64,000 nucleotides of DNA from Branchiostoma floridae (taxonomy: Eukaryota; Chordata; Leptocardii; Amphioxiformes; Branchiostomatidae), in contig NC_049981.1 of assembly GCF_000003815.2 (NCBI RefSeq), positions 27,239,785 to 27,303,784 of the forward strand, given 5' to 3'. The notes beneath the pieces were generated by a model that did not search any database, was not told the origin of the DNA, and was given only the letters and a program-made list of their open reading frames with translations. Both the position numbers and the translations under genes were made by a program. Shown here piece by piece: positions 1-64,000 of this stretch; position 1 is the stretch's first letter, and each line of letters opens with the position of its first letter.

Positions 1-194
1 GTTTAAACAGCATGATTCTTGCAGGCTTTTGAGCAAGAAAAGGTCTAAGTCTGATTAAATCATGCTTATAGTGGTTCATCCAACTTTGGCTGGTCCCCAC
101 AGGGAAAGCGATGTGTCCCTTATAGCCACGAACAATGATGTTTGCATTACACAGACTAACACCATCTTCAACCCCCATCAAAGTTAAGACTTAC

Positions 195-962
195 GTCTGT
201 GTAGATGCCAGTTCCCCAGAGGAAGTGGTAATTGGACACACAGCCTGGTGGACAGTAGACCCTGCAGAAACAAATCAAGCATTAAAATATTCTTTGAAAT
301 TCATTACCAAGATGAAGACTAGAAAGTATATGTTAAAGTTAGGTTAGACAAGAGGAAGGTGGTTGGAACTGTGAGATGCTTTCAGCCTAAGGGAAAAAAT
401 AGTTTAAACTAGAAGATAATGTAATATGAGTGATTGACCAGTGAAACAACTTAACAGCATACTGGACAGCCAATAAAATGCTCACACTTGTATCAATTCT
501 TAGTAAGGCTTAGGTCCCATTGCCAAACAGGGGCCCGGCCGTGCAGTTTTCGGGAGGGAAAAGAACGGTATAAAAGACATAGAATACACAAAATGTCAAC
601 ATAAGATTTGTGGGCATAAGTTGTGTATATTTCTAGGCATACATTTTAATTTTTCGTTTCTGCAAACATCCTGGCCGGGCCCCAGTTTGGAAATGTGACC
701 TAAGCCTAAGTATGCACTTACCAAATACAGTACTAACACCACATTGATAGATTAAATGTTTTCATCCTTGTCTCTTATATTCCTGGTCTAATTTCAGGTT
801 TACATTCATCTTACAAATAGATATACGGAGTACAGTACTTAGTGAATGTCATAATGTATTAATCATCTCTCTTAAGATCTGATGTATTTCTACCCAGATC
901 CTTCACTTACTGATATCTCATGTCGTCTCTGTAGTCAGCCCTAGTGCTGCAGGTCACAAGCT
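195..962 (-). CDS. Lectin mosaic exons 27-28: start of an LCCL domain
   Basis: Exon 911-962 (phase 1 to 2) encodes [18 protein letters not shown] and exon 195-261 (phase 2 to 0) continues [18 protein letters not shown] then IYTD. The TC...CP.GC...WGT.IYT pattern is the N-terminal half of an LCCL (Limulus factor C / cochlin / Lgl1) domain. The conserved second half has not been placed; it is expected at or beyond the left edge. Splice signals and phase agree, but the exons are short. Confidence 0.65.
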
Positions 963-3900
963 CTGAGGAAAGACAACAACGGTTACTGATCGCCGACTGA
1001 TTGATGACAATCAAGGCATGCATCTGATATTTTGTCATTGTCGTCATTTTGTCATGCTCGTTGTTAACTTAGCATACACCAGTCAGTACAATGTAGGTTG
1101 TTTGACAATTTTGATAACAATAAACTTTGAGAAGGATCACTAGAGTTGGATGAATCTTAAGATGCTCTAGGAAACATGATGCATATCTTGGGGTATATAA
1201 CCATACAATGTAATCTATACCACAAAATCAGGATAATCATAATAAAGGTACCTCCTGGATCACATCCCAGGATCTCCATTCTCAAGCTGACATGGCCACT
1301 CCAAGTCCGTGGGTTGACACGGAGCCAGCGGGTCAGGACTGGGTTGGGGAATGTGTTGGTCACAACGGTGTTGCGGTCAGAGTTTCCTGTAAAGACCTGC
1401 GTCACAACATGAAAGCCAATTAGTAGATGATTAAAAACAATTTTCTAATGTTTAACTCCATGCCTTACTTCAACCTTTCAGATGAAGTGTCCATATGTGA
1501 AACTTACACGTAGAATTTTCACGAAGCATTTCATCTACATTTCATCGAACCTTTAGAAACCAATAAAAGCTTTCAACTGTCTTCTTTCTTTCTTGTCAAG
1601 TGGTAGAAAATATTTTGCAAAATCAAAGAAATGAAATGAGTAAAAAGTCTCTTGTAAAATGCTTATGAAGTAAATGTCTTACTTGTACAGTTCCATCGGT
1701 GTCTGCATATGTGGTCCATGTGCTTCTGTCATCACTGTACTGGATCTGGAAGGTCTCAACCCACTGATCATAGTCAGCCCTACCCTGAGTCTGGATACCT
1801 GTCACACTTGTTGGATTCAAAAGGTCCACCTGGATAAGACAGATAATAAAGTTATTATAGTAAGAAATACAGGAACCATTATTAAGCAGTAGTTAAAAGT
1901 TGTTCAATGGTAAAATGCAATAGGCTTCATAGCTAAGCAAAATCGATAAAAACAGAATGAAACAATATTCACATTCAGACAAGATTTCGTAATCTCTTCA
2001 CAGTACCTGTACATCAACTAATCATGTGCACTTAAATTAATATACAAAACAACATGGTTCCATACCTCTATCCACTGGTTAGGATCATTGGTGGCGGCAC
2101 ACCAGGCTCCAGCGCCCCCTCCTCCCTGACCTTGGTGCAGACGAGCGCGCTCCGGGCCGTGTTGGTAGTTCCATGAGCCAGATGCAGCAAGCTGGCTGTC
2201 GTGAATGTCCCCATTTTCCATGCCAAGTGGTTGTAAACATACTGCAAAAATCCAAGTTTGTTTGTGTTTAAATGATGCATAAAACTGGATGAGACTGTTA
2301 TCTAATGTCACAGTGGCTTATGACTCGGGGTATAGTTGGCTGTGCCATGTGTTGGCCGGCCAGATTTGACGGTAAAAACATATCATAGCAATAGTTGCTG
2401 CTGTATTGGCCAATTACAATGGACAAATCAATGACTTAAGAATTGTTGAAAAGAAACAAATATGTTAAAAGCAATCCGTATTAATCTATTACTACATTAT
2501 GTAGCAGGTGGAATTAACTATCGTGTCAACCGACATGGTACACATTTGAAGTGACAGACAGACAGTGACTGACCTTGGCTCACACAGCGATAAGTCACTT
2601 CCAAATATTTGTATGTCCCACTACAAGGGTCCCCAAACACTGCGTTTGTTGCCTGAAGTGTGCACGTCTGTTGCCCATCACAGATCCCACGAACCACGTC
2701 CACACTCGTGGGCAACACGCAATCGGTGACTGAGATAGGACTGTCGGCACAGATAGTCTGAGATGTCCGTCCGTAGTTGGCGTCTATGATATCAATGACT
2801 TTGCCATCATTGCAATTCAAGTCAAACTGGTAACGTTCACACAGATGGTATGTGTAGGTGGCTAAAAATGAGAGAAAAAGGAAAAAAGTCTTAGTTTACA
2901 ACAAAAACCTGCAATGTTGAAGGACTAAGTATGGCTTGATCTATCATTTCTTAATGGAGACAGTGAAATCATGGCTAATCCCAAAGAATATTAACATTTA
3001 ACAAGCTCACATATAGGAATGAAAAAGCAATACAAAGAGTGAAAGCTGTTGGTGATTGTTTATTGCCTGATGCAACACATTCATGGGATGTCCCTGTAGT
3101 TCAACTGATAGCAGATTCACAGCTCCTGGTTCTAATTAGTAATGGTAACGAGTGACCATGACTCAAATCACGGGAAGGGCATCTTGGTTGGGGCTGCAAG
3201 GGTCTTTTGGAAGGGACATTAAGTGGGGGTTCAGTGGTAGACGATCATTGTGCCTAGACTATGTTAAAGGAGAAGGGCTAACCCCTCCTGTAAAAATATA
3301 CCAAAAGAACCAGCAAGAAACATTGCTGACCTACATGTACATGCCTCTAGACACTACAAGGTGAACAACAACAACAACAACAATAACAAGGCTTAGCATA
3401 TATTCACTGTAAGATTTGGAAACAGAATTGTGTTCTTACCATCTGTGGAACTACCTGAGGGTGGTGGTAGTGTTGGCACATTTCCTGCACAGAAGAGAAT
3501 TCAAAATACCAGTAAGAAATTGTAGTAAAAATCAGTCTACAGTAACTACAATTATATCAATAATGGTCTGCAAAAAAGTTAGTTCAACATAATACAGACA
3601 TATCACATATTGTATATGATTTACGTGTATGTTACTAAGTTCTTGTTACATGCCAATGTAACACACCTCTACAAGTTGTATTTGAAGAGTCTAACAGTCA
3701 AACCTGTACAAATGACTACCTCTACATAAGTACCACCTGGTCAAGGTTGGTCCCGTGCCTTTGATAATTTTCCTCATTGAAACTTGAAGCATAAAAATCT
3801 TGGCTAAAGTGACTACACCAGTATGTACCAGTCCACATAGACCAGATTTTATCAATCCCCTGAGTGGTTATATTGGACTGTATTTCAAACTCTTTTCAAA

Positions 3901-6900
3901 TAAGTACTTTTTGTCCGTTTCACTCCTGGGTTTTGATTTACTACGTTATGAAAACCATAATGACTCACCTCTTCTTTTACACATGTAACCACGCAGAGCA
4001 TCACAGGGCATGTCGTTCCACAGGGCATTGCTGACCAACATTTCTGTGCAGTCTTCACCAGAACCAGCATTGTTGGGTTCTCCTGATGACAAAGTTAGCC
4101 GGTGCACAAAGATTAGAATTTATCTATTGCAAAGCAATGGATGACTGCAACCAGGTAGAAAACATATTGCTTTGAAGTATACACAATGTGGTCTAGCATG
4201 TTATTTACCAAGAAAGTAATTATCCAGGAATTTTTTTTCTCCATTTTTTAGATATCAAGCAATAATGGTGGACCATGGCTAAAAACTCCCCACCAATTTT
4301 AACATACAAAACAAATGAATTGAATCAGAGGAAAATGGAGTGATGAAACAGCATCTCCAAGCTTGCAGAGTATGCTGTAAAGTCTTGATCTAGTATTTTC
4401 AAAATATTAGTTCACTACAGTATCTATGATCACCTCTATTTTTGTACAGTTAGCTCAGTCTGTTTTCTTCATATTGCTTGGAGTGGAAGTACTATACATG
4501 ACCAAAGGAAATGATGGTTACTGACTAATGTAATGCATCAACTCATGACTATGGTAGGTGTGTAGTTTTACCTCCTCCCCAATTCAGGTATGTGAAAGGC
4601 TGTCCATCACTCCACTCCCAGCCTCCCTCCGTGCCTCTGTCGTGAGCACCGATCCACACACTCGCCACACCATTCACTCCACTCAAACGACCTGGAAAAT
4701 ACAGAGAATTCAATGGATGAATGAATGAATGGATCATCTTTGAACCTTCATCAGACAGTCTATACATTGTAAAATCTACTCTGTATCATTAGATATCTTG
4801 TGACGACTCTTGTGACATTTTTTGTTAATATATATAAATCATATTTATTCTAAATGCTGGAGAAGTGTTCTCAAAGTATGTCTTTGTTTGATCACAGAAT
4901 ATGTGTACACTGTCATTGGATTTGATGATGGAAATATTAAAGTGTTATGAAGGTGTCCCTAATAAATCAGTGGGGCCTTTGATAATGCATCCATATCTGT
5001 ATCTATGGAGCCAACATAACTGCCCTTACAATACACTGGCTTTGTATGCAGTCTTGTGGTTCACCAAGCTCGTCATATTTCACTAAACGACCTGTCACAC
5101 CTAACTTTTGCACATCTATCAGCAAGCATTGATTAAAGCTACCTAAGCTACTTAAAGCTAGGAAGTTTAAGATGTGAAGCATTGTATGTATGGATAATGG
5201 ATAAACCTATGACTCCGACTCAGTACTTAAAATACACATGTAAGAATTGCTTGTCTTGTCTATTCTGTCCGTCTTCAAAAGTCACACTTATGAAAGTGGG
5301 GCATGTCAGCAGCCTCCTCACCGTTGAGGTAGGACTGCTCCTGAGGAGTGGTGATGCTGACCAGGTCGCCACCGTTGTTCTGGCAGTTCTCTCTGGCGTG
5401 GTGCCAGGTACGGAAGGACGCCACGTTCACCTGGTAACAGTAGTCACTCATGGGGTCCTCGTCCCACCCTGGGGGGCACTTTCCACTGGTCCAGCCTGAA
5501 ATGTGGAGGTCACAATTTGACTATGATTACTTGGAATGAAAGTATTGCATAATGGCGTTTGACTGATCAATGACAATTCAGTTCATACTATATATATACA
5601 AATGTATATATCAACAATTAGCATATATGAGGGGAGGTGAGGTGATACTTGATAAGTTACTGATAAATGTTTATGAGTTGTTCATGAATTGGGTAAAATG
5701 AATAATTTGTCAATCTTTTTACATAAGTTTGTGGATAATTGGGTGAATCTGATTATTTCTGTACTTTTTCAAGTCAAGACACAAGATATCAAAGGACCAC
5801 AAGTATTAAAAAAAAAACATATAACTGTGATGTACATGTACAACTCTCACCCCTTCAGAGTAAATGTATCTTACCAATTGTTGTTGGTATCACTGGTGGT
5901 GCTCCTATTTCTGAAGGCAGAAAATAAGCTTGTCATGATCAACATCAAATTGGCATTTGATGGAAGGTTTTGTTTCAAGTGCCTCAAGATACTTTGGAAA
6001 CTTTATTCAGCCCATGGCATTATCTTTATTGTTTGCATTAGTAGTTTCGGTTAAGCAAGATCTTTTTCCAACTCTATGAATGTTCTATTCTTACTAGCTC
6101 TAATATTTCATCCAGATAGAGTATTCTCAACAGCTACATGAACCATCTGTACCAAAACCAGTGTTATACAGAATTACTTGAAGTTATAACATAATCTGAC
6201 AAACTTGGTTGGAGGGAACTAAGAGTTCAGCACCAAGGACAGGACAGGACGGGGCAGAAAGTTCTTCTAATTGTCTTCGTTCAACATTTCCCATATCAAT
6301 TTCATGACAGTATGATTGTTTAAGGGGTTGATCCTAAGAAGGATATCATTTTAACCTTATCCTTCCTGCTTGAGCCCATAAGCACTATAGATTTCAATGT
6401 AAAATGGGTAGGTATCTAATCAGGTTGATCAAACTCACCTGCAGGTTTTTTACAGGTGTAGTCACGGTTTCTCCCATCACAGGGGATGTCGTTCCACTTC
6501 CCACTGTCCACAATCAGCTCAGTGCAGTCCTCCTCTCCAGCATTGTTGGGTTCATTGCCATTCCAGTTGAGGAATGTCTGAAGAAAGTACCAGACACTAT
6601 CAGATCTTCTCTACAAAGCCAGATATATTTCAATTGAGCAGGGGTTACGGTTAGACCACTTAAGAGGCCTGCTCACAATGTCTGAAGAGAAATGCTGCGT
6701 GAATCTGTAAGATATGAATCTTTAGTAGCTTAAAAGAGAAGGAAAAGGGGTACAGCGAGCCATCATAAGCTTTCATGTCAGTGGACATCCATCAAAACAA
6801 GTCTACTGAATTGCCAAAGGAGCAGGTTTGGGGTTCTGGATGAATTAATGATAAAAAAACTTATTGTAATGATATAGTAAAAGCAGGAAGAGATATGAAT

Positions 6901-9900
6901 GTAAAAGATGTATTTATTTTAGTTTGTCAGCGTTAACTATTGTACTGTACTCACAACAAGAGAGCCATCAGTCCAAACAAACGTCCCCTCAACATCCTTG
7001 TCTGTAAAACCTATGTGTTGTCTTGTGTTCATGTGAGCTAAAGGAAAAAGAAATACATGTATCATACACGTTTTCACAATAATCATGATCGAACCATTGC
7101 TGTGGCAGTACATTTACATCTACATTTTGTTGATAAACTCAATAAACAAATAATAAGCAAGCATCCAAATAAAGATGAGTCCTACATTTTGTTTGCAACT
7201 CTCGTGCCTGTTGTTTTAGCTAACCTTTTGTCCAAAGAGAGTATTCTCAGCCTGTGCATAGCCTGTGTTTAACAAGTGCTTAACAAAATTACAAAGTTAA
7301 ACTTCTACAATGCAAGGAACTAGAAATTCTGCACCAAAGACAGGACAAAACAGAAGACTCCTGCCTTCATTTAACATTTCATATCATTATGATTACTGGC
7401 AACCTTAAAGTTGAGTTTAAGAGGATGTTTCTGTTCACTTCATCTGACAAAATTAGCTACTAGATTTCAGCACCAAGGATATGGCAAAGTCAGACTAATT
7501 TCCTGTTATAGAGGGAAATACCAAATTTCCTTGAATCTAAAAGTGAATGCAAATTTCCAATCTCATTGAGATACCCTAAGGCTATGTTCTGGAAGGAAAA
7601 CAAGGTCTGTTTGAGAGAATTCAACTATCACCTTGACATTGACGCAGGGGCGGAGGATTTCAGCACTAAATACATTGCAAAGGCAGATTGATTTCATGTG
7701 ACTGTTGTTAATGTAATAGGGAAATACCAAATTGCTTTGGCTCTAAAAGTTCCAGTTTGATTGTCATGCCTACAGGCTATCTTCTGGAAGAAAAACAAGG
7801 CATGCTTAAGAGGGATGTAGCTCTGTTCAGCTCGTTATCTGACAAAATTGGCTACTGGAGCTTAGGACGTTAGCACCAAACACACGGTAATGGCAGACTG
7901 CTTTCTTGAAATTGAGAATTTCCTAGGGGGAAATACCAAATTGCTTTGACTCTAAAATTGAATATAGAATCCCATCCCATTGCCATACCAACAGACTATG
8001 TCCAGATAGAAAACAAGACAGCTTAAAGAGGAGTTCTTTGTTCAGCTCTTAATCTGACACAAGTGTCTGCAGGGACCAGGATTTCACCACCAGGGACATG
8101 GCAAAGGCTTTAGACTGTGACTGTTCTAGAGGAAAATACAAAATTGCTTTGGTTCTAAAAATTGGAAACAATTGTCCAATTTCATTGCCATACCTACAGG
8201 CTATGCTTAAGAAAAAAAAGGCAGGCTTACAGCGGATGTAGCTCTGTTCAGCTCCTGAAGTGATACTGGCAAGGTTGGCGCCTTGCTGTCTGCAGAAGGC
8301 ATCTGCATCATTCCAGCTGGCCTCTTGTTTCTCAAAATAGTAGCAGTTCCCTTGGAACAGGGACCACCCATCCGGACATGTCATGAATTCTAGGATTATT
8401 GGACAGAAAAACAAAAACATTCTGTGATCCAAATACCTCAGTCTGTAACTGTCTTATCTCATACTAGAGTACTGAAAGCCATATTTTCACAGTTTGAGTC
8501 AGTGTGTTCTAAAACACATGAATGATCAAGATGATTCACCTCAAGAACTTTAAAGAGCCCACCACAATTATTGATAAGGGTTCCATCTCGCTGTGAGTGG
8601 ATCAAACAAATTTGTCCAGACATGCAGCTTATAAATGTTTAGTACAGGAGGCATTTTACAAGGCAGATAATTCAACAGAGGGATTGCAGTTAGATATCAA
8701 AGATACAATGTGACACGTCAAATGGCAATACATTTCCATGGATTGTTCCAAGCTTAATTACATTTTGTACTTGTTGCTGACGTGTAAAGTATAACTTGAT
8801 ACTGTGCTACATACAAACTTACATACTGTGCTGGTGAACATATTAACATACTCACGTCCACTGTTGTCACATCCCAGGACTTCCACCCTCATACTTATGT
8901 GGTTTGTCCAAGCTTGCGGATTGAAGCGCACATACTGAGTGACAACTGGGGCATCTAGGAGGTTTGTAACTTCTGTGTCTCTGTCGTTGTTAGCTGCGAA
9001 AATCTGATGATATCGTTGTACATTTAGAAAAGTTCATGTATGAAAATTAAAGGATGTTAGTCTTGTTAGACTAAAATAGTACACCCTCACACTCAGGGTT
9101 GACATCGCGGCAAAGCCTAACGATATCACCCCTGACAAATCAGCCAGGGTATTTGGGTATTTGGGGCGCCCTGCTTATGAATATTAATGAGCTTGCCTGA
9201 TTTGTCGCGGGCCAATCAGCGACCGGATTGCAAGTTTCGAACAAACAGCGTACGGCGCGGCGTGTACAAAGATCTGTATTTCTTTGCGTGATGGTAATGT
9301 TTTTTTTATCGTATGCTAGGTCGGTACATATATACGGTGATGCCGTGGTTACCCTATACCCACAGAACCGACAAATGTTAAATTTGGTACCTGATAAAGA
9401 CGTCTGGACGCTGAAAGAACGTTACGCCGGTACTGTTATCTTGCTCTTGAATATTAATGAGTCGCCTTATATGGCGCCTTTCCGAGCTTCCGACAACAAG
9501 AAGCCAAATACCCAAATACCCTGGCTGATTTGTCAGGGGTGATATCGTTAGGCTTTGCCGCGATGTCAACCCTGAGTGTGAGGATGAAATAGTACAGTGT
9601 TCACTTACACAGTAAAACTGCTGACTTAAAGATGTTTTCTTGCAATTCTCGATAGTTAAACATGATTCCATTTTAATATAAGGGTAATGCTAGTTCACCT
9701 TTATCCACAGGGTAATCATTATCCAATGTTTTTATCAACAAGGTATTTAGTGATATCAACTTGAAGTCATATTTAGGTATATCAAGTCAACGGCTGTGGT
9801 TTAAAACTGCAATAATCTGAAAATACTTATTATTCATTTCAATTTGCAATCGCTACCTGTTGCCTTGGCATCCCTTACTACCCAGAACCACAGAATCTGA

Positions 9901-12900
9901 TATAGGTTATCCCACAGACAAAGGTGATGTAGAATACAATGTCAGATGAATGACCTTCTCCTGGAGGGTAGTGGCATCCACGACTGTTGTGAAAGTCTGG
10001 CCATCGTTGCTCAGTTGCAGTTTGAACGAGGTGACCCACTGTCCGCCTCCCTGTCCCGTGAAACCGTTCCGCCCCTGGGTGATGACACCACTGATGGTGC
10101 TCAGCCGGCCCAAGTCAACCTGTCAATAGTAGAATCACTACAACAGTCAGGACAACTTTCAGACTTAGATGAATACACAATGATTCACATTAATTTTATA
10201 GAATCTAGTGCAATTTTGCTTCTCAATATTAAATGTTTGATCGTAATTGTAAGCCATGTGTTTTTCGCGTGACCCCTTGATCTCTTTGTGCGCAAGTGGC
10301 CAGCTTATATTTTTCAAGATTGAATAAAGCCACAACAATGTGCATTAGTTTTGAATGATTGCTCAATTTCATAATGGATCAAGTTCATGATTGATCAATT
10401 GCATTTTATGATTACAACAATCTCTCATTACAGAGACACTCATGGCATACAGATTGGGTAGACAAGACTGAGATAGACGTGTGGAGGTGGGGTCTTCCGA
10501 CACCGAGGGGTATAGGAGAGGTGGTGCACTCGACTAACAGGACTACAGCTACGGACTACCTGGATGAGAGAAAAGATTCAAGTAGAAGTCTATTCTACTT
10601 TTGTAAGTGCTTCTTTGCTGATACCTGTAACCATTGGTACTGGTCATCTGTTTGAGCAGTCCAGGACCCCTCGCTGCCACCCACACCATTCTGTGTGTTG
10701 AGCCTACCATTCCAGGCTGATTGAGTCGGAGCAAATGTTGATGAAGCGGTGATTCTTTCATTTGGAATGTACCCTGATTCCATTCCCATAGGATGATAAC
10801 AACCTATTGACACATTGAGGCAGAAAGTGGTACTTTGTTACGGACCTGTAGCCATTCATTCTGGTTGTTTGTTAGAGCAGACCAGGATCCAATGCCACCA
10901 CCAACGCCATTTTGCGTGTTGAGCCTCGCCCGCCGAGCACCATGATTCGAGTTAAACTCAGAAGAGGCCGTGATCCTTTCGTCCGGAATGTACCCAGATT
11001 CCATTCCCATTGGTTCATAACAACCTATTACCGAGGACAGAAAGTTGACTTTTGGTAAGTTTCATTTCCAAATTCTCCACTTTATTCATTTTTGATAGGT
11101 TGTTTATTGATCTGTGTATCTGCTTGTCTTCCGGTTTGTGTCCATACTTATTTTTCTGATTTTGGCATGACTTGAAAAAATCACATGCACGGTAATTGTT
11201 TTTTTATAAAGAAGGTGATAGATAAATCAAAGTAATTTGCTGCTCCTCGTTAAAAGTGCTTCCTCGTGTCACAAGCAGATTTCACCATTTTCATCCAGTT
11301 TTCCAATTTGGAAATCTATCCATCTGGAAGATGACAGATGTTGCCAGATCCGATCCTCAAGAGTTGTGAATCATGCAAGTGCTGTTATGATGGATAACAC
11401 TTTACATTCGGGTTCTTCTTCTAATAGCCAATTATGTAGAATGGCTCAATTACCTAGGATGGCTCAATTACATTTCATGACCATCTTGAACTTGAAACAG
11501 GATTTCACCAAATTTGTGGTGGGTAGCATGACATGTAGTAAAACAATGCTCAAATGTACAAATGTTAAACTTTTTCTACACTTTTCTACATATCACTTTC
11601 TAGACATATAAACCAATGAAATAAAAATTTGTTTTTAGCTATACACAGGTAACTATATCCAAACTGTAATGTTTTGAATTAATTGCAATGTGAAACATCA
11701 TCTGTGGACTTGATATCCCTAAATACCCTTTTTTTCATATACATTTTGTATAACTATTACAGATATTGGTTACCCCACAAATAAAAGTGAACCAGAGTTA
11801 CATGATTTAACAGTTATTACATACACAGGCAGTAGAATGCACACTGTACATGTAGAGAGTACTCACTGCCAGAAAGAAGAGTTTCGCCATCTGGAATTTT
11901 GCAGGTAAAGCCGTGCAGGTAGAAACAACTAGTAGTCTCCCACTGCCCTTGGTCAGATCCTACAGACATTACAGACAACATTAGTAAATGTAGATAGCTT
12001 CAGTCCAAGTCTAATTTTTCTATCTATTATAGCACTAGAACGATGACGGCCCACCTCAGCAAAGCCTGATATGCGGCGAGGATGAGTGAGTGAGTAAGTG
12101 AGTGAGACAATACTCAAGTATTGATCAATCTATATATAAGATTAACCTTGAAATTTAATGATCACATATTAACAAAAGTACATTTATTTTCCTAAACTAT
12201 TGATAATTTAAAAAGTACTTTAAGTTGCTCCCAAACACTCCTTAGCCAAGGCTGGCGCTGGGTTGGGAGTAGCCTGGAATCCGTTCCATTCCCCTAAACC
12301 CCAGAGTCTGCTGCTCTGATTCCATGTAGAAGTACTTGCCCAACTTTGATTGCAAACATTATTCAGCTGGCAGTGACTTTGAAGAAGACTACCAGGCAAC
12401 CCTTGCAGCTCCCAGATGACCCTACTCATGACTATATCTCCCAACCAAGGTATGGAGAAAGTCAGGATGCTAAGCTCAGGTATGAGTGACCGACTTTATC
12501 TCCCAACCAAGGTATGGAGAAAGTCAGGATGCTAAGCTCAGGTATGAATGACCGAATTTATCTCCCAACCAAGGTATGGAGAAAGTCAGGATGCTAAGCT
12601 TAAGTATGAGTGGCTGTCTTTACAGCTTTAGGTGCAACACATATGGAAGACAGGGCACTCACCAGTATATAGCCTACTACAGTCCCAGCTGCCAGCTGTA
12701 TCCGTGGGGTTGTTTGGGAACCAGTTGGAATACGTCTCATTACTGCCATCTACCCAGTCAAAATGTCCGTCATCTGCCACATCTGTGTTATTAAAGAAAG
12801 AAAGAACAGAACATGGGGATAAAACATTTGACACAATGGAAAATGTGGACTTAGCACTGAAGTGCTATAGAGCATTTCAATATTTATTTCCTTAGTCCTC

Positions 12901-15900
12901 AGACAATGAAAGGTAAAAATATAGAAAGTGGATATCATTAAAGCAGCAAGGAAAACTTAAAAGATGACCATCACTGTATACCATACATAAAACTGAGTGC
13001 AACAAAGCACCTGGTCCTCTGGATATGTTTTCCCTAATATGTGTATACAGTTAAGCAGTTTTCGAAACATTTTTTATATAGAAAGATTATGTTTTTATAA
13101 AAATGGATATTCACTTTTCTATCAGTCTGCCATTGGCTATAAGTCATATATAAGAAATCTATGAAACTGTTTTTAATTACCAGATATTCCCAGCCACAGG
13201 TCCTGCACTCCTCCAGCCAGCAGGGTGGGGAACAGTGTCTGTACAAAGTTCTGCTCATCTTGGCTGGAAAAAATGGTTGATATCAAATTCATGACAAGAA
13301 CATGACAATTTTGCTGAATTGTAATACCATCATCACCTTGATGCCATGGTAATAATTACAGAAACTGCACACACTACTTAAATTGGACAGACATGTTTAA
13401 GAGGAAGATGTTACCAACCTGTGAATGGTTAACAGCATGGCACCATGACTCTCACAGTAGTGCCTGGCGTTCGGCCACGTCATTTTGGGGTTGATGTTGA
13501 ATTGGTAGCAGTAGCCATTGTAGTTGCGCCATCCAGCAGGACATGACCCTATTGTACAGGTAAATAATCAGTGTTTTAACACATACAAGACAGCATATAA
13601 TATACAAATTTAAACTGAGCCTTTCTCTTCCTTTCCATCAATCTATGGAACACAACATTTATAATCAAATCACTATCCAGTCCATTTAACTTTAAAAAAG
13701 AAATCAACAATTTTATGTCCTATATTCACTTATAACTATGTGTGTATGTTTGTTTCAACTCTGTAATTTGTCAATATGTATATTATTTTTCTATTGAACC
13801 CTGGAAGCCTTATAGCTAAAGGGTTACCCTAATAAACACTACCGAAGAGATTAACCATAGACAGATCCTGTAACCCTGTCATAACATAGAAATGCAAATC
13901 AAATTTCACAGACATGTAGCTACTACTCTCTATCATTGGTTGCTAATTTTGATTGACAGCAGGACAATAGTTACTGAGTATCAAACAAACTGCCTGAACT
14001 AGGATGACTGTAATCAAATATGAAATGTAATCTTGATTTTCAGCTTCTTTTCTTGAACTTACGCTGCTTCCCCTTTTCACACAGGAAAGCTCTTTCATTT
14101 CTGCAGCGGATAGGTCCCCACTTCCCTCCATTGGGAAACATCTGGATACACACTGCTCCTGGATAGGCCCAGCTAACAGCAGAAATGGCAAAAGGTTCAG
14201 TCATACACTTGTCGGAACAGCAGCTTGTAATTTTCCATTTAATTTTTGCTAAAAATGATTTAAAAACCGTAAACTGCTACTGTAACAGTAGTTCTCACAA
14301 TGTAAGAGTGACATCATGGTGTAACGTGCAAATGGTTAGATACACAGAAACTGTGTGGAATAAAATACACTGAAATCTTACCTATTATTGCTTACTGTGG
14401 CAAACTAGTGCATTGTACTTATGATACTACTTTCATTGAAAACTTTAGGGAAGTGATCAACATGCAAAAAATTCTGACAAGAAGACAGCCCAGGTACGTT
14501 TATCTTCAGATAAAATGTGGAGTTGCTTACTTTCCGTCTGACCCTTGGACGTTGGGACCCCAGTTGGTGTAGCTGGCAGGCGGACCACCTCCACTCCACT
14601 GCACCTGGTTCGGAGAGGCCTGTGGGTACAAGGACAGATATTGTATGTTATACTATCACAGTACATAACTCACTGTGTGGTTCATTGTCGATTAATATAG
14701 GTCCGCTTTTGTTAAGGCTAGACATAATTTAAGTTGGTCTATCCAATGACAGATCACCAGCTGTCTCCTTCCTGGAGGAATGTCACTTTGAAGATTGAGC
14801 TAAGTCAGAATTTTTTTTTCAATTTCTGGATTTGTGAATTTTTCCAGAAGAATGGCCAAGATTGAGTTTAATATACAATGTATAGGGACAGTCGGGGGAC
14901 CTTTTCCATCTCCTCAATCTTTGCAGGACAGATCTGGAGGCATCTGACAGTTTAAGACAAGTGGAACCCTCAGGAAAAACCTTCAAAAAACCAGATAATG
15001 AGTAGCCTGCAGTCAAGCCTTGTTAGCTTTGGTCTGCTCCCAACTCCAGGCTATAGGTCACATAACACAATACAGGTCATGTTACCACTAAGTGAAAGAG
15101 TCTAAAAACACTTACAGTGTCTGAGAGACCGATATATACAGCTTCCTGTATGGTTAGTGCTTTGGACATGACAAAGTTGTTCTCTGCATCATCGATGATG
15201 TTGACCAGGTCACCGCCATACGAGCGGCAGATGGACTGGGCGTCGAGCCAGGTCTCCTTCTGGCTCCCGCTGAACTTGTAGCAGCGGTCGTTGTACAGCT
15301 CCCAGCCATTGGCCGTGTCACAGGCATCAACAAGACCTACATGGGAGACAAGGCAATAGAATGAATGAATGAATGAATGAATGGATGGATGGATGGATGG
15401 ATGGATGGATGAATGAATGAATGAATGAATGATGGATGGATGGATGGATGGATGGTAGATTGGATGGATGGATGGATGGATGGTAGATTGGATGGATGGA
15501 TGGATGGATGGATGGATGGATGGATGGATGAATGGATGGATGAACATTTTATATCATATTTTATGCAATAGACTGTTATTTTTGTGAAGATTCATGTGGA
15601 TGATAATGCTCTTAGATTAGAAACACTACCCACCTGTATATCGCTCACAGACGTAGGGCTTTGCAGCCGTGCATGCCAAATCGTTCCACTTGCCAACGTT
15701 GGACCGTACAAACATTTCCACACAGTCCTCGCCGGTAGAATGAGCATTGTTGGGCTCACCAGTATTCCACATACTAGAAAATCATAACACATATCGTAAT
15801 TGAAAAATGCTAGTTCCCTTTATCCGCGGGGTAACCTATATCCGTTGTTTTTAAAAACAGAGTATTTTGGAAAATCAGATCGACGGAGGGTTGTTTCAAA

Positions 15901-18900
15901 TTGCAATACTTTCAAGATAATGTAGTTTGAAACCAAAAGTTGTTGACTTGATGTCCCTTAATGCGTTGTTTTTAAAAACAATGGATATATGTTACCCCGT
16001 GGATAAAGATGAACTATTAGCGTTAGAAAATATTTGCACTTCAAACAAACCAGCTAAGCTTGCATCCAGAATGCATGAAAAGTGGATGAAGTTAAGGAAG
16101 AAAAAGAATGTCTAACATCCTCCTCCTCCAATATTTGGTATCTAAAAAGCGCTGGATTGGTATCTAAAAAGCGCTGGATAAAAAGCCAAAGACAAGACTC
16201 CCTCTAGTAGAATGGAATAGTCCAAAAGCTGAACTTTCGACTGAATCATTTCAGTACACATTGCTTCCTATCTGTCGTATATTCTTACACTCAATGTAAG
16301 ATTTCTACTGCCTTACTTGATCCCTGCGTTGAAGGGTGTGCCGTCCGCCCACACGAAGTTCGTCTCTCCCAGGATATCGTGCAGACCGATCCAGTACTGG
16401 CCTCCATCGTTCGGTAACTGTTGGGCCATCCATTGCTGCAGGAGGTAGAGGTAAAGGGTCAAGAAATTAGGACAATATTTACATACTGCTAATTTACATA
16501 CTCGGGACAAATTCATTAAAGTGACGAGTAAGCGAAGGGCGAAAAACAATCCATAGCTTTCATCTTTTGGAATTGGGCAAGTTTAGGAGTCGTTGTAAGA
16601 TTCGTAATTTACATGAAGTAACTTTGTGAACTTGTCATGCAATGGTGAATTGCGCAACTAAAATGCTAGATGTCGCTTTTGGCCCACCTGCTCCGCTGCG
16701 CTGGTGAGAATGACAAGGTCCGATGTGAAGGCGTTGCAAGCAGTTCTCGCTTCGTTCCAGTCTTTTGGGTCGTTGAAGATTTTGTAACAGGACTGCTGAT
16801 AGGATAGCCATCCGTCAGGACATGTGTTCTGAGCGACAGCTGTGTGCAGGTTGGAGCAACAGTTTTGTTTTTTAAAGTTAGAACTTAGAAGCATTTTTTC
16901 AAACCGAACGTTATTTTGCATCAAATAGCGAAATTAATGTAACACCCATTATCATAATACCACCATTAATCATAATACCGCCAAATAAAACAGCGATGAA
17001 TCTAAGGAGATGTACTGGTGCATCTACAGTTATTTCCTAGATTTGCACACTTCAGACATCCCAGTTTTCAACAAATTTTTAAAAAGGCTTCAATAACGAT
17101 GCATTCAAAGACAACACGGCTAAAAGTTTTCAGTTCCTTTTCGGGGCAGGCGAGCTCGTCATGGGAAGGACATACTGTCAGATTCCGGAGGAATCTGCTT
17201 GGAGATTACATCTGGACCAGGATCGGACGATTCGGCACCTTCAATAGTCAGGCATATGCCCATAGGACTTCATTTACTTTTCTTTGCGTACACCGCTTCG
17301 AATTACGTATGAAGTGTTGACTGTTGGGGATTTGATTTCAGAAGAAGAAAAAAATGTTTATTTCACGCTTCTATGCCTTTGTATTAATACTACATATACA
17401 TGACCTGAGGTTTGGCATATGTAACTGCACAGGACACATGCGCACAGGATTTCATTTACACCTTTGGCATAAACCACTTCAAATTTATCAATTTGGGGGA
17501 ATTTGGGGGTACAAAAAGATGTGTATGCATCAGGATCTGAATCTAATCTCCAAGCAGATCCACGGTGGCGTACGATAGTATCAAACCCACAGTAGGTGCG
17601 ACTACGGTGCCCGTTTGACTCCATTTGGCCGGCTATACTCCTTGGCCAGCTTTGATACTAACTTATGGCACCGTAGGATCTGTTTGGAGATTAATCTGAA
17701 TCGTCCTGGGCTAGATGATGAATCTCACGACTAGGCGCCGCATTGTCCTGCATTGTCCGACATCCGGGTGTGACATCCCTAGGTTACACATAGCCGACTT
17801 TGGCTCCCGAACACCAGCCGACTCTTAGCCGACCCAAGTCGGCAGTAGTTCGGGAGTAGTCTGACCAGTTTAGGCCACGCCCAGAGTCTCTAGGCCACGC
17901 CTATTTTTTTAGCGCCGAACATGTCCCGAACATCTCCCGACCAGTAAATGACTTACTCTCAACTGTGTCCTGAATGCTGTCCAACCTATTCCTTACCATG
18001 CCGACCTCTAGCCGCAGACTACCGAATCACTCATGACTGATTCCCACCCGATTGCCGACCCTCTCTCGGTTTGAAATAGACATAATCAGCGATTTTCAAA
18101 GGAGTGCTCATTTTCGTTTTTAATCAAGATTATCCTTTCCTCTATTTTGTAAACATCACCAAGAGATCAAATTTGGATCACAGATAGCTCCAATACGGTA
18201 TTTATGGTTCTTTTTGTTTTGGGCTGGATGTCGGTCGTGTGAAGTTCGGGAGTGATTCGTCTACGTCCTGGCAATAATCTTTTTGCTTGGGAATGAGTTA
18301 GCAGAGATTTTTCTACGGTCTTGGGGTGAATCATTGGTTAGTTGGAAACAAGCTGGGAGTAAGTCAGCAGTGTTTATGGCGTTTTTAAGATTTAATTTGA
18401 CTGCTGACTTACTCCCGAACACCAACCGAACACTAGCCGACCGTGCCGAACACCAGCCGAACACCAACCGACCCAATCCAGACCTGCCGTTCAGAGCCGA
18501 ATGTTTTGAACATTTCAAAACATTCGGATGGAGCAGCCGAACACCAGCCGACTCAGCCGAACGCCAGCCGATTCAGCCAAACACCAGCCGACTACAGCCG
18601 ACTAGCTCCCGAATCACTCCTAAACCATAGTCGGGAGAGAGTCGGGAGCCAAATTCGGCTATGTGTAACCTAGGCATTATGCTACATGCATTCATGCAAC
18701 ATATCGCACATCTTTCATTCCTTCCTTCCAGTCTCCAATGCGTTTTTTTCTTCAAATATTCTTGGAGGTAGGCTCTCATTCGTCAGAAGTTGACGTTTTG
18801 TTTTTGCCTGGCTACTCATGTTTTCAAGGAGCAAATGTTTTTTGTGTGCTTTTGTGAAGACTTAATGAACAATCGCCAATTTGCATTCTACACCACGAAC

Positions 18901-21900
18901 GAAAAAACACATCAATCGTTTATTAATCTTTAGCCAATGAGAATATAGCTCAGACAGATTACTGGCTTACAAACATGTATTGTATTGACTGTTATGTTTA
19001 TAGTCAAGACCGTGACATGTCGTACTAGCCATAGCTTGCTTACATAATGCGTTGATACGTAATGGTAAATCAGTCCACTGGACACATTGTTTTGTAACGC
19101 GACCTTTAATCTTACACAACAGTTACTTAGTAAATACCAGCTTTATTGTGACGATAAACAATGGGTTATAAATTTAGACATACTGGACAGAACTGGGGAA
19201 GTTGAGTAATTGCTGGCCTGGTTGTTTCTTTCAGCAGTCTCACCTTGGTTGTCGTTATGTAAAATGTAGTGCTGTGGCATATCATGCATGTCATAAGGCA
19301 AGTGTGCACGTTACAAGTATTAGATATCAAAAAATATGTTTTCTTGAAATTTGGAAAGCATTTCATGGTGTGATTGATTGAAAGCTAAGGGTCGAATAAG
19401 TAATGTAACGCTAAAGCTTGATTAGTTAGATATTTTTGTTTGTGAAGTTTGTCCTATTGGAATACCGCCTGGCGCGAGTGTCTGATGTCTGATACATAGC
19501 AATGTACATGTCATACAACTGCTGTCCCAAAATGTACAAGGACTACAAGATGCGCTTACGTATGCGCGTCTATAGAGTCATTCTCTTTAGAAATTATTAC
19601 ATAAACCATGCAAACAACAACAGGTGACGCAGTATTTAAACAGTCCAGAATCTAAGACCATAGGTGAGACATGAAAAAAAGTACGGTAAAGGTCCCAGAG
19701 CTGCATTCAAGACCAAGAAACAAACAACAGGTGCATTGTGTAGAAATTATCCTAATTCATGGTCTCAATACTTACGAAAACGTCACACTAGGGACAGTGC
19801 ACGTGGATCAGGCATGGTATTTGAATGTGGAACCCTTCCCTCTTTTTGACCCATTTAACGTTACACCTGAGCAGTCTTGCAAAGTGCAAGTCACCTAACG
19901 TTAACGTCTCGTGTCCGCTAGCCTAACCACCCGGCCATCGACGCCAGATTAGGTCCCACTGGTGCTATGTTCGTCTGTCGTATTCGATTCGATGAGGACC
20001 TTGACTCCAGGCGCCCTTTTGGGTGCGGGCGCGGCTATAACGAGTCCAACTAGCATGTATCTATCTACTGTTCGAAACAACGTAAAATCATCTTTTTCGA
20101 ACGGATGCCGTTGTCTAGCTGATAAAACAATTCGTTAGCTCGTCGGAGTGCTTTCCAAACTACGCCCCCTTCCTCTAACATCTTTGTCACGTCACAAGCC
20201 ATCACGCCATCACATCGGTTTGTCCTGTACGCCCTGTTTGGAATTTCTCTGAAGTTGACAAAAATCCGCGCATCCGTATCTGTATAGGCTCAGTTGGCAT
20301 ATACGTATATACGTTGTTTCTAATTAGAGGTTAGTACACAATCGTTAAAATCTAACAGTTTTTCTGGAATCCCGATTCCGATTCCATGACAAGTTGGACT
20401 TTCTTCTACTTTAACAATAATGTCAGTATAAGTTTCAAGACATCCAAAGCCTGCATTTAGAATAGATCTTAATGGAGGGTATTGTCATGATGAATAAAAT
20501 ACGTTTTATTTTTCTCGTCTAAATGAAAAAAGGGTGTCGCAACTCCCCAGAAGTGGTGTGATTGTTGCACTACTTGATCACCGGGTCCTCGTGGACAGTT
20601 TGTTAAGGATACCGCCTCAAGTGTAATAGTTATTGTCCTTTTTTACAGGTAAGTGACAATGTAAATAGATCAATGATAATGTTTTGTCACGTTGCTCAAA
20701 AATAAGCGTCATTAATTCCCCTTTCGACAAGGATATGGCCCTTTAAGTCTTAAATTTACGGTCTCTTGTCCCTACGTTTACCAATTCGGTATGTACACAA
20801 AGTTTTATGAGGAGCTGTTTTAAGTCGTCAGCAGTTTTGCCCTGTTGTAGAATTGTTTTCCTTGAGAAGTATAAAACAGTACATTTAACGTGGAATATGT
20901 ATGTATATATATATACTTACATATACCTCCACATACATGTAGATAGAGGGAGAGAGGTCCGTCATTTTTCTTTTATTTGAACGCTGCAAAGCCTCAACTT
21001 CTGCAAAACCTTTCTAATTATTCTGGGGTGAATTCTGAATGAAAAGACGGCAATTAAGTGCATATATGCGCCTATAGTCAGGAAGTAACTATTAACATTT
21101 ATAGGGGCGATCGGAACACACCGCCTCTGTCCTCATGTCAAAGTGTTACATATAAGTGCGATCCTGTTTCATCCCCGGCCCTCCCTGATTCCAAACTACT
21201 AACATTTCCCCGTCTGTTCTCTATCACATGCTGTCATTTACTTGGACCTCAAACGGGTCTGGAATCAAAATGCTCTCCCCGCCTATATATACAACCAGAG
21301 GCGTAAATGTGTCGTATATGCAGAGATAAAAACACGGTTACGTCTTGCGCAACAACTCATGTGCACAAGGGCAAGGAATCTGGGCAAATATTAATCCTGG
21401 CAGCTTGTTTTGCACAATTATTAACTTTATGCAAACTGTACTTTATTCCAACCTGGCACAGGTAGATACTCACATGGGATGACACGTTATTCAAAGGTGT
21501 TTGGGATCGATAGGACAATGAAAACTTAAGCGTGCGTTTCCCAAACATTACAGCACATAACAAAATGTAATGCTATGACTGATGGTGTACAAGGCTCTAA
21601 CGATACATACATTGGCGTGTATTCCATACAACTACATCATTCATGAAAAAAAAAGACAATTCACAAAAGTAGCCTGAAAAATCACAGTACAAAGTCCTCA
21701 ACAACAAGTTTTACCAAAGTCATTTAGTGAACGTTGAACAGAAGACAGTACTGTGAGAAATCCATGCATAGATGCTGCATAGAGTCTCTATTCAGCGATA
21801 AAAAGTAGCTATAAACGAGTAAAAGTTTAGAATATTCCAATGAAGTTTGCTTCTTAAGCGAGGACTGAGACAGTGACCGTTACTTACCTGCTCCAAGCAG

Positions 21901-21930
21901 CCCTAGGAGGAAGAAGCCACGAAGTATCAT
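195..21930 (-). CDS. Secreted mosaic lectin: 5 CTLD, 2 F5/8C, SUEL lectin, LCCL (3' end off window)
   Basis: Multi-exon gene read right to left. Coding exons in transcript order: 21888-21930, 16688-16839, 16317-16435, 15634-15773, 15116-15336, 14531-14619, 14063-14172, 13419-13548, 13181-13263, 12663-12782, 11867-11959, then either 10846-11024 or 10625-10803, 9955-10119, 8856-9003, 8231-8389, 6955-7037, 6439-6577, 5875-5910, 5322-5495, 4572-4691, 3969-4082, 3440-3484, 2574-2861, 2066-2241, 1683-1829, 1252-1396, 911-962, 195-261. Every border has GT/AG and all phases agree, giving 1179 residues without a stop. Domain order: signal peptide, CTLD1-3, F5/8C-1, CTLD4, Pro/Thr linker, CTLD5, linker, SUEL/Gal_lectin, F5/8C-2, LCCL. 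No membrane segment is seen in this part. The architecture implies an extracellular glycan- or surface-binding protein, perhaps in innate recognition (inference). The C-terminus lies left of the window. Confidence 0.85.
506..707. mobile_element. MITE family A, copy 1 (202 bp)
   Basis: Inverted ends read AGGCTTAGGTC, then TTTCC/TTGCCAAAC and GGGGCCCGGCC at the left, mirrored at the right. The interior has a TAAAATGT-type AT-rich stretch beside TTTTTCGTTTC. A second copy in opposite orientation lies at 30618-30823, which confirms the family. It is beside or within the 3' part of the lectin gene. Confidence 0.8.
1252..2241 (-). CDS. Lectin mosaic exons 24-26: F5/8C-2 domain
   Basis: Exons 2066-2241, 1683-1829 and 1252-1396 repeat the three-exon layout of F5/8C-1. 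They encode [20 protein letters not shown], then [32 protein letters not shown], and [12 protein letters not shown] to [18 protein letters not shown] with a final LGCDPG. No duplicate of its first exon is seen in the adjacent introns, unlike F5/8C-1. Confidence 0.88.
2574..2861 (-). CDS. Lectin mosaic exon 23: SUEL-type (Gal_lectin) domain
   Basis: A single 288-nt symmetric exon. It encodes [23 protein letters not shown], then [21 protein letters not shown], and [16 protein letters not shown]. The cysteine pattern, the YGR motif and the DPC..TYKYL signature are those of the sea-urchin-egg-lectin / rhamnose-binding (Gal_lectin) family, also found in latrophilins. It likely binds rhamnose- or galactose-type glycans. 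A domain on one 1-1 exon is the classic unit of exon shuffling. Confidence 0.9.
3440..3484 (-). CDS. Lectin mosaic exon 22: 15-residue Pro/Ser linker
   Basis: A 45-nt phase 1 to 1 exon encoding [15 protein letters not shown] between CTLD5 and the SUEL lectin domain. Like exon 18 it is a symmetric, skippable linker. Confidence 0.68.
3969..5495 (-). CDS. Lectin mosaic exons 19-21: CTLD5 (EPN type)
   Basis: Exons 5322-5495, 4572-4691 and 3969-4082, all phase 1 to 1. The domain starts [17 protein letters not shown], includes VWIGAHDRG and [15 protein letters not shown], crosses an intron inside GGGEPNN, and has [15 protein letters not shown] and a final YMCKRR. EPN and WND are intact, so this is the third CTLD here predicted to bind sugar through calcium. 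Confidence 0.87.
5875..5910 (-). CDS. Lectin mosaic exon 18: 12-residue Pro/Thr linker
   Basis: A 36-nt exon, phase 1 to 1, encoding [12 protein letters not shown] between CTLD4 and CTLD5. The acceptor follows a pyrimidine-rich stretch and the donor is GTAAG. A micro-exon of this type can be skipped without changing frame. Confidence 0.7.
6439..8389 (-). CDS. Lectin mosaic exons 15-17: CTLD4 (EPN type)
   Basis: Exons 8231-8389, 6955-7037 and 6439-6577. The domain starts [16 protein letters not shown] and continues [19 protein letters not shown], then [20 protein letters not shown] and KWNDIPC, and ends YTCKK. EPN and WND are both present, as in CTLD1 and CTLD5. The intron between its first two exons carries a degenerate tandem repeat. 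Confidence 0.86.
7320..8160. repeat. Degenerate tandem repeat, about 200-bp unit, in lectin intron
   Basis: Units near 7330, 7465, 7655, 7870 and 8085 share a TTCAGCACCAAGGACATGGC-like start, then GGGAAATACCAAATTGCTTT and CTCTAAAA. A related single start is near 6219. The array fills most of the intron between the first two CTLD4 exons (8231-8389 and 6955-7037). No gene is seen in it. Confidence 0.7.
8856..10119 (-). CDS. Lectin mosaic exons 13-14: rest of F5/8C-1
   Basis: Exon 9955-10119 (55 codons, phase 0 to 0) begins [16 protein letters not shown] and continues [13 protein letters not shown]. Exon 8856-9003 encodes [12 protein letters not shown], then [10 protein letters not shown] and ends [11 protein letters not shown]. 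Together with exon 12 they complete a coagulation factor 5/8 C-terminal (discoidin) domain including its closing cysteine. These domains bind phospholipid, glycans or proteins through exposed spike loops. The intron between the two exons holds a 503-bp foldback element. Confidence 0.87.
9084..9586. mobile_element. 503-bp foldback DNA element with about 80-bp inverted repeats
   Basis: The ends are near-perfect inverted repeats about 80 nt long (left starts CCCTCACACTCAGGGTTGAC; right ends GTCAACCCTGAGTGTGAGG plus ATG). It is flanked by the 10-bp direct repeat AAATAGTACA at 9074-9083 and 9587-9596. Long inverted ends and a 9-10 bp target duplication fit a Mutator-like non-autonomous element. 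It sits in the intron between exons 13 and 14 of the lectin gene. The reading frame at 9228-9542 is unsupported. Confidence 0.85.
9689..9823. mobile_element. MITE family B, truncated copy
   Basis: It starts CTAGTTCACCTTTATCCaCA and shares the internal TATCAA(C/G)TTGA and TGGTTT(A/C)AAACTGCAAT blocks with the full copies, but lacks the right inverted end. It lies immediately beyond the 503-bp foldback in the same intron. Confidence 0.6.
10625..10803 (-). CDS. Lectin mosaic exon 12b: first third of F5/8C-1, alternative copy b
   Basis: A second 179-nt version of the preceding exon, about 40 of 59 residues identical by eye. It begins [20 protein letters not shown], carries [10 protein letters not shown] where copy a has [10 protein letters not shown], and ends YQWLQ. 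Acceptor, donor and phases match copy a. Joining copy a to copy b shifts frame and reaches a TGA early in the next exon. Both copies are open and conserve the framework residues, so neither looks like a pseudo-exon. Confidence 0.82.
10846..11024 (-). CDS. Lectin mosaic exon 12a: first third of F5/8C-1, alternative copy a
   Basis: A 179-nt exon, phase 1 in and phase 0 out, with AG acceptor and GT donor. It encodes [20 protein letters not shown] followed by a spike-loop segment [10 protein letters not shown], then [10 protein letters not shown] and ending NEWLQ. This is the N-terminal part of a discoidin/F5-8C domain. Copy b lies only 42 nt further along the transcript with the same length and phases, and only one of the two can be used in frame. 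Confidence 0.85.
11867..13548 (-). CDS. Lectin mosaic exons 8-11: CTLD3 (degenerate ligand site)
   Basis: Four exons (13419-13548, 13181-13263, 12663-12782, 11867-11959). The domain begins [15 protein letters not shown], has LWLGISD followed by FDWVDGS, then [16 protein letters not shown] and WDCSRLY, and closes with [10 protein letters not shown]. Its layout is one exon longer than CTLD1, 2, 4 and 5. NPT stands where EPN would be and WND is absent, so it is probably structural or protein-binding. A 62-bp triplicated repeat lies in its last intron. Confidence 0.83.
12435..12616. repeat. Three tandem copies of a 62-bp unit
   Basis: The unit TATCTCCCAACCAAGGTATG, followed by GAGAAAGTCAGGATGCTAAG, begins at 12435, 12497 and 12559 with very few differences. 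It lies in the intron between the last two CTLD3 exons. The near identity indicates a recent expansion. Confidence 0.88.
14063..15336 (-). CDS. Lectin mosaic exons 5-7: CTLD2 (no EPN/QPD)
   Basis: Exons 15116-15336, 14531-14619 and 14063-14172. The first begins after a phase-1 junction with [17 protein letters not shown] and ends VYIGLSDT. The second carries [14 protein letters not shown] and the third [16 protein letters not shown] and AFLCEKGKQ. The fold cysteines are present, but the EPN/QPD calcium-site motif is replaced by GPN and no WND is seen, so canonical sugar binding is doubtful. A (GAAT)n/(GATG)n microsatellite lies in the intron just before it. Confidence 0.85.
15359..15544. repeat. 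(GAAT)n/(GATG)n microsatellite
   Basis: Tetranucleotide tracts of GAAT and GATG with two TAGATTG interruptions, placed 23 nt upstream of the acceptor of the first CTLD2 exon. On the transcript strand it is CATC/ATTC-rich, so it lies where the polypyrimidine tract and branch point would be. Confidence 0.9.
15634..16839 (-). CDS. Lectin mosaic exons 2-4: CTLD1 (EPN type)
   Basis: Three exons (16688-16839, 16317-16435, 15634-15773) make one complete C-type lectin-like domain. It starts [14 protein letters not shown], has the WIGL core (YWIGLHDI), the calcium and sugar motif WNTGEPNN, then EDCVEM, KWNDLAC and a final YVC. EPN plus WND is the canonical calcium-site-2 combination associated with mannose/GlcNAc/fucose-type specificity, so this domain is predicted to bind sugar in a calcium-dependent way. 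Confidence 0.88.
15810..16019. mobile_element. MITE family B, full copy in lectin intron
   Basis: Inverted ends CTAGTTCcCTTTATCCgCGG and ...GGATAAAGaTGAACTAttAG enclose paired TTGTTTTTAAAAACA segments. Copies with the same ends occur at 50657-50866 and, truncated, near 9689-9823; a half copy is near 11711-11803. It lies between the CTLD1 exons at 15634-15773 and 16317-16435. Confidence 0.78.
17015..17185. repeat. Dispersed repeat, copy 1
   Basis: Shares GCACACTTCAGACATC, GATGCATTCAAAGACAACA, AAAAGTTTTCAGT and AGCTCGTC with 52605-52780 in the same order and orientation. The family is unknown to me. It lies in the first intron of the lectin gene. Confidence 0.65.
17544..17693. mobile_element. 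150-bp palindromic MITE with 9-bp target duplication
   Basis: Inverted ends of about 42 nt (TAATCTCCAAGCAGATCC at the left, GGATCTGTTTGGAGATTA at the right) leave a short central loop. The 9-bp ATCTGAATC occurs at 17535-17543 and 17694-17702. It lies in intron 1 of the lectin gene. The duplication length points to a MULE-type transposase in trans. Confidence 0.85.
17778..18674. mobile_element. 897-bp inverted-repeat element with CCGAACACC-rich interior
   Basis: Ends are CCTAGGTTACACATAGCCGA and its reverse complement. The right interior is built of degenerate GCCGAACACCAGCCGACT units, and a 14-bp hairpin (CCGAATGTTTTGAA) lies near 18497-18528. The shorter element at 30419-30618 shares the TTACACATAGCC termini. 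No transposase is present; open frames here are products of the repeat. No clear target duplication was found. Confidence 0.75.
18675..21887. other. Remainder of lectin intron 1: no gene seen
   Basis: About 3.2 kb of AT-rich intron between the 897-bp element and the signal-peptide exon. Apart from the tRNA-like segment at 19860-19945 I see no supported exon, array or RNA gene on either strand. Confidence 0.6.
19860..19945 (-). repeat. tRNA-like 5' half, probably a SINE head or tRNA pseudogene
   Basis: Reading leftward from 19945 on the minus strand: GGCGTCGATGGCCGGGTGGT then TAGGCTAGCGGACACGAGA. This resembles the acceptor, D-arm and anticodon-arm part of a tRNA-Ser-like molecule, with an A-box-like TGGCCGGGTGGTTAGGC. 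No convincing T-arm follows at tRNA spacing, so it is not a functional tRNA gene. Confidence 0.5.
21888..21930 (-). CDS. Lectin mosaic exon 1: start codon and signal peptide
   Basis: The exon reads [14 protein letters not shown] and ends in phase 1 at a GTAAGT donor. Joined to the next exon it continues [11 protein letters not shown], a typical short signal peptide with a small-residue cleavage region just before the first CTLD cysteine. The start is preceded by AAG, giving A at -3. It is separated from exon 2 by a 5-kb intron that is full of repeats. Confidence 0.85.
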
Positions 21931-22050
21931 CTTCTCATGTCTTTGAGGAAACTGTAAGAGGAAAGGACGTTACAAGTGTTTTCTGGCGACCGACTGTGCA
22001 GCGTAGAAGACCGACTAAGGTGACAAAGTTCGAGGTGACAGGGTCGTGCC

Positions 22051-22070
22051 ATCTAAAGTATAAAGGGGGG
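22051..22070 (-). promoter_or_regulatory. Possible TATA-type core promoter of the lectin gene
   Basis: On the minus strand this reads CCCCCCTTTATACTTTAGAT: a C-run followed by a TATA-like TTTATAC about 130 nt upstream of the ATG at 21930. The spacing allows a 5' UTR of about 100 nt. A three-codon upstream ORF starts at 21938 and its stop overlaps the main start codon. No transcript evidence is available. Confidence 0.35.
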
Positions 22071-24854
22071 TGTGGTCAAATGTAATTTCGTAATTTCTGG
22101 CCCTTTTACCGACGTTTGTAGTCCGATTTCTATACACAAAGACATGAAAACTACAGTGATTCCGTACTTCGGTACTTATGCTGTCATTGCGAGTAAAATG
22201 GGACGCAATCATGAATACATTAGCCTGAACACCCCTTGACTGATTTTCAAAACGCCTTCTGTGCAAATGTTGGACAGACGATATTTGGTAGGGGTACGAG
22301 GGGCGTGAATGTGATTTTACTGATAAAGGGAGAAACTTTGTTGACACGACATAAAGTACAGAACCTTTGGTACCGTAAGGTCGCCTTCAAACAGGGCAAC
22401 GGGTTGTATAACAAAATACTTGTTCAACAGTTGTATAACCTTCAACGCGTGTTCTAAATTTAGTTAGGAGATTTTTCTTTTTTATCAGACTGCTAAGTAT
22501 GAAATGTGTTACAGTATGTAACACTGTGTGTTAGTTTTAATGCACTTTCCTATATTTACAACACAGGGATCACTGTTAAAGGGGGTATGTTCACAGTGCA
22601 GTGGTGAACTGTTCGTGGTTTTCGCGTTGTCCTCTCAAACTGTAAAATCCTGTATGGCAGTTTGAACCGAGAACTTAATTTATTTTGTAACGTTAACCAC
22701 GGCGAATACACCATTTTCTCCATACCGCCAAGTACGTTATATAAAACGGTTTATATAACGTCCTTAATACCGCGAAATGAAATCCCCGCGAACATTTTCC
22801 CAATTACGGTATTTGGCATGTTTTTTCAGTTGAAAAATAGAGTCTGATCTTTCACCGGGTGTTTCACCGTCCAGAGTGCAGTACGTTGGTGGCGTCGCTG
22901 CTAATAATTGCCCGGCTAGATAAACTGTAAAATACTGAATGAAGTCCCATGGCAACTTATTTTTTCCAATTGGCCCAAATTCTTCTCTTTTTTCATCAAA
23001 CTGACACATCTGCTTAGAGATCACTTTAATCTATTTCCTTTTGCACATGAGAAGCGCGGATGTGTGTTGGCGGACCTACCTAGCGGTTCCTGGAACAAAA
23101 GGAAACAGGGTTCTGATCAGGTCTAGGGGGATCAAAAAGGTTTAAGAAGTAAACAGGAAGTCGGATATCAAGTTTATGAACATCACATCCTGACTTTACC
23201 CCAAAGGAATGAAGCTAATGATATTTTCAGTCGGCCTGTCTGTGCGTCTCGCAATGATTCTGAAATGCAGTTTCTGTATGTTATGCATGAGGACGCTTTA
23301 CATTGTATGTGACCAGAATCAGTGACATCTACTTTAGTTTGCACAGTTCTACAAATGGCTCGAAGAGATAAGATATTCTTGACTATTTGCTGCGGAGCAA
23401 CACTTCAATATTTGTACTAACTTGTCTTCGGGAAACAGGCCAATACCAAGGTGGCCGGTAGGCTGCATGGAGAAGCAGTTTGGCAAGTGAAGAGAAACAT
23501 CTGTCTTACCGAATTACATACACTGATGTACACAGTTCAAAACACATGCTACTCTTGACTTCTCTTTCTGTTAAAAAAAATTGGCGTCTCTCTCTCTCTC
23601 TCTCTTCATCTCTCTCCCTTCATCTTTCTCCATCCCTTCTTGCACGGCATGGCCTAATTCACCGCTCAGTTTTCTTCATCGTTTCGTAATGGCATGTCGT
23701 GCTCCATTCATTCCCGACGTTCCTTCACCGCCCAGGGGAGTTTTGTTGATGCGAAACTACCTCGTCTTGATTCCTGCCATGACTGGCTAACGAATGAAGT
23801 GTTTCCTTCTTGCACATCGAATGCTGCTAACATCTATCTTGAAGCGCCACCTTGTAATCTTTACTACAACTACATCTATCTCTTTCATGATCACAATTGT
23901 CACATCGTTTCAGGAAATGCGTCAATCAACAAAGCAACGTACCAATCTACATACCAATCTGTCACAAAATATCTCAGCGCATACCCAATAACCAATAGCT
24001 GATAAAACAAACGTCAGTCAGAAAATAGCACGTTGAATTTGAAGCATTCTACAAGTTTAAGCTTCACATGCATGCGACATTTTCCCAACAATGTTTTAGA
24101 TATGTTTTCACTTATGGATAGCAACACGATTAACAACAAGAATGGAAGATGGACGTTGGGATCCGGACGTACTTTAAAAAATGTCAAATCTTCGTATTTG
24201 GTTCAGATCATCATCAGAAAAACACGGAAAATGATTAGATAAATATGTAACCTATGGGAAAAATGTCAGCTATGTGTGTAAAAAGAATGTTAACAGCGCA
24301 TGGTCTGTAACACTGGTACAATTTTCTTTGCCGTTCACGCAGATTTTACCGAGATCTGGATCGATGATGAAGAATTGTGCTGGGGTACTCATTATCGTAA
24401 AGAGTCTGTCTTCTTCCAGTGCTCTACCTGGATAACATAGACCACAGAAAATACAAATAGATTGTCTATAGTATTGTAGAAACCAACAATGATAAAGTCG
24501 CCACGTATGTACCATCACGGTTGAACAAAAATAGATTTATCAATCAGTCAGTTATCAAAGTAACTTGCAAGCAAACTTTCGCGTAGGAACTTTTAATGGA
24601 GTAATTGATTGCACTTATAATAACGTTTTGAATAAATCGGACGATAATTGGTAGGGTTACGTTGGTACAACGCCAAGGAATTTTCCCACCCGCACAACTA
24701 TGTATATACATCTAGATGGAGCATGGCCTATCGAGTGACGCCGGCATCACGTGGATACAATGCACAGTGACCCTGCAAATATTTGTGCAATATTTCTACA
24801 CAGCAAACAGAGAGTGCCACCCCTATTGTAACATGGAAGACGGCAAACATTCAA

Positions 24855-25155
24855 ATATAATACAGAACTTGCTGCCCCCAACCCTGCAAGGGGTGACCCC
24901 TCTCTCTCTTGCCCTGACCCTGAAACAAGTAAGCTCTCTGAAGGGATGTTTCAAATGTTGTAACAGTCACTCTAAACGGAATACTTCATCGCTATACGAT
25001 GATGTATATAAGTGCATGACAGTTCTACATTTAGATATAATATGGAACTTATTACTGGCCCCAGTCCTATCCTGCAGAAGGATGCCCCCTCTCTCATACT
25101 CTGAACTTAAGACAGGTACTAAGCGTCTAAAGGGGATTTTTCAAATGTTGTAACA
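24855..25155. repeat. Two-copy tandem duplication, about 185-bp period
   Basis: Both copies run ATATAATA(C/T)(A/G)GAACTT, then CCCCTCTCTC and a shared end TTTCAAATGTTGTAACA (24855-24965 and 25035-25155). A 145-codon plus-strand frame spans both copies but has no splice context and no recognisable domain, so I treat it as a by-product. Confidence 0.65.
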
Positions 25156-26119
25156 ATCTTAGTAACGAGGTTCAAACTTAATACATATCTTGTATACCTC
25201 GAGATTGATGTATAATGATAGAACTGATGGATGTAATAACGGATGGAACTTAATATTCTTACTGGTAATGTAGTGGTCAAGCACCATTTTATGTTATATT
25301 TTACAGCTGCATTTGTCTTAGACGTTTGTTAAATTCATTACTTTGTTATTACCAATGCAATACAGCTAACTACATGTACAGCTAGTTAACTGCTAGACTG
25401 TTATTTTGAAAGTTTGAATAAAAAACCAAAGAACTACAATGCAATCTGAGTGTTCAGCTTTTGAAAGGCATGGCGGTAATGTAGTAGTATTTATCAGATC
25501 CACAACTGTGAATTAGACATTGAGACGTGGTGACAATAGATGCAGAGATTCTTGTTTTTTTTTTCCTTTTCTAGTTACAAAGTCACTTTGACGCAATATA
25601 CCTTGGGGATATGTGAAAGAATACACAGCGTGTATGGGAAAGTAAAATAGCACTAATAAGTATAGATTGCAAAGTAAAATTTGCCCCGTCCTCATAAAGT
25701 CCAAAAATTCACCCAATACCATGGCCACAGTTCCAAGTGACATTCAAATTCATTCATTCGCCAGCTTGGAATGAGGAACTCTGCACTTAAGTACTTCCTG
25801 TTTCCCGCCCAAACTTTTTGGACGTCCACTGGCTTTCTTGGACTTTCTAGGGTTGTCCTCCTCATTCAAACGTCCTTCTACGTCGATCTTTCCTACGTAG
25901 AAAGCGCTCCGATTTCTAGCCGAGAGTAACTTGAAACGCCCCCTAAGTGGATAATAGAGTGGTCTGCATGTCGGTAAATGAGAGACAGGTCCAAAGGTGA
26001 AGTCATGTTTCAACACGGATCTTTTCATGTCCACAAAACCCACGTTTTGTATGCAGAACAATACCTTCTCATGCCTCGTTTGCATGTCGGTATTTGGACG
26101 GATAAAAGTGCCCCCATTC

Positions 26120-26588
26120 AGCCCCTAGTTCTCCAGTCCTTGGGTTGTAGAAACTAGCCTGACTCTGTCAGAAAACGCCGACACGCTTTCTTTCTTTCCA
26201 TTGGCCCAACGGCGGAAGTCTCGAACCGCAGTAGGCAGCAACAAGTGGCTTTGATAGCCACCCCGGAGTGTTTTGCTCTATATCGCACAAAAAGGCAACA
26301 TAAACACGGCGTCTGAGACTGTGCTCACGTGACCTAAAGTGGCCTGTCCCTCTAGGACTCGGGAAACGTCAGTCAGGATCCCGACTACCCGACATTATCG
26401 TGCGACGTGAGCGACGTGACGCAACCCTGACGCGATAAGAGGGCAGTTCCCCTGCGCGCGCCGCCGCCGCCTGGCTACATCTGGACGTGGTCAAATAAAC
26501 AGTTCAATGCTGTCAAACTTCCCGAATCGACCCGTCGTGAGTTGGCACCCAACCACCTGGTGTTAAAGTTCCCGGCGAGAGCTCGGAG
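26120..26588 (+). promoter_or_regulatory. Probable CpG-rich promoter and 5' UTR exon of the GAREM-like gene
   Basis: GC- and CpG-rich stretch (GTGCGACGTGAGCGACGTGA, GCGCGCGCCGCCGCCGCC) ending in a strong donor GGAG|GTAAGT at 26588/26589. The coding exon at 27445 is preceded by an acceptor at 27440, which implies an upstream non-coding exon. A second donor-like GTAAGT lies near 26834, so the exact first exon is uncertain. Confidence 0.4.
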
Positions 26589-27444
26589 GTAAGTAGCCGT
26601 GCCGGTTTTTTTCTGTGCACCGCTAGTGGGTCAATGCGGGGAGTAAGGGTTGTCATTATGCCGTCTGTGGTGAGAGTTACGAGTTGATAGCTGTGGTGGT
26701 AATTGCCATATTTAGACATCTCCTTCACGTCGCGCGAGGCGGGAGAAAGCCAATATCACAAATGAGGGCTACTCCTTGTATACAAGACACGTTCAGACGA
26801 CATTTTAGACTGGTGAGGGTTTGCTGTTACACCGGTAAGTCCTCGCTGTCTGGTGGCGTTCGTCTGAACACCTATAATGGCGGTGTTTGGCTGACCCTTA
26901 GCGCCAAATCGAGTGTCTAGTCGTTGGTTCACTATGGAGTACTTAAGTATGTGCTTTTAGTGTGCATGTGATGGAAAGGTGCTTGTTTTTTTGAGGTCAC
27001 ATAAGACATCATGAATACCCACAGGATGCATGTGAATAGAAACCACGAAAGCAATGATTTAAGATACCTATCAATCAGTAGATTTGGAGAAAAGGAAACT
27101 CGGAGACAAATTGTGTACTGATGTTACATGTTTGTGTGTCTGTGTGTACAAGTGTATTGAGCGATGGGATACCGTGCCCCAATTTCTGCCCGGATATTCT
27201 TTACACGGTGTCGCATTACAAAATGTTGGTCTGGAAGCTTAAGTGCGGACCAGCTCTAACCGCCTTTATGTGCCCCGGATAATACTTATTAATGGTGCTC
27301 GATCAATATCTTTATTGCTCTCGTGAATTACTATATAGATGGTAACACGGGTGAAATGAGAGTGACTACATAGTTATTGAAATATCGATAACGTGCTGAT
27401 TTTCTTCATACATCAGTACATAACGGTTTTTCTTCCACAGAAAG

Positions 27445-30400
27445 ATGGCGAGGTTGGAAAACGTAGGTTGGTCCCCACGCCGGTACACGTTGCGGGAGTT
27501 CCTTCGCTCCTGCGCCCTCCCCAAAATCGTAAAGGTCACGCAAGGTCATTACGGGAATGCCGATATCGAACAGCTCGCTTTGGATCAGGTGAGACCAATA
27601 GATCATTACGTCAAGTCCACGCACTCTACAGTCCTTTCACAAATGTATCATCTGTTATTGTTAAGATCTGGCATTTGTATAATGCGTTTCTCTTATAAAG
27701 AAGTTGAAAATCTGGTCGTGGGAACATATTCAGGACAAAACGGTGCGATATCTACCTGAAAGGCGAACACGATCCCTTTTGAAGTGTGTATTAAAGCGCA
27801 GCTATTCTGGTACAACAAAGCAATATGCTGGAGAATGGACTGGTCTGAAACTGGGTCGATTGTAGAGAGGGTTCTGTTGTAGAGACGAAAGAAAAGAGAC
27901 ATTAGTCAGGGCAGAAAAATGTGTAAGATTACCGAGCACAGTGTGGTCACTAACGCGCTTTAAGAAGGAGTCGTTTGTCAGCTTTCAAGTTCATAGAAAG
28001 CCAGGGCTTAAAAGGGCGCATGGGTCATAGAATGATGGTGGAAAAAAGCTTTACTTGAAAAATTGCTTTAATGATATCTTCCTCACCCTGTTTTTTCTCT
28101 GCTCAATGCCTTGAGCGCACAAGCCCATTTTTCTTTTTCCGTTCATATATCTATATTTACGAATATTGGTAAAAATGCAAGGTTATACTTTTCGTCTACA
28201 CTATTATAAAATCTCAATGGAAACTATAAGAGACCTTACGACCTACCATTTTTTTCTATCCCAGACCGCCGTATTCTCAACCCAATTCCATTCACATCCA
28301 TTTTACACTCATGAAATCGTATCTGATTTTCTTTATCCATCTGATGTAACAGACGATTCCCTAATGATGTAAGTTCCATTGTTACACGTTAAACAAACGG
28401 TGAGACAAGGTGTGGTCAGCCTGACGGACAGGTGTGGCCAGTCTCCGTTTTACCTGCATTCCAAACACTTCCAACCGCCCACCTTCGGCGGAAGTTTTCC
28501 TTGACAATCAATACATGTCTGACTGATCCCTTCTTTTATCAGTCTCCACCAGACGCCCTGATAGGCTATGGGAACGGTTAACGGTCTAAGATGACTAAAA
28601 CGTCATCGTCTAACCTCTCTGGAGAGTTATTTTGACCACTGACTAACATCTATTTAACCCAGGGGCAATCTGAAAAGGTTTTTTCCGTGACCGATATCAA
28701 ACCGTACAAACGTTAGGAATCGTACACCTTCAAAATAGTTGCTTGAAATCTTTACAAAGTAGTCTATATTCAACTAAGGTAGTCTTCTGAGAAGAATGTT
28801 ACGATTACTACTTCTTTATGCTTTTACGGAGAATAAAGAGCATTTAAACCGATATAAAAACTGGGACTCACTGACTTCTTTAATCTAATTGGCACTCTCT
28901 ATTACCTCCCCTCTCTACAAGTGTCTGTTTAACGCTGCTGTATAGACTTGGTGTCGAGACGCCAAATTTATCTTAACATATGCGTTACAGTTGACACATG
29001 ACAATGTTGAAAATTCCACTTAGGATTCTTCAGAATCCAACGTAGGACGTGTAAATAAGAGTCCATTATTCGTAATTTACCAATTAACCCTACCTTCACG
29101 CCGACTACAATTGGCAGTGACCCCTCGATGTCATATGACTATTGTCCGACTGCCTCCCACGGTGATATAGTTTGGACGAGGAATTTTTGCACGATTTGAT
29201 ATTTGCACACGATATCAGAAGAGGGGGGATGATAATTAAAAAAAGAGTTGGATTTTGTCCGGGACATCGGGTGAGCGGACACAAAACCGACCTCTAGTAC
29301 GAGCGTCCACGTTTGACATTTGAAACTGTAACGATTTAGATATTGTTCCAACTAATATTGGTTTAAAGGAAGACTTTCGTGACAGTTCGCACAGAAACTT
29401 GTCCTGTGTCATTGCCTTTCCGTGGTACATTTTGTATTTTGTATATGTTGAGCTGCAGTTTTGCTCACTGTTGTTAAAGTTTTGTTTTATACCTATATTC
29501 ATTATTTTGAGGGAAGGGCTTGTTAAAAGCACTGTGATTTTGCCCTAATGTGTGGGAATGAAATTCAAAATAACACTGACTTCACAAAAAATGTATCTCT
29601 GATCTGACTGTTCGACTGAGCATTGAAAAAAATTAAAAATCTTGAACAGAAGTTATTTTGCAAGTCTATAAGCAGATCATCCACTATCATAACGTCCCGA
29701 TTTTACAACTTTTATCTGCTCGCCTTTTTTAAGGGAAAAGTTTTTTTTATTCATTTCAGCGATGCAATGCCAACTGGACATTATTTTTTTTAAATGCTGA
29801 CATTTTATCTCATGACAAAACCCCACCGTGACACTTGTCTATATCAACAGAAAGGGTTTTTTGTCCGCCCGGTCGCTGATACGTCTGCTGACCCACATGT
29901 TATCAAAGAGAGCTTTGCTGGGTTAAGTGCTTGAGCATACTTGGTTACGGCTAACCTCCAATACGCTTGTTTTTCTACCACTGTCTACTTTACTTAAGCT
30001 TGCTTCTACTCGCAATATCAGTATATTGATAGGAAGAACTACAGTCAGAGTCGGAAAATTATGTCCCTTCTGTGATGTATGGGTCCGATTAGTAGATAAT
30101 TATGCTCTAAGACGGTAATTTGCGCTGGTTTAAGCCGTCGATTAATTCTGAAGTGTCTCTACTTTGTTCGACATCGTCTGTCTATTTTCCCAAGAAGAAA
30201 CATTAGACATTACCAGGTATTTGCGTCTGTATAGGGCATGTTTGCGACTCGATAGGTCAAGTTTATACACACACCGTTCCNNNNNNNNNNNNNNNNNNNN
30301 NNNNNNNNNNNNNNNNNNNNNNNNNNNNNNNNNNNNNNNNNNNNNNNNNNNNNNNNNNNNNNNNNNNNNNNNNNNNNNNNTCGTATGATAAAATGTGTTA

Positions 30401-33400
30401 GGTACGCTTAAGTCCCGATTACACATAGCCTCCCGACCGTCCCCAACCTTGGTTGTGAGTGATCGGCTGTGGACGAGAGGTGTGCAGTGGGATGGCTGGT
30501 AATGGTTGGGAGTAATGCAGCAGTATAGTTAAGGTGTTTTATGGGCCAGACTACTCCAGACCTGCCGCCACCCTTGGACAGTGGCTGGTGGTCGGGAGAA
30601 ATGACCGGCTATGTGTAAGGCTTGGGTCACATTTCCAAACCGGAGCCCGACCGGGAAGTTTTAAGAAACGAAAAATTAAAGTGTATACCTAGAAATATAC
30701 ACAAATCATGGTCATGAATTTAGTTTTTTACATTTTGTGTATTTTTATGTCGTTTGTATCATTCTTTTCGTTGCCAAAAGCTGCGCCCGGCCGGGCCCCG
30801 GTTTGGAAATGTGACCTTAGCCTAAGCGGGTGTTTAGTCAGAAACTTGCAAACTTAGGTACAATGCAACTAGAACCACGGCTACTAATAAGAACGTGATA
30901 TATCAGATATATACAACAACCTCCAATATTCTCAATGGACAATTTGACCAATGGACTTTAAAGCAACGTTAGTTTTGCATATTCGAATTATCCATCTAAT
31001 CTGAGTGCTAGCAAATGATGACTATATTCTGCTACCTACTTGCCATACGGCAAAAGAAAATGATACCGTACAAACTATATTTTCTAACAAAGCGCATATG
31101 AAATAGTTTCAACAAGGTTCATATTATACAATTCAGGTTCATAATACATTCCCGTGACTGATAGAATATTCGCGCTGGCTCTTATTCCTGGTCTCTAATA
31201 ATACCCTACACTACCACTGCGATAAGTGTTTTACAATAGCCCTCTGTCTACAAAAGCGTGCGTACGAGGCAAATAACACGTTTTCTGGACTAAGAGGCAC
31301 TTCTTAACATTTCAATCAGTAGCCATTGATTGCCAGGGTATAATTAGGAGGTGACGCAATGCCTTGTCAATGTAAAAGAGTCTGCGATAGACTGAATATA
31401 AAGGAGTTTACAGTTCCAAAGGCCGGCCGGTCTTTACAAAATGCCCTCCGTGGGGTAGTGACGTCACGGGCATGGGAATAGTTATTCGATGACGTAATGT
31501 CAAAACTTAGTCTAGTCGTCCTAATAAAGGATTAATGAATTAATGAAGCTTTTATGGACGATTTATAGATGGCGGTTGTAACATTCACAGTGGAATAACA
31601 TAAACAGAGTGGCCAGGCAACTGCAAATAGTTACAGGCATGAAACAATATAACATAACTGACTCCTACTCATGCGAGCTGGCATGTGCAGTGTAAGGCTA
31701 CCAGCGACCTACAGTCAAGGCATACATTTACAATTACGGTCATATGATCCTGCTCAATGACTATGCTATTCAATTATTAGTCGTTCTGTTTTGAAAGCAT
31801 TTTTTCTATATCGCACTGTCTGGCACGGTGTATTCCATTATTTCCCCACTCACTTCTTACTCTACGAAAGGACCACTTTGGACTCCAGTCGAAATAGGTT
31901 TGCTACAAAAATCAATATCTCGATGGTATGGAGACGTAGATGAATGATTCACGGAGCAAAAGTCATAACACGTTGGTCGCCGCATAAAGACCTTGAAACA
32001 GTCTGCTTGCTTTAATGTGCTAGGGTTATACAGTGTAAAGTGTACCCACAAGGTTTAAAGGTTTCTTGCCTTATTCATATGTATCAATCACAGACGTGCA
32101 TGCTGTATAACGGAGGGGTGAGAAACTAATGTAATACTGGTTCGAGTATGTGGATGACATCCTCTGGGCATCTCATAATACCCCCTTCACATTATATACG
32201 ATCTTCGGACGTTCTTCGCGATCGCAGGAAGGTCGGCTGATTTTAAGATCTTAAGATGGTCTTGCGTATTTTTCGCCTCAAAACTGTCCCCTTCACATAT
32301 ACGCGAGGCTCGTGAGATCGACGGTGAATAAATCTATGATAATAAACCTCCCATGACCTCTTGCACGCGGACAAGGTAACACAAAACGTTCCTCAAAAAA
32401 GGCAAGAGATCAATAAATGTTGCTTATTTTGTTGTCGGAATCTTTTTAACCAATGAATGGAATGCGCGGGCATAATAGAAATGACGCAAGGAAAGAAAGT
32501 GTGTCACAAAGCCAGCCTACATACTGCCACAGGGGCCACAATGTTAGAATTACCCTCACATTCCCAGAAATTCAATATTTGTAAACAAACGGAAGTCGGG
32601 CGAACGTCGCCCGAACGTTGCCCAACTGACGGGCGTTCTCCATCCGATTTGCGCTCGATGATTAATAACTATGTCTTTGCTCGCCTATCGGTCTTCAATC
32701 GTTGGATTGACGCAAGACTATTGACCGATACCCTTGCAAGGTACACACGATTTGTACGCACAATCTGCGACTCGGTAACGAGCTGTGCGATTTTGGAGAT
32801 TTCTTTCGACTAGTCGCATATGTTAAGAACATGTTTCGCTGCACCGCGACCGTCGTAAGACTCCTGAAAACTGCCGGCGATCCGTAAAAATCGCAAGATG
32901 ATCGTGAGAACACCGGACGTCTTACTCACGAAAATGTCATTCAGAGTTCGTAAACTAGTCTTCCGATCGAATCGCGCCTATTGTGAAGGGGGTATAACTG
33001 ATGCGATCGTGCGAAAACGTTTACCAAACATTTTGTCTTTATTATGAAATCTAGCCTCTAAGTGGTTAACGTTTGTAGGAAGATTCAAACAAATAACTCA
33101 ACACACAGAACACGGTATGTAAAACAAATATTCTTTATCTTTGTTCTTTCACATCGTCTTGAATTTACCTCTGGAAGAATTCTCTCACTAGTTCCCGTTT
33201 ACGGCATAACTTTTCATTTAAGACACAGTGACATGAGATGTCACTGTTATCGAAATCACTTGTCGACTGATGAACACTACACAAGCGAAGTCTGTCACAG
33301 CATTGATAGAAATTTTCCACAATCCCTCCCAAATGGTATCAGAATGGTCAACAAGAAATCAAAACGGATTTCAATCTCAGAGTCAGTACAATATCCGTGT

Positions 33401-36400
33401 TACTAATCTCCATATCAACACATCCATAAGCAATTGGAATTAGTTGTGCTATGTTTCTGACCAGTCATTACCCCATTGAAACTTTCCTATGAACAGATCG
33501 AGAATAAAAAAGTCAATAAAGAGCTATTTTTGCCAACCCAAATGTAGTTACAATGGAGATAGATATCGATTGCTTGATTGACTGATTGATTGATAACGAA
33601 TTAAAGACGCATTGTCTGACATTCCGTTCATTCAATTGTTCCGCGGCCGTTTACACTGGATTCTCTGATGCATGACTTTGGTCCTGTGGCCAGTCATCGT
33701 GCAAATAAAGCCAAATTAAGTTATCAGGTCCAGAAATAGGATCGCGTCATCGACACAACAATAGGTAGCACGTCTGACAAATGGGGACCTGTTATAGAGC
33801 ACAAAGATCAAGTTATCTTAAGCTGACGGCTTTTAACAAGTGTTAAGGGCAGTGGAATGTTAAGTGGAGCTTCTGTTCAAAAGAGAGGCGACGAACCGTG
33901 TAGCCCCTCACGCCGGGAGTCCGGGTTGGACGTGACCGTACATCTAGTCTATTCATGGTACCTGACAGGGGAGAACCGGCGCTGCCCAGTCTTTTCTTTC
34001 CTTTTGACTGTCCTGCTAATGAGTTCATTTACGCCTTCAAGATCGACCTTGAACTATCACCTCTCTCATCTTCTGTCCTTTGGTCTGTGTCCCTCCTTTT
34101 TTCCTGTTTGTATATGATGTATTTTTGTGCTTTTTTGGGTTGTTGTCTTTAGTATAAGGAGAGTGACCCAAGCATTTTGAGACAGATCTTAATCGGATCC
34201 TGAAATTATTCTAATGATCCTTGGGAATGACGATGGTGGGATATGAATAAGAATGATGGACAAATATGCGATGTTGCCAGAAAGGATAACAAATAACGAA
34301 AATTAGTGCTTCAGGCATTTAATTCAATCCAATGTTATACCTATATGTTCGGTTGTCGTGATGTCACGGGCAAACGACGTATGCAATACGCCATAGGAAA
34401 TGAAAGGAAGCCATTAGTTCCCTAGCTGCCGTACCACGCCAACATGAACGGCGCGCCATCCATACCAATGTGACACAGCGTACATAGTTACTGCGAAAAC
34501 ACGTCAGCGGCCAGACGGCACACCGGAATATTACTTGTCTAGAAGCTCACAATTGGACTAATGAGTTTAGTTTTCTGAAACCCCAACCCCATTCCTCAAC
34601 CACTGTGTTTATTCTATGATCAGTCCATATTTGCAATACTAAGCTCCGATATAAAAAATACATTGTGGTCATTTGCGTGATTGATTCAATATAAGACGTT
34701 TCCTACGTCAGTGAAATTATTCGCCGTGCAGCAACTGCCTGGACAACCATGAAGTTTGACATGTGTGTTGTATATTCAGACATTATGTTTAACATTTGTT
34801 AAAATGCAGCCTTGAGCGTGATTGAGCCATTTCTATATACAATATACATATCACAAATGCCAGACATATCCTGAAAGATTACGGTGTCATCGATATTGCC
34901 AAAAAGCTGTCGGATTTCTATCGGGAAGTTTATAACAAATTTCAAAACTCATAGAATACTGCGAAACTTTCGGATTCCTTTTCAGTAAATGTGTCAGAAA
35001 ACTTCCCAGACGAAACACTTCCAAAGCCTTTCTGATCCAGCGAATGGCCACGATGTGTCTTTTTAACAACAACACTTGGGTGATCCCATATCACACAGAA
35101 CACAGACACTAATATAGCTCAGATATCGGAGTTTTATGGCGTCCGCTATAATTGAATGGAGGAGAAAGGGGATGACTTTTGACACTGCGCTGAAGAGCGC
35201 CACCCTGAGCATGATTTGGCTTGCTTCGCTTGGGTGGCTTTTTGCCCGTGGAACCCAGCTTTGTGGTTAGAAAATGGTCAATTATACTTCCCCAGCTGCG
35301 ACCGCACGTATTCATAGCGAGCATAGGGCGACCTTGACCCATTGCATTTGTCTGCGACCCATTCAACAGTAACGAATTCTTGCTCCTTCGCAGCTTCGTG
35401 CCAACAAAGTAAATGTTAGCGCTGAAATATATATTCATGGGTAAAACCGGCACTCTGTTTTGTTCGCAGCATATTCCCATCGCACCTGTATACTACGGCA
35501 CTTTAGAGTCGTGCTCTTTCCACATGGATTACTAAAGCTTTACTAGTATACGTTTCTCTGGACACATAATCGCACATACGAAACAAGATCGTGCATACTG
35601 TACATGTTTTTATTTCATGCCGTAGCAATAATCAAAACTATACTCTGACTTTTGCCTCCAGGTGATTAGAATACACAAAGAGCACACACAACGCCGAGTG
35701 GTCGCCAACGACAAACATGGCCGACATCTCAGCATTCCGCTCAACTACCAGAGCGTTCTGTTTGAGAGAGTGCGGAGAGAAACAGGTACTTGTAATTGAG
35801 TGTGTTTGGACTTCACACCTTATCACGAATGGCCCAGTCCTTATCCCGACCTACCACAATATCAATGTAAAATGGCGCACGTACCAGACTGCAGTCACAC
35901 ACGGCCACTCGGTTATTTTCGAAAAGCATAATTGACGAACGTAACAGCGCTAAGGCATGCAAGGACACAGACAAGAAAGCAAATTTAGGTTGAACTTTCG
36001 GAATAATCATAACAAACTAAGATCAAACGTGACCAGATTTTAATAATGCTGAATCTGCCTAACCTTAACATAGCATTCGATATCTTCTTGTAAAAGTGAC
36101 ATTGATACACGAACAACGCTAGAGACAAAGTGCTGTTTTTCACAAAGTTAATAATGTTCAAAACTGACTGTGTTCTTTCGTTACCATCAGGAAGTATAGG
36201 GTCCTAAATGATTAAGCTACGAAAGTGTAATCTCTTAATTGTATCTTTTTCGTCTGACACAGACAAGAGACAGAAGAAAACTGCCGCCGCAGACGACCTT
36301 CCGGCCGCCTTCCCGATGACCATCGCAGATGTGGTAGCACAGTATCCCCTCCCGGTACTGGTCAAGATACACAGGTCTGAGGAGCTCCGCTTCAGCGTGG

Positions 36401-39265
36401 ATAACAGGTACATACAGTAGTGTACTTATAGTGTGCATGAGTAGTTTCATCAGGTTGCAAAGGCACGGAATTTATGTTTATACTACACGTTTGGGACTGC
36501 ATCTGTGAGCAGCGACACCTGCAGCTTCAGTAGAATGTGAACCAGTCAGAAATGCCCTGCGAGGAACGGGACAGACGAAACGAAATAGAGCAACGGTTGT
36601 GTAGTGTGTTTCGGCATTCATGTGACTTGGATGCAATATGCATTGCCCGTGATGCTGTTTAATTACTCGTTATCGTTGACGGGTAAATTTGAATTCGTAC
36701 GATGTAATTGCAGCCGCTTGATATGATATCACAGACATTTTCTGGACCTTAGCGTTAAAGAAAATCCCACAATGAAGATGTGGTTTACCGGATTAGACAA
36801 GAACAATGGAAACCTATATATGATATTTGGTTAGAAGCTGAAACGCATTCCGCATATATATTTTGCGCACCGTACATGAACGGTCCAGATCATCTAAATG
36901 TATGTGCAGACTAAGAAAAATGCGTAAGAGTGGCACAGGTCATCGTTACATGTAACATCAATGTCAATGGCGGGGTGTTCGGTTTCTCCCAAGGCAAATC
37001 TCACGGGGATTTTGTTTCATTGGAAGAGAAGAAGGTGGTGGTGATGTGGTGATGTTTAATGTGCCTTTCTTAAAACGCCATCATTCTGATCTGGGGTGTA
37101 TTGCAGGAAACAAGTACCGAGGTTTGACGTCATAGAGCTGACGGACCTTCAAGATGAAACCTATCTGCTTGGAAATACCATCAACAACGGTACGATACCT
37201 ACATGTTATTTCAATACTGTCTATTTTCACATCCCAATTTCAAATGTCTTTACAAATTTATGATCACTCCTATACCATGTATATTGTCAACCTGAGACCC
37301 GATTGACTCAAGGGATAGTTGAACGTATAAAACTGAAGGTACAAAACTTTGTAATCTAATAAAATGACACACAGCTGTGTACTACATGAATTATAATCCC
37401 TGCACTTGCAGCACATACGTATATAAATTTAGGACAGTTTATAAGAAACTGCCCAAGTGTAATAAATTCCACCTGCAAGAATGCAATATAAAGTCATACA
37501 TACATGTACATCATAACCTCTACCGTACATGTATAGTCTCTTGTCTTGAAGAGTACTAAGTAGTACAATTTCGTAGAGTTATCATACAGTAGAAGAAGTC
37601 ACCACAAATTGTACCTTATACTTTCTGTTGTAACTAGTATTCTGTTCCCTGTAGGCCTCTTGAGCAAGTCAGTGCTGGTTATCCCGATGTTCATGAAGTT
37701 GGAGCTAGCGGTAGCGGAAGGCTTGGTGGGAGGGGACGATGACCAGTGGCTGGAGTTGGTCGGCAGGTACGACCGGACGGTGGTCAGGTGTGTGGACTTC
37801 GAGCAGGCCTGCGGCAACAGAGGTACGGGTAATATAGTCTGGTCACCAACGCGTACGTTGCTGGTTCAGATTTTGACAGAAAATTTATTCAACTCAAACA
37901 TGTGGCTCGTTGTCAATGTAGTGTATAAAAACAAAAGGCTTCGTTGGTTGAATGTATTCATTACCGTTTTTTGAAGCCCCTTCCTTTTAAATGTGCTTGC
38001 TGTTGAAGTAAATACGATGAAAATGTTATTTACCAAACCGCGAACTTAAGTACGATTTGCCAACAGTAATCCGAAGGGAACTGGTACCTGAAGATAAATA
38101 AGAAAATGGTTCATTCTATCTTAACTCCGGTTGCCTTCATTTGCAGACATACTGATGTATCCTTCGCGTCTAGTTGAAGCGCGACAACATGTCCTAGAGG
38201 ACATTGAACCTCACGTTCTCAAAATCCACCCACTGTCGACGGACAAGACTCTGTGGCCGAGGCCTCTGTCTGACTCCGAGACACAGTTCAACACTCATCG
38301 GGTGCGCCACCGTCAGAGCCCCGAGGCCAAAGGCCCGGCCTCTCCAGTGCTCAGCTGGCCCATGACGGTGAGCGTCAGGGGTAATCAACGGAGTCGTCGT
38401 AAGGAGGTGGAAGAGGAAAAGTCGCAGAGGCGGGCCTCTGCTGACCTGCTGTCCGCTAATGATGAAGATCTATCCGCTGCGGACGATCTCGTGGTTCCGG
38501 AAGGAAAGACCAGGTATCGACAAGCACCAGAGGGTGGGCCTAAACAAGATGTCGCAAAACCACGCGAGATCATAGCGGCCTCAACAAGTGGTCAGAGAGA
38601 GCGACGAAAGACACCCACACAGGAACCTCAGCCGATCAATGCCACTACTCGTACGGCAGCTTTGAAGCCCCGGATCAAAGAACCAAAGCAAGAATACGAG
38701 CACCCACCCTCCGCACCTATCAAGCCTTCCCCCACTATGAAGTATGCAGGTCTGTCAGAGGTTCCCGAAGACACAACGGCCCTAAATGTCGACGATCTGT
38801 CGGACTGCCTCAGGCTGCTAAAACTCGACAGGTAGGATAAATCTATACAAACCACTTTATAGGGAATTGAAACGTCGGAGCGCCAAATCCTATTTGCACA
38901 ATAGGACGTAATTATAAAAGGGACTCTGCACTTTTATCAACAGCCGTTAGATGTCGCTCTTGTCTAGGGCTGTAAAATCTGGGGTGCTGTACGCGTTGTG
39001 CATTTTCACTTTACGAAAACGTTTTACTTTTCTTCTAACATACATTTATCAAATGACCTTCCTACACGAAAGGGAAAATCAACTAATTAAGCCGTCTTCT
39101 TATTATTTTTTGACGCACAGTTTCGTCAACGTCTTCAAAGAAGAAATGATTGACGGGAAGCTCCTGATGGATTTGGATCGACGCATGCTCATCAACGACC
39201 TTGGTATGAACGAGTTCCAGGCGACCAAACTCCTGAGGTTCCAACGGGGCTGGCGCCCAAAGTGA
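27445..39265 (+). CDS. GAREM-like adaptor: CABIT domain plus C-terminal SAM domain
   Basis: Seven coding exons: 27445-27588, 35662-35785, 36263-36407, 37107-37189, 37655-37822, 38147-38831, 39121-39265, all with GT/AG borders and consistent phases, giving 497 aa. The N-terminal half (MARLENVGWSPRRYTLREFL, PKIVKVTQG, HLSIPLNYQSVLF, FPMTIADVVAQYPLPVLVKI) matches the CABIT domain of GAREM/THEMIS proteins. The C-terminus (LSDCLRLLKLDSFVNVFKEE, then ENDLG-type core and a final FQRGWRPK) is a SAM domain ending like vertebrate GAREM. GAREM proteins bind GRB2 and regulate EGFR-MAPK signalling. The linker, mostly on the 685-nt exon, is charged and much shorter than in human GAREM1 (about 876 aa). Intron 1 is 8 kb and contains the assembly gap. 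Confidence 0.85.
30281..30380. other. Assembly gap of 100 N
   Basis: Exactly 100 N, the usual placeholder for a gap of unknown size. It lies in the first coding intron of the GAREM-like gene, 38 nt left of a MITE cluster that may have caused the break. Confidence 0.98.
30419..30618. mobile_element. 200-bp MITE with TTACACATAGCC ends
   Basis: The left end is TTACACATAGCCTCCCGACC and the right end contains GGTCGGGAG then GGCTATGTGTAA. The termini match those of the 897-bp element at 17778-18674, so the two are probably related deletion derivatives. It ends where family A copy 2 begins. Confidence 0.7.
30618..30823. mobile_element. MITE family A, copy 2 (206 bp)
   Basis: It has the same GGTCACATTTCCAAAC and CCCGGCC termini as the element at 506-707, with the interior inverted (GAAACGAAAAATTAAA here against TTTAATTTTTCGTTTC there). 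It abuts the TTACACATAGCC element with no intervening sequence. It lies in the long first coding intron of the GAREM-like gene. Confidence 0.8.
32181..32992. mobile_element. 812-bp inverted-repeat element flanked by TA
   Basis: The ends are CCCCCTTCACA and TGTGAAGGGGG with weaker inward pairing (TATACGATCTTCGG against CTTCCGATCGAATCG). The dinucleotide TA flanks both sides. The interior is rich in CGATCG-like words and has no transposase. A TA duplication suggests mobilisation by a Tc1/mariner- or PiggyBac/IS630-like enzyme; which one is uncertain. Confidence 0.78.
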
Positions 39266-41409
39266 GGGGACATGAAAATGCTAACATGGATGGTGTGACG
39301 AGTAGATGAAGAATAATCAATTAAAAATTATAAGACGTGAGCCAGAAAATAGCTGGTATTCAATTTGTATAAATTGTGTTATCCCCGATTGTATTATTCC
39401 AAACAGTGGATATATTATCATTATACAGATAGATGTTGCGAAATATGACCTGTACTTTTTTGACTTCAAATGGGGATGAATTTTGCTGTCGACCTAAGTA
39501 GCAAGAGAATTTTCCACCCAGGTCACCCATAGCCCACTCTACCCTTTATCATGTCCAAACATTGGCATTGTTGTTGTATTTGTAAATCTCTTCGGTGTTT
39601 TTTGATGTTCAAACATTTTATGACCTGAAAAACTTCGGTATGACACGGACAATGAACCATATCCATATTTCCCCTAGGATCATTCAAAGCCTACATATAC
39701 TACAAGAAGCAATTTCTGGGATCAGCTCTTTTCAAGTTTATTGACATGTGCATAACTTTCAAGTCTTAAGAAGTTCATATAATTATGAATCATGATGCGT
39801 CAGTAATACTAGTAACCACCCAGCACTATAGACAATGCTCACGTCCTAGTAACGTGAGTGCATACACCAAAGACTTACAAGAAAGTAATTACGAGTTACC
39901 CACTGAAATGCCAATGTTGATTGCTAGTTCTAGTGATTCTGTCACCAGCCAATATGAACAGTGTATACGTACGTTCTTGAAGCATATCACCACATGCACA
40001 GTGCTTTACATGTACAATGGATGCTTCAACGATGGTATTGAGATACAAAGTTACGTTGTAACCTAGTTCTTTTACAAATACTGAAAACGTGTACCAATGA
40101 AAACACTGTCCTGTACTTTACATCGTCATCGACCAGATAAGCAAAAGAATGGAAGTAGAATATTTTGACGAAGCTGCTAAGATATCTGCCTTTTAAGCAT
40201 GGTTGCTATCCGTCGGGCGTATCTAGAAAAATACACATTTATTTGTTTTGAGAAACACACCTAATTCCGCCTACTTAGGCGTTAAACGTTTACCGTTCCC
40301 AAACGCTTTGTAAATGTACATTGTATCTATTTTTGTTAATCATAGTTTATATATTCTCAACCTGATCATGCTTTGAAAGCAGTTAACGTTTGAGTTGTAT
40401 CATAAGACAAGACTCATTTTTTTGCTCGTTTTGCATTTATAAGCTACAAGAACATATCATCACATCACGAGCTCAGGCTGTAAGTTGTTACAGTAAACAC
40501 ATGATATGATTTGTTTGTGATCACGAATGAGCTGGTCTCAGTCATGTTTGTGTTCAGAGTGTTAAGTAGTCAATTTGACGGTCTTGTGAACCACTTAGAA
40601 AAATATTATAAGTCGAATGTTGTAATGTACAAGTGCCGTGTTTGCGTAATGTATAAAGAATTTTCCGTGAGATTTTGTGTTTGGTGACAATTTTTCTTAG
40701 ATGTTTCCATCTTTTCATGAACGATATTATTCTCAATCTTTAAAAGAATCACTTATCGTTTCCAGGATATATCTATCAATTAGTCAAATTAAATGTCACA
40801 GTCATGTTGCAAAGTATTTTAAGCTGTCAGTATATACTGATCACCCTACTACATGTACCTTAAACGTCTAAAGTAAACTAAGGTAGCCATGGGCCATACA
40901 CGCAATAAATGTTGCTCTTTTCGATAAACGTAACTCATCACATTTTGCTAACACTACGTTGGCAGTAGGTAGGAGGTCTTCAAACTCTAGTTGAGTGAGA
41001 CAATTGCGACAAAATCCCAAAGCTAACGATGTCATGTATACGTTAACTTTAACTTTAACTTTAACTTTAACTTTAATATACGTACAACCCACATTCTAGC
41101 GTCTACCACTGTCACGCTTTAAGTTAACGACCAGGCTGTTGACGAGTGCAGAAATCACCGACTAGTCTTTAAGCCACCAGTGGCAAATTGTATAACGTTA
41201 CTCTTTTGACCCTTTGGATATTGCCATGCACCGGTAAATCTACTTTGAGATTACAAGTTACCTACATACCCTCGTCCTCTTGCCCCAAACGGTCGAACTA
41301 AGGATGAAGCATGACCCTTTTTTTTATGATAGCTGTTAGTGCGATCATGCGGCTTCGCTACCACAGCTTGTCCAACCACGTTCAGCGGTGATACGGCGAC
41401 ACTTTATCA
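39266..41409. other. Intergenic between GAREM-like gene and LRPAP1: no gene seen
   Basis: AT-rich DNA with only short unsupported frames and the AACTTT microsatellite. No clear AATAAA was found directly after the GAREM-like stop codon. Confidence 0.55.
41045..41078. repeat. (AACTTT)n microsatellite
   Basis: Five uninterrupted AACTTT units in intergenic DNA. Confidence 0.9.
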
Positions 41410-42405
41410 GGGTTTACGGAAAAGGCTGGGCTGTCTACCTGGGCTGTCTACATGGGCTGTCTACCTGGGCTGGCTATCACGTCAGGCTACTTGGACCTAC
41501 GAAAGCCCATTGGGACAAAAGCTATTTTAGCAGTAGGGGTTGTTTGAAGGGTCACGGTGAACCATATCCAGTTGCTTGAGTAACTACTTTTTGGTGGATC
41601 TGTGTGTTATTATGTGAATGAGCTATGTGAAGTGGCAGTGTGTGAAGGAGCTGTATGTGAAGTAGCTGTGTTTGAAGGAGTTGTGTATGCTACATAACCC
41701 AGAGGTTCTGGGTTCGAATCTGTTGATATGCCACTGATCTTGTGCGCTTGGGAAGGGCTCTTAACACGACTTTCCTCCCTTCACTAGGGTAGAGAAAAGA
41801 GTACCTAGCTTCGGTAAGGGCCCTCCCTCAGATAGGGCAAAGAACCCACCACACTTACGGAAAAGACTAGGGGTCCTTCCTTCCCAGTGTAAGTGGTTCA
41901 AAACCTTAAGTCCTATGGCCACACCTGGGGTAATTGCTGTCGTATTGAGGTCACCTGAGTTAGCACCGAATGGCAGCAGTTCCAGACCCTCTAGCAACGA
42001 TTATTTTAAGCTCCTCACAATTCAATTGTCGATCCTTATGTATGGCGCAGAAGCCTGGACCATGACAGCCACTAAAGAAAGGCTCCTGGACGCCTTTGAC
42101 CAACTAGCCACCAGTCTTAAGACTAATCCAATCAGCCGATAAGTCGTGTTAATACTATAGCCCTTCCCAAGGGCACAAGATCGCTGGCATATCAACTGAT
42201 TTGAACCCAGAACCTCTGGGTTATGTAACACGCACAATAGCTTCACACATAGCTTCTTTATTGAGTACAAACAATCCCTACTGCTAAAACAGCTTTTGTC
42301 CCAATGGGCTTTCGTAGGTCCAAGTAGCCTGACGTGATAGCCAGCCCAGGTAGACAGCCCAGGTAGACAGCCCAGGTAGACAGGCCAGCCTTTTCCGTAA
42401 ACCCT
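41410..42405. repeat. 1-kb inverted structure with SINE arms and reverse-transcriptase scrap
   Basis: Left arm 41410-41551 (GGTTTACGGAAAAGGCTGGG, tandem GGGCTGTCTACCT units, GGCTATCACGTCAGGCTACT) is repeated inverted at 42263-42405. A second inverted pair, 41690-41765 and about 42155-42232, has tRNA-type SINE features: GGGTTCGAATC, a B-box-like motif, then TTGTGCGCTTGGGAAGGGCT. Between them the plus strand reads ILMYGAEAWTMTATKERLLD (about 42030-42095), typical of a non-LTR retrotransposon ORF2 tail. It ends about 140 nt upstream of the LRPAP1 start codon. Confidence 0.78.
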
Positions 42406-42437
42406 ACTTTATCATTCATGCGGTACAAGGGGTGGGG

Positions 42438-42450
42438 AGGTCAAAGGTTA
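42438..42450 (+). promoter_or_regulatory. DR1-type nuclear-receptor site upstream of LRPAP1
   Basis: AGGTCAAAGGTTA is a direct repeat of AGGTCA-like half sites with one spacer base, the form bound by HNF4 and RXR heterodimers. It lies 96 nt upstream of the start codon. This is a motif match only. Confidence 0.35.
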
Positions 42451-42545
42451 AACGGGTGATTCAAAGTCAGTGGGAAGCAGAGGACCGCACGCAGATTATA
42501 CCCTACTCACTCACAGTTTGTTCGGCCAGGTCTTCGTCTATCACC

Positions 42546-45500
42546 ATGATATCTTCACACTTTTATGTTCACCTTGTCCTTCTAGTCGTCTGTGCCCAAC
42601 TCTGCTTAACTGGAGCTGGCAAATATTCGAAAGAGAAGAACGATTTTCACCCGAAGGAGAAGCGAGATCGTGAGTTTCGCTCGGCAAAGGTGCAGGCCGC
42701 ATGGGAGAAGGCACAGAAGGTGAGAGCAGTCGCCTACCAGCTTTCGTTTACCTCCTTGCATTGCTTTAATACAGAATAGGACGTGTGCACATGCATTGTA
42801 TTTGGATCCTTGTAATTTGGTTGTAAATATGGGAGTAAGTATAACCAGGTCGTACATTTTCTCATGTGTACAAGAATACGTAACTTCCGCCCCTCCCCCT
42901 TGAAAAGCAAATTAATCGTGTTTCCTTTTTGCTGTGTCTTGTGTTTTGGGTACGCCCCGGAGACAGGTACATGGTAGTACCGTTAGAAAAACAAACTTGT
43001 AGCGTCTTTAAATGGAGCTTTTTCGTGTGTGTATTCATTGTGAAATAAGCATTTGACGTCCACGAAAGTAAATGTTATTTTTGTATAGTAGTACTGAGTA
43101 GCTAAAGCCATACGTATGTAACGGTACACATTGTATACATGTAGCAAACCGTAAATGGAGTTACTTTCTGTTCCCAGGCCCTTTTTCGCTAGCACTGCAG
43201 ATGTATTTTGTCTAAATAGAATGGCAAGTTAAAGAAGTTTACTGGATGTAACAGAAGAAAAAGATATCTATCTATGCCATGTCACACACTGATTGGTCAC
43301 ACTTACACTTACATTTGTAATTTAGTATGCTACAGGTGGCACTAGTTAAACTTAACAACAGGGAGATGATAAATTCTTCAAATAACTCTGGATCCTCTTT
43401 CACATAAATCATTTACATCAATATATCAAACATCCCCTATTGTTTTTTTCGGAGCATTAAGGAAAGAACAAGATGAAACTGTATTTTAGTACTGTTGATT
43501 AAAGCTTTCTTTGTGTAAGCAAGCGTGCAAGTTGAGTAAGCACTGTTAGTGGGACATGATGAGTTGGCCTAGTCTGATTGGGGCAGGCTTTATTTAATTA
43601 CACACTGCTCACGTGATGCACACAGTCTGTGTAAACTTAAAATGGTTCAGCGGCTGACAAAGAATTACCAACATCTTATGTTACTTGTTGCGGGATTGGC
43701 AGTGTTCAGACATAGAGGATGAAATAAGTTCTGTGGGACTCAGAGAACTTTCCAATAGCTAACCTTAATTAACTTAAGTTAGGCAGAAATAATACCTGTT
43801 CTTTAGGGGAATGGTCAGAAGAAATCAAATGAAGACAAGCAAGTGAATTGCAATTGGGAGCTACAAAACATATGGTACGGATGCATTAATGATGATTTCC
43901 CCAAATTTGTGATAGAACAAAAAAAATGCTGAACATCCTTCAGCGTCACTGCTTCTTGCAGCTGTTTGTGCGACAGTCCTTTGCAAGTTCATTTACAATA
44001 CAGGCAGAAAATGGGGCACTGATATTTGTGTGAACCGCTATCATTATCATCATCGCTAGACAACGTCAAGATGTGCCATCTTCTCTTTAATATCTGCAAT
44101 AGTTGCTCTGTGCTGAGCTGCAGAACTTTCCAGCAGTTTTTCAGCCTCCTGTTTTTCACCTTCTGGCTGGGCTACTTCAGCCTTCAGGGTTTTAACCACC
44201 TTGGCTAGACGTCACGATAAGATGACACAAATGGGAGCAAAGTATTATGGACTGCAGTTGCCACCTAGTAGTGTCATTCCAGACAACTAACAGTATTAAA
44301 TGTTTTGTTTTTCTCTGCTCAAAGCTTGTGTCTGAGGCCAAGCTGGCCGAGCTCCACAGTGACCTGAAGTTACACGAGATGGAAGAGTTCAAGTGGAAGA
44401 AACTGAAGGCAGAGGGGGGAGACCAGGATGGAGAGAAGGAGGCAAACCTGAGAGAAAATCTTCTTAGTGAGTGATTTGGCATCTAAGGGGTTACTAAGAA
44501 TTATTAAATCATTAAGTTAAGATCTGTGTACTGGTAGCCTTTATGAGGTATGTTCCATCATTGAAGACTACTTTTATTTACTTTTGTTTAGGGTATCCAC
44601 TAGCCTGGGTACCATCCGGATAGTAGTTCGCTCCTATGTTCGCTTCTGCTATCGTGAGACGTGCGCATTCAAACGGTTTGGTGGTAACATCAGTTAATGA
44701 GCGAATGTAGGAATGGGTTCTAGAGCGCTTGTTCGATGACAACAGGCCTCCCACGAGCGGGCGGAGGGCTTGTCCGGTGTTGGAACATCTGTTCGAACGA
44801 GCGCTTGAGAACCCATTCCATAATTCGCTCATGTGGGGACCAATCAGCGTGTGCTTCCACTTTTTGTACGATTCCAGACGTTGAGATGGTTCGCGTTCCC
44901 AGACGGAAACACAGTGAAGCGACTGTATATAGTGTATAGTAATGTCAGAGCTAGAAGCGACTGTATATAGTATATAATGAACGCCGGAGCAAACTACTTT
45001 CCGGATGGTACCCAGGCTAGGTATCCACAGTATATTCTTGTCATTAGTGGCTAAATTTTTTTTGCTTACTAATGACAGAAAAGATTGAGCCAGCACTTAA
45101 AATGGAAGATGCTACTTCTCCTTTCTATATAAAAAAGAAAAGAAAAATAAACCAAGATTTCTTTCTCTAGAACTGATGTCCAAGTATGGGATAGATGGAG
45201 GCAAGTATGAGCAAATGAGATCTAGAAATGATGTGGAGATGAATATGAGGCATGCCAAGGATGCAGCCAGGGAGTTCACAGACCACAGGATCAAGAAAAT
45301 CTGGATGAAGGCGCAGAAGGTGAAGAATGTCAATTTATTCTTAAACATGATAAATTAATAAAAAAAAAAAACTGGATTTTAATGACTTTGTTTTGTGTGT
45401 ACGTACTTTGTCCGAAGTATAAGCCCCTAGGCCCATTTCCACTAGACTCTGATATGGTCCCTCATTGCAGTTAAGTTTTTATGTTACCTTCACAGAAGGG

Positions 45501-48500
45501 AACATATTGTTTTTGCTTTGTTTCTTCTTCTTTTCCGCACAAATAAGGTCAACGACCTGGACCAGACGGCTGTCACCATGGTAACCGGTAAAGTAGCAGG
45601 CACCATGTGGTGTTCGGTTACATAGTGTAGCAAATGTCAGATCTAGAGGGGCTCGGGTCACTACATTTAGAAATGTGTTCAAATAAGAATGAACAAAACA
45701 GTTGCCAGTGTTAGACTACAACATGTGAAGGTAACATTCTGTATTTGCTTGCAAATATTACCTTTCTAGTTTATTTTGCTTTTTGAACAGACGAGGACAA
45801 TGTGGCACTCACTCAAGTTAGTAACTTATTTTAACAGTGCCACATACAAAGCACAGACAGAAAGTAAAGGTAGTCTTTTTACCTGCCCAATTGAAGGCAG
45901 ATTTTTACACCTGGATGAAATGAGAAAGGTCATGTGGAGCATGCATAGTATTGAACTTGGGGCCCCTTGATTCAGGTCCCAACACTCTACCAGTTACGGC
46001 ACACACGACGCCATGCCATTGAAGTTTCTAGTGGGATGAAATTATCCTATAACATAATATGAAATATCTGTACCAATTGCCTCATACCAAATGGTATATT
46101 GTTGTGTCAATTATTCATCACAAGGCAAGGCATACCTGAAAATATTGGGTATAGCCAGTCTTGTTATGAGATCAGAACAGCAGCTAAAAAACATGTTATT
46201 AACAGTCTGTCTCCTGTTATTTATTCTTTCACCGGGCTAGGGGTGGGTACCAGTACAGAAAATTCAGGCCCAGGTACGGTCCAGGTACTGAAGATCAGGT
46301 CCACGTCCAGGTCCGGACCTGAGCTTGGATCTGATTGTCTGTGAAAACTTGTGAATGGGTGATACACAAGACAATGGTCCTTTTCACTTTGAAGGATTCT
46401 GTTAAGTGACTTCCACTGACGTTTTAAAATCCTATCTTCATGTTAACAACACTAACTTCGACCAAGTTTGACTGTAGAAACTGTAAAATGCATATCAACT
46501 CTCCTTTACTTTGCTCTTGCTATTTTCTTGGACCAGTAAGCCTCAAAACACGTGAACGCCTGCGAACATAATCTGTTCATTTTTTCAGGTCCGTTTTTTT
46601 CTGGACCAGTCCAACAAGAAAAAATTTGTTTTGTACCGGTACAATGTACCAGTATCCACCCCTACACAGGGCATATACTTCAGTTTGTTTGAAAACTACA
46701 TGTACAATTTGATATCAAACACTTCAAAATGTCACCCCAGAATGTGGCAGCTGCAACTTTACATAATTTTGCTAGAGGGCATTCCTCTATGAAACTATGA
46801 GCTTGGGAAGCATCCTGCTTGTAAGTACATGTACATGATTGCTTGAATATTCACACTTTTAACACAGGCTGGATTCTCCCCTGAGGAGTTGGAAGACTTA
46901 AGAACAGAACTGAAGCATCACCAGGAGAAGGTTGAAGAATATCAAATGATGGCCAACGAGATACCAGACTACAAAGGTGGGTACTTGCACATTTTTGCAC
47001 GAAAAATCACACCATTTTTAGTCAACCTCTATTGGTAATGTGCACCTATCTGCATTAACAACGGGTGAAAAAATTACCATTGTTTCAATATGTTCCTAAT
47101 GTAATTATTCTTGTAAAGTACTTACAACAGGTACTATAATAGTAGCATGGATTTGTTAGAGGCCCTATCTTATGGACCAAGAAGGTTAAAGAGCTCTCTT
47201 TGACCTCCTTGTCTGGACCAGGAATGTTACTTTGAATCTTTACTACTGTCACTGGAAAGGCTTGCAGGGCTAGGGGAATTCCATAGTGCACTAAACTTGT
47301 AAATACTTACATAGTAATCTATCTTCTCTGTCACAACCAGTGGAAGAGTAGCTTAACTGATCATTGAGTCTTTCACTTCCTTTTTGTGTATCACACTTCT
47401 TCTATATACTCTTGCATTTTTGATCATGTAATTTATGTATTTATGTATTTACATTGTATTGTACGCTCAGATATTCTACTTCCTACTCTCTCTGTAGAAA
47501 ACACCATTGAAGGAAGGGACAAGAATGTAGAGTTGAAGCAGAAGTTTAGGGAACTCCGAGACGATCTCGGCAAGCTGGATCTAAAGATATCTTCTGGGTA
47601 TAATGATGAGATGGACTTCAAAGAACCCAAAGTCAAGGAACTCTGGGCAGCCGCACTGAGGGGCAACTTCACGGATGATGAGCTTAAGTCTATCAAGGTG
47701 ATCTTGATTAGTGCATAGTATAAGTGATGAAAGAACATAGATTTAGAAAGTTTTTTGTACATAATCAATGCATTAGTGAATGAATGAAAGACCTTTATTG
47801 TACATTCATGCCTCGACGGGCTAGGTACAGGTCACTGATAACAGACATGACTGATAACAGAATAACAAACATATGAAAAAACAACAGGATACAATTTAAC
47901 TAGTTGAAGGTACTAAGCTAACAGGATGGTCGACATCTTCTCGCTTCTTTGTACAGGTGTAGATATAAGAACATATAATGTTTGATATACAGGGTTTGTC
48001 TAGGCGCATCAAAAATAGAAATTTATCCGTTGCATTAAGATGTTCAAAATATGGGAACTCTTTTCTGATATATTCATAAAGCACAATCTGTTCATTATGG
48101 TACAATTTACAGTGTAAAATAAAATGCTGTTCATCTTCTACATGTTGTAGATCACAAAATTGGCAGACGTATCAAGCTGATTTGTCTGTGACTCTCTGTA
48201 ACCTTCCTCAGAGAAATACTGACCTAGGTTCTACTCAGCACCACACGTTGCTGTAGTGAGAAGTAGAACCATGCAGTCAGTATTGCCCAGGACATTCACA
48301 GATGGTTACAAAAGTTTGGCTTGATACCATCCCAATGAAACTAATTACAGATGAAAGAGTGTAGCTTTAAGAATGGGTGCAGAATTTAACCTTTAATCTC
48401 TTACTTGTGGTTTGTGATTTTCCTCAAGTCATGCCATTAAGGTTTTAACCACATCATGTGTTTCAATATGCCAAACACTCACTGTTAAATTGAAATAAAG

Positions 48501-49189
48501 CAATTTTAAAATGTGTGCCCCTTTTTTTTACAAACATGATATACTCAATGCATGATAAATGCCACCTTTACAGGAGGAACTCAGTCATTTCCAGAAGAAG
48601 ATGGACAAACATTCCCACTACAAGCAGGCTCTGGTGGCATCTCAGCAGCAGAAGGAAGATGTTGGGAAGGAACAGTTTCCACAGGAAAAGCAGGCACGAC
48701 ACGCCGACCTTCTGGACAAAGTTAAGGATATAGGATACAAGGTAAGGTGTAATATTTATCTTATGAATGCTGGGATGATGGTTGCTACAAGGGATTTACT
48801 ATTTAGGGTCTGAAGCCTTTCAATATGAAAATAATATCAATAATTCTTAGAATAAGTATGACATCCAATAGCTATAGCCAAAATGTATGACATCTAAAAA
48901 TCAAAAGTGAGTCAAAACTGTGCAAGTGATCTACATAAGGACCATGTGCAAGTATTAAGATTCATTTCTATATGTAGTGACCACCCATTGACATAGACCA
49001 GATTTTATTAGTCCCCTGAGTGGTCGTCTTGGGCAGGTTTGACTGTAAAATGTGATTATAATAGTACTATTCCACAACATATGATCAAATTGCATAATCC
49101 TGTTGGCTTGTTTGCCCTTTCAGGTCAAGAAACACTACAAAGACCTTCATTACCGAATCAACAAGGAGCTGCCGATTGATGAGCTGTGA
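42546..49189 (+). CDS. LRPAP1: LRP receptor-associated protein (RAP), ER chaperone
   Basis: Seven coding exons: 42546-42719, 44325-44466, 45171-45319, 46868-46976, 47498-47697, 48574-48741, 49124-49189, all GT/AG and phase-consistent, 335 aa (human about 357). The protein opens with a signal peptide (MISSHFYVHLVLLVVCAQLC). Family blocks follow: LAELHSDLKLHEMEEFKWKK, DGEKEANL, KYGIDGGKY, LKHHQEKVEEYQ, EPKVKELWAAA, EELSHFQKKMDKHSHYK, and VKKHYKDLHYRI. It ends PIDEL-stop, a KDEL/HNEL-like ER-retrieval signal. RAP binds newly made LDL-receptor-family proteins in the ER and stops premature ligand binding, releasing them in the acidic Golgi. Introns 2, 3 and 5 hold transposon insertions. Polyadenylation signals are at 49751 and 50451. 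Confidence 0.95.
44601..45019. mobile_element. 419-bp foldback element with 9-bp target duplication
   Basis: Ends TAGCCTGGGTACCATCCGGA and its reverse complement continue to about 34 nt. A second nested hairpin (GGAATGGGTTCTAGAGCGCT against AGCGCTTGAGAACCCATTCC) fills the centre. GGTATCCAC occurs at 44592-44600 and 45020-45028. It is in LRPAP1 intron 2. A long minus-strand frame across it is a product of the palindrome. Confidence 0.87.
46238..46664. mobile_element. 427-bp hAT-type non-autonomous element
   Basis: Termini TAGGGGTGGGTACCAGTAC and, at the right, GTACCAGTATCCACCCCTA begin with the TAGGGGTG form common in hAT elements. The flanks CACCGGGC (46230-46237) and CACAGGGC (46665-46672) are an 8-bp target duplication with one change, as expected for hAT. 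It lies in LRPAP1 intron 3. Confidence 0.82.
47776..48172 (-). mobile_element. 5'-truncated non-LTR retrotransposon, ORF2 tail and 3' end
   Basis: On the minus strand a frame reads YVCQFCDLQHVEDEQHFILH, CKLYHNEQ, FPYFEHLNATDKFLFLMRLD and KKREDV, matching the CxxC...EDExHFxxxC cysteine motif and C-terminal tail of CR1/L2-like ORF2 proteins. It is followed by AATAAAGGTC and short ATTC repeats at the 3' end (about 47776-47800). Only the C-terminal tail remains. It lies in LRPAP1 intron 5. Confidence 0.8.
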
Positions 49190-50214
49190 GGAAGGGTACC
49201 TCAACAGCAATGCTGCTACAGGCTGAAGAACTTGGGACAGATATTCTATTGGCAATACAAAAATTAGACATCTCATAATTTCCTTTATAGGTCATCATGA
49301 AACACTAGAGAGATCTTCGGTGCCAAATGACTATGGGACAACTAATTGCCGAGCTGTGATAAAATTCTATCCATTACTAAATAGCTCAGACTTGCGCTTG
49401 ACATTACATCAATGAGAAAAAAAGGATTTATAAAATGAAAGGGTCTTTTACTGTCTCTCTGTTCTTCTGATGTCAAAGAACAGCCATAAAAATGTAACAA
49501 GGAGCTGAAATTGTGTTTAAAAACAAATGTTACCATGTATATATGATTGAGAAGTCCATTCAGCACAAATGTTGGAAAACTTAGATTTGATCATCTTAAA
49601 GGAAAATGAGAAATTCATGATGTAATTCATGATGCTAATCATTAAAAAACAATGGACCAAGGGAAATTTTGGCACTGGTTTCTCACAGCCTTATCACATA
49701 AGTAGTCCAGAATGTACAATCAATATCCACAGAGTATCTTTTTAAAGGACAATAAACAAGCTTTAATTTCCAATGATACATAATGCAATTGATTAAGTAT
49801 TCACAGAAATATGATCAGCTGAAATCAACTTTTTGAACACACTGTTTTGATCTAAAACAACTGAAGGAGCTTACAAGGGTAGATATAGAACTGTCATATA
49901 GAACTGTCATTTACATCTGTAACCATTTTAGGATAGTTAGAAAAATTGATTATTGTGTCATCATTGAATAAGCATGAGTCAAAAGTCTATTGGCAGAGTT
50001 TATGGTGTTATTTTTAATGCAGTATAGCCTGCAATGCATGACATTGTGTTATTATTTTTATTACCCACTTCAGTAATCAACTCAAGGCATGATTCAGGAC
50101 TGATTATCATGATACTAAATTTTGTTACTGAAGACTAAAAGGGCTGTGTACTGATACAGCGGTAATGACATTCACTTAAGTGTTCTTATTTGAATCTCTC
50201 ATGCACATTGAAGA

Positions 50215-50397
50215 TACAGTCAAACCTGTCTATAGTGGCCACACAAAGGACAAGAAATGTGGCCACTATAGAGAAAATGCTGATCAACTGACCATGAGCA
50301 ATAAGTTACACAAGGTTTCAGTACCCACTGATCTGACCGACAAAAAGTGACCGCAATGGCCAGGTGACAGCTAATATTTGATACAGGTTTGACTGTA
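50215..50397. mobile_element. MITE with TACAGTCAAACCTG ends
   Basis: Left end TACAGTCAAACCTGTCTATA GTGGCCAC and right end GATACAGGTTTGACTGTA, with an internal palindrome around GTGGCCAC(T)ATAG. Partial relatives lie near 3694-3880 in the lectin gene and 48976-49050 in LRPAP1 (both with CATAGACCAGATTTTAT and TCCCCTGAGTGGT). Confidence 0.75.
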
Positions 50398-50656
50398 TTA
50401 TCAAAGTATGCAGTTTTTGGTCTGAGTAAATTCTACTTTGTCACAAATGAAATAAAAGATAACAAAGACTCTTCAATTTTTTTTTAAACAAATGGCTAGT
50501 AGAGATATTCTTATTGACACAGGTGTTATCAAAGATAGAAATGTTTGTAGTGTGTTAAACTTTAAAGACTGTTTTTGGTATAGGTACTGTTCTGGACCTT
50601 AATCTCTGGACTTTAATTCACCTGTACTGTGACATGATTTAAGATTTTCTGTAACC

Positions 50657-50866
50657 CTAGTTCACCTTTATCCCCAGGGTACCATATATCCATTTGTTTT
50701 TAAATAGGGTATTTACTTGTGATATCAAGTTGACAGATGGTGGTTTCAAACTGCAATATTTTCATAATATTGTAATTCAAATCCACAGTGCTGATTTGAT
50801 ATCCCTTAATACCAGTTCTTAATAAAAACAAGAGATCTAGGTTACCCAGATAAAGGTGAACTATAG
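50657..50866. mobile_element. MITE family B, full copy in intergenic DNA
   Basis: Left end CTAGTTCACCTTTATCCCCA, right end ...AGATAAAGGTGAACTATAG. The interior carries GATATCAAGTTGACAG and TTTCAAACTGCAATATTTTC, matching the lectin-intron copies. It lies downstream of LRPAP1. Confidence 0.78.
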
Positions 50867-52251
50867 TTACCAGTACACAGCCTTATGGAGGAACTATTGT
50901 TGAAGATTTGACCAATTGTATTCAAGATGTTGGAATGATAACTGCTTTCATTCCACTATCAATGTAAGTGTCAGCTGTCTATGATGTACATGATGATAGT
51001 TGTGTTGATTCCTTGGATAGTAACAAATGTCATTTGCCATTCCAGATGTAGTATATTGAAGTACTTGTTCACATTTTTAAGAGACAAGCAGGGTATCTCC
51101 ACAACTTTGTTGTTGGGATACATTAAACTTTGTTTAATGCCTTGATGTCAAAAATAATGATTTTATAATTTTTTGTTGCCAATGACATATATGATATTGT
51201 GAGATTTTAAGCTTTGCAGGATGCAGGAATATTTACGACTTGTGTTATCATGTATTTATATAGTCCAACCACACATTTTCCGTTGTTTTCTCTAATTGGC
51301 AATTTGGTAGAAAATAATTGCCACATTAGCAGACTATTTAAGACTATTAGATTTAGAAACCTGGTAAAATAAAAATTAAAAAAAACAGCACATAAGAATA
51401 AAACAAACAAACAAAGCCACTACTAAAGGAGGCTGAGAAACGTGCAGGACTATTAGATACTAGTGGATTGACAAATTTTGTCTGGGGTTGACCTTAGAAC
51501 TCAGTTTTTGGTAATTTGATTATCATTCGCTGTCCTTTGAGCTTGAGTGAGCACCACCCTCCCCCTCCAAAAGAAATCATGACTCAGGCGCAGTATTGAA
51601 TCTAACATTACCCCTTTGACCTTGTTGCCCCAAGGACATTTAGATGTTGTCCTTAAGATTTTAAATCTCCACCGCACCTCCAGCTGGCGTCGATACAGGC
51701 GCCTGACCTGTCTCAGCTGGCCCTGTCGGACTCTCTTCTGCCCGTTGCTTTCTAGCCCCAAAGATCTCCGGAGGAATTAAAACAGTTCTTCCAAGTCTAG
51801 CATGACAATTAAGGCTCCAGCACTTGCATCCTAGTGTGGCATCTGCCCTACTAGTATTCCATCTCCAGTTCCGCTCCTCTGATCGCTTCCAGGACTGGAG
51901 TTAGTCTAAGGAAAGGATGGAAGCCAGGCTGGGATAGGAAACAAATTTCGCGCCAAATCTTGCCCCTTCTTGTTGACCTTTGTCACATAGCCGTCGGGAA
52001 CTGCGCTGTTCTATTGGTGAAAATCCGTCACATGACCCGATCAGGAAGTGGGCTACCAAAAACTTTTCCAGTTCCTCCAAACTTGAAGCGTGCGGACAGA
52101 TTCGTGGAAATTGTGGCCTTTTTCCACAGCATGGTTGTACATGGGGGTAAAAATAAGTCACCAACGAAAAATGGGTTGTTGAGTAAGGGAATTTGATCTC
52201 ATTCTTAGCCGTGGAACGCAGTTTGGGGACGTGAGATAATTTTCCAGTCAC

Positions 52252-52259
52252 TTCCTGGT
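52252..52259 (+). promoter_or_regulatory. ETS-type motif just upstream of the BCAP-like start
   Basis: ACTTCCTG (reverse complement CAGGAAGT) lies about 20 nt upstream of the ATG, and CAGGAAGTGG occurs again near 52040. ETS-family factors often act at TATA-less promoters of haematopoietic and signalling genes. This is a motif match only. Confidence 0.35.
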
Positions 52260-52276
52260 CCGAGTTTACTGCCAGG

Positions 52277-55200
52277 ATGGCGGGTGCTGGAGGTAAGAGT
52301 TCCTCTTTAACTTGTATATTTGCCCAAGCAGTAATTTTACTGTAAACGTAAGAAACTAATAGTTTGTGTTGGAGACAACCAATCACCCAACTGTTGGTTC
52401 GTTGTAGCAGTTGCAGTATTTCAGTTGTTCAGTATTTAAATCAACCTCCTTGGTATTTATGCAGTAAATCACTTAAGATGAATATCTTATCCCAGTTGGA
52501 CAACCGGTACCTGTTACAGTGTTAACATGCATTGGCATAATACCGGTAGTAAGACTTATACCGGTAGATTAAAAATACTGGAACTTAAAGAGATCTACTC
52601 ATGCAACAATAGTTATTTCTGAGCTGTGCACACTTCAGACATCTAGGTGTCCAATACACCATTTACAAAGCATCGATAACAATGCATTCGAAGACAACAA
52701 GGCCAAAAGTTTTCAGTATACTTTTTTTTAAATTTCGGGGTAGGTAGCTCGTCGTGGGACGAACACACTGTCACATTCATTGCCAAATTTATATAGATCA
52801 TAATTACACATGCTCACGGCACAAGACGAACATGATTCAACAACAATCTTGAATTTCTGTTGGTGACCTGCCTGTGTGAAAATCAACTCGCCCCGAACGG
52901 TTCGGGCCGGTCCGAGGGCAGTCCGCACGGTCCGCCTACGTGAAAGCCGTCCGGCCCGCGAGGCTGCCGGTCCGCGCGCCGGGCGGTGAACCGTCATTAA
53001 GTGGTTCAGCACGTTCGGCAGTTCAGGACCGCCGGACGCTTCGGGCGCCGTAAAACACTTAGAAAAAATTGCCGCCGCCCGGCCAAATTTTGTCTAAGTC
53101 CCTAAATTGTATGAAGCCGTGCGACAGCGCCCCCTTCCGTACACTAAGCGCAGCGACCAGAAGAGCGATAAAGTCCGTAGGTGAGACTATTAGACATTGT
53201 TAGAGGCATGCATTACGTCCATTATTGCGGGGCAACAGCCAGAGCGGGCGAACACTAATAGTAATAGCGTTGCACTTTCGCCTGAACAATACTATGAAAA
53301 TAAAATTTAAAAATGAGATTTTTCTACCTTCACATCTACAACTTTTCTTCTATACTATTTTGGCCGCGACTAATGAATGGGTGACGTGTTTTCTTGTACA
53401 TATTCGTTCATTAATTTATATAGTCACCACGCACGGCTATCTGAAGTGAAGAGTAGAGTATAATACGATACTCAATAGAGTAGCAAAACGAACTGATGGG
53501 TCTTCTACAAGTTCTAGTAAAGTTTACATACACTTATAAAATGCTGTTCATTTTCCAATTTCCAGCTTACACTGTGTTGAGTCACCCTTTGAAGAATCTG
53601 CTCCGCTACTCAGTGCAGTTTTTCTGCATATGCGAGCGTTGCTCGGAAAGCCGACTGTTCCGTGCGCGAGATGATTTTGGCAAATACGGCCATCCCAGTT
53701 CCAGGCCGCACCCGCGGAAATAAACAGCGGGTTGATTGACATCCCGCCTGTGAGGCGCACGTGAGCGGCGCTCTGGTGGTCTTCCCTCCTCACATTGGCT
53801 GTTGCCATGGCGCCATGCTGGCGGCAGCCGTTTGATTTGTACAGTATGAGACAATCTATTTACTGGCTAGCCAATCGCTACGATTTGTACGAAATGAGCC
53901 GGAGACGTCGATTTTCACTGCACATAATGAGCCACATGATTGGTTGTAAGAAACTGCAACTGAAATCCTATGCCCCACTATCAAGTTTCTTGGAAATTCA
54001 TCCGAATATGCCGAGCCAAAACACGCTGTTCAACCACGACCCCCCTGGTCGTCAATAAGAACTTTTAAACATTCGCAGAAATGTGACAAAGGAGAAATTT
54101 TACGATAAATATAAGTGATTCAGACAATGCCAAAATTCTCGCAGTTACATTGGCACATTTTGCGACGTAATTTAGGTTGTGGGCCCTGTCCGAGTTTTAT
54201 GGACGGGAAAATAAGGCCCAATCTATACACAGTTTTTACCGATATCGGTGGATGTGTCGGGAGGGATCTGGAACGCTGGCCGCGGGACACCCGTGGCGCT
54301 TGCAGTCATAAACAGCTATATAGCCTAATGAGCCCGCGTTGTATGCTAATGAGCCTTCCCGAAGTCGGGACACATCTACACGCGCGCGGAAGCTGTCGGG
54401 GACCCCTGCTAAGCTATCGGGGACCCCTGCTAAGCTTTCGTACGAATGGTCCGGACCTTTCGGGAGAAATTTTCCCGATATCGTAATGGCGATATAGCAG
54501 TTCCATCTAGACGATGAAAAAAAGCTGTCGGCGAATGGTTGTAGGCTCGCCGATATCGGGAAAAACTGTGTGTAGATCGTGCCTTAGTCTGGGAGAACTG
54601 CGACAAATGCCTGTTTATGGTCCTGCATGCCGGGCGGTCTAATGAAGTCGACTTGCTCTGACTTGCAGGAATGTGGCAGTTTGGATTGTCCATCACGCCC
54701 ATGCGGCGTTGAGTGCACGGATCACACCTACATGTTTACCCTCTCGACGTACCAGTCTTTCCATCGCATCTCGTACACCAATGCCGTGCATGCAGCATAT
54801 AAAATCTTTGTTGACACGACAAAAGTAAAGCGACTTTGTCAGGTCTATAACTTAATATACATATGAATATCTATAGGAACATAATGAATAAGTTTTTGTT
54901 ACGAAATCTGTTCTTATGAATATGTTTTAGTCCTGTTTCTGTTTGTCTCTTTATTTTTCTCTAGCGGTAAATGAGAAAAACGTAACAGCAGATTATTAGA
55001 CCTTGTGGATAGTCACGCAGTGGCATGGCGAATTACAATTCGGCACTCCGTATTTCGTTTCTAACTCACACGAACGCTACATTCTCCACTCTGCTGCACT
55101 GTTTGATTTGCTAACTACATTGCCCGCGCCTATAGAACCGTTGTCTTCCAAACGCAGTGCAGCAAAGTACTATAAGAAGAATAAAAGACAATACTATTGT

Positions 55201-58200
55201 AGGTCACCATGGCACAAGTTTTCACCGGTGCACCACACACCCCGGGATTGATCATGCTTGCACTGCGTTAAAACGGGCGGAGAAAAGTTTAACAGATCTC
55301 TAGACCACCATTGTTCTCTGTAGAACTAATCTTTCTACCCTAGGATTAAATAATTGTCCCTGGCGCTTTACAAATAGGACGACATTGAGTAGCTCTACGT
55401 TTCCAATGATTGTCATGGTACCAAGCGGCGATTCTGTCCAAATGTGCAATGATACGGGAGACAATTTTGGAAACGTATTTAGTATCTTTATTACCTTTCA
55501 TGACGTCCGGCATTACCTCGCCTTGTGGACAATACCTAACATGATTTGTGAAGTGCAATATATTTTAAATGTTTCTCACTTTCTAAAATTTCCACCACCG
55601 TTTGGAGTCAAAGCGCAGGCTTTGGCCGAAGAGGATTTTTTTTTGCGAGTCGTACCAGTTGGAGCACCTGTTGGACGACCTGACTACCGGTAACTTTGCA
55701 GCGAGACTTCAATCGAGTTTTGGTCCTCTGAATTATCTAAAACTTGTTGATTTTGACCAGTAATATTCCCCTTGACATTATATGAAGAAAGTGGGACTAA
55801 AAACAAGTGCAGTGCTGTGTCACGCTGGAGTACAGTATCCAAAACAGGGCACGGGTAACGGTTAGCCGAACATCTAACGCCACCATTTTACATGAATAAT
55901 CAATGACTTATTTTCTTGTTAGAAGGGTTAGAACTACTTTATCATATTGACCTGTAATTAGCTTGAGGAGCACAAATGTACAATAAATTCGAAAATATAT
56001 TACTCGTTAGTCGAAGCGACGACCGGATAAAGAAACGCCGTGGATGGCAGGATGGCTGCATCCACGTTACCCTTACAGAAGGAGAGACTATGCACTACCC
56101 GTGCATCGCAAATCATTCAGTAGTGATAGGGGTTGGGGATGGTGACGCACAATCTACGGGTCGGTGTCATGTTCCCCTGAGAAATTTGGACGCTTCATCT
56201 TTCGTAATATGAAAGGTTAGACTTAGAGAACTGCCCTGGATCGGGCCAGGGACAGGCGGATCTCAGGACACGCAACAGTGCCTCCCGAACCGTTCTGAAC
56301 GTTCGGACCGGCTATCACGATTATTGTCAGCAGGGTGTCAAGCTTGAAAGACTCCCCTGTCTGCCCCTGGGGATAACATGAGCATTGCGCGTGCGTCGCG
56401 GTCATTTCAAATTGAAAACTCATCAGCAAACCGTTTCCTGATGTCCTGTGTTATTTTTCCGCTTTTTAGTCTTAAACTAAGGCTAAATGTACAGACTATC
56501 ATGGATAAGTTGGAAGAGGTGTCGCGTGAGGGGTTTGTACGTTGTCGTTTCGGGTCAGGATGCATCAAACTGCCATGGAGAGATGGAAAAGGACTAGCAA
56601 CACAAACAATTTGTGTGGAATTATGTTCTGATGCTGTTCCAACCGACTGCCGAAACTTCCGTGGAATACGAACGGACTGGAATACAAACATCCCTTCTTG
56701 TTCAAGACTGAACTGGTAAGAAACTGTTTTACATCGTTAAGCTGTGTTACCAAGTGTGTTAGATGTGAAATTATCAACAGCACAGTCAGAATCCTGGCTA
56801 ACTGAAGTATCCATGTATTTTTTCCGCACTTACTGGGACTCCTGTGGGCTGTATTATGCACAATGTTGTTTCAGCGCCCATTTTCGTGGAAACACAGTAG
56901 TATGATGACGTAATTTTCACTTGTTGCAGCAAAGAGGAAGTCATGTTTCCACGTACCGTTGCAAATTATATCATAAATATAACCTTCTCGGCGAAGATAA
57001 TGATGTGATTATGATCGTCTTACAATTTCCGCATACACCACTGATCGGAGGTAATTTTAAATCCATGACGAAGGTAACGAAGTTGTTTCCTCAATGTCCC
57101 GGGTTCGATAAAACCTCCCTGGTTGGGGGCAACGTTCTCACGGGTCGGACATGTCGGAGCCAGGCGGATCTCTGGACACGCCACAGTAAATCCCGAACCG
57201 TTTGAACCGTTCGGACGGGCTATCGGGATTATTGTCAGCAGGGAGTCAAGCTTTAGAAACTCGCCTGCCTGCCCCTGGGGATAAAACCTGTGAAATTCCA
57301 GCGAAGTTGTTTTCTTCTCTGTACTTCAGTAAGTGTATCTTGGTTGTGTACATGCCCAATGCTGTGTAACGACTAAACGCACAGAACAAAGACTAAACTG
57401 TAGACTAAGCGTAATCTGAATTAGCACGTCAGGTGTCCATATCCATGCTTCATATAGAGTAGAGAGAGTAGAGTACAACTACAACTGAAAAATATTAATA
57501 TCAACGTTCCATAGAATTACTTCTCCTCACCATGGCATACTAGTAACTTCCTCCCAAGGACGTTATATCCATGTCCTCACGAGCGGAATTTCCTCGACAA
57601 TAATCCTCCCGTTTAATATTGTTCCTCCTTACCAACTTTTCAAAAAGCGTTTATTTACTTGTGCCGCAAGTAAAGATTTCGCCTGCTATTCACACATGTG
57701 CCTTTGACGGGCATAAAAATCTATCAAGCGATGTGAAAGTTGAAACGTCTACGGCGTAGGTTAACAATAATCCTCTAGGGTGACGTCTTTTAATCTCTAC
57801 TCATTCAATCAACATTGTATGATAACACTCGTGGTACTTCTGAAGCCTTCTGAATATCGTTGATTTTACAAAAGTTAATGAAATCACATGCACAATAACT
57901 ATACACTAGAGACAAGCAGATTTTACATCCTATTTGCTTTGCTGAATAATTTAAGTAGATTCTAGACTTACGGCCGAAGCTCAAAGGTGCGGCCGGACGT
58001 TGGTGATTTTGCCAAACTTCCAGAAATTGGAGACCCGTTGTAGTGTGACATTTTGATTACTGCCCTACGAATCGGTCTGGTAGGCGGTTGTCCCCGGAGA
58101 CCAGTTTTGCTGGGATTAGGACAGAAGGAAAGCTTTACGGGAACACCGGCCAGTCTTGTCAAAAGTCGCTTACAAGTGCGCAAAGTAAATTTACTGACGA

Positions 58201-61200
58201 AAGATTCCAATAATAATTGTGCAGACGTTTTATAATACGGACAGCATGACACCCAGCTAGCGGAGATATGGTTGCTAATTATTTTGTCGGTCGCCACGCG
58301 ATGATGGACAGCGGCACGCCTCTATACCTAAAGTTTCGCGCTGTGTGGGTGTGGCCTAGCCACTGGCTCGCAAATTGATATCTGGATCGTATTTTCCCGT
58401 CTTTGAATAACTTGCTCGTGAAAAAAGGCAAGAAACACAAAGGAAATGGGTATAATGACGACATCATTCTTAGTGGTATTCCTGTCAATGGATGTGCAAA
58501 CTGTGCCAAAAATTAACACATGGAACGTAAAATAAACAACAAACAACGAGTTATAGACATGTGCGCACTTGTCGGCGGCTGTCCCAAAGGACCGGGAGGC
58601 TTCAATCAAGTGTGGGAGAGTTCAATTCACGTATGGGGGCCAGCACCTATATCAAAACTAGTCTTATTTTAGACACGTAGAATAATATTTTGTGGCACTA
58701 GATTAACATATATTACCATTCAATATTTAGATACAACTTTCTTTCAACAAAATGCAATAAAGTTCAACACACACCAACAAAATGTTTGGCTTCTTCATAG
58801 GATCGTCTTCTTGTTTACGTTTGAGATGGGGTCACTGAACCCTCGCCGCCGCTGGGTGCGTAACGTGCCTAGCGTTGGCATGAATATATTAGGGCATTCA
58901 ATGATGTTTATAAATGAATCTTCTAGATTATGGACTTGAATGTATATCATATATTAGTGATAGTGTCTCCACCACATGTTTGGTAACCACGCTTCAGTCG
59001 GAAAGACATCAGAAATCCATTACTTACGCTTTGTACATGGTTTGTGCGGGCAATCAAATGTTTCCTGGGACTCCGCACGCACATAACGTCAAAGTGAGGG
59101 CACATGTGATTTACAATGATTGTCTTGCGGCTGGTGTCATTCTGTAACTTCAAGCCGTCATTAATATTTTGTCTATAGGAGCGCTCGCCAGGCGGCAGAG
59201 GGATGAATTGCATTCAAATTCTTTCTATTTTGTGACGGCATTCCGGCGGTTCAGACCGTCCGAACTGTTTGGGCAGCGATTTCCACCTCACAACAGCACG
59301 ATTTTACGCATTTCACGGGTGTTTGGGAGGTACAGTTGCCATGTAAATTGGTGGTTCGCAGACGTTCGCAGACGTTCGCAGACGTCCGAACCGGCGCCCC
59401 GCGGTGCTCTGCACGCCCCCAGACGGTTCGGATCGCTTTGTTGCTATGGGAACCGCCCGTTCGGCCGTCCGGCCCGGGCGGAGCCGTACCGGCTCGAACC
59501 GTTCGAACCATGGCCGCCGCCCGAAAGCGTTCGAACCATGCCGTCCGGGACCAGTCCGGGACGTAGTCCGGGCTAGTCCAAGCGGCCAATCTGGACCCTT
59601 TATGGCCGTCCGAACCGTTCTGCGAACAGTCGAGCGTCCGTCCCGTCCGACCGACCAGTCCGACCCTCGGACTATTGCATGGTTCGAACTGACGGTTCAT
59701 GCCGGTCCGGACTAGTCCGGGACGGGCAAATTTTCACACAGGTACAACTCATGTAAAAGTGTGAAGAACCGTTGCATAATGGCCCGGATCTACGACTGAA
59801 TGGGCATGATTGAACGTACGCAGCCATTTTCCCGCCATTTTTATATCTACGCTAGCAGTGAAGTGTTACGTCATTGCGGTTGTGACGGACAGAAGTTAAA
59901 TGAAAATTCTTGACAGTATACGTCCGTTTTCTCATGACATTTTGTATGCTCATGCAGGTTTATGTTTTATGCATTTACTGACAGAAAAGGAAGGAACATC
60001 AGAGGATGTATAAATGTACATAGCGGCAGTTAATTGTGCCGTGTTTCTTCCTACCGGTATTTTGTACCCCCTCCCAACCACGCGCCCGTTCGCCGTGTAA
60101 TTCCGCGGCGTGTTACAATTACAATATTACGATTTTAGCAGGACAAGAGTTGCAGAAAAGTTACACAGAAGAAGTGGCAAGGGTAACCTATAACAGCAAC
60201 ATGTAACTGGAGAAAATGATGCGTTGACAATTTGTCAAATCAGTATGGCTAGAGAAATCGTCGTTAACGTACCGGTATTATGATAATAGATGTTAGATAT
60301 TGCAGAACTTCCCTGGCAGCACCTCGTCAGCTGCAACAAAGGCAGCCATGTTTTTCATATCTAGATACCGTTCTGTTACCTCACCAGGTGATATGCAACA
60401 TGATTTATGACTTCCTCTCCGATTTATTGTTACCTCCATGAAAAAATGGAGGTATAGTTTTTTGGTGTGTCTGTCTGTCTGTGTGTCTGTTTGTTTGTGT
60501 GTCTGGATGCTTGTGGTCGGCATAACTCAATAACCTCTCGATTTAATAAAATGATATTTGGTATGTGGTTAGGAGTTGGGAGACGAAGGTTAGGGTTGAT
60601 TTTGGGCCCCCTGGTTATGTGATCTTAGTACTGCAGTAGAATTTTGATTTTTTTTTTTTTTTTTGGTATCTTTTGACCTGGACATGCTATGTATTTTGGC
60701 AGATAGCTTGTGATGTAAGGAAGAAGTGATGTATGTTTGAGACGACATTTCCCCTTTTGTCACTGTCACACTTGGAGTAGTCTAGCAGGAAGTGACTTGT
60801 ATATCCAAAACAAATTGTTGAGGTAGTAAACATAGAAAAAAAGCTTTCATCAACCATGCAGCTTGATAATTATTAAGACAGACAGAAGCTTATTACCACA
60901 TCATTATTGTAGTTAATTATGGTGGCAGAGCGATATCAAAAGTTCAGACTTTTCAAAATCTGATACATTGAGATTTATGTTTTGGATAGGCAACTGTTGT
61001 TACAAGTAAAGTATCTTCAACAAGATTGCAACCTTTATATGAAAGGTCACAAGCAAATTTTGCTTAAAAAACAAACAAACAAAAAAACTGGTGATGATCT
61101 CGAGCAGTCAAGCCTGAGGGATACTAGTAATTCAGTCAATAGAGACATGTGGATATAGAACCCCAGGAACCTTTTGACTAATTCTTCGGTACTCATTTAA

Positions 61201-63618
61201 AGCAGCCATAACTGCCAGACCTACTGTCAATATTTACACAGTAAGAAAAATGTCAAACAACACCAGCTCTGGTGCTGTTACTATTATACATGTAAGACTT
61301 GCTAGTGTAACTTTTAGAAGGTTTGCCAGAGTACTTTTAAAATTTAAGATCGTTGCCTTATTTGTACAAAATTAATTATGTCACAATGCCCAGTTGTTGA
61401 CATTGATGGTAAAACATTGGATTTTTTAACAGATCAAAGATGCCCTACTTGAAGTTTGTTGTTGCAACGTTTACTTTGCATTTGGTTTGTAACCGTTATC
61501 ATTTGCTTTGTATGTGCAAAGTTCAAGAGCTCTTTCAAACCTAACTGATTCAAAATAATTCAAGGGAACTTTTGACATTACAGCTAAGTGATATGTAAAG
61601 AGGCTCTGCATTCCTTTTTTCCATGAAGTGTAGTGAATATAAATCACCATCTATATTGTATATGTAGTATGACTCTAATTCAGTGCTGAATTATTATACT
61701 TGGTGCTTGATTTTAATTGACAATGCTTTATTATATGTTGCACATCTATTTACATTTGTACATGTTATTCTGATGCAATTCATTGTTATCGCAAATCAAA
61801 TGCCAGCTTGCTCAAAAGTCACAGCAGAGCACCTGGATGTGTCGGTCAGCTCACAGACACCCTATTAATACAATTTAATGACGCAATACAATTGAATGAT
61901 CCTTCCCCAAAACTTTTGAACAAGAACAAGTCAATTAACAATCAAGATTGCTAAGCATTCCTAAATAGAACCATTAACATTACCTGCAAACCATTTTTGA
62001 TGTGATGATAAAGCTCAGATTTGATAAACGATTTATGTTGAACATGTGTAATAATGAAATATCTCCTGTGATGTGTCCTTTTCCAGGAGATGACTTCTAT
62101 GACTTGAGTATAATGTACAGCCCAGATGGCGAACAGTGGAGCGAGTTTCTGTCCGACGTGTTCCGACGGGAGGGAGATGCCGAGCTCAAGATGTACTTCG
62201 AATCAATTGAACAACTCCCTCTACATCACAGTCAGGAGACAGCAATCAAGAACAGCCGCTGCCAGTTCCTTCTGGTATCACCAGACTTTACCGACCTTTT
62301 CTCGTATACATCGTTCAGGGACTTAGTCCCACAGCCACAACGAGTGGTGGTCCTCCTTTGTGGTGTAGAGCACAGCCATCTTAAAGATATATTCGTGCAC
62401 ATGCCTGGCTCCGAGAGGTGGACAATCCTGTCTACAACTGATGGTGTGCAGGCTATTTTGGAAGGAACATTCCATGTGATCAATTCCTTTACACCAGGTA
62501 AGAGTGTTGGTACAAAGAAGATAGACTATTAGTGTAGTGTTACTGTTTTTGGTTGTTATATCTAGATAACCCAATCTCTAAAACCATATGGCAGGCTAGT
62601 TTGATACACATATTTTTGGGACTGATCACACCCCATATTTGACAAAATATCCAAGTAAGGAAATTGTAAATTTTACATAATTCCACCAAAAGACATGAAT
62701 GTTGGCACATGAGTAAGACCACACAAATTTTAAGTGATTTAAGGTGATATACCAATGCAACTTATCAGTAATGCTTATGTATATACTCTTCAAATATTTT
62801 TGACTGGTATTATGGCACCTGGTAGAATTATGAGAGTTGATGTTACATCATTTCTAAGTTGTTCCAAACAGTTTTCTTTTAAAATTCAACTGTCATCTAA
62901 ACTGCAAAATGATGTGTAGGTTTATATAATATGCTTTCTACAGGTTACTGATTAAATGTATCAATTGTACAAAATGATATTTTTCAGAACCTGATACAGA
63001 AAGTCCATACATGCCAATGTCAGGGAAATCACAAGGAGGTAGGTGTATTAACTTTTTGTAACTTTTGCTATAAGGTTAACATGGTCTTAAACTCCTCGGT
63101 CATTTCTAGGCTCTACATTGTTTTCAATATGAAGTAGGATACAGCACTCTTCTCTTAAAGCTTGGAATGCAAGTTAAGAGTCAATATGACTCAGCTGCTA
63201 CATAAAAAGCTTTAGGTTTGAAATATGTACAGATTGAAGTTACATGTAGATGTCTGTTATTCATTACAGAAGTTGATACTGGGGATACCTATTTGACAAT
63301 GGGTCAGTCTAACAGAGTACAAGGTAAGATAACCATGGTGTTAAAATCATTACCAATAAATGCAATCAATTTTTATTTTGTAATAAATGTAAGTATTCTC
63401 TATCTGTCTTATAAATATGACAGGTGCCCCATGCAATACATTGTATGTACTATACCAGACAGAAATATAAAATTGATACATACAATGTTGGTCAATTTTT
63501 CTTTTATTTGTGTTGGTGTACAGTTGTCAGCACAGTAAATTTACATCCTATGAAACTGTACACATTTACATTGCAGAGGACACTTACCTGAACATGACTG
63601 GATCTACAGAAATGCATG
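52277..63618 (+). CDS. BCAP/BANK-like PI3K adaptor: TIR domain then YxxM exons (3' end off window)
   Basis: Coding exons 52277-52292, 62087-62497, 62988-63038, 63270-63323 and 63577-63618; all junctions after the first exon are phase 1. The 16-nt first exon reads MAGAG plus one base and joins directly to DDFYDLSIMYSPDGEQW, as vertebrate BCAP (PIK3AP1) begins a few residues before its TIR-like domain. The 137-codon exon holds the whole TIR-like domain (FLLVSPDFTDLF, VVVLLCGVEH). Three tiny exons each add one p85-binding motif: YMPM, YLTM, YLNM. BCAP and BANK1 couple immune receptors and Toll-like receptors to PI3K and dampen TLR signalling. A DBB domain and ankyrin repeats would be expected beyond the right edge. 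Intron 1 spans 9.8 kb of transposon-rich DNA. Whether it is PIK3AP1 or BANK1 cannot be told from this part. Confidence 0.85.
52605..52780. repeat. Dispersed repeat, copy 2
   Basis: Counterpart of 17015-17185, in the first intron of the BCAP-like gene. It is followed by a GC-rich block that is absent from copy 1. Confidence 0.62.
52870..53060. repeat. GC-rich block with CCTGTGTGAAAAT terminus
   Basis: Starts CCTGTGTGAAAATCAACTCG and runs into CCCGAACGGTTCGGGCCGGT-type palindromic words. Its terminus is mirrored by the right end of the block at 59230-59745, but I could not show that they are the two ends of one element. Confidence 0.5.
54212..54586. mobile_element. 375-bp inverted-repeat element
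   Basis: Both ends carry a 37-nt inverted repeat with a few mismatches: TAAGGC(C/A)C(A/G)ATCTA(T/C)ACA then CAGTTTTT and CCGATATCGG. A 20-bp tandem duplication containing GGGGACCCCTGCTAAGCT lies inside. No clear target duplication was found. It is in the first intron of the BCAP-like gene. Confidence 0.75.
56253..56376 (+). repeat. 124-bp dispersed repeat, copy 1
   Basis: Shares CAGGCGGATCTC(A/T)GGACACG, CCCGAACCGTT, GATTATTGTCAGCAGGG, GTCAAGCTT and GCCCCTGGGGATAA with 57161-57284, same length and orientation, 908 bp apart. Confidence 0.78.
57161..57284 (+). repeat. 124-bp dispersed repeat, copy 2
   Basis: Direct-repeat partner of 56253-56376. The CGAACCGTT...AACGGTTCGG-like words resemble those in the GC-rich blocks at 52870-53060 and 59230-59735, which may belong to the same family. 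Confidence 0.78.
59230..59745. repeat. GC-rich block ending in ATTTTCACACAGG
   Basis: CpG-dense, with a triple GACGTTCGCA repeat near 59356-59385, many CCGAACCGTTCG-type words and a right terminus CGGGCAAATTTTCACACAGG. Overlapping frames on both strands follow from its base composition and are not proposed as genes. Confidence 0.5.
60430..60670 (+). repeat. Element with ACCTCCAT hairpin head and TCTG/TG tract
   Basis: Starts TTACCTCCATGAAAAAATGG AGGT, an 8-bp hairpin, followed by GTGTGTCTGTCTGTCTGTGT, a conserved-looking interior and a T18 run. I recognise the layout as a common invertebrate dispersed repeat but cannot name its class. Confidence 0.5.
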
Positions 63619-64000
63619 GTAGGACTTGGAAGCACGAACGATTTGGTTAAAAACCTTTGCAATGATGATGTTATACGTCATGCCTCTTTGATCTATCTAG
63701 GCCACATCAAGTTAATTTTGATGATTTAGTTAGAGAGGGCACAAAACAGACTAGATGGGTAAAAGCAAAAAGGTTTTCAAAAGAAGAAAACAAGAAGTAA
63801 CAAGAATTGAAGCGATAGTTTCATACCCAACAAGTCTTTTATTTCTGTATTGAAGAGCACAAAGTGACAATAGTGTGGTAAGATTGGTATCACTAACACC
63901 AAGTTGAAAACTACAGTCATCGCTACCACATTGGTGCCACTTTTACTGTCCAACAAGGTTCACTTCTACTACTTACTACAACTACAACTGCATGTATGTT

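Follow-up and report, generated by a model that had tools for sequence, protein, structure and literature searches.

Two tandem 179-nt exons of a lancelet multi-lectin gene are probably mutually exclusive and would exchange two loops of a discoidin domain

Exons 3 and 4 of Drosophila Neurexin IV encode part of the N-terminal discoidin domain, and alpha-tropomyosin and alpha-actinin have longer introns between their exclusive exons than the one described here. The two Neurexin IV exons are described as mutually exclusive, with isoforms that differ in adhesion (PMC11893892; PMC10635556), and the choice between them as requiring HOW and Cdk12 (PMC11893892). For human OGDH exons 4a/4b, alpha-tropomyosin and alpha-actinin, branch points are reported to lie too near the upstream donor, and a steric threshold of ~50 nt between donor and branch point has been proposed (PMC7969005); elsewhere the minimal productive distance in human is given as 46 nt (PMC11291888). 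A human survey lists 377 clusters (60%) with lengths not divisible by three and 57 mutually exclusive clusters (9%) that are potentially steric (PMC5740500). Given the frame-incompatible and steric human clusters and the precedent of Neurexin IV, the kind is already known; what is new at the lancelet locus is this particular member, its minimal intron and its near loop-only divergence.

The window, by which we mean the whole 64-kb stretch of DNA analysed, corresponds to C3:27239785-27303784 in the genome searched (513,431,437 bases in 431 contigs). A partial gene model was built by hand on its (-) strand (1252-14172; 20 exons per isoform); it covers neither an established 5' nor an established 3' gene end, and more C-type-lectin-like exons lie upstream of it. 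Within the 884-aa part that it encodes, Pfam recognizes Lectin_C (three stretches), F5_F8_type_C (two) and SUEL_Lectin (one), and the F5_F8_type_C match (PF00754) scores 112.7 bits with exon A and 108.1 with exon B, the two alternatives considered here, against a gathering cut-off of 28.2. In the A-isoform model the 19 introns have GT-AG ends and measure 155-1193 nt (median 489), one of them spanning B and the 42 nt beside it. The first F5/8C domain has its third exon at 8856-9003 (-), and the second is encoded by exons at 2066-2241, 1683-1829 and 1252-1396, all (-). The first of these (D2; 176 nt) is single, homologous to A and B and of the same phases, and it served as an internal control for their comparison.

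Several repeats lie in and near this gene. An ATGG microsatellite of ~46 units (15361-15542) stands ~100 nt 5' of a C-type lectin exon, and a 62-bp unit is repeated three times in tandem (12430-12612; 95% matches) in the intron before the exon at 11867-11959. Another intron holds ~4 degenerate tandem units of ~205 nt each (7460-8263), one of which copies, with 82% identity, a segment containing the end of the adjoining lectin exon 8231-8389. In the intron after exon C there is an inverted repeat (9070-9598) with 95-nt arms that are 94% complementary and a 339-nt spacer; it resembles a small MITE-type element.

Exon A (10846-11024) and exon B (10625-10803), both (-), are each 179 nt long, with phase 1 in and phase 0 out. 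Exon A encodes the first part of F5/8C domain 1, including two loop segments that we call L1 and L2, and B is an alternative copy with its own L1 and L2; they are identical at 41/60 residues and 129/179 nucleotides. The sequence between them (10804-10845, (-)) has GT-AG ends and is without a run of three or more G. With the exon border marked by a slash, the acceptors read ...TAATAG/GT for A and ...TCAATAG/GT for B, and the donors CAG/GTCCGT and CAG/GTATCA, respectively. The models with A and with B share an upstream exon (11867-11959, (-)), which carries the end of a C-type lectin domain and has the donor GCA/GTGAGT, and the downstream exon C (9955-10119, (-); 165 nt, phase 0/0), which continues the F5/8C domain and includes the part that aligns with ligand loop L3. 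A first-pass annotation of this DNA had described tandem 179-nt exons of equal phases and ~68% identical protein, 42 nt apart; its coordinates proved exact, and the interval is exactly 42 nt.

The same annotation had noted that using both exons, or neither, would break the reading frame, and both outcomes were reproduced from the sequence. When A and B are both spliced in, the frameshift leads to a TGA within exon 9955-10119 (...RLTWAG-stop); when both are skipped, the junction reads AGT-TGA (Ser-stop); and when the 42 nt between them are retained, they supply an in-frame TAG. The 20-exon partial model agrees, in that the single-exon paths through A or B are open for 884 aa and the A+B and neither-exon forms have stops in all three frames. 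Judged by the criteria for mutually exclusive exon pairs in PMC5740500, A and B are neighbouring internal exons that are similar to each other, equal in length and reading frame and bounded by GT-AG, and they belong to the frame-incompatible class, joint inclusion breaking the frame and joint skipping doing likewise. We consider it likely, at roughly three chances in four, that A and B are tandem-duplicated mutually exclusive exons whose exclusivity is enforced both by frame and sterically, and one gene would then probably yield two proteins by exon choice.

The solved structures closest to this domain are those of neuropilins and of factor V/VIII, judged on the best 60 of the 67 distinct PDB sequences that each search matched. 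The ligand site of neuropilin is built from three loops, and contacts in NRP1 include Y297, N300, W301, N313, T316, D320, S346, T349 and Y353 (PMC8945599); the assignment of these residues to loops comes from our alignment and not from that source. When the alignment is made with NRP2, the swapped exon carries contact clusters 1 and 2 (L1 and L2), and exon C carries cluster 3 (L3). The predicted placement thus supports the view that the differences between A and B concentrate at the ligand-binding face of the discoidin domain. That they fall exactly in the first spike, as had been proposed, holds only as far as the ligand face is concerned: two loops of the three are involved, with 9/11 positions of L1 and 8/14 of L2 differing (counted from the sequences), and since both loops lie in the swapped exon, more than spike 1 would be exchanged.

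By sequence the domain belongs to the same F5/8C family as neuropilin b1 and the C domains of factor V/VIII, but the key pocket residues and the hydrophobic tip of these proteins are not seen in it. The ligand cage of NRP2 is formed by Y299, D323, S349, T352 and Y356 (PMC8945599). With NRP2 numbering assigned to the alignment by hand, these correspond to F, N (in A) or D (in B), G, G and Q, and at T319/D323 exon B has Thr/Asp and exon A Ser/Asn. Because exon C has G, G and Q at S349, T352 and Y356, a neuropilin-type C-terminal-arginine pocket is ruled out, despite the Asp and Thr of B. Factor VIII C domains are characterized by the hydrophobic tips M2199/F2200 and the conserved R2320 (PMC9643838). 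Of these features, an Arg at the apparent position of R2320 is present in MRVEVLGC, and a Met-Phe-like hydrophobic tip is seen in the L1 of neither A nor B; the earlier reading of L1 as a factor VIII-like membrane spike is therefore unsupported.

To compare divergence across the exon, the 60 residues were split into L1 (positions 23-33), L2 (positions 44-57) and a scaffold of the remaining 35, a division drawn post hoc with the A-B alignment already in view. On this division A and B differ at 17/25 loop positions and 2/35 scaffold positions. For the scaffold, dN is 0.037 and dS is 1.6, with 3/0/15 differences over the three codon positions, and for the loops dN is 0.57 and dS 0.87, with 13/8/11, the A-B dS being close to saturation. 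Loop and scaffold differences number 17 and 2 between A and B, 13 and 19 between A and D2 (Fisher P 0.0009 against A-B) and 18 and 20 between B and D2 (Fisher P 0.003 against A-B), which argues that the concentration in the loops is not just the usual variation of F5/8C exons. Positive selection on the loops was considered and is unsupported (dN/dS ~0.66).

These figures bear on the strongest competing explanation, that a single copy, probably A, is used, and that B was silenced recently or is rarely used and still looks intact. Over the whole exon, with 25 neutral changes, 19 or fewer replacements are expected with P 0.90, and the count therefore suits one decaying copy well; likewise, the stop-free state has P 0.30-0.48 under neutral decay and is uninformative. 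With neither the replacement count nor the missing stop being informative, it is the scaffold that carries the case for constraint. If 9/18 scaffold changes were neutral, the probability of two or fewer replacements would be 0.00075, and if 20 neutral changes were spread across the exon it would be 0.001; on the scaffold it climbs to 0.037 with 6/18 neutral changes and to 0.27 with 4/18. Neutral decay of one copy thus fits poorly with the conserved scaffold and is disfavoured. In exon B the two splice borders are intact, the frame is open and 33/35 scaffold residues are retained at a scaffold dS of ~1.6, and the low probabilities (0.00075-0.001) hold under equal sharing of changes and weigh less against a very recent silencing. 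We regard a silenced or rarely used B as unlikely.

The history of the two copies provides what further speaks for silencing, namely that two trees give B the longer branch and that A is closer to paralogs at most of the positions where the copies differ. Branch lengths are 0.51 for B versus 0.038 for A in one tree, and 0.37+0.085 versus about 0.09 in a 42-row tree. Among the paralogs found with A as query (18 rows), 16/19 differing positions are A-like; when those found with B were added (38 unique rows), 14 were A-like and 5 B-like, so the first count had leaned on the query. Other paralogs often share the residues P26, G33 and Q57 of B, and in the 42-row tree B groups not directly with A but with L021 (G000:C12:18727716-18727883; 96/94 support), a lone first exon of a discoidin domain at another genomic locus, whose branch of 1.2 was flagged by the tree program as long and unsure. 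For both reasons the direction of change is unproved: that B is clearly derived holds only in part, given the 14 to 5 count and the L021 grouping, and B is probably, rather than provably, the derived copy.

Several searches indicate how isolated the pair is. An unbiased direct-repeat search recovered it as one of its families (there numbered D2), and when the window's 2178 stop-to-stop segments (20 aa or longer) were scanned with a profile, three scored above threshold: A, B and the homologous second-domain exon. At this sensitivity the window holds no additional copy next to the pair. Genome-wide, the best non-self match is mutual, A finding B at 79.3 bits (next match 63.7) and B finding A at 79.7 (next 46.2). 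Matches to A number at least 137, from 150/295 candidates scored, and among the 137 scored matches A and B, 221 bp apart, are the closest pair and the sole pair less than 1 kb apart, the next-closest being separated by 1050 bp. Within 1.5 kb of the 39 paralog exons retrieved from the rest of the genome, no second copy was found; a 9-residue partial match next to L007 and L009 fell under the per-stretch cut-off. Viral contigs yielded no relatives. A remnant third copy after B was also sought, and the similarity of the sequence there to the stretch 5' of A or to the 42 nt 5' of B was not significant (P 0.12, 0.09). The stretch 5' of A and the 42 nt 5' of B have in common a pyrimidine segment, AAAGTxxACTTTCTGxCCTC (shuffle P 0.001), so the duplicated unit probably took in the 3' splice region.

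The 42-nt interval, shorter than each of the 19 introns modelled for the A isoform, contains a lone TNAY motif, TAAC at 10837-10840 (-), a candidate branch point by its sequence. The motif overlaps the donor of A, with its adenine at +8, and is separated from the acceptor of B by 34 nt. A full YTNAY branch-point-like motif, CTTAC (11055-11059, (-)), precedes the acceptor of A at a similar distance (31 nt). The donor-to-branch-point distance falls below the ~50 nt of the steric class, the whole intron being 42 nt, with the threshold a vertebrate one and the branch point predicted. That the 42 nt give a steric reason for exclusivity, as the first-pass annotation had suggested, is thus plausible, the interval being below the published, mostly human, limits. 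OGDH 4a/4b resembles the mechanism proposed for A/B, in that a short donor-to-branch-point spacing enforces exclusivity, but its branch points are described as distant ones before a long pyrimidine tract, whereas in A/B the entire intron measures 42 nt and the incompatible frames form a second barrier. Steric exclusion of A-B joining is likely but not certain, because a spliced human intron of 43 nt is known, which is described as G-rich (PMC4463651); its G runs have no counterpart in the lancelet interval.

A quite different use of the interval would be as a poison switch: splicing or retention of the 42-nt intron would yield mRNA with a stop, and degradation of that mRNA would tune gene output. 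The stops in both the double-inclusion and the retained forms agree with such a scheme, as do the joining reads reported in 83/377 frame-incompatible human clusters (PMC5740500). The interval is, however, under the published donor-to-branch-point limits and without the G runs of the 43-nt human intron, and the scheme would leave the loop-restricted divergence unexplained; we consider it very improbable. Long-range RNA pairing between a docking site and selectors, for which insect genes offer a precedent, is equally improbable as the means of choice in place of steric competition: there are three inverted repeats of 13-16 nt within 10100-11900, but when the 42 nt are paired with each flanking intron, or the two introns with one another, the duplex energies are equalled by shuffles (P 0.75, 0.31, 0.2).

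By strength the donors of A and B rank in the middle (9 and 10 of 21), and unusually weak donors as a sign of alternative use are accordingly rejected; checked by eye against the U12 consensus, neither GTCCGTAA nor GTATCAGC appears to be a full U12 donor. The 842-nt intron 5' of exon A contains TGCATG twice (11184-11189 and 11372-11377; 0.32 expected, in a post hoc search), which we take to be an Rbfox-type motif; the pair is a lead only.

Under mutually exclusive use of A and B, U1 on the donor of A and U2AF/U2 at the acceptor of B would compete for the same 42 nt, so that this donor and this acceptor would not be usable together. Engagement of the donor of A would block the acceptor of B, and A would be spliced to exon 9955-10119; engagement of the acceptor of B would lead the upstream donor at 11866 to join B, and A would be skipped. 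Double inclusion, double skipping and retention would each run into a stop codon. The two resulting proteins would have a common discoidin scaffold and L3 and unlike L1 and L2, and the swap would most likely change what the domain binds within a multi-lectin protein. A fuller proposal is that the 42 nt serve A as donor and B as branch point and acceptor, forming a minimal two-state switch that exchanges two of three loops; an invertebrate-chordate multi-lectin would thereby gain, from one gene, two specificities of recognition on an unchanged scaffold. We hold this proposal tentatively, at somewhat less than an even bet.

As in Neurexin IV, where the isoforms are described as having distinct adhesive properties, the exons would be mutually exclusive, but the fly protein is a junction/adhesion molecule and not a multi-lectin mosaic. 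Literature searches combining mutually exclusive exons with discoidin gave nothing evidently relevant, as judged from the listings; those on amphioxus with mutually exclusive exons, and with exon duplication, alternative splicing or tandem, gave no title on this gene; and those on Branchiostoma with discoidin, C-type lectin or alternative splicing gave work on lectins in general only. No figure for the shortest amphioxus introns was found among the matches listed. If the preferred reading of A and B as exclusive alternatives is correct, the locus would be a small, clear and testable case in which alternative splicing, and not gene duplication, diversifies a recognition surface, set among at least 137 scored genomic matches to the exon, of which only these two lie less than 1 kb from each other. 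The 42-nt interval also offers a natural test of the minimum donor-to-branch-point spacing outside vertebrates.

Elsewhere in the window, open frames at 42354-47718 (+) match the C-terminal domain of alpha-2-macroglobulin receptor-associated protein, the match to its N-terminal domain being below cut-off, and by these matches they belong to an LRPAP1-like gene. Two direct repeats of 124 nt each (56253-56376 and 57161-57284) are 85% alike and 908 bp apart. An open frame of 184 aa at 61978-62532 (+) contains a TIR_3 domain (53.4 bits) and presumably resembles adaptors of the BCAP/BANK1 type.
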